Source: a virus
Virus record (IMG/VR): IMGVR_UViG_3300050821_002885
Coordinates: 1-45,331 of that record
Length of the DNA stretch: 45,331 bases
Strand: one strand, 5' to 3'
Part shown: piece by piece, positions 1-45,331 of the stretch
Layout: each line of letters opens with the position of its first letter
Numbering within the stretch: position 1 is the stretch's first letter
Made by a program: the position numbers and the translations under genes
Notes under the pieces: model-generated
Told to the model about the DNA's origin: nothing
The model's database searches: none
What the model saw: only the letters and a program-made list of their open reading frames with translations

Positions 1-75
1 CAAGTGTTAGTAATCACAGACAGGGAGTCACCGGCATTGACCTTAAAATATTCCGTCTGGTTCGCCGCCATGCGC
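1..75. repeat. 75-bp terminal repeat, left copy
   Basis: These 75 bases are identical to the last 75 of the window. They lie inside a reading frame that becomes complete only when the ends are joined. The repeat is therefore best read as the overlap of a circular assembly (circular molecule or circularly permuted virion DNA), not as a biological terminal repeat. Confidence 0.95.
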
Positions 76-305
76 GCATTATTGGCCGTCGCCGCCGTTC
101 CAGCCGTACTTATCAAAATTGAACAAATCACATCCGTATGCACGCGAATAAATCGTGTCGCCGCACCAAAAGCAGCCGATGAATTAGCTCCCGCACCAAT
201 CACGACAGGAGTCTGATCGACCAGAGAAGGCTGCGCCGCGATCTGCACCGGACCGTTGCTAGTCTGCAACACATCAGAAAATTCAGAAATGTAGAGCTTG
301 GCCAA
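1..305 (-). CDS. small structural-region protein of 101 aa, cut at the contig end
   Basis: The gene starts at a TTG (303-305) five bases after a strong GGAGG. It encodes 101 residues rich in Ala, Thr and Asn, beginning MAKLYISEF and ending DSLSVITNT. Its TGA stop uses the first two bases of the window plus base 45256, so it is whole only on the circle. It lies directly downstream of the coiled-coil gene at 44735-45247 and upstream of the portal, in the head gene cluster. Length, position and beta-rich, low-charge composition fit a small virion (head or decoration) protein. I do not recognise a family. Confidence 0.75.
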   Translation of the reverse strand, partial: MAKLYISEFSDVLQTSNGPVQIAAQPSLVDQTPVVIGAGANSSAAFGAATRFIRVHTDVICSILISTAGTAATANNARMAANQTEYFKVNAGDSLSVITNT

Positions 306-307
306 TG

Positions 308-2587
308 CTACCTCCTCGGCGCAGCACTAGCATCTTGTAGCCTATCTTGGTGAATCATTCCAGGGGGGCCTTGCCCGCCCCTAGGAGGAGAAGCACCAGC
401 CCCTTGCCTCGGGCCGCCCGGAGGCCCGCCAGCCCCAGGAGGCCCGCCCGGACCTCGCTGCATCTGCATCATCTGCGCCAGTTGCATCTGCATCTTCTTT
501 TCCATCTGGAACCGATGCAACATCATGTGCTCCCGCACCGCCCCCGTGGGATCGCCGTTCTCCATAGCCTGCATGTGCTCCTGCATGTGCTTCTGATCCT
601 CATCAAGCTCATGCACTGGCAACGCCAATCCCATGACAAGGTACTTGTTTTCTTCATCAGGCGCCATAGACAATTTGTCCTTCAGATTCCTGAATATCTC
701 CGGCGCCAACCGCGAGCCGAAAGCGTTCTCGACCAGGAGACTGATCACCGGAACAAGGTTGATTTCGTGCCCTTTGTACTGATCCGGAGGTATCCCCTTA
801 ATGACGTTCATCGCACTGATTTGCATCTGGATAGCTTGCGCATTCCGTGCTGCTTCCACCCCAAACCATCTAAATTCAAACCGGCGACTGCTCTCGATAG
901 GAGGTATCTCCTCCATCCGGGTCGCGAGCCCCATCTGACCGTACTCCCGGACGGTAATAGGGTTCTCCCGAAATTGATGGTCGAGGTCTACGAACCACCG
1001 AAGAAGAGGCGTCAACCCTTCGTCTTCAATATTTGTACAAACGTCAGCAGTACTAAGAATATCAACTTGTTGCTCGTTTGCTATTTCGGCTTGATTACGC
1101 TTGACTTTCTGCCCGGTAGATTGCGCAATCGCCGCAGGAGAGACGGATAATACCTGAAAAATTTCTGTCTTCGCCGAAGCAACAATCGAAAACGCATCTT
1201 TCCATAAGGGAGGAAACTGAGCAAACTTCGTGTCATTAGGACTAGTCTCCCAAATCGCCGCGAGGTTGAGAACCATTGACCCGGTACGTGGATTCTTCGT
1301 CGGATCAGTCATAATGATGGGAAGAAGAGCGTACGCAGCACTATCCCACCCCTCATTTATCACATCGTTCGCACCGTACTGGAGCTTATCCACCGCGGCA
1401 ATCTTCGACACACCTTTGAACGATCCACTCAGCTTGTTCTGCGCAAAAGAAATCAACGGACACTTGTCATTCCAATTAGGATTGCGCCGAACACTCGGAA
1501 TGCGCTCGTTGCCCTCGACGCCGCCAGCAAAATAAATCTTGCACAGCCGACGCTCACCATCCACCTTCAGGCGCGAATACATTTCATAAACAACAATAGA
1601 CTCACCATCCTTATCAGACATAATCCCGGCAGCATCAACATGCTTCTTAGCAGTCTTAGGATCGCCCTCCTGCCCCGTGCCGTAGGCGGCAATATCCTTC
1701 TCTAGAAGGTCTCCAACTTCCTCATCAATCTCTCCATCATCAACTGCCTGCTTCAATCGTTCCTTTGACCAAATACGCTTGATCGCTACCCCCCCGCCTT
1801 TAGCAAGAGCATCACCCACAGAGGAAGCAGACACAGGAACCACAACCACGTCAGTATCAGAAAGAACCTCAACGGCGGGACCCTGGTGGACCACCACGGC
1901 CGTCTCCATGTCGTCGTCCGCGTCGGGGTCAATGTTCTCAGCCTCCTCGCCCTCCACTTCAGCCTTTGCCTTGGTCCGATAAACAACATGCCGTTCACTG
2001 TCCTCCCATCCCACATAAAGATTGTACTGCCCTTCCACGTCTCCGTTGATCATCAACGCAGGCATGATCTGCGTGCGCAACCTCGTCTTGCGAATGTAAT
2101 GCTCCAAGAGAGCCATAACGTGGTAAGGCTTCTCATCGGACGTGATACACTCAACATTTCGTTGCGACCGGGGGAAAATCTGATTGACAAACCGCGTCTT
2201 GCGCGCGTCAATGGCTTCTTTGACAATGGGAACAAATATCTGTGAGTTGCCAGAGTAACCTTGTTTAACACCTAAAACACCGTTGTAAATGTCCCAATAG
2301 TCACACTGATCGTTGCCCCGCTCCCACTGATCCATGAACGCCTTATCAACTCGCTTGGCCAGCTTCAAAACCTGCTCTCGAATCTTCTCCTCACCCCCCA
2401 GCTCGCGATTGCGATCCCTAACTTCTTCCTTCTCAGCCCATTCCTCGCACCACCCCTCGGGCGCAATCTCGCCCATGACCTTGGCGCAGGCTTCACCGTT
2501 GATGAAAAATTTGCAGTCCTGACACTGCCCCCCGAGCGTCCCAACGTCCGTATAATTTACGTCATCCTTGGATTTTCGTCTCGCCAT
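308..2587 (-). CDS. portal protein with N-terminal four-cysteine (HiPIP-like) motif
   Basis: A 759-residue portal: the dodecameric ring at the capsid vertex through which DNA is packaged and ejected. The call rests on position (overlapping the terminase 3' end by 26 bp), length, and a body typical of podovirus portals, with charged helices, a GYSGNSQIFVPIVKEAID segment and a Gln/Met/Gly/Pro-rich C-terminal tail. Unusually, residues 22-47 carry Cys22, Cys25, Cys34 and Cys47 (C-x2-C-x8-C-x12-C) in a GGQCQDC...GWC context resembling high-potential iron-sulfur proteins. The start ATG lies inside the terminase gene and has only a weak ribosome site, suggesting coupling. Portal assignment is confident; the metal-site reading is inference. 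Confidence 0.85.
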   Translation of the reverse strand: MARRKSKDDVNYTDVGTLGGQCQDCKFFINGEACAKVMGEIAPEGWCEEWAEKEEVRDRNRELGGEEKIREQVLKLAKRVDKAFMDQWERGNDQCDYWDIYNGVLGVKQGYSGNSQIFVPIVKEAIDARKTRFVNQIFPRSQRNVECITSDEKPYHVMALLEHYIRKTRLRTQIMPALMINGDVEGQYNLYVGWEDSERHVVYRTKAKAEVEGEEAENIDPDADDDMETAVVVHQGPAVEVLSDTDVVVVPVSASSVGDALAKGGGVAIKRIWSKERLKQAVDDGEIDEEVGDLLEKDIAAYGTGQEGDPKTAKKHVDAAGIMSDKDGESIVVYEMYSRLKVDGERRLCKIYFAGGVEGNERIPSVRRNPNWNDKCPLISFAQNKLSGSFKGVSKIAAVDKLQYGANDVINEGWDSAAYALLPIIMTDPTKNPRTGSMVLNLAAIWETSPNDTKFAQFPPLWKDAFSIVASAKTEIFQVLSVSPAAIAQSTGQKVKRNQAEIANEQQVDILSTADVCTNIEDEGLTPLLRWFVDLDHQFRENPITVREYGQMGLATRMEEIPPIESSRRFEFRWFGVEAARNAQAIQMQISAMNVIKGIPPDQYKGHEINLVPVISLLVENAFGSRLAPEIFRNLKDKLSMAPDEENKYLVMGLALPVHELDEDQKHMQEHMQAMENGDPTGAVREHMMLHRFQMEKKMQMQLAQMMQMQRGPGGPPGAGGPPGGPRQGAGASPPRGGQGPPGMIHQDRLQDASAAPRR

Positions 2588-4580
2588 GCCCAGTGCTCAT
2601 AGAAGGCCGCGCGGTCAGGTAGCGCCGGCCTGAAGCACCATCTATAGCATAGTTCGGCCGCTCATCGCCAGTCCCCAGGGAATGTCCGACAACGGCCATA
2701 AACGCCTCAAATCCCTCCATTAAAACCTTGTAGACGCCCTCCTCAGCCGCCCCGCTGACCGGGCCGCTCTTAACAATAGAAGCCGCGTAGCCCCCCGCAA
2801 AGGCGTTCAAGGCCCACGATGCCCCCGACGATACCACCAGCGCAGGCTGGCCGTGCGCAAGGCTCTCCAATCTCTTGCGGGTTTCTTCTCGGCCCAAGCT
2901 AACCGAACCCCCCATAGACAGCCGAACTCCCGCACGCGACGTGGCAGCCCGTAATCCGATAGAGTCATAAGCTCCCCAGTGCTCGGCAGGGGCATAGCAT
3001 ACAACTTTTCCCCCGGCCATGAAGCGAGAAGAAGCAACAAGCTCTCGAAAAGACGCCCCCGGCTCCCCCTCCGATACGTAGCTCCCCACGACACGTATCG
3101 TTCCCCCCACAAGCTGAACGAGTACTCCGGTCGTATAGAGTCGCGTAGCATTAACCGCAAGATAGCATGTCGAGTTGCGTTGAACATCTAAGTCATCCTG
3201 CACATTGTTGAAACCGAAGTTGTCATAGATAGCAAGTCCAGGTCTCATACGCAATGCATAAGCCAAGGCGTTAGGCACGTCGATTCGACCGGTCGGAAAG
3301 CTTAATAACTGCTGTTGCAACGTAGGCAGCTCTTTTGCAAAAGTAACCTCTCCGCTCACGAAAAAGGGCTGCAACGACCGGATGAAGGCCAATTTGCCAA
3401 CAGGCGCAGGGAGAGTTGTGACAGGGATAATCTGTTGCCTCCGTGTCTGCTCGGCCCGCAATGGCTGGAGGATAAACTCCTCCAGCCCCTCCTTCTCGAT
3501 TCCGATCTTGATTGGCTGGTACTCCTCCCACGTCTGGAAGATGTCTTCGATGATCTTGTCCGGCATCCACAATTCCCCGGAAGCGTCCCACACTATCAGC
3601 TTGGTCCCAACCCATGAGAACACCACCTTTCCCGTATGCGCCGAGCTGGCCTTGACCGTTCTCGCCGGATCGTACATCGCATAAGTCGGATGCCAAGTGC
3701 GAACGATCGGCTCTATCTTGAACATGCTACGAGTGAAAACACGGGTGCTCGGGTCTACCGCCTCAACCATGTACTCTTGCATGTACTCATTCAACATGCC
3801 TGCCTTGAGAAACTCATCCTTGCGGAAGTCAATAAGCTCGAGCGGAAATCTCGACGGCCATGTAGCCCGACGCTGCCCCCTTGCGTCAATGTACTCCCAA
3901 GGGTATTTATGCACAGTCCAGCCGCCGGCCTTCTCTAGCCGCGCCGCAAGGCAGTCGGGATCGAGAAGGTTGGCGAGGATATGGACCTTGGCGTCGGGTG
4001 CTAATGCAGGCACAAGGGTGCGCATCAACCACGTGTGGGTCTTGTTGCGCTGCTCGGGAGAACTTACGCTTTCTTCGTCTTCGATGTCATCGATGAGACA
4101 GGAGTCCGGACGCTGGTCGTCGTGCTTAGTTCCTCGGAGGCTTTGCCCTCGGCCAAAGGATTGGATGACAACTCCGTTGTTAAGGACAACTTTGTCTTCG
4201 TTCCAGACGGGTCCGTGGAGGTCTCCAAAAATGGCGCGGATGTACGGGTTAAAATCGAGTTCGTGCTTAACTGCCGCAAGACGCTCGCAAGCACGAGTTG
4301 CGCTTTCTCCAATGATGATATGATTTCGAAAACGTCTCCAGCAAGCTCCGATCGTGATGGCTTCTTCAGCCAAAGTGCTTTTTGCTGCGCCACGGAAAGC
4401 AAGGAACAGAAGTCGTCTACTTTCCCCATGTAAGTCTCGGATAATCTCAAAGTGGAAATCCGGCGTTTCGTTTGGGTGCCTGTGCTCAAAGAGTGTCCTA
4501 TGCGCGTTGTACGGGTTGATCTGGGGAGACAGGCGAATAATCGCCTGCTCCAGTGGAGTTAGGGAAGCTACGTCGATCAC
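2562..4580 (-). CDS. terL: terminase large subunit
   Basis: The packaging motor, an ATPase plus headful or cos nuclease that docks on the portal, 672 aa. Walker A is FRGAAKST (residues 62-69) and Walker B is CLIDDIEDEE (about 161-170). The C-terminal RNase H-like nuclease begins near YAMYDPA, with Asp304 the likely first metal ligand. About 130 C-terminal residues beyond the usual nuclease fold are Gly/Ala-rich. The start is a GTG overlapping the stop of the HAD gene. No clear small terminase was identified nearby; the 50-aa Lys/Ser-rich protein upstream is too short to claim. Confidence 0.93.
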   Translation of the reverse strand: MIDVASLTPLEQAIIRLSPQINPYNAHRTLFEHRHPNETPDFHFEIIRDLHGESRRLLFLAFRGAAKSTLAEEAITIGACWRRFRNHIIIGESATRACERLAAVKHELDFNPYIRAIFGDLHGPVWNEDKVVLNNGVVIQSFGRGQSLRGTKHDDQRPDSCLIDDIEDEESVSSPEQRNKTHTWLMRTLVPALAPDAKVHILANLLDPDCLAARLEKAGGWTVHKYPWEYIDARGQRRATWPSRFPLELIDFRKDEFLKAGMLNEYMQEYMVEAVDPSTRVFTRSMFKIEPIVRTWHPTYAMYDPARTVKASSAHTGKVVFSWVGTKLIVWDASGELWMPDKIIEDIFQTWEEYQPIKIGIEKEGLEEFILQPLRAEQTRRQQIIPVTTLPAPVGKLAFIRSLQPFFVSGEVTFAKELPTLQQQLLSFPTGRIDVPNALAYALRMRPGLAIYDNFGFNNVQDDLDVQRNSTCYLAVNATRLYTTGVLVQLVGGTIRVVGSYVSEGEPGASFRELVASSRFMAGGKVVCYAPAEHWGAYDSIGLRAATSRAGVRLSMGGSVSLGREETRKRLESLAHGQPALVVSSGASWALNAFAGGYAASIVKSGPVSGAAEEGVYKVLMEGFEAFMAVVGHSLGTGDERPNYAIDGASGRRYLTARPSMSTGHGETKIQG

Positions 4581-4930
4581 TTCTTATTCCAAGGCTGAAA
4601 GGCTTTGAGGTCTTCGATCCGAGGCCATGTGCCATCAAAGGTCAAAGCGCGATCGTCAATGGTAAGAAAAGCAGCAGGCTTCTCCGTTGGCCATTCCACA
4701 AACTCATTCGGCATCCATTTGAGTACCCAGTCCTGCATTGCTTTCAACCCGCCGGGCTGATTGCTTCGACTTGAAAATATGCAGACCCTGAAGTGGTTGA
4801 GCGCTCTATCTATGAAAGCTGCCGCCCCCTCGACGGGGGGATCGGGGATTACATCGGCACCCTTCCACCCACTCGTATAGCTGTGAATCACCCCGTCGAA
4901 ATCTAAACAGAGAATTGGCTTACCCATCAT
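4577..4930 (-). CDS. HAD-superfamily phosphatase-like hydrolase
   Basis: This 117-aa single-domain protein has the HAD signature. Motif I is LCLDFDGVI (nucleophile Asp9... wait-free reading: first Asp of DFDG, general acid two residues later), motif II is the Ser of IFSSRS, the motif III Lys is in TEKPAAFL, and motif IV is the acidic pair in TIDDRAL. There is no room for a large cap domain, so a small phosphorylated substrate such as a nucleotide or a DNA/RNA 3'-phosphate is likely. The family is frequent in phage genomes. Its start overlaps the previous stop as ATGA and its end overlaps the terminase start. Confidence 0.85.
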   Translation of the reverse strand: MMGKPILCLDFDGVIHSYTSGWKGADVIPDPPVEGAAAFIDRALNHFRVCIFSSRSNQPGGLKAMQDWVLKWMPNEFVEWPTEKPAAFLTIDDRALTFDGTWPRIEDLKAFQPWNKK

Positions 4931-5079
4931 TTTGCCTTTCGAGCCTTGGCCGTCTGTTTCTTAACGTTCTTCGGGCTGGACATGTCAGCCGTCACTCCGC
5001 TCGCTCTCCCCGGCAACTTCTTCACACTCGACGTGTCAGGGGGTTTCTTACTGCTTGTTGATCTCGAACGTTTTGTCAT
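4927..5079 (-). CDS. 50-aa Lys/Ser-rich basic protein
   Basis: The chosen start is the ATG at 5077-5079, directly after a strong TGGAGGTAAG. A longer upstream reading is possible but has no ribosome site. The product begins MTKRSRSTSSKKPPD and is a disordered, strongly basic peptide of Lys, Ser, Thr and Pro, which suggests nucleic-acid binding. It sits between a lipoprotein gene and the HAD gene with overlaps at both ends, so it is co-translated with them. Function unknown. Confidence 0.6.
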   Translation of the reverse strand: MTKRSRSTSSKKPPDTSSVKKLPGRASGVTADMSSPKNVKKQTAKARKAK

Positions 5080-5330
5080 CTTACCTCCAATACATCTTTC
5101 ATGACTTTGTGAACTCGCCAAGACGTGACTGCCCCGCATCCATTGCTACTTATAAGCTCGTCAATCTCCTGCGCAACTTCTTCCCTGGAGAGCTTGTCCG
5201 ACCGGTTCCATCGCGCGTCAACCCGCGCAGCGTCTTCCTTGCATTTTACATAGTCCGGGTCCCACGACGGGTCCCACGACGTCCCACACCCAGCCAGCAG
5301 CACAGCTAGGAGCATCCCCAGCGCACGCAT
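5076..5330 (-). CDS. small lipoprotein
   Basis: An 84-aa protein starting MRALGMLLAVLLAGCGTS. It has a short basic N terminus, a hydrophobic stretch and a lipobox LAGC, so Cys15 should be lipidated and the mature part placed in the periplasm. The rest is charged and carries a second Cys pair (YVKC, NGCG). The ATG overlaps the upstream stop as TGATG after GGAAGG. A phage lipoprotein may act in lysis or in superinfection exclusion. It is unlike a typical Rz1, being neither Pro-rich nor nested in an Rz gene. Confidence 0.75.
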   Translation of the reverse strand: MRALGMLLAVLLAGCGTSWDPSWDPDYVKCKEDAARVDARWNRSDKLSREEVAQEIDELISSNGCGAVTSWRVHKVMKDVLEVR

Positions 5331-5530
5331 CAGTACCTTCCTTTCATCCTCTCCCTGAAATAGTTCCCCGCGCTCGGGGCATCTTGCAAGCCCTCCACTA
5401 CTTCCTTAGGGACATTGTGCAGTGTGTAGGTCCGACCGTTGGAGAAGCTGAGGTCCAACTCCTGCGTCTCCTCATCATAGGAACCGCCGAAGATCGCCGT
5501 GCTCAAGAGACCAAAGGGAACTTTAGACAT
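5330..5530 (-). CDS. KTSC-domain protein
   Basis: A 66-aa protein that is nearly all KTSC domain. It shows the pattern of a beta hairpin (ELDLSFSNGRTYTL), then NVPKEVVEGL, then a DAPSAGNYFRERMKGRY ending in which Ser-Ala-Gly-Asn-Tyr-Phe is characteristic. The usual Lys-Thr-Ser-Cys start of the family is replaced here by FGLLSTAIFGGSYD. The start is the ATG at 5528-5530 with AAAGG eight bases upstream; an ATG 15 bases earlier has no ribosome site. KTSC domains occur alone or fused to lysyl-tRNA synthetase, and their role is unknown. It is the first gene of the leftward arm. Confidence 0.75.
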   Translation of the reverse strand: MSKVPFGLLSTAIFGGSYDEETQELDLSFSNGRTYTLHNVPKEVVEGLQDAPSAGNYFRERMKGRY

Positions 5531-5552
5531 GGATAAACCTTTCATGTTATGT
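5524..5552 (+). promoter_or_regulatory. possible rightward promoter for the acidic gene
   Basis: TAGACA (5524-5529), a 17-base spacer and TTATGT (5547-5552) lie about 45 bases before the GTG start at 5597. The match is moderate. It gains weight only because the gene is followed by its own terminator. Confidence 0.3.
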
Positions 5553-5596
5553 GGTAGATGCGAACTGAATTGCGGCATCTTTAAGGAGATAAGGCA

Positions 5597-5806
5597 GTGA
5601 ATGAGGAAGACAAGTTTGAAGCGCGCCACCAGGAGACGATCCCAGCACCTGAAGGAGAAACATGGGACGGGACAGTACCTGAAGGGAGTGTAACGGATGC
5701 TCCGACTCCCTTGACGGCGGGTCTCCTGGGGCTGGCAGAGGATACCAAGACTGAAGAAGACGACCCCGATAAAGTTGACAAACCCACTAAACATGGTAAG
5801 AAGTAA
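5597..5806 (+). CDS. 69-aa acidic protein, stand-alone gene
   Basis: A GTG start follows AAGGAG with eight bases of spacing, and the gene is followed 34 bases later by a textbook intrinsic terminator. The product begins MNEEDKFEARHQ and is rich in Glu and Asp, with Pro, Gly and Thr and a Lys-rich tail; it looks disordered. It runs opposite to its neighbours. Small acidic phage proteins include DNA mimics, anti-restriction and anti-CRISPR proteins and transcription inhibitors, but nothing here identifies one. The opposite frame is also open and lacks a good ribosome site. Confidence 0.6.
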   Translation: MNEEDKFEARHQETIPAPEGETWDGTVPEGSVTDAPTPLTAGLLGLAEDTKTEEDDPDKVDKPTKHGKK

Positions 5807-5839
5807 AAGTGACCGTCTCAAGGTTTCCTCCCATGACTG

Positions 5840-5865
5840 GCCCCCGGAGTTCCGGGGGCTTTTTT
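5840..5865 (+). terminator. intrinsic terminator
   Basis: GCCCCCGG (5840-5847), an AGTT loop and CCGGGGGC (5852-5859) form a perfect 8-bp GC stem followed by six T. The T run is present only in the rightward direction, so it ends the 5597-5806 transcript and should not stop leftward transcription. Confidence 0.92.
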
Positions 5866-5885
5866 CGACCCAGGTAGTCTAAATA

Positions 5886-5914
5886 TTTATATGGGTGGGA
5901 TTTTGGGCTGCGAA
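5886..5914 (-). promoter_or_regulatory. candidate leftward (late) promoter
   Basis: On the minus strand TTCGCA (5909-5914), a 17-base spacer and TATAAA (5886-5891) form a sigma70-like promoter: 4/6 and 5/6 matches at ideal spacing. It would read toward the KTSC gene and the terminase, crossing the acidic gene antisense. Confidence 0.35.
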
Positions 5915-6070
5915 TTTAGGGTGGTGTGGCAGAAAATTAAAACTCGGCGGCCGACCTCGGGCTATCCCGAGTTGAGAACAAAACGGGAACGACCTCGTTC
6001 CATCTCGTTCACTTAACGCATTTAACCGAGAACAAACCGGGGACGAGAAAAAAGCCTAGGAATTCAGTCC

Positions 6071-6624
6071 TACAACCGAAGATTTTATTTTCGGGTACAA
6101 CTTTTCATTCCTGGGACTATATTCCTATTTTAGGACTATAGTCCTAAAAGCGCATCACAGGTTGTAGGAATATATTCCGAACAAATCGTGAACACAGTAA
6201 AATCGAGGGTTGATTACAACTTTTTTTGGTTAAATATTTGGTATGTATCTGGCAGGTCGGACAACGGTGTGCCACAGGTACAAGCCGCTGTTTCGACTGG
6301 GGGAATTGGTATTGTTCTAACCATGTCTTTTTAAAAAACAGAAGGTAGCGAGAGAGGAAGACGGTACAACCTAAAAGTTTATACAACCGGTTGCACACTC
6401 GTATACCCCCCCCCCCTATCCGTTTCCTAGCGATGTGGTCGTTTTTTAAATTACATGGTGTGAACTAAGAACTTTCTTCAGCGTTTCAAGCACTTAACCG
6501 TGCGACTACAGGCGACTCGTAAAACCAGATACAACCGCCTCTTCGCTTTAAAAAATACAGCACTAAACCCTAAAGAGAGTGATCCTACATCACACAGGAA
6601 CCTTTCAGAGGCCTTTTTTACAAC
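6071..6624. repeat. TACAAC repeat cluster (iteron-like)
   Basis: TACAAC occurs on the plus strand at 6071, 6096, 6215, 6365, 6382, 6530 and 6619, and inverted (GTTGTA) at 6161. Several copies extend to TACAACC or TACAACCG. Eight copies of a hexamer in about 550 bases is far above the roughly 0.3 expected by chance on both strands. Spacing is irregular, unlike classical plasmid iterons. Initiator or regulator binding sites are possible. Confidence 0.6.
6113..6178. promoter_or_regulatory. operator-like array of three related palindromes
   Basis: Three palindromes share a GGA-[C/A]-TATA-[G/T]-TCC core: GGACTATATTCC (6114-6125), GGACTATAGTCC (6133-6144, extended by TTTTA/TAAAA to a perfect 22-bp palindrome at 6128-6149) and GGAATATATTCC (6167-6178). 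Centres are 19 and 34 bp apart. A half-site GTCCTA lies at 6067-6072. Spaced copies of one twofold-symmetric site are the hallmark of operators for a dimeric HTH protein. The XRE-type product of 8613-9029 is the obvious candidate but there is no direct proof. Confidence 0.7.
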
Positions 6625-6636
6625 CTGAGCTATTTA

Positions 6637-6665
6637 TTGCACCTTCCTCAGCGTTGTGCTACAGA
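6637..6665 (+). promoter_or_regulatory. early rightward promoter, extended -10 type
   Basis: TTGCAC (6637-6642), a 17-base spacer ending in TTGTGC and TACAGA (6660-6665) precede the first early gene; transcription would start near 6672, ten bases before the GGAGG. The TGTGCTACA block and TTGCA -35 recur almost exactly at 7458-7485, which supports both. Confidence 0.6.
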
Positions 6666-6691
6666 GTCCACCGGTCGAAACGGAGGATTAA

Positions 6692-7411
6692 ATGACAAAC
6701 AGATCGGATGAAATATGCCTAACTCGCGAACATTTGCTCGCGATCCGCGAAACTCCCCTCCCTCCAAAGTCGAATTCCAGGCGCCACAGCGGCGCGATCG
6801 CCACTAAGTTCCAGGTTGTCCCCGTGCCCTTGGCCGGAGATACTGATCGGCGCTGGCATCGCGTCTACCGCAACGCGCGTGGCCTCTTTATCGAAGCCCG
6901 CAGCGTCAAGATGCGCAATGCCCCGCGCGCTAGTTCCTTCCTTAATAAAGAGGCTCGCGGCTGTGTCAGGCGAATCACAGCCGATCTAGACCGATGGCTA
7001 GCTGAGGTCGAACCCTTCCGCCCTGGCGAGTTCCGCTACATGCAGCCCGGTGAGCTTCTAAGCTTGCGCCAGTCTACACCATCCAAGTATGACGGCAACC
7101 CACACCGCATCCCAACGGGCTTGTGGGTGCTGTGGCGCCCAGTCGAGAAGAAAGCGCCACGCAATAAAGGTCGCAACCAGCACACTGGACCGGCCATGCC
7201 CAACACTGCACCTGATCCCTACTGGGGCAGCACGTGGCATGAAGTCTATCGAACCACTCAAGGCGGCTGGCTCTATATCGAGGTCGGCACGCCGATCTTT
7301 ACCGACGAAGAGCGCGAGCAAAGAAAAACCGGCCATCTAAGGCCGGTTGAGGAATTCAATCTTCGTCGGTATCAAGGCGTCGTGCGCATCGCGCCGGAGC
7401 TTTTTAGCTAA
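6692..7411 (+). CDS. 239-aa early protein of unknown function
   Basis: First gene of the rightward arm, with GGAGG five bases before the ATG. The protein is basic and Trp/Arg/Pro-rich. It contains two similar segments, RRWHRVYRNARGLFIEAR (near residues 54-71) and STWHEVYRTTQGGWLYIEVG (near 189-208), so an internally duplicated fold of the type W-H-x-V-Y-R-x(3)-G-x-(3)-I-E is likely. No catalytic motif is seen. As the first early gene it may take over host functions or regulate early transcription. Confidence 0.75.
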   Translation: MTNRSDEICLTREHLLAIRETPLPPKSNSRRHSGAIATKFQVVPVPLAGDTDRRWHRVYRNARGLFIEARSVKMRNAPRASSFLNKEARGCVRRITADLDRWLAEVEPFRPGEFRYMQPGELLSLRQSTPSKYDGNPHRIPTGLWVLWRPVEKKAPRNKGRNQHTGPAMPNTAPDPYWGSTWHEVYRTTQGGWLYIEVGTPIFTDEEREQRKTGHLRPVEEFNLRRYQGVVRIAPELFS

Positions 7412-7457
7412 TTAAATTTCTTTATAATCTTCGCAACAAAATTAGCACAAATATTTG

Positions 7458-7485
7458 TTGCATCTCTCTTCGAATGTGCTACATT
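7458..7485 (+). promoter_or_regulatory. early promoter 2 with overlapping inverted repeats
   Basis: TTGCAT (7458-7463), 16 bases and TACATT (7480-7485), preceded by TGC as an extended -10. Around it lie inverted repeats that could bind a regulator: GCAACAAA with TTTGTTGC, TAGCACA with TGTGCTA (which covers the -10), and the palindrome CAAATATTTG (7449-7458). Confidence 0.55.
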
Positions 7486-7511
7486 GAATCATCGAAAGGG
7501 GAGTTGAGCAC

Positions 7512-7670
7512 ATGACCAGCAAGCAGATCAAAGAAAAGGTTGCCTTCTACCGGGAAGCTTTCACCAAAGGTCGGATCACCGCACAAGAGTTGGATGCTTT
7601 CATCGCAGCGCTCGCCCAGCTTGCCAATGTGGAACGCTGCATTGCTGAGATCAAGGCTATTCTCGGATGA
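7512..7670 (+). CDS. 52-aa early protein
   Basis: The ATG follows AGGGGAG by eight bases. The product (MTSKQIKEKVAFYREAF...) is a charged, probably all-helical peptide with no membrane segment. It is the first gene after early promoter 2. A helical hairpin of this size often binds a host or phage protein, but no family is recognised. Confidence 0.6.
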   Translation: MTSKQIKEKVAFYREAFTKGRITAQELDAFIAALAQLANVERCIAEIKAILG

Positions 7671-7675
7671 AGCTC

Positions 7676-7730
7676 TGCGGTCAGCCCCCTACGGGGGGCA
7701 TTCCGCAGCGCTCCGCTGCATAGGAGACTA
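7676..7730 (+). promoter_or_regulatory. leader RNA element, copy A
   Basis: GCCCCC/GGGGGC (7684-7699) lies within an outer TGCGG/CCGCA stem (7676-7680 with 7703-7707). A second hairpin GCAGCG-CTC-CGCTGC (7705-7719) shares bases 7705-7707 with the outer stem, so the two compete. CTCC (7711-7714) can pair with the Shine-Dalgarno GGAG (7723-7726). The last 23 bases (7708-7730) are identical to 8070-8092. A translation switch is inferred. Confidence 0.5.
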
Positions 7731-7732
7731 AG

Positions 7733-8014
7733 ATGAAAAAGTTGTTATTTGCAGGAGCTACACTAGCTTTCGCAGCCGTATCGGTGCTCCAAGTGGTTCC
7801 TCTTAAGGCGCAGAATACTCCATCACATGCGTTGGTAACTATGGGGTTTGTGTTCAGTGGCTACACCAGTGATGCAAATTGCCATACGGCAGGGGATGCT
7901 ATAACATCAAACGTCCTCGGGGGGACGTTTAAGCCTAACTATTATTGTATCCCCATGACAAACACAACCGCAACCCTACCTGTAGTCGGAGGAGGATACT
8001 CGCCATCGTTTTAA
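7733..8014 (+). CDS. exported small protein with signal peptide
   Basis: A 93-aa protein. The N terminus, MKKLLFAGATLAFAAVSV and then VVPLKA, is a Sec signal peptide with likely cleavage after LKA. The mature part (about 66 aa) has two Cys (NCHTAG, YYCIP), is Gly/Thr-rich and ends GGGYSPSF. It should act in the periplasm or at the surface, perhaps altering the envelope or blocking superinfection. The ribosome site is TAGGAG in a leader duplicated before the next gene. The first codons also resemble those of the 8097 gene, so the duplication reaches into the coding part. Confidence 0.7.
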   Translation: MKKLLFAGATLAFAAVSVLQVVPLKAQNTPSHALVTMGFVFSGYTSDANCHTAGDAITSNVLGGTFKPNYYCIPMTNTTATLPVVGGGYSPSF

Positions 8015-8030
8015 GTAGCTTTTAGGTCAG

Positions 8031-8092
8031 CCGCACACATAAGTCCACGCTATCTGCTGGCAGTGTGCGGCGCTCCGCTGCATAGGAGACTA
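8031..8092 (+). promoter_or_regulatory. leader RNA element, copy B
   Basis: CCGCACAC (8031-8038) pairs with GTGTGCGG (8063-8070). A competing hairpin GCGGCG-CTC-CGCTGC (8067-8081) reuses bases 8067-8070. Relative to copy A one A-T pair has become a G-T wobble, preserving the stem. The loop-region CTCC (8073-8076) can pair with the Shine-Dalgarno GGAG (8085-8088), as in copy A. Confidence 0.5.
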
Positions 8093-8096
8093 CAAG

Positions 8097-8255
8097 ATGA
8101 AGTTGCTATTGGTAGGCGCTATAGACGGACCTTGCTTCACTTATGTGCCCTGTGCTGACGATAAGTGGCGCGTTATCGCCGGGTGGTATCTTACTATGGA
8201 TGAAGCTCGAGAGCCCGAGCAGGAAAGCCAGGAGAAGAACCATGAAACCGACTAA
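8097..8255 (+). CDS. 52-aa protein behind the duplicated leader
   Basis: ATG after TAGGAGACTACAAG. The product begins MKLLLVGAIDGPCFTYVPCA and ends in an acidic tail (REPEQESQEK). Its first eight codons resemble those of the 7733 gene; after that the two differ, so a duplicated leader plus start has been joined to another coding sequence. It lacks a true signal peptide. The end overlaps the next gene by 14 bases. Function unknown. Confidence 0.5.
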   Translation: MKLLLVGAIDGPCFTYVPCADDKWRVIAGWYLTMDEAREPEQESQEKNHETD

Positions 8256-8394
8256 AGAAGAGTTTGAAGCTGAACTTGACAAAGTGTTGAAAATCGCAGA
8301 CAGGAAAGACCAATACCTTTTCCTTGCCTGCGTCGGTACAGTGGCCATAACCGGTTTCCTGTGCGCGTGCTTACTTTGGGTGGTCTTACCATAG
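8242..8394 (+). CDS. 50-aa membrane protein
   Basis: The start at 8242 is set by AGGAG seven bases upstream. The N-terminal half is charged (MKPTKEEFEAELDKVLKIAD) and the C-terminal half is one membrane helix (about residues 25-48, including ACVGTVAITGF). This resembles small phage membrane proteins that inhibit a host enzyme or act in exclusion. No family is recognised. Confidence 0.6.
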   Translation: MKPTKEEFEAELDKVLKIADRKDQYLFLACVGTVAITGFLCACLLWVVLP

Positions 8395-8403
8395 GAGGGG
8401 GTA

Positions 8404-8616
8404 ATGACTGAAATAAACGTACAGTTTGTGAATGTTAAACGTATTCCAAACTATGTAATGCAGCTTGAAACAACAGTGCGGGTGTATCGTTGTCAACCGG
8501 AACGGGTCGAATTACAATTGAGAAACCCGGCATGGTACGCAACTGCAACCTTGACTAAAGAACAAACACAAGAAATTGTCAAAGAACTGCAAGAGAGATT
8601 GGCAGAATTAGAATGA
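8404..8616 (+). CDS. 70-aa early protein
   Basis: A strong TAGGAGGGGG lies just before the ATG. The protein has a beta-strand-rich first half and a helical acidic end (QEIVKELQERLAELE). The stop overlaps the start of the XRE gene (ATGA), so the two are co-translated. No family is recognised; a small partner of the downstream regulator is possible. Confidence 0.65.
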   Translation: MTEINVQFVNVKRIPNYVMQLETTVRVYRCQPERVELQLRNPAWYATATLTKEQTQEIVKELQERLAELE

Positions 8617-9029
8617 CCTTCGCTCAGACGATAAGAGCCTACCGCATCACGGCGGGCTTAACCCAAGCCGAGCTAGCCGCCAAGATTGGCTACTCGCAAC
8701 AGACTGTGAACAATTGGGAGACGAACCGCGTCGAACCATGGCCTCGTAAAAAAGACACAATTATAGATCAAGTTATGAAAGCTACGGGATGTGGCAGGTT
8801 TAGCGAATTAGTATCTTCCAAGTCCGATCCCTGTGTTACTCCTTCCGCGGGAAAGGATCCGCTACCGCGTAGCCCGACACGTGGGGAAGAAAAGTCGGGC
8901 ACTTACATGAGAAGGAAACGACCAAATGTGTGTGAGGAAATTACCGGCGAAAGTTCGCCGAACACTGGCAGCCAAAAAAGCGTGGCGCAGCCGAAAGTCG
9001 ACTTCCGCCGACCGCCGCCGCATGGATGA
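8613..9029 (+). CDS. XRE-family HTH regulator
   Basis: Residues 1-60 form a Cro/CI-type helix-turn-helix: TIRAYRITAGLTQAELAAKI then GYSQQTVNNWETNRVEPWPR, the recognition helix being SQQTVNNWE. The protein has 138 aa. The part after about residue 75 is Ser/Pro/Arg-rich, appears disordered, and overlaps another plausible gene in a different frame from 8926, so a shorter ancestral protein or a frameshift is possible. It is the best candidate to bind the palindromes at 6114-6178. No CI-like peptidase domain is present. Confidence 0.8.
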   Translation: MTFAQTIRAYRITAGLTQAELAAKIGYSQQTVNNWETNRVEPWPRKKDTIIDQVMKATGCGRFSELVSSKSDPCVTPSAGKDPLPRSPTRGEEKSGTYMRRKRPNVCEEITGESSPNTGSQKSVAQPKVDFRRPPPHG

Positions 9030-9120
9030 GGAATTGTTAGGAAAAAGTGATGAAGAATGGGACCTTGAGGCAAAGTTAGAAGAAGAGAATGAAGCCCGTA
9101 GAGGTCGGTCATGTGGATGA
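8926..9120 (+). CDS. 64-aa charged protein overlapping the XRE gene
   Basis: This frame overlaps the last 104 bases of the XRE gene. It has a GAAGGA ribosome site nine bases before its ATG. The product begins MCVRKLPAKVRRTL, is basic, then turns strongly acidic and helical (DEEWDLEAKLEEENEAR). Codon choice and amino-acid balance look more natural here than in the overlapping C-terminal tail of the XRE gene. A later ATG at 9022 is an alternative start. Function unknown. Confidence 0.45.
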   Translation: MCVRKLPAKVRRTLAAKKAWRSRKSTSADRRRMDEELLGKSDEEWDLEAKLEEENEARRGRSCG

Positions 9121-9269
9121 TCGTATGGGTTCAACTGATGACGGGGCAGACGGGGCACGGGGAGTGCATGATGGACAAGGCCGAGTTAGAATTCCAAGCC
9201 GAAGCCGCTAACGCGCACTTCGAAGGAATTTACTGGCACTGGGTCGAGCCTTGTCAGGAGGACATATGA
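9111..9269 (+). CDS. 52-aa small protein
   Basis: It overlaps its neighbours by 10 and 4 bases (stop TGA inside the next ATG). The product begins MWMIVWVQLMTGQTGH and ends HWVEPCQEDI. It contains four Trp and a helix DKAELEFQAEAANAHFEG. The compact coupled layout supports translation although the ribosome site is weak (GAGGTCGGTC). No family is recognised. Confidence 0.5.
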   Translation: MWMIVWVQLMTGQTGHGECMMDKAELEFQAEAANAHFEGIYWHWVEPCQEDI

Positions 9270-9463
9270 AAAAACCTTGGATCGAGCAGGGTATCAGCAA
9301 GACGACCTACTATCGGCGACGTAACTCTAGTGCTTGCCCCTACTGCCATTGGATTGTTGCTAAAGAAGGACATAGACGAGACTGCCCTAAAAAAGAGAGG
9401 CCGTGGGAGAAGGCCGGCATATCTGAGGCCACTTGGTACCGTCGCAAACGGCAGGGATTTTGA
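9266..9463 (+). CDS. small zinc-finger protein with twin HTH-like motifs
   Basis: 65 aa with a symmetric design: a PWIEQGISKTTYYRR motif (residues 4-18), a central zinc site CPYCHW...HRRDC (Cys24, Cys27, His36, Cys40) and a second PWEKAGISEATWYRR motif (46-60). The PW-x3-GIS-x2-T-x-YRR pattern resembles the turn and recognition helix of resolvase-type HTHs, so it may bind two half-sites as one chain. It follows AGGAGG and ends ATGA-coupled to the DNA polymerase. Likely a DNA-binding regulator of the replication genes; inference from motif only. Confidence 0.7.
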   Translation: MKKPWIEQGISKTTYYRRRNSSACPYCHWIVAKEGHRRDCPKKERPWEKAGISEATWYRRKRQGF

Positions 9464-11298
9464 TGAATATCATCACACTTGACTTTGAGACTTACTTTGA
9501 TCAAGAGTACAGTCTCGACAAGATGACGACTGAGGCGTACGTGCGCGATCCCCGCTTTGAAGTGCATGGGGTAGGGATACGATGGAATGAGTACCCGGAC
9601 GCCCGCTTACTAAGTACTGAGTGGTACGATGGAGACGTTGCCAATTACCTTTGGCAGATTGACTGGAGAAAGACCGCTTGCCTTGCCCACCATGCACAAT
9701 TCGACGGATTGATCCTATCTCATCACTATGGCATCAAGCCTGCGATGTGGTTCGACACCCTTTCCATGGCGCGTGCTGTCATCAGTCCACATTTACCTAA
9801 AGGGTTGGGCGCGCTCGCTGAGCATTTCAATTTGGGGGTTAAGAATGTTCCATATGACCTTTTCAAAGGACAGCGATGGTGGGACCTACGCGCGTCGACG
9901 CAACAAGCGGTCGCTGCAGGATGCTGCCACGATGTGGAACTCACTTGGAATTTATTTTGTCTCCTATCCCAGGGGTTTCCAGCCGACGAATTTGCCCTTA
10001 TCGACGAGACCGTGCGCCTGTTCACCGAACCTGTATTGGTGGGTTCTCCCGATGTCCTGGATCGAGTTTACCGGGAAGAAAGAGAAGGAAAAGACAGACT
10101 CCTTGCCGAACTGGGAGTGACGACGCAGGAGTTAAGAAAGAATGAGACGCTGATCCAGCTCCTCGAAGCCGAGGGGGTCAATATTGAGTACAAGGATGGT
10201 AAAAACGGACCGATCCCGGCTTTTGCTAAGACCGATGAATTCATGCGCGACCTTGTAGACGATGAGAACCCACGTGTAGCTGCCTTGGCGCAGGCACGTC
10301 TCGATGCAGCGTCCAATCTCACGCTGACGAGAACCCAAAGACTACGGAGCATGACAGACCGCGGCCGACTTTGTGTCTATCTTAATTACTGTGGAGCGCA
10401 TACCAAGCGGTGGTCCGGCGGGGACAAGATGAATTGGCAGAACATTCGACGGGGTGCTGCGCTCGGGCAAGGGATCACCGTCGAGAAGGGAGACGTGATC
10501 GTCACTCGTGACGCGAGTCAAATCGAATGCCGCATGCTCAACCAAGTCGCGGGGCAGGAGGATGTAATCGAGAAGTTTAGGAGAAAGGAAGACCCCTATG
10601 TCGGAAATGCTTCGAAATTTTACGGATATGAAGTTTACAAGCCCAAACCTGGAGATTTTCGTTTCGATGAAATGGAGGCCAAAAGAGGGTTTGGCAAGCA
10701 ACTCGAGCTGTCTTGTGGTTATGGGGCAGGAGGACATTCAATTGTTAACACGGCTCGTCGTGGGGCTTATGGACCTCCGATCCACCTTACAGAAGACCAA
10801 GGAATGCAAGCCCGAGACATCTATCGATCTAGCCACCAATGGGTTGTAGCTTTGTGGCACAGCGCGGGGCACGTCTTGGAAGCCATGGCGCGCGGGGAGG
10901 CATTTAGTTGGGTAGGAAGGCACGTCGAGAACAAGCGTCTCTACCTGCCCAGCGGGCTTTTTCTTGACTACTCGACGCTGCACAAGGATGAGAGCGGAGA
11001 GTGGCGTGTGGCTACACGCAACGGTGAAGCCAAGATGTACGGACCGAAGCTCGTTGAGAACTTGATCCAAGCGATCGCTCGCGTGCACTTGGGAAATGCG
11101 TGGCTGGCCTGCCGGCAGGCAGGCTTGCGTGTGGTGTCGAGTGAGCATGACAAGCTGATATGTGTATGCCGGGAGAGCGAAGCGGAAGCCGCTTCTTCTT
11201 TTCTGCATCAGGAGCTATGCCGGCCTCCCCCGTGGATGCCAGACGTTCCCCTTGATAGTGAAGGGTACATCAGTCACACTTATGCGAAGGGAGGCTAG
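9463..11298 (+). CDS. polA: family A DNA polymerase with 3'-5' exonuclease
   Basis: Replicative polymerase, 611 aa from the ATG at 9463. Exonuclease: Exo I DFE (Asp7, Glu9), Exo II HAQFD (Asp81), Exo III CCHDVELT (Asp157). Polymerase: motif A TRDASQIE (Asp350), motif B R408-x3-K412-x3-L416-x3-Y420-G, motif C EHDK (His562-Asp563-Lys564). The residue matching E. coli Phe762 is Leu416. The motif C Glu usual after the catalytic Asp is Lys. There is no 5'-nuclease domain, as in other phage enzymes. It is coupled to the zinc/HTH gene by ATGA and followed one base later by the nuclease gene. Confidence 0.93.
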   Translation: MNIITLDFETYFDQEYSLDKMTTEAYVRDPRFEVHGVGIRWNEYPDARLLSTEWYDGDVANYLWQIDWRKTACLAHHAQFDGLILSHHYGIKPAMWFDTLSMARAVISPHLPKGLGALAEHFNLGVKNVPYDLFKGQRWWDLRASTQQAVAAGCCHDVELTWNLFCLLSQGFPADEFALIDETVRLFTEPVLVGSPDVLDRVYREEREGKDRLLAELGVTTQELRKNETLIQLLEAEGVNIEYKDGKNGPIPAFAKTDEFMRDLVDDENPRVAALAQARLDAASNLTLTRTQRLRSMTDRGRLCVYLNYCGAHTKRWSGGDKMNWQNIRRGAALGQGITVEKGDVIVTRDASQIECRMLNQVAGQEDVIEKFRRKEDPYVGNASKFYGYEVYKPKPGDFRFDEMEAKRGFGKQLELSCGYGAGGHSIVNTARRGAYGPPIHLTEDQGMQARDIYRSSHQWVVALWHSAGHVLEAMARGEAFSWVGRHVENKRLYLPSGLFLDYSTLHKDESGEWRVATRNGEAKMYGPKLVENLIQAIARVHLGNAWLACRQAGLRVVSSEHDKLICVCRESEAEAASSFLHQELCRPPPWMPDVPLDSEGYISHTYAKGG

Positions 11299-11299
11299 G

Positions 11300-11989
11300 A
11301 TGATCCCCTCTTACACCTTCTATAATGATTTTAATAACTGCCCATACAAGGCATGGCGCAAGTACATTAAGAAAGATTTGCCCTATGAAGAGAAGACGGA
11401 AGCTCAGCACAAGGGCACGCGCATGCATGTCGCAATGGAGAATGCAATTGGCAAGGAGATGCCGCTCCCTGACGAATGGAAGTCGGCGCAGTACCTTGTT
11501 GATTTATTCGGGGCGCTTCCTGATACGGTAGACGTTCGTGCCGAATACAAGCTCGCCATGACGATGGAGGGTCCGTGCGCTTATGATGCGCAAGCCGCAT
11601 GGTTTAGAGGAAAAATTGATCTGGTCGTCATGAAATTGGGCGACCCCGGTGGCGGCGCTGGCTGGCTTGAACGAAGCGGTGGAGCTTGGATTATTGATTG
11701 GAAGACTGGTAAGGTCCGCGAAGACAAGTTCGAATTGGAATGTCAAGCGCTTCTCCTTAAGATTAATCATCCCAATCTCGACCCAATCATTGGGGAGTAC
11801 TACTGGTTTGCAAATGGTAAGCCAGGTAAAAGATATGAGTTGACACCAGACGCTACGTTTATTACATTGCGTAATTGGTGGGTGCAATGGAAGCAATACG
11901 AAGAGAAAAAGGACTTTCCAAAACGTCCTAATCCCTTGTGCGGCTGGTGTCCTGTAAAGGATTGTGAATACAACACAGTGGGGAAATAA
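11300..11989 (+). CDS. Cas4/RecB-like PD-(D/E)XK nuclease with Fe-S cysteines
   Basis: 229 aa, starting one base after the polymerase stop behind GGAGG. Nuclease core: His43 region, GKID (Asp107), IIDWKTGK (Asp133, Lys135) and Gln149. One Cys near the N terminus (NNCPYKAW, Cys14) and three near the C terminus (PLCGWCPVKDC: Cys214, Cys217, Cys222) form the four-Cys pattern that holds a 4Fe-4S cluster in Cas4 and AddB-type enzymes. It probably processes DNA ends in replication or recombination. No CRISPR array is present, so adaptation is not implied. Confidence 0.88.
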   Translation: MIPSYTFYNDFNNCPYKAWRKYIKKDLPYEEKTEAQHKGTRMHVAMENAIGKEMPLPDEWKSAQYLVDLFGALPDTVDVRAEYKLAMTMEGPCAYDAQAAWFRGKIDLVVMKLGDPGGGAGWLERSGGAWIIDWKTGKVREDKFELECQALLLKINHPNLDPIIGEYYWFANGKPGKRYELTPDATFITLRNWWVQWKQYEEKKDFPKRPNPLCGWCPVKDCEYNTVGK

Positions 11990-11991
11990 GC

Positions 11992-12258
11992 ATGAGCGAG
12001 ATCAAAGGCGAGCCGACCGACAATGAATTGTCAGAAGTAGACGCCAAGTTATTGAGCCCCGGATGGATTAATCTGCTTGATGGAGCGGGGCTAAGCTACC
12101 GTGAGCGTCTTGTGATTGGATGGGCGCTCCGCGTCGCTCCGCGTCTTCGTAGGGTCATCGAGCAAATGCTAGCTGAGACGGGTAACGGGGGGAATAAATC
12201 ATGCGGAGACAACAGACTGACGCCTGAAACTATTGCGCGAGCTAAGGAGGCTATATGA
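11992..12258 (+). CDS. 88-aa helical protein
   Basis: Starts three bases after the nuclease stop with GGGGAAA before the ATG. The acidic N terminus (MSEIKGEPTDNELSEVD) is followed by helices (YRERLVIGWALRVAPRLRR). It ends within AAGGAGGCTATATGA, which also supplies the ribosome site of the next gene. Probably a small accessory of the replication module; no family recognised. Confidence 0.65.
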   Translation: MSEIKGEPTDNELSEVDAKLLSPGWINLLDGAGLSYRERLVIGWALRVAPRLRRVIEQMLAETGNGGNKSCGDNRLTPETIARAKEAI

Positions 12259-12506
12259 ACGATCAACCGCAACGCATGCTTCGCATCTTTTTCAACGGCG
12301 GATATTCTGACTCCATTATAAGGGAGGATTTTTCCCTGGTGGAAGCCGCTGAAAGACTGAGGGTGAACGGATATATCATCGTAGCCAATGGAGAAGGATA
12401 CTTCTCTTCTTCTGAAATCAAAGCCATGTTTATATACCGAGTTTCCAACCCGCCGCAGCAAAGTGGCGATCCCAACGTCATCGTCTTCCCGAAGCCTGTC
12501 GCATGA
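12255..12506 (+). CDS. 83-aa protein of unknown function
   Basis: Overlaps the previous stop by four bases (ATGA) behind AAGGAGG. Likely an alpha/beta fold (MLRIFFNGGYSDSI, then NGYIIVANGEGYF). No catalytic pattern is seen. Its end overlaps the VRR-NUC gene by four bases, so it belongs to the co-translated replication block. Confidence 0.65.
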   Translation: MNDQPQRMLRIFFNGGYSDSIIREDFSLVEAAERLRVNGYIIVANGEGYFSSSEIKAMFIYRVSNPPQQSGDPNVIVFPKPVA

Positions 12507-12808
12507 AAACCTTCAAACATCCCCGGACCGAGCGCAAGCTGAAGGTCAAAGTTCAGGACATGCTCAATGAAGCTGGAGCATGGTACTTTATGCCTGTGCC
12601 GACTGGCATGCAATCTGCTACGCTTGACTTTATAGGCTGCTACAAAGGTCGGTTCTTTGCGATTGAGACAAAGAGATCTGGGGAGGTTCCTACTGAACGA
12701 CAAACCATCTGCATGCAGCGCATCAAGGACGCAGGAGGGTTCGCCATTTGGGGAGATAATATCGAACGTATCACTCTCTTCTTTAATCTGTGGGCTTCTA
12801 CGTTATGA
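12503..12808 (+). CDS. VRR-NUC-like endonuclease
   Basis: 101 aa with the compact nuclease core of the VRR-NUC/Holliday-resolvase-like branch of PD-(D/E)XK enzymes. ATLDFIGCYKGRFFAIETKR gives the Asp of motif I and the E-x-K of motif II, followed by PTERQ with the usual Gln. It probably cleaves branched DNA during recombination or packaging. It sits directly before the SNF2-type helicase; in eukaryotic FAN1 and in many phages such nucleases work with helicases. The start overlaps the previous stop as ATGA. Confidence 0.8.
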   Translation: MKTFKHPRTERKLKVKVQDMLNEAGAWYFMPVPTGMQSATLDFIGCYKGRFFAIETKRSGEVPTERQTICMQRIKDAGGFAIWGDNIERITLFFNLWASTL

Positions 12809-12882
12809 CAAACCTAGTTTTTGGTTTTGCAGTGGGAGTTATGGCCGGGGCAATAATTGCACTTTGGTGGATGGCGTCATGA
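12805..12882 (+). CDS. 25-aa membrane micropeptide
   Basis: A tiny frame that exactly fills the gap between nuclease and helicase. Its ATG overlaps the nuclease stop and its TGA overlaps the helicase ATG. The product begins MTNLVFGFAVGVMAGAIIAL and is one hydrophobic helix with Gly and Ala spacing. It could be a real membrane micropeptide or merely a relay that keeps ribosomes coupled to the helicase start. It has no strong ribosome site. Confidence 0.4.
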   Translation: MTNLVFGFAVGVMAGAIIALWWMAS

Positions 12883-14588
12883 CCTTCTGGTATGATAAGC
12901 CGACCAATACACTGGTCTATCCTAACCCGGACGACTCAGCTCGGGAGTTCGCGACGCGGTATGCCGGCGCAGTCGAGATTGGACAGGACATTGCTGTCGA
13001 GGCCACTCTAGAGAATATGCAGAAGCTTCGTCTCTTGCGGCTCCCTGTGCTTCCTCCTGTGACGGAGGAGACTTACGACTGGCCGATCCGCTCGCCATTC
13101 TACCCGCGGGAACACCAGCGCATCATGACCAACTTTATGGTGCTCCATCCTCGATCATTTAACTTCAGTGATATGGGGACGATGAAGACCTTAGCGGCGT
13201 CATGGGCTGCTGACTTTATTATGAAGCAAAACCCGGGTCAGAAAGCTCTTATCGTCTGCCCGCTCTCCATCATGCGCCGGGTGTGGGCTGATACTCTGTT
13301 TACGCACTTCACCGGTAAGCGGACCTTTCAAATTGTCCACGGCAGCGCGCATACTCGAATGCGCCAGCTCCAGGCAAACGTGGACTTCTACATCATCAAC
13401 CATGACGGTCTTTGTGTGGGGGTTGAATATGACGAAAAAAACCGGATCGTTCTTAAGGAACATACTGTCCCGTGGGCAATTAAAAATAGATCGGATATTA
13501 ATATCATTGTTGTTGATGAGGCTTCGGCATTTAGAAATGGGACGTCGAGAAGGTCGCGGGTGGCTCGCGCAATATTCGCAGATAAACCGTACTTATGGCC
13601 TCTTACTGGTACGCCAACTAGTAATGGCCCTTTGGACGCTCACGGACTTGCGCGACTCGTTAATGGTGCTTTCGGAGAGTCATATACGTCCTACAAAAAA
13701 AGAATAATGGTGCCAGTCTCCATGTACAAATGGGCGCCGAAACCGGGGGCGCACATTGAAGCGCACAAACTTTTACAACCGTCGATCCGCTTTCAGATGC
13801 GAGATTGCACCGACGTACCTCCGTGTACGGAGGAAACGCGCGACGTGGCCCTTAGCGCAGAGCAAAAAGAGAAATACGATAAGCTTAAACGCGACTTGGT
13901 GATTGATCTTCGGGAAGGAAAAAAGCTCACGGTGTTGAATGAGGGTGTGCTCCGGATGAAATTAATACAAATAAGTTGTGGTGCAGTCTATTATAATGAC
14001 GATAGCGAGCGTTTTAGTCATTTTATTGATTGCAAGCCTCGCATTGCGGAGCTGAAGCGGGTATTGGACGAAGCCCCGACGAAAGTAATTGTGTTTGCAC
14101 CATTGACAAGTGTGGTGAAAATGCTGTATGAGAAGGGGAAAGAGTGGAGCAAGGACAATGATCGATTCGCCTGTGACATCATTACTGGAGAAGTCAAACC
14201 CAAAGATCGAGATGCTATTTTTCGATGCTTCCAATCGGAGGGAAGTGCACCGAATATACTCTACGCGGACCCTGGGACTATGTCCCACGGACTTGACCTC
14301 TTTGCTGCGTCTGTCGTGGTCTGGTACGGTCCTACAGATAGAACTGAAATCTACTTACAAGCCAATCGAAGAATTGATCGACCAGGACAACGCACTCATA
14401 CGACGATTGTACGCTTGGCTTCAACCCCTGTTGAACGGGAAATATACCGGCGTCTGAGCGCCAACCAAAATATGCAAGGGCTCGTGCTCAAACTAGCGCA
14501 GGAGGGGCACAATGGACACAATGGGACAGTCACAAGTACCTTACACCATGGAGGAGTTGATAAAGCAGTACCGCTTGATCAAAGCTGA
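12879..14588 (+). CDS. SNF2-type superfamily 2 helicase
   Basis: 569 aa from the ATG at 12879. Motif I SDMGTMKT (97-104), Ia LIVCPLSI, motif II IIVVDEAS (Asp213-Glu214), motif III PLTGTPTSNGP, motif V SHGLDLFAAS, motif VI QANRRIDRPGQ (494-504). These are the Swi2/Snf2 hallmarks. It probably remodels replication forks or recombination intermediates. The last 25 or so residues overlap the next gene by 77 bases and look unconserved (HNGHNG). Confidence 0.9.
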   Translation: MTFWYDKPTNTLVYPNPDDSAREFATRYAGAVEIGQDIAVEATLENMQKLRLLRLPVLPPVTEETYDWPIRSPFYPREHQRIMTNFMVLHPRSFNFSDMGTMKTLAASWAADFIMKQNPGQKALIVCPLSIMRRVWADTLFTHFTGKRTFQIVHGSAHTRMRQLQANVDFYIINHDGLCVGVEYDEKNRIVLKEHTVPWAIKNRSDINIIVVDEASAFRNGTSRRSRVARAIFADKPYLWPLTGTPTSNGPLDAHGLARLVNGAFGESYTSYKKRIMVPVSMYKWAPKPGAHIEAHKLLQPSIRFQMRDCTDVPPCTEETRDVALSAEQKEKYDKLKRDLVIDLREGKKLTVLNEGVLRMKLIQISCGAVYYNDDSERFSHFIDCKPRIAELKRVLDEAPTKVIVFAPLTSVVKMLYEKGKEWSKDNDRFACDIITGEVKPKDRDAIFRCFQSEGSAPNILYADPGTMSHGLDLFAASVVVWYGPTDRTEIYLQANRRIDRPGQRTHTTIVRLASTPVEREIYRRLSANQNMQGLVLKLAQEGHNGHNGTVTSTLHHGGVDKAVPLDQS

Positions 14589-14922
14589 GGCCGAAGCTCT
14601 CGTCAAAGAGCAAGCCGAGGCGATGAAGCCTTACACTGACGCAATGAACACGATTAAGAATTTTGTCCTATTGAAGTTGGATGAACAAAAAGAAACATCG
14701 GTCAAGACTAAGGAGGGAACTGCATATATTAGCAAGGGCATCAAAGGCAAGGTTGACAATCGTGACGCTTTAATAGAGCATGTCAAGGAACATGGTGGGT
14801 GGGGCATGCTAGACCTTGGTGTTCTACTGGAACCTCTGGAGGAATTTATCGACCAGTCAGGTGGCGAGCCACCTCCTGGTGTGACGATCGAGTATTGGCG
14901 AAGGTGCAACATAAGGAAGTGA
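14512..14922 (+). CDS. 136-aa replication-module accessory, possible frame extension
   Basis: Starts inside the helicase 3' end behind AGGAGGGG. The N-terminal half is a long helix (ELIKQYRLIKAEAEALVKEQ) followed by an alpha/beta segment and EYWRRCNIRK. It is common in position, though not in name, to phage proteins beside recombination genes. After its TGA the +1 frame stays open for 42 codons with natural composition (QADIEDIWPGISADEQYAKR), so a longer product by frameshift is possible. Confidence 0.7.
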   Translation: MDTMGQSQVPYTMEELIKQYRLIKAEAEALVKEQAEAMKPYTDAMNTIKNFVLLKLDEQKETSVKTKEGTAYISKGIKGKVDNRDALIEHVKEHGGWGMLDLGVLLEPLEEFIDQSGGEPPPGVTIEYWRRCNIRK

Positions 14923-15091
14923 GAGCCGTTGGTCCTCCAGGCAGGCTGACATCGAGGACATCTGGCCCGGCATATCGGCTGATGAGCAGTATGCGAAACG
15001 GGTTCCAACCCGTCCCGTGGAGTCACCCCAGCCGGGGAATAAATGGTGACCTAGGCCTGCCATAACTTCGAACCACTCTGAAAGGAAAACC

Positions 15092-16258
15092 ATGAACGCA
15101 CAAGCAGGACTACCGGAAGTGCTGGCAAACCGGCAGCGTAGAGTTTCAGTTAGTGATGATGCTACGCAAGGGCTTGGAATTTCCCGCGGAGCGCACTGTT
15201 CGATCCGTGCTGCCCGGTTCCGTCTGATCGATGCCAATGGTGTCGAAACGTTGGTTCCCAACCTCCATCTCGACGTGGTGATTATCAGGGCCAACCCGAA
15301 GACGAGCAAGCTGTACTTCGATGGTGCTTATGCACCAGATAGCGGGGCGCCCCCAGCTTGCTACAGTGACAACGGGATCGGTCCTAGCTCGAATGCGCTG
15401 CGTCCGCAGTCTCCGACGTGCTCGGCATGTCCGCATAATCAAATGAATAGCAAAGTCAACCCGCAGACGGGTAAGGGCTCCAAGGCCTGTTCTGACCGCA
15501 AGAAAATTGCGTTCATCATCCCTGGCGACGCCGCCGTCAACGTGTACGAGTTGCAAGTTCCCCCGGACTCGCTGGGGGCTCTCAAAAGCTATTCATCTTT
15601 TCTGTCGCAACAGGCGACTGGTGGGCAGCGCAAGGTGGACATCGGGGATATGGTGACGCGTCTGTCATTCGACGCCGAGGCTTCACACCCCCGCCTTAAG
15701 TTTGAGCCTGTGGGCTGGGCAGACGACACCCATACACTCCAGATGATCGACTACATCTACGACCAGCAGCTTGACGTGGCAGCAGTCGGGTTGAACGACG
15801 TGCCGGCCGATCCCGAGATCGTCAAACAGGCGATCGGGCTCCGGGCGCAGTATGCGCAGCTCGCGCCGCAGGCCGCCCAGCCGGCGCAGTTCCAACTTCC
15901 CCCGCGGCAGGGTAACGGGGGAGCGCCCCCTTTTGCGCAGTCTGTGGCGACAACCCCGCAGGTTACATCTAAGCCCCGCGGCCGTCCTAGGAAGCCGCAG
16001 GAGCCACAGCCGCTCGCCGCGCCTGCGGCTCCCCAGTTCTCTCCCCCCACTCCAGCGACGCCCGTAGCAGCTCCAGGCATGCCTGACATCCCCGAGTTTC
16101 TGAGACGGCCGGCGGCTAACACAGCCCCACCCCCGGCACCGCCGGCCCAGCCGCAGCCTGCCATCACTCCCCAGTATGGCATGGCTGCGGCTCCTCCACC
16201 CCCACCGCAGGTTGCAGAAGCTCTGCATGCGGCCATGCGCATGCCTCCGCGTCGGTAA
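15092..16258 (+). CDS. zinc and AT-hook DNA-binding protein, ssDNA-binding candidate
   Basis: 388 aa behind AAAGGA. The N-terminal half is beta-rich with four Cys (90, 110, 113, 133; C-x19-C-x2-C-x19-C, including CSACPHNQ), which suits a zinc knuckle in an OB-like domain. The C-terminal 130 residues are Pro/Ala/Gln-rich and disordered, and contain a classic AT-hook KPRGRPRKP (294-302). Position among polymerase, helicase and primase genes suggests the phage single-strand binding protein. AT-hooks bind the minor groove of AT-rich duplex, so it may also load at the AT-rich control region. Role is inferred. Confidence 0.65.
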   Translation: MNAQAGLPEVLANRQRRVSVSDDATQGLGISRGAHCSIRAARFRLIDANGVETLVPNLHLDVVIIRANPKTSKLYFDGAYAPDSGAPPACYSDNGIGPSSNALRPQSPTCSACPHNQMNSKVNPQTGKGSKACSDRKKIAFIIPGDAAVNVYELQVPPDSLGALKSYSSFLSQQATGGQRKVDIGDMVTRLSFDAEASHPRLKFEPVGWADDTHTLQMIDYIYDQQLDVAAVGLNDVPADPEIVKQAIGLRAQYAQLAPQAAQPAQFQLPPRQGNGGAPPFAQSVATTPQVTSKPRGRPRKPQEPQPLAAPAAPQFSPPTPATPVAAPGMPDIPEFLRRPAANTAPPPAPPAQPQPAITPQYGMAAAPPPPPQVAEALHAAMRMPPRR

Positions 16259-16273
16259 AAGGAAAACAAACCT

Positions 16274-16876
16274 ATGACTACAATCCCATTCTCAGACCGG
16301 CTGAAGAAAGTTTCTACATCTGGTGAGTTGTCTGTGTCGAACCTCAGCATCTGGTTTGAACGCACACGCCCGACGGTAAACACATGGTTCGGCGGTCGTG
16401 AACCTCGCGGCCCGCGTGGTGTGCGCGCATACCATCGGTTAGCCTTGCTAGAGAAGGCAATCCGTGATCGGATGGGCTTCCCCATCCCTGCCCAATTGAA
16501 CGATGCCGATCGGGCACAATACGTCACGGAGCGACTCAATGCACTACGAAGGCACGAGACCCGACCCGATGGAGTTGCAACGTCAGTTCGAGCAGTTCCA
16601 AAGGCAACACGAAAGAGTACAGCCGCAGATCGAACAGTTCGAAAAGGAGGCTCTGCAAAACGTAAAAAGCTGGGAAGAAAAGCTGGAGCAGGAGCCCGAG
16701 ATAAGTCCGCACGATCTCGACCAACTATACCAACTCGCCGTAAGTCAACTGCAAAAGCTACTGGCGATAGACATAGACCCAACGGACGCAAAATTCGCCG
16801 TTCACAACCGGAACTTGAACTCCAGCATCAATATACTCCTGACGTTTCTCAACAGGCAGAAGAAGCCGCCGGTTGA
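16274..16876 (+). CDS. HTH-like protein with basic tail, out-of-frame overlap
   Basis: 200 aa. Residues 1-90 look like a genuine helix-turn-helix domain: LSVSNLSIWFERTRPTVNTW, then REPRGPRG and a helix RLALLEKAIRDRM. From about residue 90 the chain is Lys/Arg/Thr/Ser/Ala-rich like a histone H1 tail. This part is read over the coiled-coil gene at 16539, one base off frame. Such a basic tail is partly the expected by-product of Glu/Gln/Lys codons in the other frame, so its function is uncertain. AAAGGA lies 12 bases before the ATG. Confidence 0.65.
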   Translation: MTTIPFSDRLKKVSTSGELSVSNLSIWFERTRPTVNTWFGGREPRGPRGVRAYHRLALLEKAIRDRMGFPIPAQLNDADRAQYVTERLNALRRHETRPDGVATSVRAVPKATRKSTAADRTVRKGGSAKRKKLGRKAGAGARDKSARSRPTIPTRRKSTAKATGDRHRPNGRKIRRSQPELELQHQYTPDVSQQAEEAAG

Positions 16877-16964
16877 TAAACTTCCTGAGATACAAGAAAA
16901 GATTGACAAGAACGAAGCGGAGCTTCGGCGCCGCTTCGGGCTCCCCGATTGGCGAAACGGGTAG
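16539..16964 (+). CDS. coiled-coil protein overlapping the HTH gene
   Basis: 141 aa from the ATG at 16539, which has GGAG seven bases upstream; an in-frame start at 16503 lacks a ribosome site. The first 60 residues are Gln/Glu-rich heptads (MELQRQFEQFQRQHERVQPQ), then helices and an EIQEKIDKNEAELRRRFGLP ending. It overlaps the HTH gene by 338 bases in another frame. Possibly an oligomeric scaffold for the primase that follows eight bases later. No family recognised. Confidence 0.7.
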   Translation: MHYEGTRPDPMELQRQFEQFQRQHERVQPQIEQFEKEALQNVKSWEEKLEQEPEISPHDLDQLYQLAVSQLQKLLAIDIDPTDAKFAVHNRNLNSSINILLTFLNRQKKPPVDKLPEIQEKIDKNEAELRRRFGLPDWRNG

Positions 16965-16972
16965 TTCTGCCC

Positions 16973-19219
16973 ATGTCAGACACCCTGACAATGGCGTTGA
17001 AATATGCCTCCATCGGCGTGGCTGTCCTGCCAATTTGGTGGCCGGTATTTGAAGAAGGTCAAACCGAGGGGCGTTGCGCATGTGGTAACGCCGCATGCCC
17101 TTCTCCAGCTAAGCACCCAATCGCGGAATTGGTTCCACACGGAGTTAAAGAAGCCACCAGAGACCCTGCTCTTATCAAGCGTTGGTGGACGCGATACGCC
17201 AATGCTAATATAGCGGTTGCATGTGGCAAAACTATTGTTGTCTGCGATGTTGATGGCGCCCCAGGCCATAAGCACCTCGAATGGGTATTGGCCCGTACAG
17301 GCGAGAGCCTTGAAAGCTCCTGCATGGTCGAAACCGGTCGAGAGCAGGGCCGGCATCATTGGTTCAAAGCTCCCCTGACCCCCGTACCAACACATAAAAT
17401 CGACGGGTTAGAGTTACGATCAAATGGCGCCTATGTTGTTGCACCCCCATCTCTCCACATCTCGGGCAAGCGGTACAAATGGACACACCCGTCCCCTGAT
17501 CTCCCTAAACTTCCTAAAGCACTTGCTGATTTTTCCCTACTCAAACTCAAAGCGCCCGAGCCGCGTGAAGAGGCGCCGTCACGACGCAATGTCAACGCTG
17601 CCATATCGACCCCGAATAGCAATGCCGCGCCGCCCGCTTGGAGTGAAGATGAAGAGGATAAGCTTTGGGGGTTGCTCGAGTTTGTATCTCCTGAAAAGTA
17701 CGACGATTGGGTCAAAGTTGGAATGGTTGTGTACTGGTTGGGGTGGGGTGCTAAAGGTCGTGCAATATGGGACGTCTGGTCGCAGCAGTCGAGCAAGTTT
17801 AATCCTGCCGGACAACAGAAAGCTTGGGACAGTTTCTCGCGAGAGAGGCCCCTTGATGCTCCTAAAGTCACGCTGGGGTGGCTCTATAAAATGGCTCTCG
17901 ATGCAGGGTATAAGTATCCTGTTAACGACCAGATAGCTGAGTTGAACAAACGTTTTTTTATGATTCGAAATATTGGGGGAAAAACATTGATTGGGGAACT
18001 TATCGAAGACAAAGACCTTGACAACCGCAAGAGACTCAATTTAATGAGTGCTGATAGCTTTCGTACGTACTTCTGCAATCAGGATTTGAAGCTCGGCACG
18101 AAGACGTTCCCTCTCGGAGCCGCGTGGGTCGTGAGTAAGCAACGTCGGCAGTACGACACGGTGATTATCGACCCGGCTAAGCCGGAAGTGACACCAGAAG
18201 GAAATTTGAACTTGTGGCGTGGGTTTGGAGTGCCCGCTGATAAACCAGGTAACTGGTATAGCATACAGGATCATATTTTCAATGTTCTCGCAGACAGGGA
18301 CAACAAAGCGTTTGAATATATATTGCGATGGACTGCATGGAGTATACAGAATCCAGGACGGATGCCTGAAGTCGCGCTTGTGTTCCGAGGAGGAAAAGGA
18401 GCGGGTAAAGGGTTTTTTGCTAACGCAGTTGCCAAAACGTTTGGTGAGCATTCGCTACATATATTTTCTCAGAGTCACCTCACAGGGAATTTCAATGGAC
18501 ATCTTCGATCGTGCCTACTTCTCTACGTGGACGAAGCTTTTTGGGCCGGAGACAAGAAGGGCGAAAGTGTACTCAAAGGACTCATTACAGAAAATGTTCT
18601 TATGATCGAGCAAAAGGGTATCGATGCGGTTCAATGGAAGAACCGCTTGCATATCATCATGACCGCGAACTCAGAGTGGGTTGTGCCTGCCAGTGCTGAT
18701 GAACGACGCTTTGCTGTGTTCAATGCCAACGATTACTACGTTAAGCGCCCTGTGGAGCGCATACCGTACTTCAATAACTTATATCATGAAATGGGTAACG
18801 GAGGTCTTCCCGCTATGCTTTACGATCTGAAGAACTGGAATTTGCAAGACTGGCACCCCCGGCAAGTGTATGAGACCGACGCATTGTTCCAGCAGAAGCG
18901 TCAAAGTATGGGGCCGGTAGAGCAGTGGTTTGATGTTCTCCTAGATGATGGTGCGCTTCCTGGATTCAAGATACCGGGAACAACACATAACCCCACTTCG
19001 AAAGCTTTAATGGAAGACTTCATGGAAAGAGCGCCTCAAGGTTCTCGATACACAGCAGGAGAAAAGGCAATTGGAGACTTCCTGCGGTCAATGGACTGTC
19101 GACCAATACGAGTTCGGGGATTTCGAGCTTGGCAGATGAGACCACTAGCCGCGCTCCGTCGCGAGTGGATGCAGCGCTATGGTGTGAGAGACTGGAAACT
19201 AGAGGAGGAATGGGCATAA
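16973..19219 (+). CDS. prim-pol (AEP) primase fused to SF3-type helicase
   Basis: Replication initiator and helicase, 748 aa from the ATG at 16973; a TTG 24 bases earlier is possible. N-terminal archaeo-eukaryotic primase domain: MALKYASIGVAVLPI, CACGNAACPSPAKHP, metal ligands CDVDG (Asp92, Asp94) and GRHHW (His128/129). A PriCT-like linker follows (LLEFVSPEKYDDWVKVGMVV, about 234-253), then a D5/SF3-like ATPase with Walker A GGKGAGKG (473-480), Walker B LLLYVDEAF (516-523) and sensor HIIMTANSEW. The Walker A Ser/Thr is Gly. It is the last early gene and meets the leftward arm with a two-base gap and no terminator. Confidence 0.92.
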   Translation: MSDTLTMALKYASIGVAVLPIWWPVFEEGQTEGRCACGNAACPSPAKHPIAELVPHGVKEATRDPALIKRWWTRYANANIAVACGKTIVVCDVDGAPGHKHLEWVLARTGESLESSCMVETGREQGRHHWFKAPLTPVPTHKIDGLELRSNGAYVVAPPSLHISGKRYKWTHPSPDLPKLPKALADFSLLKLKAPEPREEAPSRRNVNAAISTPNSNAAPPAWSEDEEDKLWGLLEFVSPEKYDDWVKVGMVVYWLGWGAKGRAIWDVWSQQSSKFNPAGQQKAWDSFSRERPLDAPKVTLGWLYKMALDAGYKYPVNDQIAELNKRFFMIRNIGGKTLIGELIEDKDLDNRKRLNLMSADSFRTYFCNQDLKLGTKTFPLGAAWVVSKQRRQYDTVIIDPAKPEVTPEGNLNLWRGFGVPADKPGNWYSIQDHIFNVLADRDNKAFEYILRWTAWSIQNPGRMPEVALVFRGGKGAGKGFFANAVAKTFGEHSLHIFSQSHLTGNFNGHLRSCLLLYVDEAFWAGDKKGESVLKGLITENVLMIEQKGIDAVQWKNRLHIIMTANSEWVVPASADERRFAVFNANDYYVKRPVERIPYFNNLYHEMGNGGLPAMLYDLKNWNLQDWHPRQVYETDALFQQKRQSMGPVEQWFDVLLDDGALPGFKIPGTTHNPTSKALMEDFMERAPQGSRYTAGEKAIGDFLRSMDCRPIRVRGFRAWQMRPLAALRREWMQRYGVRDWKLEEEWA

Positions 19220-19221
19220 GT

Positions 19222-20535
19222 TTAACCCCACTCCAACCCCTTGGCGTACCCGTGTGCCTGAAGCAGGGGTAGCTGCTTCCTAAGACGCTTGCCTATATCT
19301 GTTCGGTACATAGGAGAGTTTGGAAGATGGATCGCTTTCAATCGTTTATAGCAAAGGTCGCTCGCGGCCTTGACCGTTTCGCCGGTCGCCGTCATGACGA
19401 GAACATAGTCCCCCGCTGTTACCACACTTGGAATTTCGGCGATGCTTTCCTTGACTTTATGCGTAGCCACCCCGAGCTTGCACTCGCAAAAGTGCGTGTA
19501 AGCCGGGTCTATCGGACCGTAAATAGGAACTCCAACGACCTCTTTCCGGGTAATGTGACTATACGGGTAATCGGGCATACTGACAACTACCCCTTGGCAT
19601 ACCTGATCGAACGTGAAAGTACCGGAGTCACGACCGTCGTGGAGCTGTAGGAGCCATTCAACGGGGTCACCGTCATGTAGGGGTTGTTGGATATTGAAAG
19701 TTGGCCAGCCGGGTCGCATTGTAAATTCGAGAGGCCAGGGGACACCATGATCGTCAATGATACAGTTAACATCGACATACCCGACGTAACGCTCTTTGCT
19801 GAGTTGGGGGGCGAGAGGGGAAAGAACTTTCAATGCGAGTTTAGAATTTCTCACATACCGGAGCACCGTCCCTTGCTCCCCGGTAGCGACACCTTTGTCA
19901 TCGTTCATCAGCTTTTTGAATTCGAAATTTTCGCACCACCCTACATTAAACCCATGCGGTCCATGCCACCCCCCTACTGCCATTTCAATGCCGGGGATAA
20001 ACTCTTGAAGTATGAAAGGGAACTTGATCTTTCCGAGCTTCTTCCACCGGGCGAGCATGTAGAGCATGTCCTCGGCAGATTTCGCGCAGTACGAGAGCGA
20101 TTTGTCTTCAACTTCCCCACTCGGCTTGGAGACAAGAGGAGCGTCCCTCTTCTTGATGTAGGCTACTGCTTCATCGTAACCACGAAACTCTTTGTACGGC
20201 GGGATAGGCACTTCCGCTCTCTTGAAGACATTCATTCCGACGTTTCTATCTATCTCCCATACGGCAGTGGCAATCGAAGCTCCGACAATCTTGACTCCCT
20301 CAAGCCGCCATCGGGTGTCGAGATCGTATGTGTAACGCGTATTGTCGGTCATGAAGACGAGATCAGCCCAGCGGACCCAGGGCCGATAGTCGTCCACGAC
20401 GTTGACTAGCCCTCGACCGATATGCTTCGTCTTTTCAGTCTGTCGGATCATGAGACGGACGTCGTGCCCTGCGCGTTGAGCACGCATGGCAAAGTCGAGA
20501 CCGTTACCTTGGGGGTCGACGATTAGAAGTTTCAT
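19222..20535 (-). CDS. PurD-like ATP-grasp ligase
   Basis: 437 aa. Pre-ATP-grasp nucleotide fold MKLLIVDPQGNGLDFAMRAQ, ATP-grasp core with KPSGEVEDKS, FILQEFIPGIEMAVGGW, ATGEQGTVLRY and the metal-binding LEFTMRPGWPTF. The order matches glycinamide ribonucleotide synthetase (phosphoribosylamine plus glycine plus ATP), with a C-terminal domain of PurD type. No other purine gene is present. It may raise purine supply, or ligate an amino acid to another acceptor such as a modified base. It is the last late gene, coupled by ATGA to the small membrane protein. Confidence 0.8.
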   Translation of the reverse strand: MKLLIVDPQGNGLDFAMRAQRAGHDVRLMIRQTEKTKHIGRGLVNVVDDYRPWVRWADLVFMTDNTRYTYDLDTRWRLEGVKIVGASIATAVWEIDRNVGMNVFKRAEVPIPPYKEFRGYDEAVAYIKKRDAPLVSKPSGEVEDKSLSYCAKSAEDMLYMLARWKKLGKIKFPFILQEFIPGIEMAVGGWHGPHGFNVGWCENFEFKKLMNDDKGVATGEQGTVLRYVRNSKLALKVLSPLAPQLSKERYVGYVDVNCIIDDHGVPWPLEFTMRPGWPTFNIQQPLHDGDPVEWLLQLHDGRDSGTFTFDQVCQGVVVSMPDYPYSHITRKEVVGVPIYGPIDPAYTHFCECKLGVATHKVKESIAEIPSVVTAGDYVLVMTATGETVKAASDLCYKRLKAIHLPNSPMYRTDIGKRLRKQLPLLQAHGYAKGLEWG

Positions 20536-20771
20536 TTTACCGTCAGTTTCTGCTCGGGGACGGTTATTTCTGCTGGGAGAAGTAATTTTGCCTTCTCTTC
20601 GCTGGCACCTGCTGCATGTGCCGCGTCCTTAGCAGCAATTAAAAGCTGGTCCATGCGGCTGTTGATTGATAAGTGAACTTCCTGAATTTTCCCTCGATTA
20701 ATCCAGCTAAGGACGCAGGCTCCTAACGCCCCTACAGCTGTGATGGTACTAGCTATATCGGAAAGGCTCAT
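20532..20771 (-). CDS. lysis-module membrane protein with coiled tail
   Basis: 79 aa: one N-terminal membrane helix (IASTITAVGALGACVLSWI) and a cytoplasmic or periplasmic helical tail with EVHLSINSRMDQLLIAAKDA. This N-x-RMD-x-LL type of short protein is common near phage holins and endolysins. A spanin-like or holin-accessory role fits the location. Its start abuts the stop of the holin-like gene. Confidence 0.65.
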   Translation of the reverse strand: MSLSDIASTITAVGALGACVLSWINRGKIQEVHLSINSRMDQLLIAAKDAAHAAGASEEKAKLLLPAEITVPEQKLTVK

Positions 20772-20773
20772 AG

Positions 20774-20938
20774 CTATTTTACCACGAAACCGAAGTCATG
20801 CCAGCCGAGCAAAAACAGGAGAATAAACAAGAGGATTCCGGGCGCCCAACTTGCATTGGTCCATGGTCCCCATGTCGTGGCACCCCACAACACAAACCAT
20901 ATAATCATAAGTATCCAAAATATTGAACCCATAGGCAT
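20774..20938 (-). CDS. small two-helix membrane protein, holin-like
   Basis: 54 aa from the ATG at 20938 with AAAGGAG seven bases upstream; a longer frame has no ribosome site. Two membrane helices (FWILMIIWFVLWGATTW and APGILLFILLFLLGW) with a short Trp/Asn/Pro turn. Size, topology and place directly after the endolysin suggest a holin or pinholin. A second holin candidate lies at 22429, so one of them may be an antiholin. Confidence 0.65.
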   Translation of the reverse strand: MPMGSIFWILMIIWFVLWGATTWGPWTNASWAPGILLFILLFLLGWHDFGFVVK

Positions 20939-20954
20939 TGTCGTTCTCCTTTGA

Positions 20955-22127
20955 TTAGAGTACCCTCGCGGCCTGGAAGTGCATCGGGTCAAACGTCGGC
21001 CCGAGCCAAATCCAACTTTCTTGTGTGAAGGCATGCACAATTAAGCTATTAGGTTTGAATTTACCTGGACTTCGTACTGGGTTGGCAGCAGCATCAAAAT
21101 CAACTGCTGCGCCGTAAGAATGAACGGAGGGCGTATGAGTTCTAGCAATAAATCGCCAGTTGAAGCTGCCATCGAAAATATCATAGCCAAACTCGTGTAT
21201 TTTGTCTTGGCTCTTACCGCATTGTTCCCATATATAATTGAGAACTCGATTAAGACTGGCCGCGCATTTCTGGTGAATTTGGATCGTTTGCGTCTTGCCG
21301 TTCATCATCCATGGAACATGAACACTTACCAGTCGTGACCTGATAACGGATTCAGTTGCACCATAAAATTCCGGACATTCGGCCTGCATCGGCCAGACGT
21401 TGGGCTTGAGAACCGTACCGCCTACCGATGGCGTTGTCGGCTGGGCCGGCTGCGCGGGTCCGCCGGCGGGTAGGGGAACACTAACTTCCACGATGTCATC
21501 GGTGTTGAGTCCCAGCTTGGCTGCGAGACCCGGCGAGAGGTCCGCGACTCGACCGGTATCTGCGTTCGGCCCCCAGTCGGCCGGCCGTGCGACCGCGCTT
21601 TGCCCGGTCCTCGGGTTTTTAACGGTACCGTGGATTGTTTTAAGGTACGCTTTGGGTGTTTCCGTATAGTCAAACCGGCAGGCGAAGTAGAACGAGTCGG
21701 GGTTGAGCTGACGGAAAAGAGCGTCCCCGTGTGCTCCTGGGAGGAGAATTTCTTGGAAATTGGGGATATCTGCGGCTGTAATGAAGGCAAGCTTTTCGTT
21801 GGGGTTTCCTGAGCCTCTATCGTGTGGTCCACCGAAGACACTACACTTCCCTCTCCAGACGTGTACAGGTCCGGTAGGGACGGGAGGAACGGGCGGGGTA
21901 ACGACAACAGGGGGCTTGCCGGGATCGACGGGGGGTTTGACCGGAGGGACGACAGTACCAGGACCGTCAGGAGGGGTACGGGGAGGAACGACGACAGGAG
22001 GAACCGGAAAGGTAGGCGCACGCTGTCCCCCCGCTAGAAGATGCACGACGTACCACACAAGCCCCTTGTCCAGCAGCGCCAAAGCAACAAGAGTCAGGAT
22101 CAGGATTTGTGTGGTGTCGAAGATCAT
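20955..22127 (-). CDS. membrane-anchored endolysin: DPBB domain plus M15 peptidase
   Basis: 390 aa. Residues 6-30 form an N-terminal membrane anchor, 36-86 a Pro/Val-rich linker, about 87-215 an RlpA-like double-psi beta-barrel (GPHDRGSG near 100; NADTGRVADLSPGLAAKLGL), and the C terminus a peptidase_M15 (VanY-like) zinc enzyme with HSYGAAVDFD (His336, Asp343) and DPMHF (Asp380, His383). M15 enzymes cut peptide cross-links of peptidoglycan. The anchor may tether the enzyme to the inner membrane until holin action (SAR-like), with the linker spanning to the wall. Confidence 0.87.
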   Translation of the reverse strand: MIFDTTQILILTLVALALLDKGLVWYVVHLLAGGQRAPTFPVPPVVVPPRTPPDGPGTVVPPVKPPVDPGKPPVVVTPPVPPVPTGPVHVWRGKCSVFGGPHDRGSGNPNEKLAFITAADIPNFQEILLPGAHGDALFRQLNPDSFYFACRFDYTETPKAYLKTIHGTVKNPRTGQSAVARPADWGPNADTGRVADLSPGLAAKLGLNTDDIVEVSVPLPAGGPAQPAQPTTPSVGGTVLKPNVWPMQAECPEFYGATESVIRSRLVSVHVPWMMNGKTQTIQIHQKCAASLNRVLNYIWEQCGKSQDKIHEFGYDIFDGSFNWRFIARTHTPSVHSYGAAVDFDAAANPVRSPGKFKPNSLIVHAFTQESWIWLGPTFDPMHFQAARVL

Positions 22128-22426
22128 GACGTAAATGTCCCTGTCACCGGCGGTTTCACGACTGGGGGATTGGCCGAAGGATGGAAAATGGATATCAAAT
22201 CAGCCACGGGATTTCCCGTCAAATGCAGCATCGCCGCTGCCCCAATTTGACCGGCAGCTTGCTGGACGGCTGTATCAGGATGGACACCGGTACCAATCTT
22301 CGCCACGATATCATCAAGGATTTTCTGCAGCACAGAGTGAAACTGCGGGCTTTGCATAAGTTGTGACAACGCTTGTTGCAGAGCGGGGCCGGCGGCAGCG
22401 AGTAGCGCTGAAATAACAGCTTCCAT
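22124..22426 (-). CDS. 100-aa helical lysis-region protein
   Basis: Strong AGGAG before the ATG. Ala/Gln-rich amphipathic helices (MEAVISALLAAAGPALQQAL...) and a Pro-rich end (NPPVVKPPVTGTF). It has no clear membrane span or catalytic motif. It is located between holin and endolysin, with the stop overlapping the endolysin start. Possibly a holin regulator; unknown. Confidence 0.65.
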   Translation of the reverse strand: MEAVISALLAAAGPALQQALSQLMQSPQFHSVLQKILDDIVAKIGTGVHPDTAVQQAAGQIGAAAMLHLTGNPVADLISIFHPSANPPVVKPPVTGTFTS

Positions 22427-22428
22427 TG

Positions 22429-22683
22429 TCAGCTCCTCATTACGATGTTGGCAGCAGTAGGAGATGTATCAGCCACGACAGCGCCTGTCTTATTGTCTAC
22501 GGTGCCACCTGTGACATTGTTGTCTTTAGCAAAAAGACCAGTTATGCCCGCGCCAATGACGCCAAGGTCAGTCACCAGCACGTTGCCATCTATGTTTCCT
22601 TTAGAAAACATGGAGAGAAGGCTTCCTATCGCTAGGAGAATAGCGGATACCCCTGCCGCGCTTGTTTTCCAATTTGTCATCAT
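22429..22683 (-). CDS. phage holin-like protein
   Basis: 84 aa. MTNWKTSAAGVSAILLAIGS, then a Gly-rich hydrophobic segment DLGVIGAGITGLFAKDNNVT. This layout (an NWKTS start, two weak membrane helices, and GLFAKDNNVTGG before a polar tail) is typical of a widespread small phage holin-like family. AGGAG lies nine bases upstream; a doubled ATG allows two starts one codon apart. Confidence 0.75.
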   Translation of the reverse strand: MMTNWKTSAAGVSAILLAIGSLLSMFSKGNIDGNVLVTDLGVIGAGITGLFAKDNNVTGGTVDNKTGAVVADTSPTAANIVMRS

Positions 22684-22799
22684 TTCCAGCAGCTCCTCTG
22701 TCGATCCAAGCTCTCATCCCCGCGGTAGGCAACCCCTTCCACAATTTTCTTCCTGTGTTGTACCATTGCCAGCGTGGGTAGCTCCTGCAGGTGTACCAC
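22680..22799 (-). CDS. possible 39-aa ORF filling the lysis-module gap
   Basis: Bases 22684-22818 lie between the holin and the internal virion gene. The most natural frame starts at a GTG (22799) or an ATG (22766) and contains LPTLAMVQHRKKIVEGVAYR with its TGA overlapping the holin start. A competing frame begins at 22819 with TGATG coupling (MARRYRMWYTCRSYPRW) and runs into the holin gene. Neither has a strong ribosome site. One small protein is probably made here; which frame is unclear. Confidence 0.3.
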   Translation of the reverse strand: MVHLQELPTLAMVQHRKKIVEGVAYRGDESLDRQRSCWK

Positions 22800-22818
22800 A
22801 TGCGGTATCGTCGTGCCA

Positions 22819-24966
22819 TCACTCTTCGTACAGCTTACTGCCTATATCTTTTTTAGGTGCCACAGATCCCCCAATGGTTCCCCCAATTGCTGCCCCTCCT
22901 CTTGCCAACTTATCAGCTACCCATTGCAGGCTACTAAGGAACCTTTTATCCTTTGCAGCCATAGCGATGCCCGCTTGGAGCTTGGTAGGATCGTTAGACG
23001 TGATAAGTTCGGCGAACTCTCGAGCTACATCCTGACTGATACCAGCCGTTAGCTTCTTTCCAACCACACCAGCAACCGCACCACCTACGGCGCCCATATG
23101 GAAGTCACCGCCACGAAGTTCCTCCGCAACCCCACCAATACCTGATCCGATCCCACCAGCTCCGAGATGGGACAATATAGCTCCCTGCATTAACTGCCTC
23201 GCTGTCGTGGAACCCCCAAGAGAGCCAGCGGCAGCTTTGAAAATATTTTCACGTAGTAGTGCTGCGTGCAACCCAGCAGTCCCCTGTGGGCCGTGAATAG
23301 CGTTGAGCACCTTGACTTGTGTAGGATTTGAAAAGAGATTAGCAATTACACGAGCACCGCCTTGTTCGGCTTTTTGTGCGAGTGCCGAAGCGTGCCCTTC
23401 CTGATAAAGTTCTTTTTCAGCGGGGGTCATTTTCTTTACCAACGCTTGTATCACTCGCGGGTCGTCTTTTGTATTGACCGCTTCCATCCCTGCTTCGGCT
23501 GCGCCATCTGTACCGTAGTAATTAGCTGCTACCCCTCTTGCCTTTTGATATTCGGGGACAATTTTATCTAGTTCATTTCGTATTCGCTTTGCGGCTTCTG
23601 CTGCCATGCTTCCAGTATCTTTATCCCCAGCTTCAAAAGCCATAGAAGATTGATTGTCGAGCCCCTTCTTTACATAATCCCAAAATTGTAAATTGGGATA
23701 TTCAAGGACACCGTTTGCTTTTCGGTTTACTACAAGATTACCAGTTGGAGTTATTACATAGGGGGCGTTAAAAGTACCGTGCCCCTCGATAACCGCACGG
23801 TCTTTTCCTGTTGTTATAGCTTCTTTTATAGCTTTCTGTACCATAGGCATCGCGCCAAACCGTTGTAACAACGGGGAGTCAATCAGTCGATCTCCTGCCG
23901 CGTAGGCTTTTTCGTACAGCCCCGTTCTTTGAGAGTCATAGTCAGCTTTTAGCTTTTGACGCGCAGCAAACGTGTCGGCTTTGCCGGGAATCAAATCACG
24001 AATGCTATCACCAAGACGTGCCTTGGTTTGCTCCCCGCGCTCACCAAACGCCTTTTCCAACGTCCCCCATGCTTCTGGTGACACATTGCCCGCATTACGA
24101 ATTTGTTCTTTAGTACGTGCCCCACCTACATCAGCAAGCATCGCATCAGGTGTCGTACCTAACTTGTTGAAAGGAAGGATGTTTCGTTCTTTTCCAGCCG
24201 CAAGCGCCTGCTGCCCACTCTGAATCCCCTCCAAAGCACGCTGCGCTGCCTTTCCCGACGGGTCTTGCCAACCTCTAAATTTCTCCATGATAGGGCGAGC
24301 AACGGTTGCCCCGGCCTCGCCGAGCGCCGCCCCACCTGCCCCACCGGCCGCTCCTGTAGCGGCCCCGATGCCCGCGCCCAAGGCGGTCTCCATTGGCCCC
24401 CCTTCGCTCGCGCCAGCTCCTGCAACAGCGCCATACCCCGCTCCAACCTTGGCCCCTTGCCCAAGTCGGGCAAGAAGTCCTGCGCCTGCAGGAAGCCGTG
24501 ATCCCGGGGCAAACGCCATACCTCCAATCGCGCCTGCGAATTCTCCTCCACCGTAAGCATAGGGATGCTGTTCCTGCATCCCCGCATGTCGGCTGCGCAT
24601 CTCCTGCACGGCTTGGTCATAGGTGGAAGTTGCAGTGCCCGGTTCCCCGGTAAACTTTTCATAAGCAAGTCGCCCAGCGCCGATCGGCGCGCGAAAACCT
24701 CCCATCCATTCAGGAAGTCCTGATGCTTTCGACGCACCGTAAATTTCGTCTCGCCAATTAGCAGATACGCCGGAAAGGGTTCCTTCAAGTGCAGATTCCC
24801 CCGCTCCGTACTTCGGTCCTTCTTCCTTCTGGGATTCGACGGTTTCATTTGAAGGTGTGGCAAGTTGCTTTTGCAAAATACCAAAGGCTTCCTGAGACGT
24901 AGACCCTTCAGGTCCCGTTACTGTATACTTCTTTCCTTCAGGGGACGTAAAAGTAAAATCAGGCAT
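22819..24966 (-). CDS. large internal virion / ejection protein
   Basis: 715 aa from the ATG at 24966 (AGGAG, TAATG overlap). It begins MPDFTFTSPEGKKYTVTGPE, a short N-terminal motif widespread in phage internal proteins, followed by long Ala/Gly-rich stretches near 130-215 and 590-650 that could insert in membranes (GAGYGAVAGAGASEGGPMET) and charged coiled regions between. Position after the tail genes and before lysis matches podovirus ejection proteins that form a trans-envelope conduit. No lytic transglycosylase motif is visible. Confidence 0.7.
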   Translation of the reverse strand: MPDFTFTSPEGKKYTVTGPEGSTSQEAFGILQKQLATPSNETVESQKEEGPKYGAGESALEGTLSGVSANWRDEIYGASKASGLPEWMGGFRAPIGAGRLAYEKFTGEPGTATSTYDQAVQEMRSRHAGMQEQHPYAYGGGEFAGAIGGMAFAPGSRLPAGAGLLARLGQGAKVGAGYGAVAGAGASEGGPMETALGAGIGAATGAAGGAGGAALGEAGATVARPIMEKFRGWQDPSGKAAQRALEGIQSGQQALAAGKERNILPFNKLGTTPDAMLADVGGARTKEQIRNAGNVSPEAWGTLEKAFGERGEQTKARLGDSIRDLIPGKADTFAARQKLKADYDSQRTGLYEKAYAAGDRLIDSPLLQRFGAMPMVQKAIKEAITTGKDRAVIEGHGTFNAPYVITPTGNLVVNRKANGVLEYPNLQFWDYVKKGLDNQSSMAFEAGDKDTGSMAAEAAKRIRNELDKIVPEYQKARGVAANYYGTDGAAEAGMEAVNTKDDPRVIQALVKKMTPAEKELYQEGHASALAQKAEQGGARVIANLFSNPTQVKVLNAIHGPQGTAGLHAALLRENIFKAAAGSLGGSTTARQLMQGAILSHLGAGGIGSGIGGVAEELRGGDFHMGAVGGAVAGVVGKKLTAGISQDVAREFAELITSNDPTKLQAGIAMAAKDKRFLSSLQWVADKLARGGAAIGGTIGGSVAPKKDIGSKLYEE

Positions 24967-26513
24967 TAATGCTCCTGAACACTCCATCCATCAGGTAAAG
25001 TAGGTTGAGAAGTTTCCTGTTTACTTCCTCCTTTAAGACGGCCTTTTATTTCGTTCACTTTTTTGTCTGTTTCCTTTTTTCTCAATGCAAAATCATTTTC
25101 AAGAAGCTCAATTAGCCCTTTGATTTGCTTAGCGCTGGAACCCCCACTTAGAAACTGCTCTACTTCCTGTTGGGCGTGGTTAGTAAGAACTCCAGTCAAG
25201 TTTGGATTTGTAAGAATCTTAGCAACTTCAGCACGATACAATTGCATTTGCGCATTGAACTTAGTTACATCCACATCACCGGCTACATCTTTACGACCCG
25301 CGCGAATCCATCGCTCAACGACAGGGCTCCCAGTCGTGTCAACTTTATCAGCAAGAGTAGACAATACTTTACCAACTCTAGTGGCAGTGCTGCTAAAAGC
25401 GTCAATTGCATCAGATTGTGCAACTAACCTTTTCAAAGAGCCCGCGTCCGCTTGGGACTCTGCGCCACCACGTGCTCGACCGCCGGCTACTTCACCAGCC
25501 CGTTCACCTGCGTATGTCTTTTCGTCAAAGTTAGGGTTTCTCCGGAACACTTCATTTCTTATGTACTGTGCCCCCGGAGCGCGGCTATTAGGACTTGGAA
25601 GCGCCGCATCACCTTTCAGAACTGCCCTGATTTGCGATTCATACTGATCCCCCGACTGGCCTCCAGCGGCTATTCTTTCCCGGCTCTCCCGCCCTAGCTC
25701 GCCTTCATGTTCCCGGCTCTCCCGGGTCAAAGCGGCTTCCAAGCTCTTCTGTTGAAGCTGCTGTTCCAAATAAGCAATCCGATTCTCAGGAATTGCCTGC
25801 TTCATGCCGAACTCAACCGCTTTTGCAAGCGCGCCCGGAGATAACGACGGGTTATGCTGCGCGATCCACTGCGCCATCTGCGGCGCCGTCATCATGTGCG
25901 TAGGCTGCGACATACTGCCGCGCCCCTGCATCATAGGATCGAGCTGCTCCCGCCCGCGGAGGCCGCCCGGCGGCACCGGGGAGCTGCTAGGGGGACCAGC
26001 ACCGCCGGGGGCTGCAGCCGGCGTCAACCCCGCGGAAGGCGCCTGCTGAGGCATGATTGCCGGACCAGTAAGGTTCTGTGGTTGGTTGCCAATCCTGCCA
26101 GGGTTCACCATGCCAGGAGCCGGGGGAGCCCCGAGTTGTGGGGCACCCTGCGGCATTCCTTGCGGCATAGGCATCATACTGCCCCGCATCTGGGGCATAG
26201 GAGGTCCTTGGGGTGGCACAAACCTCCCCCCTTGCAACTGCACTCCAGGAGGAGATTGAGGCGCTCCCGGCATGCCAGGAGGCCCCTGCCCAGGCTGCCC
26301 CCCGCCACCCACACCTTGCAGCGCTGAAGCCCCTTGAAGTCCAGCCAGCTTCGCCGCGTTGGCCCAAGCCGCTTGGCCTTCCATAGTGTCTTTGGCACTC
26401 TGGATATCAATGTCACCCAATTGCGACTGCTGACGGTTCTTTCGCGCAGCATCGTAAGCAGGACCAAACGCACCGGCTGCTCCAGCTCCGATCCCGAGAA
26501 GTGCTTGGCCCAT
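24966..26513 (-). CDS. internal virion protein with Gly/Pro/Gln-rich core
   Basis: 515 aa. An N-terminal Gly/Ala helix (LLGIGAGAAGAFGPAYDAAR), then about 130 residues of Pro, Gly, Gln and Met (near 75-215), then a charged helical C terminus. Coupled by one-base overlap to the larger ejection protein. Likely part of the same ejected set. The low-complexity part has no strict collagen Gly-X-Y periodicity. Confidence 0.65.
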   Translation of the reverse strand: MGQALLGIGAGAAGAFGPAYDAARKNRQQSQLGDIDIQSAKDTMEGQAAWANAAKLAGLQGASALQGVGGGGQPGQGPPGMPGAPQSPPGVQLQGGRFVPPQGPPMPQMRGSMMPMPQGMPQGAPQLGAPPAPGMVNPGRIGNQPQNLTGPAIMPQQAPSAGLTPAAAPGGAGPPSSSPVPPGGLRGREQLDPMMQGRGSMSQPTHMMTAPQMAQWIAQHNPSLSPGALAKAVEFGMKQAIPENRIAYLEQQLQQKSLEAALTRESREHEGELGRESRERIAAGGQSGDQYESQIRAVLKGDAALPSPNSRAPGAQYIRNEVFRRNPNFDEKTYAGERAGEVAGGRARGGAESQADAGSLKRLVAQSDAIDAFSSTATRVGKVLSTLADKVDTTGSPVVERWIRAGRKDVAGDVDVTKFNAQMQLYRAEVAKILTNPNLTGVLTNHAQQEVEQFLSGGSSAKQIKGLIELLENDFALRKKETDKKVNEIKGRLKGGSKQETSQPTLPDGWSVQEH

Positions 26514-27437
26514 TTAAGTCAGACCTCCCGAAAACGTGCCGGGCTTAAAAAACCCTGAGAAGGGATTACTATTACCACCACCCCCCCAACCCGCAGCACC
26601 ACCGATGTCTTGCCCGATCGTCTGGTATTCCTGCCCCTGCAATTTGGCTCTGTTAAGCGCCAAGTTTTGCGCGCTGATCCCCGTTTGCGCATTCTGATTG
26701 CCCTGACCAAGGTAAGCCAAGTAGTCCTGAATTTGCTGCTGCGGGAGTTGCCCAGCTATATTACCATACTGCCCAGCTTGCCCGAGAAGCCCGAGCTGGT
26801 TCTGATTGATCCCGCCAAAGACGTTGTATGGCGTCCCGGCACCCTGCAGGTACTCTGCAATTCCACCAGATTGCAAGTTTGCACCCGTACCAAGCCCTTG
26901 CCCAATTGCACCTTGCAAGTTGCCTGCACCTTGCGCACCAGAAAGCGCCCGTTGAAGCAGATTATTCTGCCAGTCGATATTGAAATTCCCCATCGTCTGG
27001 CCTTCAACACCAGCACCGTAGGGTGTGCCTCCCACTCCCGACGCAGCCAAAGCGGCCCGCTGCTGATCTTGAAGCTGCTGCGCTGTGCGAGAGTACAAAG
27101 CCTGTTGAGGATCGAACCCCATGCTCAACAAGGCCGACACGTCGGGCAACATGCCCAAGCTTGATCCCATAAGCTGGCCGCCAGCCCCATAAGCGCCCTG
27201 TCCAGCGGCCATCCCCAGCTGCCCAGCCGTGCCCGCACCTTGCTGGAACCCACCTGCATAGGGATTGTTAACGCCCTGCTGCGTGAGGTTCTGAAATTGT
27301 CCGAGGTTCTGCCCACCAAGATTATACTGATCCAGACCTCGCGTACCCTGGATCGCACCCGTATCAGCCCCTTGCTGATGCCCGAGCTGGTAGGGGTTGG
27401 GAACGTTGACGTTGCTGGACGGGAGATAATCGGTCAT
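26514..27437 (-). CDS. Gly/Gln-rich internal virion protein
   Basis: 307 aa from MTDYLPSSNVNVPN (ATG at 27437, AGGG upstream). About a third of the residues are Gly or Gln, arranged in short helix-like pieces such as LLSMGFDPQQALYSRTAQQL. Three such genes in a row (27.4-22.8 kb) resemble the internal protein triad of podoviruses. No enzymatic motif is seen. Confidence 0.65.
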   Translation of the reverse strand: MTDYLPSSNVNVPNPYQLGHQQGADTGAIQGTRGLDQYNLGGQNLGQFQNLTQQGVNNPYAGGFQQGAGTAGQLGMAAGQGAYGAGGQLMGSSLGMLPDVSALLSMGFDPQQALYSRTAQQLQDQQRAALAASGVGGTPYGAGVEGQTMGNFNIDWQNNLLQRALSGAQGAGNLQGAIGQGLGTGANLQSGGIAEYLQGAGTPYNVFGGINQNQLGLLGQAGQYGNIAGQLPQQQIQDYLAYLGQGNQNAQTGISAQNLALNRAKLQGQEYQTIGQDIGGAAGWGGGGNSNPFSGFFKPGTFSGGLT

Positions 27438-27616
27438 TTTAACACCCTGAAACCGAATTGATACCAGACGGAATCCCAACGTCCTGTTGTTGCGTAGTCT
27501 GCTGCAGGCCGCATTCCTGGACTACTCAAAGTAAAAACAAACTTCTTAAACAGGACAACAGCTCTGTTAATCATTATAGGATCAGCAAGATCAGCTTCTT
27601 TGATGTACTTGATCAT
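27434..27616 (-). CDS. 60-aa protein between GNAT and internal proteins
   Basis: The start at 27616 overlaps the GNAT stop (TTATGA) behind GGGAAG. The product MIKYIKEADLADPIMINRAV...YQFGFRVLK is small and mixed-charge with one Lys/Phe-rich strand. Its stop overlaps the next start by four bases. Unknown, probably a virion accessory. Confidence 0.6.
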   Translation of the reverse strand: MIKYIKEADLADPIMINRAVVLFKKFVFTLSSPGMRPAADYATTGRWDSVWYQFGFRVLK

Positions 27617-28125
27617 AACCACTTCCCATAAAGAGTTTCTTCAGCCACGTACCCCATTCGCTTGAACAACACGTTCGTTCCCATGCCGAGCATTTCGGCC
27701 ACAAGAACCTTCTGCGCCCCTAAATTTTTCAATAGCGACTCGTTTTCACGAAGCATCTTGTAACCCGCCAAGCCTATGCGGTTAGCAGGATGAAGCCAGT
27801 ACATCGTAACAAAACCAGTTCTAACCTCCTGCTTATGATGGTGTGGTCCGATAATCGTGAAAACATAGCCAACTAGCGCAGCACCGTCTCGTGCGGTGTA
27901 AACAACAAGACGACCAAGGCGATCAGCGGAGAGATAATAATCCCAATCGACATCAACAGAAGTATGATCTCTATCAGGGTCCGTCTCATTGAAATGCTCC
28001 TTCAACAAAGGCAAAAGCTCCCCCTCGCGGAGGAGCTTATCAAGCCGTTCGCGTTGATACGTCAGGTCAAGCGGCGCGGGGTCCGAGAGTTCCTTGATTG
28101 GGCTGGGTGCTGGTTCGAGTCGCAT
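27613..28125 (-). CDS. GNAT-family N-acetyltransferase
   Basis: About 170 aa. Core: DYYLSADRLGRLVVYTARDG, LVGYVFTII, then a FVTMYWLHPANRIGLAGYKM region containing the acetyl-CoA loop (R-I-G-L-A-G-Y), and MGTNVLFKRMGYVAEETLY as the C-terminal strand. GNATs are frequent among the virion genes of podoviruses; the target is unknown. The start is uncertain: ATG at 28125 (GCAGG too close) or 28167. Both overlap the small gene at 28067-28222 in another frame. Confidence 0.8.
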   Translation of the reverse strand: MRLEPAPSPIKELSDPAPLDLTYQRERLDKLLREGELLPLLKEHFNETDPDRDHTSVDVDWDYYLSADRLGRLVVYTARDGAALVGYVFTIIGPHHHKQEVRTGFVTMYWLHPANRIGLAGYKMLRENESLLKNLGAQKVLVAEMLGMGTNVLFKRMGYVAEETLYGKWL

Positions 28126-28222
28126 CCTGCTTGACTGTGGCTGAAGTCGGCGGACGGGTACTTGCATCGCTGGCACTCGGGCTTTTGTTTGAAAGACCGG
28201 AAAGCATACCATCTTTAGCCAT
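28067..28222 (-). CDS. 51-aa Ser/Thr-rich protein overlapping the GNAT start
   Basis: A strong AGGAG lies seven bases before the ATG at 28222, better than any site for the GNAT itself. The product (MAKDGMLSGLSNKSPSASDA...) is disordered and rich in Ser, Thr, Ala and Pro. It is the first gene after a strong terminator and an RNA leader containing CCCTCCGG/CCGGAGGG and TTGGAT/ATCCAA hairpins. Function unknown. Confidence 0.55.
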   Translation of the reverse strand: MAKDGMLSGLSNKSPSASDASTRPPTSATVKQDATRTSTQPNQGTLGPRAA

Positions 28223-28336
28223 ATAAAATCTCCTGGACGGTGCCACCCCCTCCGGCTTGGATCGTCATCCAAAGTGCTAGCACCGTCGCTCGACCGGAGG
28301 GAGTCTGAGTAGCATGGCACAAACCAAAACAAAAAG

Positions 28337-28378
28337 AAAGGGCCGCCCTCGCACATGTACCGAAAAGGGCGGCCCTTT
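28337..28378 (-). terminator. intrinsic terminator, leftward
   Basis: A perfect 13-bp stem, AGGGCGGCCCTTT (28366-28378) with AAAGGGCCGCCCT (28337-28349), and a 16-base loop. On the minus strand it is followed by a T-rich run (CTTTTTGTTTT). It ends the 28409-28906 transcript. No T run is present rightward. Confidence 0.88.
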
Positions 28379-28408
28379 GGGCTTGTCTGTTGGTGACAAG
28401 ACGATAGC

Positions 28409-28906
28409 CTAAATGCAATTGAATGACAAGGTTCCAGTCGTTACCGCATTAGTAGTCGTACCCCCATTGGCGGTCACAACGGAGAGCGACCCCGCTGAAG
28501 GAACCATCGTCGCAACGTAAACAGCTGACCCTGCCGTGAAAGCAGTGGACCACTGTCCATAGCAAGACATACCCGCTGCGATCGAAGAATCCGTAACCAC
28601 AAGCGTTTGGTTGGTTCCTGTCGCAGCTACAGTGATGCCTGTAAAGAGAACCTGCCCTCGCTGCCCATTGCAGACCTGCGGCGTGCCGCCAGCCGTACCG
28701 TTGGTGCAAAATAGGCCGGGGGAAATAACTTGCGCAGGAGCGTACCCTGTTCCTCCATTGAGCTGCTGAATCAACGTATTTAACGTGTTAAGGATTGCAC
28801 TAGGATCACTATATGTAGGATTCACCGGGATAAGGGGAATGTTTGCCGCGAGCGCAATCGCACCCGAGACAAAGACAGCAGTGAGTGCAGACAAGAAGCG
28901 CTTCAT
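28409..28906 (-). CDS. exported 165-aa protein, possible moron
   Basis: Starts MKRFLSALTAVFVSGAIALA, a clear Sec signal peptide, cleaved probably before ANIP. The mature part has VNPTYSDPSAILNTLNTLIQ (fibre-adaptor-like helix) then a beta-rich Gly/Thr/Ser region with four Cys. It has its own AAAGG, a possible promoter upstream and a strong terminator downstream, so it may be expressed separately from the late operon. An exported phage protein could modify the host surface or assemble on fibres. Confidence 0.75.
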   Translation of the reverse strand: MKRFLSALTAVFVSGAIALAANIPLIPVNPTYSDPSAILNTLNTLIQQLNGGTGYAPAQVISPGLFCTNGTAGGTPQVCNGQRGQVLFTGITVAATGTNQTLVVTDSSIAAGMSCYGQWSTAFTAGSAVYVATMVPSAGSLSVVTANGGTTTNAVTTGTLSFNCI

Positions 28907-28934
28907 GGCTTTACCTTTCTTCAGTGGTTCGAAC

Positions 28935-28963
28935 TACATAGCACATTTCAGTTAGCATTGACA
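28935..28963 (-). promoter_or_regulatory. possible promoter of the exported gene
   Basis: On the minus strand a TGTGC-TATGTA block (28935-28945) resembles the TGTGCTACA extended -10 of both early promoters. The -35 at 17 bp spacing (TGTCAA, 28958-28963) is poor. The block sits in the 41-base gap before the gene. Confidence 0.3.
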
Positions 28964-30615
28964 GCGTCTTTCCAACCGTAGGCAGTAACAGCCCCTTGGT
29001 TAGTCGTAGAGCAATATTGCACGGTGTTAGTCGCACCTTCGAACATCATTCTGCCTTTGGTAGTCCCTGCCGTAAGGGTAGGTGAGACCACCAGAGGTGG
29101 CGGGTTAGTAGACGCGCCTCCCAACCCGGTATAGCTAATGTTTGGAGCTAAGATCACCCCGGCCGCTCCCCCACCTCCAAAATTATCAGTTAAAATGTAA
29201 TCACCAGCGACGGCAGTAGAAGGCATCCAAATACCCGCTCCTGAGTTTCCTCGAACAGTAAGAGCTGTATACGCTGGAGTAGTTGTTCCACAATTCATAC
29301 TACCATTAACACCACTTGTAATCAATGGAAGGGTAGCAGTCGTCGCCGTACCTGAAACGTAAAATGCTTCGTTACCGGAAATTTGCGACCCATACAAAAG
29401 ATGCGCCCCGTTCGTTTTCATCGCACCCATGTAACATATAGCTGCGTACCCCCCAGGTAAAGGAGACGGACCAGTAGAAGGAGTATTCAAGCTCCCTACC
29501 CCATTCCACGTATTTGAAGCTGAATTATAAATTGCGTAGAGGTAAACAAAGTTATTATTTCCAGGACCAGCAACATCCAGACCTGCTGCTCCTACAAGGG
29601 AGGTGTTAATTGTACCACTCTTAGCACCAGAAAAAATAGGAACATTTCCTGTAGGATTGATCAAAACAGAACTATTGAACTGCCAACTTATAATAGTGTT
29701 AGCATCATTAGTAACCTGCAACCCGCTAAATCCACAAAGAGGAGTAGGACTGACAGCTGCAGTTCCATTAGCCCTATTGTAATGAATGACTTGCCAAGTG
29801 CTTCCCCCAAGATAAAGAGCAACCGCATTATCCCCCGAAACAGTCACTATGTTCGACCCCCCTGGAAGAATTAAACTTCCCCCGTTATTGAGAGTCAACG
29901 CAGTTGCAAAATTCAACCTGTAGACGGGATAAGTAACGCTCGCCGTTGATCCAAACGAAGTAATGGAACGCCCCGCACTGCCGATTGTGAATGTGACATT
30001 GTGGCTCGCGACTGTTCCTAAATCAGCCGTAGCGCCTCCTGTATCAAGAGACGTAAGAGGCCCGAACCCACCACTCTGCGCCCCCGTCCACGCAAGCTGA
30101 AACTGCGTGCCGTCATAGATCACCAACGCAAGATTGCCAGAAATAAGCTCACCATCCACAAGCGCCTGTGGCCCGCTAGGCGTTGGACGGAAAATATTAG
30201 TAGCTGCGATCGCAGGTGTCGTAATGGCAAGGGTGGACGGACCCGTGTTAGTCGTTCCGACGGTGAATAGAACAGAAAGCCCCCGTGTCAACGAAAAACC
30301 AATACTTGGAGATAACGAACCTATAGTGTAAGCGTTAGTTCCAGAAGACGTACCTCCCAAGTATATAGAAGAACCGCCTTGCGCAGTATTAATCGGAGAA
30401 GTCAACGCAAAGAGGGCAGTAATATCGTTATTATTCCCTGTTTGAGCCGCAAGAGAAAAACACGAAACAACATTGGCAAAACGAGCATTTACTGCGAGGG
30501 CGTCAGCAATATTACCCGGAACGAAATTGGGAAGGTCAGTACAATTAACTCCCGCCCAAGCCAAGGAAGACCACAGGTAAAACAAAACAGCAAAAAACTT
30601 CTTACTGCAAGACAT
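28948..30615 (-). CDS. signal-peptide-bearing fibre-like protein
   Basis: 555 aa from the ATG at 30615 behind GGGAGG. KKFFAVLFYLWSSLAWA is a Sec signal peptide. The mature protein begins GVNCTDLPNFVPGNIADALA, an adaptor motif like that of tail-fibre N termini, and continues as Gly/Thr/Asn-rich beta structure with about eight Cys. A segment near 90-170 repeats the theme T-x-(2)-STLAITTP-x-IF-x-P as in fibre shaft proteins. Likely a fibre or adhesin that would have to be exported; how it joins virions assembled in the cytoplasm is unclear. Confidence 0.7.
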   Translation of the reverse strand: MSCSKKFFAVLFYLWSSLAWAGVNCTDLPNFVPGNIADALAVNARFANVVSCFSLAAQTGNNNDITALFALTSPINTAQGGSSIYLGGTSSGTNAYTIGSLSPSIGFSLTRGLSVLFTVGTTNTGPSTLAITTPAIAATNIFRPTPSGPQALVDGELISGNLALVIYDGTQFQLAWTGAQSGGFGPLTSLDTGGATADLGTVASHNVTFTIGSAGRSITSFGSTASVTYPVYRLNFATALTLNNGGSLILPGGSNIVTVSGDNAVALYLGGSTWQVIHYNRANGTAAVSPTPLCGFSGLQVTNDANTIISWQFNSSVLINPTGNVPIFSGAKSGTINTSLVGAAGLDVAGPGNNNFVYLYAIYNSASNTWNGVGSLNTPSTGPSPLPGGYAAICYMGAMKTNGAHLLYGSQISGNEAFYVSGTATTATLPLITSGVNGSMNCGTTTPAYTALTVRGNSGAGIWMPSTAVAGDYILTDNFGGGGAAGVILAPNISYTGLGGASTNPPPLVVSPTLTAGTTKGRMMFEGATNTVQYCSTTNQGAVTAYGWKDAVNAN

Positions 30616-32347
30616 CTGGACCTCCCAACACACTACTGTCAAGAACAAACTGCCCCGAAGGCAGGCTAGGAGTAAACGTAGTGTCATCCTGGAGATACCC
30701 AAGCAATTCGTAGCGCATATGAAGACGGCCTATCTTTAATCCTTGCGCAGAGTTCCCAGTTGCTTGAAGGTACATCCTTCTAAATACTAGTGGCGCATGC
30801 CAATCCATTCTCCTAGGAAAAAGAGCGTTATTAGCCGTTGAACCATTCCAATTTTTGTTGTTCCAGTTAAATTGGTTCCAATTCGTAGGAGTCCCTACAG
30901 ATGCGATAGTAACTTGATCCAAAGGAACTACGTCTTGATTAAAAGCTGTAATAGTTGTGGATTGTCCTGACACAAGCGCCATGTGTAAAGTAGATTGAAT
31001 AATACAAAGCTCTGACATTTGATCTGTATCAGGCAGCGGCGAAGTCTGCCAAACATAAGAAAGTTGGTTTCCATTTTCAACAAAGGTACTTGTAAAAGAC
31101 TGGAAAGCGTCACTTTGAAAAATGATTGCTCCAGCTCCTTGAAGAGTAACTAGGAATGTATCCTGATAAGGGATACCAAGAGAAACCCCAGTCGTGTGTG
31201 GTCCTGACCAGAGCTGACGAACCGTATCATACCACCATTCTTGCTGCTGGGGCGTAGCTTCTCCATTTTGCATCTGAACTCTATAAATTCCCGTGTTGTA
31301 CATCGCACTAGCACGGGAAGGCACCAAAGCAAAAATGAAAGGAACAGTAACCCCCTCTCCATCTTTTCCTATAGGATCGCTTACCTTGGCGTTGAAATCA
31401 ATCAAGCGAATCCCATCAGGGGCCATGAACAAAAGACCCTTTTCAGTGGAAGTAATAGAATTTGGAGCAAATGTACCTGTTGCAACATTCAAAGAGTTCT
31501 TAGCTAAAGTTCCAAGCGCAGCATCTCCAGTGATCTGGTAAATGTTAGACACACCCTTGAACACCATCAAAGCTTGAATAATACCTCCGAGCTGATTGCT
31601 AAGCGCTAAGCCTGCCGAACATGTCAACGGAGTGTTATCGTCAAAAGTGATTACCTGATTTGCGTTCGTTATCTGCGTCGGAAGTTCCTCATCAGAAAAG
31701 TACGCTGCAGGTTGCGCATTCGGAGGGTTAACTAAAAAATAAGCCCGGCCATTAAAGTTGCTAACCCACTGTGGAGGAAAAATAAGAGGAGTAGGCGATG
31801 TATTAGTCGCAGTCCACGTCAAAGCAAAAGGATTGAGAACATCAATGATGCCAAAGAAAGACCCCGCAGCTCCAGTAAAACCTGGATGTACTACGACAAT
31901 TTTTGACCCCACCAGAACCATCGTCGGGGGATTCCAATTACCAAAAGTAGGTGGGCTAATAGGGGAATTCGCCGCAGTCGCACCCGTAATTGGAATAAAC
32001 GACTGGGTTGGCACATCATAACAAAAAGGCTCATCCCGACTGGGGTTGCGCGTGGTGGCCACCATGCCGTAGATGCGCGTTCCAACATTGAGCCAACACG
32101 ATATAAAGCTGGCATTTGGGTGCCCAAAATCAGGACCAAAATCAGGCCCGAAGTCTCCTCCTACAGAAGCACTAAGATCAACTAATTTAACTGCTGCTGG
32201 ACGACACTGCCATAAATTTTTAGTAGTAGGATCAGGAATAAGATTGGACAACGAAGACATGGCGCCAGGAAACGAAGTCGAAGAGTCAAGCGTATCCGAG
32301 GCCCCTTTGGGGCTCCAAACAAGGGGAGTGCCAGGGAGGGTGCTCAC
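30602..32347 (-). CDS. tail nozzle / DNA-stabilisation-like protein
   Basis: 581 aa starting at a GTG (AAGGTG upstream, ATGA-like overlap). No signal peptide. It has a repeated beta-propeller-like pattern: KIVVVHPGFTGAAGSFFGII, NGRAYFLVNPPNAQPAAYFS, IQALMVFKGVSNIYQITGDA, EKGLLFMAPDGIRLIDFNAK, EWWYDTVRQLWSGPH. This sequence style is that of podovirus packaged-DNA stabilisation (P22 gp10-like) or tail-tube B proteins. It probably closes the tail and binds the spike or fibres. The segment GDFGPDFGPDFG holds a short internal triplication. Confidence 0.7.
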   Translation of the reverse strand: MSTLPGTPLVWSPKGASDTLDSSTSFPGAMSSLSNLIPDPTTKNLWQCRPAAVKLVDLSASVGGDFGPDFGPDFGHPNASFISCWLNVGTRIYGMVATTRNPSRDEPFCYDVPTQSFIPITGATAANSPISPPTFGNWNPPTMVLVGSKIVVVHPGFTGAAGSFFGIIDVLNPFALTWTATNTSPTPLIFPPQWVSNFNGRAYFLVNPPNAQPAAYFSDEELPTQITNANQVITFDDNTPLTCSAGLALSNQLGGIIQALMVFKGVSNIYQITGDAALGTLAKNSLNVATGTFAPNSITSTEKGLLFMAPDGIRLIDFNAKVSDPIGKDGEGVTVPFIFALVPSRASAMYNTGIYRVQMQNGEATPQQQEWWYDTVRQLWSGPHTTGVSLGIPYQDTFLVTLQGAGAIIFQSDAFQSFTSTFVENGNQLSYVWQTSPLPDTDQMSELCIIQSTLHMALVSGQSTTITAFNQDVVPLDQVTIASVGTPTNWNQFNWNNKNWNGSTANNALFPRRMDWHAPLVFRRMYLQATGNSAQGLKIGRLHMRYELLGYLQDDTTFTPSLPSGQFVLDSSVLGGPDVLQ

Positions 32348-32538
32348 TTATTCACCTTGTCAAGCTCCATACGAAGCTGCGCGATTGTCTTGTTGGCCTC
32401 ATCGAGCGCAATGGCGAGACGGTTGTTCTCAACAATCAGCGCTCCGATCGTCGCGCCTAAACGCTGCTCGAGCGGCGCGAGTTGCTGCGCCGAGGCCGCG
32501 GTCACGAGTAGCAATAGAGCGATAACTGTGCGCGTCAT
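32344..32538 (-). CDS. exported coiled-coil peptide
   Basis: 64 aa from the ATG at 32538, overlapping the previous stop (ATGA). MTRTVIALLLLVTAASA is a signal peptide with an ASA cleavage site. The mature part (QQLAPLEQRLGATIGALIVE...QLRMELDKVNK) is one heptad helix. It may trimerise the exported fibre products encoded on both sides. An i-spanin is an alternative, but lysis genes are 10 kb away. Confidence 0.65.
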   Translation of the reverse strand: MTRTVIALLLLVTAASAQQLAPLEQRLGATIGALIVENNRLAIALDEANKTIAQLRMELDKVNK

Positions 32539-33650
32539 CCGTATACCCAATTCCCGCTAGCGCCGCTACACACGACAGGTTGAACAACCGCACCGGTCGT
32601 AGAGACGACAGATCCAAGCGCAGGAGATGCAACGCCATTAGAGACGATGGAGCGGAGTCCTAGTCTTGCCGCGGTACATGCGACGCCGGTCAATGTTCCT
32701 GATCCACTTATTGTATTGGTTGTCCCAGTCTGAACATACGGTGCGTTTAGTGTAAATGTAGAACTCAACACCCCGTTGGTGGCATCCCAAGACATGCACA
32801 CCGCACTGGTAATTTCGTAACATATCTTTTCTCCTGCGGGAATTTGAATGGCAGCCGTGGCGAAATGCCCCAACATACCGAGGCCAACCTCAATGTCTGT
32901 CCCCGGCGTATCATTAACTAACAGCCCATAATGCGCATTTAAAGTTGTGCCGGTTGGCGCGACCGCCAGAAAAGCTGTTATCGGGTTGGCAACATTCCCA
33001 GACAGAAAGACAGTGTAACAATTCCGGACTCCGACCGCACAATCTGCGCCATTATTCTGCAGATCAAATTCAGCCGATACCTTGAAGGCCCCAGTGTCGC
33101 CAGCGCCTATGACCAAATCATTTGCCATGCCCCATGTGTTTGCTCCTGCACTCGATCCCGTCGTTGCAGAATTGAACAAACAGACTTTCGAATTAGAAAA
33201 CCCACCAGGGCCGACTGGTGTCCCGGTTGAACCAGAGTTAAGGTTGCAATCGAACGTCACCATATACTCGGCGATGGAGGCATCAAATGTTGCCGTAGAT
33301 TTAAGGTACAATGCCGAACGCTGGTGATCTCCAGAAAGACACCCAATTAAAGGGCAATTTCTGTATATAGACCCGCTTCCAGAAGTATAAAATCCATTTG
33401 TCGGAACTACAGTTTGAAGATCAACAATGGGTTGAGGAAAAGCATTAGGCATCTGAACGGTAGCGGGAAAAAATGTAGCCTGTGCCATAATATCAAGGAG
33501 CGCTCGCAACGTAGCCGCCGTATTACAGCCGTTTCCGCAACTCGTAAGCATGCTATTTATATCAGCATTGACCTGTGCCTGCGTAAGCTGAGCTTTTGCA
33601 GGACTAAGCAGCAAAAACAGACCAAGCAAGGCAATAAGGAACTTTTTCAT
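32535..33650 (-). CDS. exported Cys-rich fibre or receptor-binding protein
   Basis: 371 aa from the ATG at 33650. The N terminus MKKFLIALLGLFLLLSPAKA is a textbook signal peptide, with cleavage before QLT. The mature part has an adaptor-like helix with Cys pairs (SMLTSCGNGCNTAATLRALL) and then a jelly-roll-like beta domain with about ten more Cys (CPLIGC, DCAVGVRNCY). Paired cysteines fit disulfide formation in the periplasm. It lies between the tail adaptor and the coiled-coil gene with overlaps on both sides. Confidence 0.7.
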   Translation of the reverse strand: MKKFLIALLGLFLLLSPAKAQLTQAQVNADINSMLTSCGNGCNTAATLRALLDIMAQATFFPATVQMPNAFPQPIVDLQTVVPTNGFYTSGSGSIYRNCPLIGCLSGDHQRSALYLKSTATFDASIAEYMVTFDCNLNSGSTGTPVGPGGFSNSKVCLFNSATTGSSAGANTWGMANDLVIGAGDTGAFKVSAEFDLQNNGADCAVGVRNCYTVFLSGNVANPITAFLAVAPTGTTLNAHYGLLVNDTPGTDIEVGLGMLGHFATAAIQIPAGEKICYEITSAVCMSWDATNGVLSSTFTLNAPYVQTGTTNTISGSGTLTGVACTAARLGLRSIVSNGVASPALGSVVSTTGAVVQPVVCSGASGNWVYG

Positions 33651-33651
33651 T

Positions 33652-34365
33652 TCACCATCCAATATTCTTAGTGTTTTTCAAACGATCAAAACTTCTGCCG
33701 AAACGACGCCGATCCAGCCCGACCGTCTTCACAGCTCCCTCGCGATCGCTGACATTGCGGAGGTACGCCTTCAAAAGAGAACGCGCCCCGAGCGGGTGTT
33801 GCTCCTCATTATCCCCCATGTATTCAGCCTGCCGCTGGTCCCCAGTCAACCCCATGAGGAGACCAGCCGTCCACCGGATCAAAATCTGGGTGTTGAGAAA
33901 CCAAGGAACCATAGTCGACGTTTCTGGTGTTGCAATATCCGGCATCTGCTTCTGGTAGCGATGCGTCACCGGAAACTGCCCCGAGGGCGGCGGCCACAAC
34001 AGTATTTGAGCTGGTGATACTGACAAGTTTGTTGCATAAAACTGAGGAAAATTCTGAAACCCCGGCGTCTGTACAAGCCAATCGTATTCCGCTAATGTGA
34101 TCTGAATCATCGGATACGGAACTCCGTTGATGGTATAGAATATGTCGTCCTTACCATCAACAACCCGAGTACGAAGATAATCAGATGGAAGATTGTTGAC
34201 TGTGTTAGTTGTATAAGACTGCGTTCCCATAGCAGCATCCAAATCCCAATTCATGCACAAATCTTGGAGGCATGAATTGAGATATTGGCCAGACTGGCTC
34301 GTAAAGCCGGGGCACTTCGCCTCCTGCCTAGCTAGACTGCATATTTGCTGCGCTTGCAGGGGCAT
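33652..34365 (-). CDS. head-to-tail adaptor / tail-tube A-like protein
   Basis: 237 aa. MPLQAQQICSLARQEAKCPG at the start, a DFYLRTRV-like segment (SDYLRTRVVDGKDDIFYTIN), IQITLAEYDWLVQTPGFQNF and LLWPPPSG are typical of podovirus tail accessory factors that bind the portal ring (gp4/gp11 types). The C-terminal RRFGRSFDRLKNTKNIGW is basic. It follows the coiled-coil gene with 38 bases of overlap. Confidence 0.75.
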   Translation of the reverse strand: MPLQAQQICSLARQEAKCPGFTSQSGQYLNSCLQDLCMNWDLDAAMGTQSYTTNTVNNLPSDYLRTRVVDGKDDIFYTINGVPYPMIQITLAEYDWLVQTPGFQNFPQFYATNLSVSPAQILLWPPPSGQFPVTHRYQKQMPDIATPETSTMVPWFLNTQILIRWTAGLLMGLTGDQRQAEYMGDNEEQHPLGARSLLKAYLRNVSDREGAVKTVGLDRRRFGRSFDRLKNTKNIGW

Positions 34366-34792
34366 TCAGAAGTTCCTCATACTCTTCAATTTCGTTTTCA
34401 ATCTTGGCGATGCTCTCTTTGTATTTCTTCATGTTGACTTCTGCAATTCCCTTCTGTGACTCCTCCTGTGGACTCAACTTGTGAGGACCTTTCTTGCCTT
34501 TAGCTTCCCAAGCGGCCTGCGACCGGCCCTCGATTTTATTGTAGTCTTCAACCAACTGCGCCAAAAATTTCTTTTCATGGGCCAGTCCAAGTACCAAGTC
34601 TTTCTTCTTGTAGAACGCTTCTTGCCTGTCAGATACTCGCCCAATCTTATCCATGAGATGATTAAAGGCATGTTCCGGCTGCTCCTGTCCAAGATACGTC
34701 TGCAATACGATACTTCTATGCGGAGGTATCTGAGTTGACACAGTTATTGCAACCGCCAACTCATCTGGCGTCTTCGTATGCGGGGTTTCCAT
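34328..34792 (-). CDS. 154-aa coiled-coil structural protein
   Basis: AGGAG before the ATG. The N terminus is folded (ELAVAITVSTQIPPHRSIVL) and the remainder is a long charged coiled coil (KKYKESIAKIENEIEEYEEL). It overlaps the adaptor gene. Possibly a head-completion or assembly chaperone; no family recognised. Confidence 0.65.
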   Translation of the reverse strand: METPHTKTPDELAVAITVSTQIPPHRSIVLQTYLGQEQPEHAFNHLMDKIGRVSDRQEAFYKKKDLVLGLAHEKKFLAQLVEDYNKIEGRSQAAWEAKGKKGPHKLSPQEESQKGIAEVNMKKYKESIAKIENEIEEYEELLNAPASAANMQSS

Positions 34793-34804
34793 AAAAGCTC
34801 CTGT

Positions 34805-35266
34805 TTACACTCCTAGCAAGGATGAATTTGGCATGTACTGATGCCGTGGCCCAATAGTCAAATTCCGAGGCCCGCGGTAGAACTGACGAACTGACTCGCT
34901 GCGCCCCCGCCCGTCCAACTCGTCTTGATGCTCCCACGTTCGCCACATCTGCTCAAACAGAACGCACGCAACGGACTTCTTCACGGGGTAAGTGTAGCCG
35001 TGAAAATATTGGACCCCGTCGATTGTTGCTCCCGGGCACCACGGTGCCACGTCAATTTGGACGTGGATGATCTCTTCGTCCGGTATACTTGCCGAACGCG
35101 CTTCTGACAGCGCCTTAGCAAAATACTCATCCCGAGCCTGCTTAGACAGCTCGGTAACGACTTGCTTGCGCGCATCAGCTCGAAGCTCCTGAATCTCCTC
35201 ATCTGTAAGAATTTGAAGATTGAGAGGAAGCTTCTCACGATCAATCGGGGTTTCTTTTTTGGTCAT
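34805..35266 (-). CDS. 153-aa structural-region protein
   Basis: ATG at 35266, overlapping the upstream stop as ATGA. The first half is charged helix (EEIQELRADARKQVVTELSK); the second half is beta-rich (HVQIDVAPWCPGATIDGVQY, then FHGYTYPV) with RGPRNLTIGP near the end. A similar arrangement is seen in many podovirus-like metagenomic genomes between capsid and tail adaptor. Unknown head-tail connector role. Confidence 0.65.
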   Translation of the reverse strand: MTKKETPIDREKLPLNLQILTDEEIQELRADARKQVVTELSKQARDEYFAKALSEARSASIPDEEIIHVQIDVAPWCPGATIDGVQYFHGYTYPVKKSVACVLFEQMWRTWEHQDELDGRGRSESVRQFYRGPRNLTIGPRHQYMPNSSLLGV

Positions 35267-35607
35267 GGATTCCACAAAGTCCCGCCAATGTTAATTGCTT
35301 GCCGCGAGACAAGAATTGGCCAACCCGCCGTCGCGTCAACCATCACGATATCACCGGGGAAAGTCTTAAGCACACCCCGGTTTGGAACATATAGAAGACC
35401 GTTCTGCGTGAAAGCCCCAGGCATAGCCGTAACAGAAGACAAAATGGGGGTGTTGAGAGCCCCCACCACAGGATCAGGCGGCACATTCTGCCGATCGTCA
35501 AAAATGAGTGCCGCGATAGTAGCGATGTCCGCCGCAGCCATCTGGTTACTGATGACAAGAGTAGTCAAACCAGTGGTTGAAAGCGTTCCGCCTGTCGAAG
35601 TAGCCAT
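35263..35607 (-). CDS. 114-aa head protein candidate
   Basis: Strong GGAGG before the ATG. Beta-rich and uncharged (MATSTGGTLSTTGLTTLVIS...), with AADIATIAALIFDDRQNVPP. Directly downstream of the capsid gene with overlapping ends. Could be a capsid decoration or head-completion protein. Confidence 0.6.
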   Translation of the reverse strand: MATSTGGTLSTTGLTTLVISNQMAAADIATIAALIFDDRQNVPPDPVVGALNTPILSSVTAMPGAFTQNGLLYVPNRGVLKTFPGDIVMVDATAGWPILVSRQAINIGGTLWNP

Positions 35608-35885
35608 TAACCGCCTCCAGTCGAGAACGCTTGAATCTGCGCGAGATTAGCCGCAACGTTCATCTGCGCAGCAATGTCTGCAGCCATGGCATTCGTCAAC
35701 GTGGTCACGTCAGCCGTCAAAAACGTCTTGGTCACCTGACCGACCGGCGTAGCATTGAAAAAAGTCTTACGCTGCGCGCCGCCGGCCGCCGCCATCCCCA
35801 CGGAAGCGGCAGTGTTGCCGCTCATAGGACCCATACCGTCACCCACCCAATCGACGTTCACCTGATACGTGATTCTATAGCTCAT
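35607..35885 (-). CDS. 92-aa head protein candidate
   Basis: GGAGAG before the ATG, 13 bases after the capsid stop. MSYRITYQVNVDWVGDGMGP, then Ala/Gly/Thr-rich helices (DVTTLTNAMAADIAAQMNVA). Located next to the capsid gene, suggesting a small capsid-associated protein. No family recognised. Confidence 0.6.
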   Translation of the reverse strand: MSYRITYQVNVDWVGDGMGPMSGNTAASVGMAAAGGAQRKTFFNATPVGQVTKTFLTADVTTLTNAMAADIAAQMNVAANLAQIQAFSTGGG

Positions 35886-35897
35886 GATGCTCTCCGA

Positions 35898-37241
35898 TCA
35901 GCCGAAGGTGGCGCTGAAGGCGGACGTGGATTCGATCCGCATAAAGAACTGCTGATTCGAGATCAACGTCCCATAGAAGTTTTTCCAGCCTATCACTCGG
36001 AGCTGATTAAGAGGATCGCTCTTATCTGGCTCCTTCAAATAGGTCATTTTGATCGTATCGAGCACGACCTGCGCATAAGCCCCGCGTCCGAAGATGAACG
36101 TCGGATAGATCGTCAATCCCGTAGCTACCGGGGCCGGCGGGGTCTGCGCAAGACCAAGACCTGTGATTGTCACCACAGCTCCCGGAGCGAGCTGCGTTGC
36201 CTGTCCCGCAAGAGGACCTGTAGTCGGACCGGAAGCAGTAAGACCAAGATTAAATGGAGTGTTGGTCAACCCAATATAAACGCTGTAAGTGAACCCTGCC
36301 GTAGAAGGTAGAGTCACCTGAAGCGCACCGTTGGCTGCGGGAGTCACAGAAGGTGTAACTTGATAGATGCGCGACTCGTACTGATTCTGAATGTCTGATC
36401 CCGTAACGACAACAAAATAAGGGGAGTTGGCCAGCGTCCCACCACCCACCGCAACAGGAGTAGCAACGGCAGCAACGCCAGTAAACGTCGGAACCATATT
36501 GGTCTGACAGAACCGGATACCCCGCCACTCACCGACTTCATAATTATAAAGACGGTTTAGATCGCTGTAGCTCCAAGCCGTCACGATCGTCTGGTTTTCC
36601 GAGAGATCACCGTAAGGGAACGGATGCCCCACCGCTACATAGTGCGGCATCTTACGCGGGTTATTGGACGCCTTAGCGCCACCCGCGTCCGCCTGCAACT
36701 TCATATCGGTCATCTCGTCACCCATAAACCGAGGGGCTCCGAGATTGATCAACATAGCCGAGGCACGATTAATTTCGTGGGGGTTAAGAACATCACCAGA
36801 GGCAAGAGCAAAACGAGAGCCACGACTGTTAACATAGTTAATTTGGCTGCCCGCCAGAAGGTTCTGAAACGTATTACGTTCCATCGTTTCCGCAATTTGC
36901 AAACCAATCAACTCGGTTGCTTTTTTGAATAGCGGATGCTTAATCGTCATCTCCGCTACGTCCGTAATGGTAATTTTATCTCCCCACTGTTGCGCCTGCG
37001 CACTGACCTGTTGAAGGGTCATACTTTGACCGATCGGAGGCACACCTTCCGAAAGAGGAGCAAACGGCAACGGCACACGCGGGTAACGGCTCGCCGTGTA
37101 AGTTGTACCACTTCCCTTCGGGAGTGTCGCTGGATCACCGAACTGATAAACAACAAGCTGCCGACGTGCCAAAGGCAACGTCTTATCGGCGATGTACTGG
37201 CTTATGTCACCAGAAAACTGAGAAGCTATATTTACGGGCAT
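35898..37241 (-). CDS. major capsid protein, N4-gp56 type, with Ig-like insertion
   Basis: 447 aa behind AGGAGAG. Diagnostic features of the N4-gp56 capsid family: the GDKITITDVAEMTIKHPLFK segment (residues 92-111), followed by ELIGLQIAETMERNTFQNLL, and later FRWIG-like capsid core strands ending GWKNFYGTLISNQQFFMRIE. Residues about 253-368 form an inserted beta-sandwich (PYFVVVTGSDIQNQYESRIY, VTPAANGALQVTLPSTAGFT, YSVYIGLTN) resembling an Ig/fibronectin domain that would sit on the capsid surface. Confidence 0.88.
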   Translation of the reverse strand: MPVNIASQFSGDISQYIADKTLPLARRQLVVYQFGDPATLPKGSGTTYTASRYPRVPLPFAPLSEGVPPIGQSMTLQQVSAQAQQWGDKITITDVAEMTIKHPLFKKATELIGLQIAETMERNTFQNLLAGSQINYVNSRGSRFALASGDVLNPHEINRASAMLINLGAPRFMGDEMTDMKLQADAGGAKASNNPRKMPHYVAVGHPFPYGDLSENQTIVTAWSYSDLNRLYNYEVGEWRGIRFCQTNMVPTFTGVAAVATPVAVGGGTLANSPYFVVVTGSDIQNQYESRIYQVTPSVTPAANGALQVTLPSTAGFTYSVYIGLTNTPFNLGLTASGPTTGPLAGQATQLAPGAVVTITGLGLAQTPPAPVATGLTIYPTFIFGRGAYAQVVLDTIKMTYLKEPDKSDPLNQLRVIGWKNFYGTLISNQQFFMRIESTSAFSATFG

Positions 37242-37281
37242 TTACCGCTCTCCTAAGTTAAGGCGGTGAATGACCACCGCC

Positions 37282-38049
<768 letters not shown>

Positions 38050-38120
38050 TTCACTCTCCAGTGCGATAACGAGCACAAGTCGGGTGTGCGGTGACGGGCA
38101 CAACTCGAGGCGGGTTGCAC

Positions 38121-38149
38121 ACTTAAGAACAAAATAGGAAAAAAGTCAA
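38121..38149 (-). promoter_or_regulatory. possible promoter of the capsid operon
   Basis: On the minus strand TTGACT (38144-38149), a 17-base T-rich spacer and TTAAGT (38121-38126) lie in the 108-base gap between spike and scaffold, the largest gap in the head region. The -35 is good and the -10 weak. It would give separate control of scaffold and capsid. Confidence 0.4.
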
Positions 38150-38157
38150 GACTCCTC

Positions 38158-41022
38158 CTACAAAGCGAACAATACGACCCAATTGTTGGATGCGTTACAT
38201 ACCGCCTTGACCTTGTTAGCGCCGGTTCCCGCCGCATTGATCGTAGCGCCAGGCGTTGCCGTCGAGCTGTCAAGAATGGTAGCCGTCACCCCGGAGATAC
38301 CACTCTGACAGGCCGGCAGCAGGAATTGCGCCGGGGCCGATCCTAACGCCGATCCCGTCGTAAAAATTCCGAGATCAGTCTTCGGAACTCCGTATCCCAC
38401 GACGGGAAGTGGCTGCAGAGGAAACCGACCTGTGACGCTGGCCGTATTTGATAGCGTCATCTGGTTCGGATTGGAACCGCTGCCATTCGTGACAGTAGCC
38501 ACCTTCGTCCCCGTCGCTATTGGCCAATTCGTTCCGGAATCGTTTGAATTACCGGTGTATTGATATGTCCTCAAAATGTCGCCCACGGAGAATAAAGCAG
38601 CGATCCCCTCACCAAAAGATGATTGATTAGGGCTTCCATTAACATTCCCCAACCCACTAATGTTAGTGACCCTAGTGGACCCAGCAGCAAAATCTCCAAA
38701 CAATGTGACCATTGGCATGAAGACGTTGGCGTGAACTAGAAATGTGGCTCCTGTAAGAGCGGCACCATTTGCTATATTATTGGTGACGCAAGCTCCATTA
38801 GCATCAAGCGTCATATTATTCATTTGCCGAGTTGTAATAGTGTATGGGCCACCACCGGCTATAGCGGTAACAACATAGAGGGTTCCAGTGTTCTGATGAA
38901 ACCAGATATCTCCAACAGCAGTATTAAAGTTATCATTTCCGACTGCTTGGGCTCCTATCGAGTAACCGAAAGTCATTGTATCGCAACCTGAGATCGCTGC
39001 ACCTGTGGTGATCTGTCCATTTATATTGTGCAAGTCATTTGAAGTTCCTTGCGGTCTAAGTCCAAAGTCCAAAGTTGCGCCGTAGATATCGATCAGACCT
39101 CCTATTGCCTGCGTATATTGTATACGCCTTGCGTTGTTCACAAATTGAGGATATTTTCGTAAAAGAACGGCGCCGCCGCCAACGGTAGGAGCGGTAAGAG
39201 AACCTGAGGGGATTTGATTTTTCCAATCAACAAAATGATTGGGGGTGCTATTTAACGTCTCCTGCACCGCAGAATTTCCCATAAACAACGACCCAGCAAA
39301 TGTGCTCGCAGCCTGGACGCCACCCGTCGTATCATTCAGACCGCTGGCGTCAACCCTCTGAAACCCCTGCCATGATCCGCCATCATTGATTATGTACGGA
39401 GCATTGGCGCCGCTGTTAACTAACGTTTGCATCCGCGACCAACCATTCAGAGAGCAGTTTTTCATCGTGAGTACAGTGCTTCCGGTAATATCGAGAAAAG
39501 CCGCCGGAGACGAACCATGAAGCCAATCGTAAAAATTTATTTGACAATTCTCCAACTGAATATCACCACTGAACGCTCCAAATCCTGTAAACGATCCTAT
39601 ACGAACTAGCTCCTCAGAATACAAATCTTTACAAGCGAAATACCCTTGGTTTAGCATACGTATATTAAAATACTGATACGCATTACCAACATGTATATTG
39701 TCGCATTGAAGTATCAAAGTCCCATTTTGTTCTCCAAATGTATTATTGGAAAGAAGGGTATGAACACCACTTGAACTAATATTAGTAAATTGAACGTTAC
39801 GGGATTGGCTTTGAGAGATAGAAATGCAATAGGTAGAATGAGTACAAAGAATTTTATCAAACTTCATAAAATCACCGTTACCGTCAGTATTACCCGGCTG
39901 AACTACTATACCAACCGCAAAACCTTCGATAGTAAGGTTTATAAATTCAATATCACTCGAATTATTTTTAGCGTTAGCTGGAGGACTCACACTATATTGA
40001 TTCACAATACCCGTCCACGACGGGTAAGTAACATTCGGATAGTACGTAGTTTGTACCCCTAAATTGTCACTATAGGCATCAACACATATTGCCGCGTAAG
40101 GAGTATATCGCGTCAGCCCTCCAGATGGTCCTGGGTTACTAAATCCCGTGACAGGGTTGTTGCCCCCCGGAACCAAACCGACATCTAACCATGCAGAATC
40201 AGCAGATGGATACGCCGCTCCAATCACAGGAGAATTTGGAGGACCTCCGCTCCCACCCCTAGATAACACCCAATCAGTCCATTGAAAATTTGCCCCTAAA
40301 AATCTTATGCCCCGTATTGCTGACAAACGCGCGCCTTGAAAGTTAACAGCGCATCGATCAGTCTTAGTCGGGAGTATCCAAACAGCTCCACCCTGCATTG
40401 AAGCGCTTAAATATGACCCGCGTTCTGCTTCATTACAAGTAACCAACGATACAGAGCTAAGAGCGCTATTATTTCCTCCGTACCCCATATGAATCGTGTC
40501 AGTTGTTTTATACTTCCCGTCAGCAAGGCATACTGCGGCAAATCCGTAGCGTATGGCATAATCAACTGCAGCTTGAATAGCTGCTGTTGCATCTGTAGTG
40601 TTGTCCCCGAGTGCGCCAAACTCACAAGTCTTAACAGGAGATGTTGAATACACCGGTTCCCAATAAATTCCCCCATTCAAAATTTCCCCGTACAACCCTG
40701 CCGGAGTAGACGTGCCCCGACTAAAAAGAAGCCCACAATTGGATTGACCAGCCGTTACAGGCTGCGTTCCAGACATGGAAGTCACATAAATAATCTGAAT
40801 CGGTGTAGGAATCGTTGCAGCAGAGAGAGCTGCAGGAGTCGCTACAACCATGGTAGTGTTCGTCGCCGCAGGAGAAGGAAAATCCTGCTTCCCGGCCAAC
40901 GCCGAATTCAACTGCGCCGCAGGAAGCGTCTGCCCGGATACAAAATTTCCAGGGGTTTGGGCATAAACAAAAGAGGCAGTCAACAAGAGTAAAAAAAGAC
41001 TCAGAAAGCGGGCTCGAAACAT
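38158..41022 (-). CDS. tail spike with Sec signal peptide and pectate-lyase-like beta helix
   Basis: 954 aa behind AAGGG. FLSLFLLLLTASFVYA is a signal peptide cleaved before QTPG. It is followed by a fibre adaptor motif (FVSGQTLPAAQLNSALAG), then the pectate-lyase-3 start CEFGALGDNTTDATAAIQAA (near 130-150) and PADG-like CLADGKYKTTDTIHMGYG. The body is a long beta-helix with about 17 Cys, unusual for a cytoplasmically folded spike. The C terminus (SGISGVTATILDSSTATPGA) is a cap. It probably degrades or binds a surface glycan; active-site residues cannot be assigned. Confidence 0.8.
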   Translation of the reverse strand: MFRARFLSLFLLLLTASFVYAQTPGNFVSGQTLPAAQLNSALAGKQDFPSPAATNTTMVVATPAALSAATIPTPIQIIYVTSMSGTQPVTAGQSNCGLLFSRGTSTPAGLYGEILNGGIYWEPVYSTSPVKTCEFGALGDNTTDATAAIQAAVDYAIRYGFAAVCLADGKYKTTDTIHMGYGGNNSALSSVSLVTCNEAERGSYLSASMQGGAVWILPTKTDRCAVNFQGARLSAIRGIRFLGANFQWTDWVLSRGGSGGPPNSPVIGAAYPSADSAWLDVGLVPGGNNPVTGFSNPGPSGGLTRYTPYAAICVDAYSDNLGVQTTYYPNVTYPSWTGIVNQYSVSPPANAKNNSSDIEFINLTIEGFAVGIVVQPGNTDGNGDFMKFDKILCTHSTYCISISQSQSRNVQFTNISSSGVHTLLSNNTFGEQNGTLILQCDNIHVGNAYQYFNIRMLNQGYFACKDLYSEELVRIGSFTGFGAFSGDIQLENCQINFYDWLHGSSPAAFLDITGSTVLTMKNCSLNGWSRMQTLVNSGANAPYIINDGGSWQGFQRVDASGLNDTTGGVQAASTFAGSLFMGNSAVQETLNSTPNHFVDWKNQIPSGSLTAPTVGGGAVLLRKYPQFVNNARRIQYTQAIGGLIDIYGATLDFGLRPQGTSNDLHNINGQITTGAAISGCDTMTFGYSIGAQAVGNDNFNTAVGDIWFHQNTGTLYVVTAIAGGGPYTITTRQMNNMTLDANGACVTNNIANGAALTGATFLVHANVFMPMVTLFGDFAAGSTRVTNISGLGNVNGSPNQSSFGEGIAALFSVGDILRTYQYTGNSNDSGTNWPIATGTKVATVTNGSGSNPNQMTLSNTASVTGRFPLQPLPVVGYGVPKTDLGIFTTGSALGSAPAQFLLPACQSGISGVTATILDSSTATPGATINAAGTGANKVKAVCNASNNWVVLFAL

Positions 41023-41034
41023 CAGCTTTTCCCT

Positions 41035-43065
41035 TCAAGACGGCGGATTTGCGGGTGACCCGACGGACATACCCATCATAGAGAAAAAGTGCGGAGCATG
41101 CAACCCCGGTGGAGGAGCTGGAGGTGTACTAGAACCGTCATCGGTAGGACGCGTATTGTAAAGAAAGCCAGTCGCAAAGATCGCAGAAGTAAATCGACCC
41201 AGGAAGTGGACATTGGTCTCTGGCTGCGCCTGCAATGTGCTGAAGTCAGCAGCAATATTCAACCGCAACGCAGGAAGTATGCTATGCTGTACTGGCAGGA
41301 ACCGGCCGATGAAGCTGACGTTGGTCTCAGCAACAATAACCGCGAACAGATCAGTCGCTTGGTTCTGGCGAGCCCCTAGATAAAGATTGTAAGCGACTGG
41401 GGAATATCTTCCCAAGAAATGCGGGTTAGTCTCAGCCTGATTAAAATCTGCAACTGAATTAGATCGCAGTGCAGCTTGAATCGTGAAACTTACTGGAGTA
41501 AAACGACCGACGAAATGCGGATTAGTCTCAAAAGAAACCCCACTACTGAAATCTGCAGCGGTATTAGATCGCAACGCAGATTGGATCGTAAACCTGTCTG
41601 GAGTAAATCGACCGATGAAGTTGATATTCGTTTCTAGCTGAACCTGCGAACTGAAATCCGCAGCTATATTGCTGCGAAGAGTTGGTAAAATAGCAAACTG
41701 CGTTTGAGTAAAACGTCCTAAGAAGTGAGTATTGGTCTCAGGCTGCGTCGGCAGAGTAGTGAAATCCGCAGCTATATTCGATCGAAGCGACGTCGGTATA
41801 GTAAACTGTGCAGGAACAAACCGACCAATGAAATGAGTATTAGTCTCGACAACTGCCGTAACCGGAATATCGGTTGCATAATTCTGACGAAGGCTAGTGA
41901 GAACGTTATAGTTTGGAGCCGAGAACTTCGCGAGAAAATGTGAATTAGCTTCGACTTGTGGAGTTGCAGAACTAAAATCAGCCGCTATATTAAGACGTAA
42001 CCCACGCCATATATTAAATTGCGCCTCACTGAACCGGCCAATAAAATGAGTGTTCGTCTCGAACGTGGTTCCGCTTGAAAAGTCTGAGGCAGCGTTAATA
42101 CGAAGTCGTGAGTTTATAAAATACTGCGGCTGAGTAAATTTCCCAATAAAATGAGGCTGAGCTTCCGACTGCACCGGTAATTGCGTAAAGTCCTCTGCAA
42201 TATTTGATCGAAGTAACGGAAGAACTTTATGCGCAACAGGGGTAAATTTTCCAATAAAATGTGGTTCTGCCTCCAGCACACTAACAGCAGCAGCCCCCAC
42301 CAGCGTGACCAGCATGTCCTCTTCAGGATATATCAGAAATTGGTATGGATTTTTATCTAATTGGAGAACTTCGCTTGCGGATAGTTGCCGATTCCAGAAA
42401 AGTGCTAAAGAACAATCAGCGTTGACAGTTCTAGGTGTACCTGGAACATATTGATTTATAAATAATTGCGGCCCAGAGAAGCTGGGAGCACCGGCACCAA
42501 ATGCATCACTGGCTGCACTAACACCGTTTTTATATAGAATGGAATTTCCGCCAGTAAGAAATGTGCCGCATAAACTAAACGGCTGAGCCCCATAACTACC
42601 AGTAACATCAATGGCAGTAGTAGGAGAAGCTAGCGTCCCTGCATTATTCCAGCGACAGCCAATCGCCAAGTAATCACTAGAATCGCCTGCGATCATACGT
42701 CCATAAAATGGATTAGTGTCAGAATTAGTGTAGGTAACTCCGATTAGACTCGGAAATGTATCACCGGGGGCACCGTTTATTCTTCCACGCCAATAGCACG
42801 AAAAAGCACTTCCAGTATATGCTGCTGGAGCTGTTGTTATTAGACCGGTATTTGAACCTGTCGTATTCGATCTATACGCATACCCCTCTTTTAAGACTAC
42901 TCGGCTGCCTGGTCCTCCATCTCCTTGCGAGAGCTTGGGGCCAACAATCGGAATACCCTGCAAAGTGCCTGGAAGATAACAGCCGATCAGTCCATCAGTA
43001 AGAGGATTCGACCAGTCGACCCGTGGCACGCTCACATAAGGCTTGGCGTTGCCCTGCGCTGCCAT
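41035..43065 (-). CDS. LamG-like protein with eleven 35-residue repeats
   Basis: 676 aa. Residues 1-250 form a concanavalin/LamG-type domain (AFSCYWRGRI, DYLAIGCRWNN, DCSLALFWNRQLSASEVLQL, NPYQFL). Residues 265-644 are ten full and one partial copy of a roughly 35-residue unit, consensus ETN-x-HFIGRF-x(3)-F-x-I-x(3)-LRSNIAADFSS. The end is Pro-rich with a Met-rich tip. No signal peptide. The repeats resemble no shaft motif I know; they could form a solenoid fibre that displays the lectin-like domain. Confidence 0.75.
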   Translation of the reverse strand: MAAQGNAKPYVSVPRVDWSNPLTDGLIGCYLPGTLQGIPIVGPKLSQGDGGPGSRVVLKEGYAYRSNTTGSNTGLITTAPAAYTGSAFSCYWRGRINGAPGDTFPSLIGVTYTNSDTNPFYGRMIAGDSSDYLAIGCRWNNAGTLASPTTAIDVTGSYGAQPFSLCGTFLTGGNSILYKNGVSAASDAFGAGAPSFSGPQLFINQYVPGTPRTVNADCSLALFWNRQLSASEVLQLDKNPYQFLIYPEEDMLVTLVGAAAVSVLEAEPHFIGKFTPVAHKVLPLLRSNIAEDFTQLPVQSEAQPHFIGKFTQPQYFINSRLRINAASDFSSGTTFETNTHFIGRFSEAQFNIWRGLRLNIAADFSSATPQVEANSHFLAKFSAPNYNVLTSLRQNYATDIPVTAVVETNTHFIGRFVPAQFTIPTSLRSNIAADFTTLPTQPETNTHFLGRFTQTQFAILPTLRSNIAADFSSQVQLETNINFIGRFTPDRFTIQSALRSNTAADFSSGVSFETNPHFVGRFTPVSFTIQAALRSNSVADFNQAETNPHFLGRYSPVAYNLYLGARQNQATDLFAVIVAETNVSFIGRFLPVQHSILPALRLNIAADFSTLQAQPETNVHFLGRFTSAIFATGFLYNTRPTDDGSSTPPAPPPGLHAPHFFSMMGMSVGSPANPPS
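41134..42273 (-). repeat. coding array of ~105-bp repeats
   Basis: The DNA encodes the eleven repeats described for the 41035-43065 protein. Copies 5 to 7 are the most alike and copies 1, 4 and 9 the most diverged. Unit length varies from 32 to 36 codons, so copies were gained by old duplication followed by drift. Confidence 0.85.
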
Positions 43066-43068
43066 GAT

Positions 43069-43533
43069 CTAGTACTGCGTTGGCGTCAGAATCGCATTGA
43101 GAGTATTCCCAGTTGGAGGTAGCGTTACGCCGGTATTGTTGATAAGTATCGTTTTGTAAAACCCGAGAGGAATGATTATCCCAGGAAGGATTTCGTCCAC
43201 CACGTTGGCTGATTGAGTTTTTGGGTTAATGTAAATGTTTCCCACAAGTCCGTTGCCAGAATATGCCGGCGTCGTGCCGGACGTGTAGGTCGGATAAGTG
43301 CCACCAGTCAATGTCGTGATTGACGGCACCAAATAAACGGAAACAAACGATGCGGACGTAAAGGCGAGCGAGTTGGAGGCCAAGTGAAGGGCAAGCATGG
43401 CGCGCTGAGGCGAATTATTTCCACCAACTTCGGGTCCGTAAGCACTGCCTGCGCCAGTAGCGAGCGAGTTAAGCTCTGTCGTAAGCAGATTAAGCGTACT
43501 GACTACGTTACCCCATAAAAAGTTGGTAGCCAT
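43069..43533 (-). CDS. 154-aa structural protein
   Basis: Start overlaps the upstream stop (TGATG). MATNFLWGNVVSTLNLLTTE, then a beta-rich Thr/Ser/Gly/Tyr body (TYPTYTSGTTPAYSGNGLVG). Likely a virion surface or tail-base protein in the block between coiled-coil and lectin-like genes. No family name can be given. Confidence 0.65.
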   Translation of the reverse strand: MATNFLWGNVVSTLNLLTTELNSLATGAGSAYGPEVGGNNSPQRAMLALHLASNSLAFTSASFVSVYLVPSITTLTGGTYPTYTSGTTPAYSGNGLVGNIYINPKTQSANVVDEILPGIIIPLGFYKTILINNTGVTLPPTGNTLNAILTPTQY

Positions 43534-43970
43534 CAGCTCAGACCCGCCGCTGTCGTATCAGATACCGACACAGGACCATTCAATCCACCACCGCCATTAG
43601 CAACAGGAGCCTGCCACCAAGGCTGTATTAACCCTTTAGCAAGAGCCGTCAGATTCGCAACCGTGGAGCCAGCCACTGGGAAAAAGTCCAGGATCATGCC
43701 GACAGTTAATAGCGCCGTATTTGCCGAGCCGCCAAGAAGTCCACCAGTAGCTCCAGCCGCCAGCAAGAGCATGAAATTCTGCTGCTGGGCTGCCGTAAGT
43801 GCCTTAAATTCAGCGTAATTAACGCAGTTGGCGAGTTGTACACCATTGACCGTGATCGATGTAGGAATCGAACCAGTGATAGTTATTGCGTTGATCTGAT
43901 CAATCTTCTGCTGCGTCGTTCCCGGTGTGAGCGTTGCCCATTTGGCGATCAGAGAAGTATAATAGGCCAT
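43533..43970 (-). CDS. 145-aa head/tail protein
   Basis: ATG at 43970 with GAGGGG seven bases upstream. MAYYTSLIAKWATLTPGTTQ, then QKIDQINAITITGSIPTSIT, then hydrophobic helices (NFMLLLAAGATGGLLGGSAN). The TPGTTQQKIDQIN helix followed by a beta hairpin recurs in small phage structural proteins. Possibly membrane-active or an assembly factor. Confidence 0.65.
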   Translation of the reverse strand: MAYYTSLIAKWATLTPGTTQQKIDQINAITITGSIPTSITVNGVQLANCVNYAEFKALTAAQQQNFMLLLAAGATGGLLGGSANTALLTVGMILDFFPVAGSTVANLTALAKGLIQPWWQAPVANGGGGLNGPVSVSDTTAAGLS

Positions 43971-43971
43971 A

Positions 43972-44247
43972 TTATACCCCTCTAACGACATGCTCCGGAA
44001 TTTCCACCACACCCGGCAATGGATTCTTTCTCATATGCTCCGCACACTTATTACAAAGACAGAAAACATGCGCCGCCCAATCAGCGGTGACTAAACCGTC
44101 GGGCTCTCCACAATTAGCACAGAATGCGACCTCGAAAACCATGCGCCCGCGAACCACAGTCTTTCGCTCGCGCTGCACAGTATTGCTCAACCTGCAATCA
44201 GGCAGGCCGAGCTCCAGCTCTCTGTCCCAATTGTCACACAAGCCCAT
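43972..44247 (-). CDS. 91-aa zinc-ribbon protein
   Basis: GAGGG before the ATG, and the start overlaps the upstream stop (TAATG). The C-terminal half has CANCGEPDG...FCLCNKCAEHMRKN, a pair of Cys-x2-Cys knuckles about 19 residues apart: a zinc ribbon. It ends PGVVEIPEHVVRGV. Two more Cys lie near the N terminus. Among head genes it may bind DNA or protein during assembly. Confidence 0.7.
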   Translation of the reverse strand: MGLCDNWDRELELGLPDCRLSNTVQRERKTVVRGRMVFEVAFCANCGEPDGLVTADWAAHVFCLCNKCAEHMRKNPLPGVVEIPEHVVRGV

Positions 44248-44732
44248 TAGATACCCTCACCAATATCGAGTGTAATATCAACAGGAACCGATGCTGTAGC
44301 CGCCGCAGTCGCAAACTCAACATCGATAGGGTTCGCCCCGTTAGGCATCATCTGGAACGCAGCAGTCGGCACAATCGGTATGTAACCACCCATACCGCCA
44401 GTCTGAGCAAAACCGACACTGACTCGGACGTTCGTGGTACCGCCAGCAGTGATGGCCGTAGTATCGTCTTTCCAAGTCGACTGAGCTGCAACCGAACCTC
44501 GACGGTTCTTCGGCTTCGCAGTCTGGGCAGTGCCACCAGTCGCAATAGTAGCCGTACACTCTTTCATTCGAAGTGTGCCACCACCTGCCGTGTTGAAGCG
44601 GGCTCCACAGTAGAATCCGTATATTCCTGTCGTTTCTTGGTTAGCAGCCGTAACACCCCAAAGATGCACGGTTTCCGTATTAGGAGTTCCGTTCGTAGTC
44701 GTAAGCCGATTGAGATCATAAAAATAAGGCAT
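44247..44732 (-). CDS. 161-aa beta-rich structural protein
   Basis: GGAGG before the ATG. MPYFYDLNRLTTTNGTPNTE, then TVHLWGVTAANQETTGIYGF and Thr/Gly/Ala-rich strands ending VPVDITLDIGEGI. The composition is that of a capsid decoration or tail-sheath-like small protein. It follows the coiled-coil protein at a two-base gap. Confidence 0.65.
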   Translation of the reverse strand: MPYFYDLNRLTTTNGTPNTETVHLWGVTAANQETTGIYGFYCGARFNTAGGGTLRMKECTATIATGGTAQTAKPKNRRGSVAAQSTWKDDTTAITAGGTTNVRVSVGFAQTGGMGGYIPIVPTAAFQMMPNGANPIDVEFATAAATASVPVDITLDIGEGI

Positions 44733-44734
44733 TG

Positions 44735-45247
44735 CTACCTCCGTACAAGTTGCGCCGCCGCCAAGATCGGAGCCATTTTTTCATCAAACTCACGCTGTTT
44801 GGCAGCCAGCGTTTCTAGTGAAGAAGAAACTTCTTTCTCTTTAGATGTAACGGCCGACTCGCGAGCCTGCAACTGCCGTTCCTTCTCAGTATGTGCTTGA
44901 ACACGATTCTCATGCGCAGTCATCTCCCCTCGCAACTTCTGCTGCAAACTGAAAACTTCCGCGCGCGACGCCTCGAGCTGAGCCTTTTCAGAATCGTGCA
45001 CTACCTTGGCTGCGCTAAAAGCATCCATGTCAATCTTGCGCTGCTTTTCCAACTTATGAAGCTCAGCTACTTTTTCATTGTTACTTTCCAAAATTTTCTG
45101 CGCTTCATCTGCTTTATCCGAAAATTGTTGAAGAACGCCCGCAGCAGCGGCAGAATTAGGGTTTCCAATAATATTCAAAAGAGTCATCAATCCCCGCATC
45201 TCATTTACGGAAACATCTGGAAGAATAGGAGACATCGGATTGAACAT
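44735..45247 (-). CDS. 170-aa coiled-coil assembly protein
   Basis: ATG at 45247 with GAGG upstream; a TTG at 45259 is less likely. Residues 40-165 are one charged heptad coil (KILESNNEKVAELHKLEKQR; RQLQARESAVTSKEKEVSSS). It is a head-cluster gene directly after the 101-aa protein that spans the contig joint. A second scaffold, tail-assembly chaperone or chain-length ruler is possible. Confidence 0.7.
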   Translation of the reverse strand: MFNPMSPILPDVSVNEMRGLMTLLNIIGNPNSAAAAGVLQQFSDKADEAQKILESNNEKVAELHKLEKQRKIDMDAFSAAKVVHDSEKAQLEASRAEVFSLQQKLRGEMTAHENRVQAHTEKERQLQARESAVTSKEKEVSSSLETLAAKQREFDEKMAPILAAAQLVRR

Positions 45248-45255
45248 GACCATCC

Positions 45256-45331
45256 TCAAGTGTTAGTAATCACAGACAGGGAGTCACCGGCATTGACCTT
45301 AAAATATTCCGTCTGGTTCGCCGCCATGCGC
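45256..45331 (-). CDS. C-terminal fragment of the 101-aa protein (repeat of 1-75)
   Basis: The right copy of the contig overlap carries the last 24 codons and the complete TGA stop (45256-45258) of the gene listed at 1-305. It is not a second gene. Confidence 0.9.
   Translation of the reverse strand, partial: RMAANQTEYFKVNAGDSLSVITNT
45257..45331. repeat. 75-bp terminal repeat, right copy
   Basis: Identical to bases 1-75. Collapsing the two copies gives a 45,256-bp circle in which the leftward operon reads through the joint without interruption. Confidence 0.95.

What the first reader, a model, noticed from the sequence alone, without database searches (positions are those of the whole stretch)
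28409..41022. Sec signal peptides on the tail spike and four neighbouring fibre-like proteins
Five proteins of the structural arm (28409, 28948, 32344, 32535, 38158) begin with clear signal peptides with AxA-type sites, and the four larger ones are Cys-rich and start with fibre-adaptor-like helices after cleavage. Tailed phages assemble in the cytoplasm, so export of spike and fibre proteins is unexpected. Possible readings: oxidative folding in the periplasm and attachment to virions after lysis, phage-encoded surface adhesins or glycan enzymes that remodel or mask the host, or decoys for superinfection. The nozzle and LamG-repeat proteins beside them lack signal peptides, so the set is selective.
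Basis: partly seen in the sequence, partly recalled or inferred. Interest (0 to 1): 0.75.

Follow-up and report, generated by a model that had tools for sequence, protein, structure and literature searches.

The report
Exported tail fibres in tailed phages
A group of uncultured soil phages, including this one, puts cleavable export signals on most of its tail fibre and spike proteins, which suggests that these parts leave the cell's cytoplasm to fold before joining the virus particle; no tailed phage is known to build its fibres that way.

Summary
Five late-arm genes start with canonical signal peptides; the neighbouring capsid, adaptor, nozzle and LamG genes do not. It is not a quirk of this genome: across 19 related genomes (window included), 52% of variable late-arm genes (70% of those of at least 250 aa) carry such signals, against 3% of conserved late genes and 5% of the opposite arm. 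Two fibre-anchor domains, those of 28948 and 32535, occur in two states: directly after a signal peptide, or near the initiator Met. Leaders drift (28% identity, mature part 55%) but keep Ala at -1 in 55 of 56. Mature exported proteins have even cysteine counts (36 even, 5 odd; other genes 47 to 58), the mark of disulfide pairing. Relatives with leaders carry Peptidase_S74 or hit tail-fibre families; eight genomes have no large leader-less fibre candidate; in three lineages the head-tail adaptor is fused in frame to leader and fibre. Cultured reference phages lack convincing leaders on fibres. Best reading: receptor-binding fibres are exported (mostly Sec, sometimes Tat), fold oxidatively in the periplasm and join virions at lysis. 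Export is close to certain on sequence; attachment to virions is inferred. Predictions are rule-based; SignalP was not available.

The parts
28409..28906 (-). small fibre-like protein: signal peptide (28847-28906) + helix + beta-sandwich, 4 Cys in the mature part
   Evidence: 10 relatives aligned, all preceded by a hydrophobic leader-like segment, even Cys counts; weak fold resemblance to pyocin fibre and Sf6 tailspike tips
28948..30615 (-). tail-fibre-like protein: signal peptide (30553-30615) + ADAxxVxANF anchor domain + DITALxxLTxP linker, 6 Cys in the mature part
   Evidence: linker matches SU10 tail fibre 7z47, E 1.8e-8
30602..32347 (-). nozzle / stabilization-type tail protein, no signal peptide (control neighbour)
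   Evidence: same place as 'stabilization protein'
32344..32538 (-). 64-aa coiled-coil-like protein with signal peptide (32488-32538); orphan
   Evidence: no relative found
32535..33650 (-). fibre-like protein: signal peptide (33591-33650) + divergent DNTTGxITPxxLR-type anchor domain, 12 Cys in the mature part; start codon just after the adaptor stop codon
   Evidence: (anchor HMM 17.6 bits)
33652..34365 (-). SU10-type head-tail adaptor, no signal peptide; in relatives L012, L016/L017 and L025 fused in frame to leader + fibre
   Evidence: (PF24175, E 1.8e-8)
38158..41022 (-). pectate-lyase-type tail spike: signal peptide (40960-41022), 16 Cys in the mature part
   Evidence: weak PF12708; body 30% identical to the G001 spike, which has a leader-less anchor
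41035..43065 (-). LamG-like/repeat protein without signal peptide (control neighbour; the only large leader-less fibre candidate of this genome's late arm)

Best explanation
These are receptor-binding tail fibres and a spike made as preproteins. Host Sec (in a few relatives Tat) moves them out of the cytoplasm, signal peptidase removes the leader at AxA, cysteines pair in the oxidising periplasm and the fibres assemble there. Heads with adaptor and nozzle are built in the cytoplasm as usual; the fibres meet and bind the adaptor/nozzle when lysis mixes the compartments. Shown by sequence: genuine signal peptides under selection, cysteine parity, fibre-type domains and clade-wide retention. Inferred: processing, disulfide formation, timing and virion attachment.
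For: Late-arm variable genes 74/143 with signal peptide against 5/188 conserved late genes and 10/126 variable opposite-arm genes, Fisher p 9e-16 against the latter. 28948-type domain in 72 distinct forms: 58 behind a leader (two assigned by eye), 14 directly after Met; Cys pair in 45 of 58 and 0 of 14. Second anchor domain: 19 leader, 8 Met. Leader identity 0.28 against 0.55 for the mature start, Ala at -1 in 55/56 and at -3 in 48/56. Even Cys counts 36:5 in exported clusters against 47:58. Cys pair co-lost in the 28409 family. Exported relatives carry Peptidase_S74 above cut-off and hit PHROG tail fibre families. Linker shared with the SU10 tail fibre 7z47. Spike body shared between an exported and a leader-less spike. 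Adaptor-leader-fibre fused ORFs. Eight relatives have no large leader-less fibre candidate. Tat-type signals on G004 c115, G010 c237 and c239.
Against: No virion proteomics and no cultured member. The predictor is a home-made rule set with 3-5% calls on other genes. The Cys/leader association in the 28948 domain rests on few independent changes: the tree supports only two independent pairs. In the fused ORFs the hydrophobic segment lies inside one reading frame, so either internal TTG/CTG initiation or processing of a polyprotein is needed. Some signal-peptide genes in relatives are probably outer-membrane barrels or membrane proteins rather than fibres.
Confidence: 0.62

Rival explanations
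1. The proteins are exported but are not virion parts: they sit on or around the infected cell as decoys, receptor masks or glycan-active surface proteins that stop superinfection or keep progeny from binding debris, like a multi-gene lambda Lom.
For: Lambda lom, with signal peptide, lies in the late operon between tail fibre genes. Relatives carry late-arm genes with below-cut-off matches to an outer-membrane barrel (OMP_b-brl) and to O-antigen ligase (Wzy_C). The 28948-type domain also occurs in chromosomal secreted proteins, mainly of Alphaproteobacteria, two of them checked next to RHS genes.
Against: Eight relatives would have no large receptor-binding candidate. The same anchor domains occur without leader, and in the same gene position. 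Adaptor-fibre fusion; Peptidase_S74 and tail fibre families.
Confidence: 0.2
2. The leaders are never cleaved: they tether the fibres, or the adaptor-fibre fusion, to the inner membrane so that tails are completed at the membrane surface.
For: In-frame adaptor-leader-fibre fusions in three lineages with no ATG before the leader; phage proteins with uncleaved export signals exist (established knowledge: SAR endolysins).
Against: Strict AxA (55/56 with Ala at -1) and a mature start that coincides with the Met start of leader-less homologues point to cleavage; even Cys counts point to the periplasm.
Confidence: 0.1
3. The signal peptides are relics of genes captured from secreted host proteins and have no function in the phage.
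For: Secreted chromosomal homologues of the anchor domain exist.
Against: Leaders diverge while keeping AxA, are present in many unrelated fibre families, and are kept across a clade with terminase identity down to 36%.
Confidence: 0.03
4. Misannotation: wrong starts or chance hydrophobic N termini.
For: The rule-based predictor-5% of other genes, and shuffled N termini of these same proteins pass the loose threshold in 11-25% of trials.
Against: Clade-wide statistics, conserved cleavage boundary and clean reference phages.
Confidence: 0.03

Closest known systems
Tail fibres and tailspikes of podoviruses (SU10 gp12, P22 gp9, T7 gp17)
   Same: gene position around adaptor/nozzle, N-terminal anchor plus beta-rich body, S74 chaperone domains in relatives, DITSLxGLTTPL linker shared with the SU10 fibre
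   Different: the reference fibres have no signal peptide (one SU10 protein, gp13, scored a borderline call); here most fibres of a clade carry cleavable leaders and paired cysteines
Sec-dependent coat proteins of filamentous phages (M13 pIII, pVIII; established knowledge)
   Same: virion proteins made as signal-peptide preproteins and matured outside the cytoplasm
   Different: those phages are extruded through the membrane; this is a tailed phage with terminase, portal and capsid that must lyse the cell
Lambda Lom outer-membrane protein
   Same: signal peptide, late operon, next to tail fibre genes
   Different: a single host-surface protein; here several fibre/spike families, with barrel-like genes as a separate minority in relatives
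Disulfide network of Agrobacterium phage Milano (PMC10811340)
   Same: disulfides stabilise tail parts of a tailed phage
   Different: the main text of that paper mentions neither signal peptides nor periplasm

Membership tests
Tail fibre / tailspike of tailed phages | located in the late structural arm near adaptor and nozzle | tested here: met
Tail fibre / tailspike of tailed phages | recognised fibre/spike domains (pectate-lyase body, S74 chaperone, fibre linker) | tested here: met
   window 28948 linker vs 7z47, E 1.8e-8; window 38158 PF12708 below cut-off; relatives S74 and PF12708 above cut-off and PHROG tail fibre. Window 28409 and 32344 have no family hit of this kind.
Tail fibre / tailspike of tailed phages | present in the virion and binds receptor | not testable with these tools
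   no cultured member, no proteomics
Tail fibre / tailspike of tailed phages | no export signal, as in reference phages (usual, not strictly defining) | tested here: not met
   reference fibres have no convincing signal (SU10 gp13 borderline); window proteins do
Sec signal peptide preproteins | n-region charge, hydrophobic core, AxA site, mature boundary | tested here: met
   rule-based, SignalP not available
Sec signal peptide preproteins | actual export and cleavage | not testable with these tools
   needs a reporter or N-terminal sequencing
Lom-like outer-membrane proteins | match to an outer-membrane barrel family | tested here: not met
   window proteins match no barrel family; an extra gene of one relative does weakly
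Filamentous phage coat proteins | extruded particle; no terminase, portal or icosahedral capsid | tested here: not met
   terminase relatives, SU10-type portal and capsid protein present

The most novel reading that the evidence does not exclude
A clade of tailed phages has a two-compartment assembly line: heads and nozzles in the cytoplasm, receptor-binding fibres in the periplasm, joined only at lysis; in some members the adaptor and fibre are one polyprotein split by host signal peptidase.
Probability: 0.5. Interest if true: 0.92.

Novelty: new variant of a known kind. Interest (0 to 1): 0.82.

Why it matters
Tailed phages are taken to assemble wholly in the cytoplasm. If their fibres are exported, disulfide-rich receptor-binding domains become available to phages, fibre joining becomes a lysis-time step, and leaders become a way to spot receptor-binding proteins in metagenomes. 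It would also explain how fibre modules could be exchanged with secreted host surface proteins, which share the same anchor domain.

Tried and rejected
Short-domain tblastn in phage records gave nothing; no phage record matches the spike. Foldseek on the two models gave no match at E <= 0.001, so folds were not used as proof. A tree test of Cys pair against leader lacked power. A host search with the capsid protein in seven genomes that hold the secreted domain, and in 397 genomes of one order, gave no convincing host. Eight paper searches found no report of signal peptides on tailed-phage fibres; the papers opened speak of signal peptides on Lom, on lysis proteins or on a superinfection protein. 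Rejected as explanation: chance and wrong starts. Not every variable late gene with a hydrophobic start is a fibre: O-antigen-ligase-like and barrel-like genes are among them, and endolysin-like genes lie there too.

Full report
What is there. The window is a podovirus-type genome with an SU10-like adaptor, an SU10-like portal (below cut-off), a phage capsid protein, and a replication arm on the other strand. Five late genes start with textbook signal peptides at the stated places; true starts are given in the observation check. A codon-usage gene caller written here accepts all five, and among 42 called genes the predictor flags only these and a holin-like protein. The nozzle, adaptor, capsid, scaffold and LamG genes are not flagged.

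It is a clade trait. The capsid protein pulled 69 viral loci, most of them 48-90% identical, and 20 genomes of 41-47 kb share the terminase at 36-91%. I annotated 18 of these plus the window. In the late arm, 74 of 143 variable genes carry a signal peptide (42 of 60 of those of at least 250 aa), against 5 of 188 conserved late genes, 4 of 100 genes further along the same strand and 11 of 221 on the opposite arm. These counts are rough: the caller sometimes picks a start upstream of the leader (the G008 homologue of 28948 is counted as negative although one search shows its leader), and a few positives are membrane proteins (c45).

The leader is a module under selection. The N-terminal domain of 28948 (LPxxLxNGTxADAxQVMANFN, then DITALLxLTTP) was collected from viral contigs. 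In 72 distinct forms it begins either right after a signal peptide (58, two of them assigned by eye) or right after the initiator Met (14), as in L043, L065, L075, L079 and L101, so the cleavage point and the Met start coincide. Leaders are 28% identical on average and the first 30 mature residues 55%, yet Ala is at -1 in 55 of 56 and at -3 in 48. A second anchor domain (DNTTGxITPxxLR) shows the same two states, 19 against 8, and the mature start of 32535 matches its HMM at 17.6 bits. The body of spike 38158 is 30% identical to a spike in G001 that has the leader-less form of that anchor.

Cysteines behave as in exported proteins. Counting one member per cluster, mature signal-peptide proteins of the late arm have even cysteine numbers in 36 of 41 cases; other genes in 47 of 105 (Fisher p 1.8e-6). 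In the 28409 family two cysteines are invariant and a second pair is lost together in 4 of 10. In the 28948 domain a Cys pair is found in 45 of 58 leader-bearing and 0 of 14 Met-starting forms, but a tree gives only two supported independent pairs, so this last association is weak as independent evidence.

They are fibre-type proteins. The linker of 28948 matches the SU10 tail fibre (PDB 7z47, E 1.8e-8) and the tail fibre 8vbx; one search confirms the motif in SU10 gp12. Leader-bearing relatives carry Peptidase_S74 above cut-off (G002 c88, G008 c162), a pectate-lyase body (G002 c89) and PHROG tail-fibre hits down to 4e-13. Eight relatives (G002, G004, G005, G006, G013, G014, G016, G017) have no large leader-less fibre candidate in the late arm (genes judged endolysin-like, barrel-like or ligase-like were left out by hand). 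In L012, L016/L017 and L025 the adaptor ORF has no stop and runs in frame through a leader-like segment ending in AEA, AKA or AHA into the fibre. Such fusions argue that adaptor and fibre belong to one structure. Whether they act through internal TTG/CTG initiation or as a polyprotein is open. A few relatives use Tat-type signals, for example G004 c115 with LSRRGFVSG.

Controls. Lambda J and side fibres, P22 gp9, T7 gp17, epsilon15 gp20, BPP-1 Mtd and fibres, and the Y3 and StenR_269 fibres show no signal, while lambda Lom is scored. SU10 gp12 shows none; SU10 gp13 gives a borderline call that looks false. Two distant metagenomic phages, MW202637 and MW202477, do have leaders on the small fibre-like gene after the stabilization-type gene, so the trait may reach beyond this clade.

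Mechanism. I favour export of fibres, oxidative folding and joining at lysis (0.62). That P22 tailspikes can be added to finished heads in extracts is established knowledge and makes late joining plausible. The main rival is exported non-virion surface proteins (0.2). The anchor domain also occurs in chromosomal secreted proteins, mainly of Alphaproteobacteria, with signal peptide and Cys pair; two checked sit near RHS genes, so traffic of modules between phage fibres and host surface proteins is likely. An alphaproteobacterial host is a guess only.

Limits. Prediction is rule-based; the genomes are uncultured; no proteomics exist; only open-access literature was searched, with eight queries, without a report of this trait.

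Noticed in passing
L012 (adaptor ORF; 745 aa in G003), L016, L017, L025: Head-tail adaptor fused in frame to a signal-peptide-like segment and a fibre; possible polyprotein or internal TTG/CTG start.
   Followed up: partly
G004 c115 = L191:13335-14201; G010 c237 and c239 = L207:6818-7606, L207:9792-13436: Twin-arginine (Tat) type signals on late-arm, spike- or fibre-like proteins.
   Followed up: partly
window 7733-8014 (+) and 5076-5330 (-): Two further small proteins with export signals (Sec signal; lipobox LAGC), orphans in the loci fetched.
   Followed up: partly
L203:6652-7737, L225:1312-2301 (c45); L194:14918-15802 (c59): Late-arm genes resembling O-antigen ligase (Wzy_C, below cut-off) and an outer-membrane barrel (below cut-off): possible change of the host surface.
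   Followed up: partly
L158, L163, L170, L174, L179: Chromosomal secreted proteins with the fibre anchor domain and Cys pair, in tandem in Rhizobium, beside large genes (RHS repeats in the two checked).
   Followed up: partly
window 19222-20535 (-): GARS-like ATP-grasp protein (PF01071 above cut-off) kept at the end of the late strand in nearly all relatives.
   Followed up: no
window 27613-28356 (-): GNAT acetyltransferase-like gene kept directly after the fibre genes in most relatives; Pseudoalteromonas phage Y3 has one after its fibre genes and BPP-1 one beside its short tail fibre gene.
   Followed up: no
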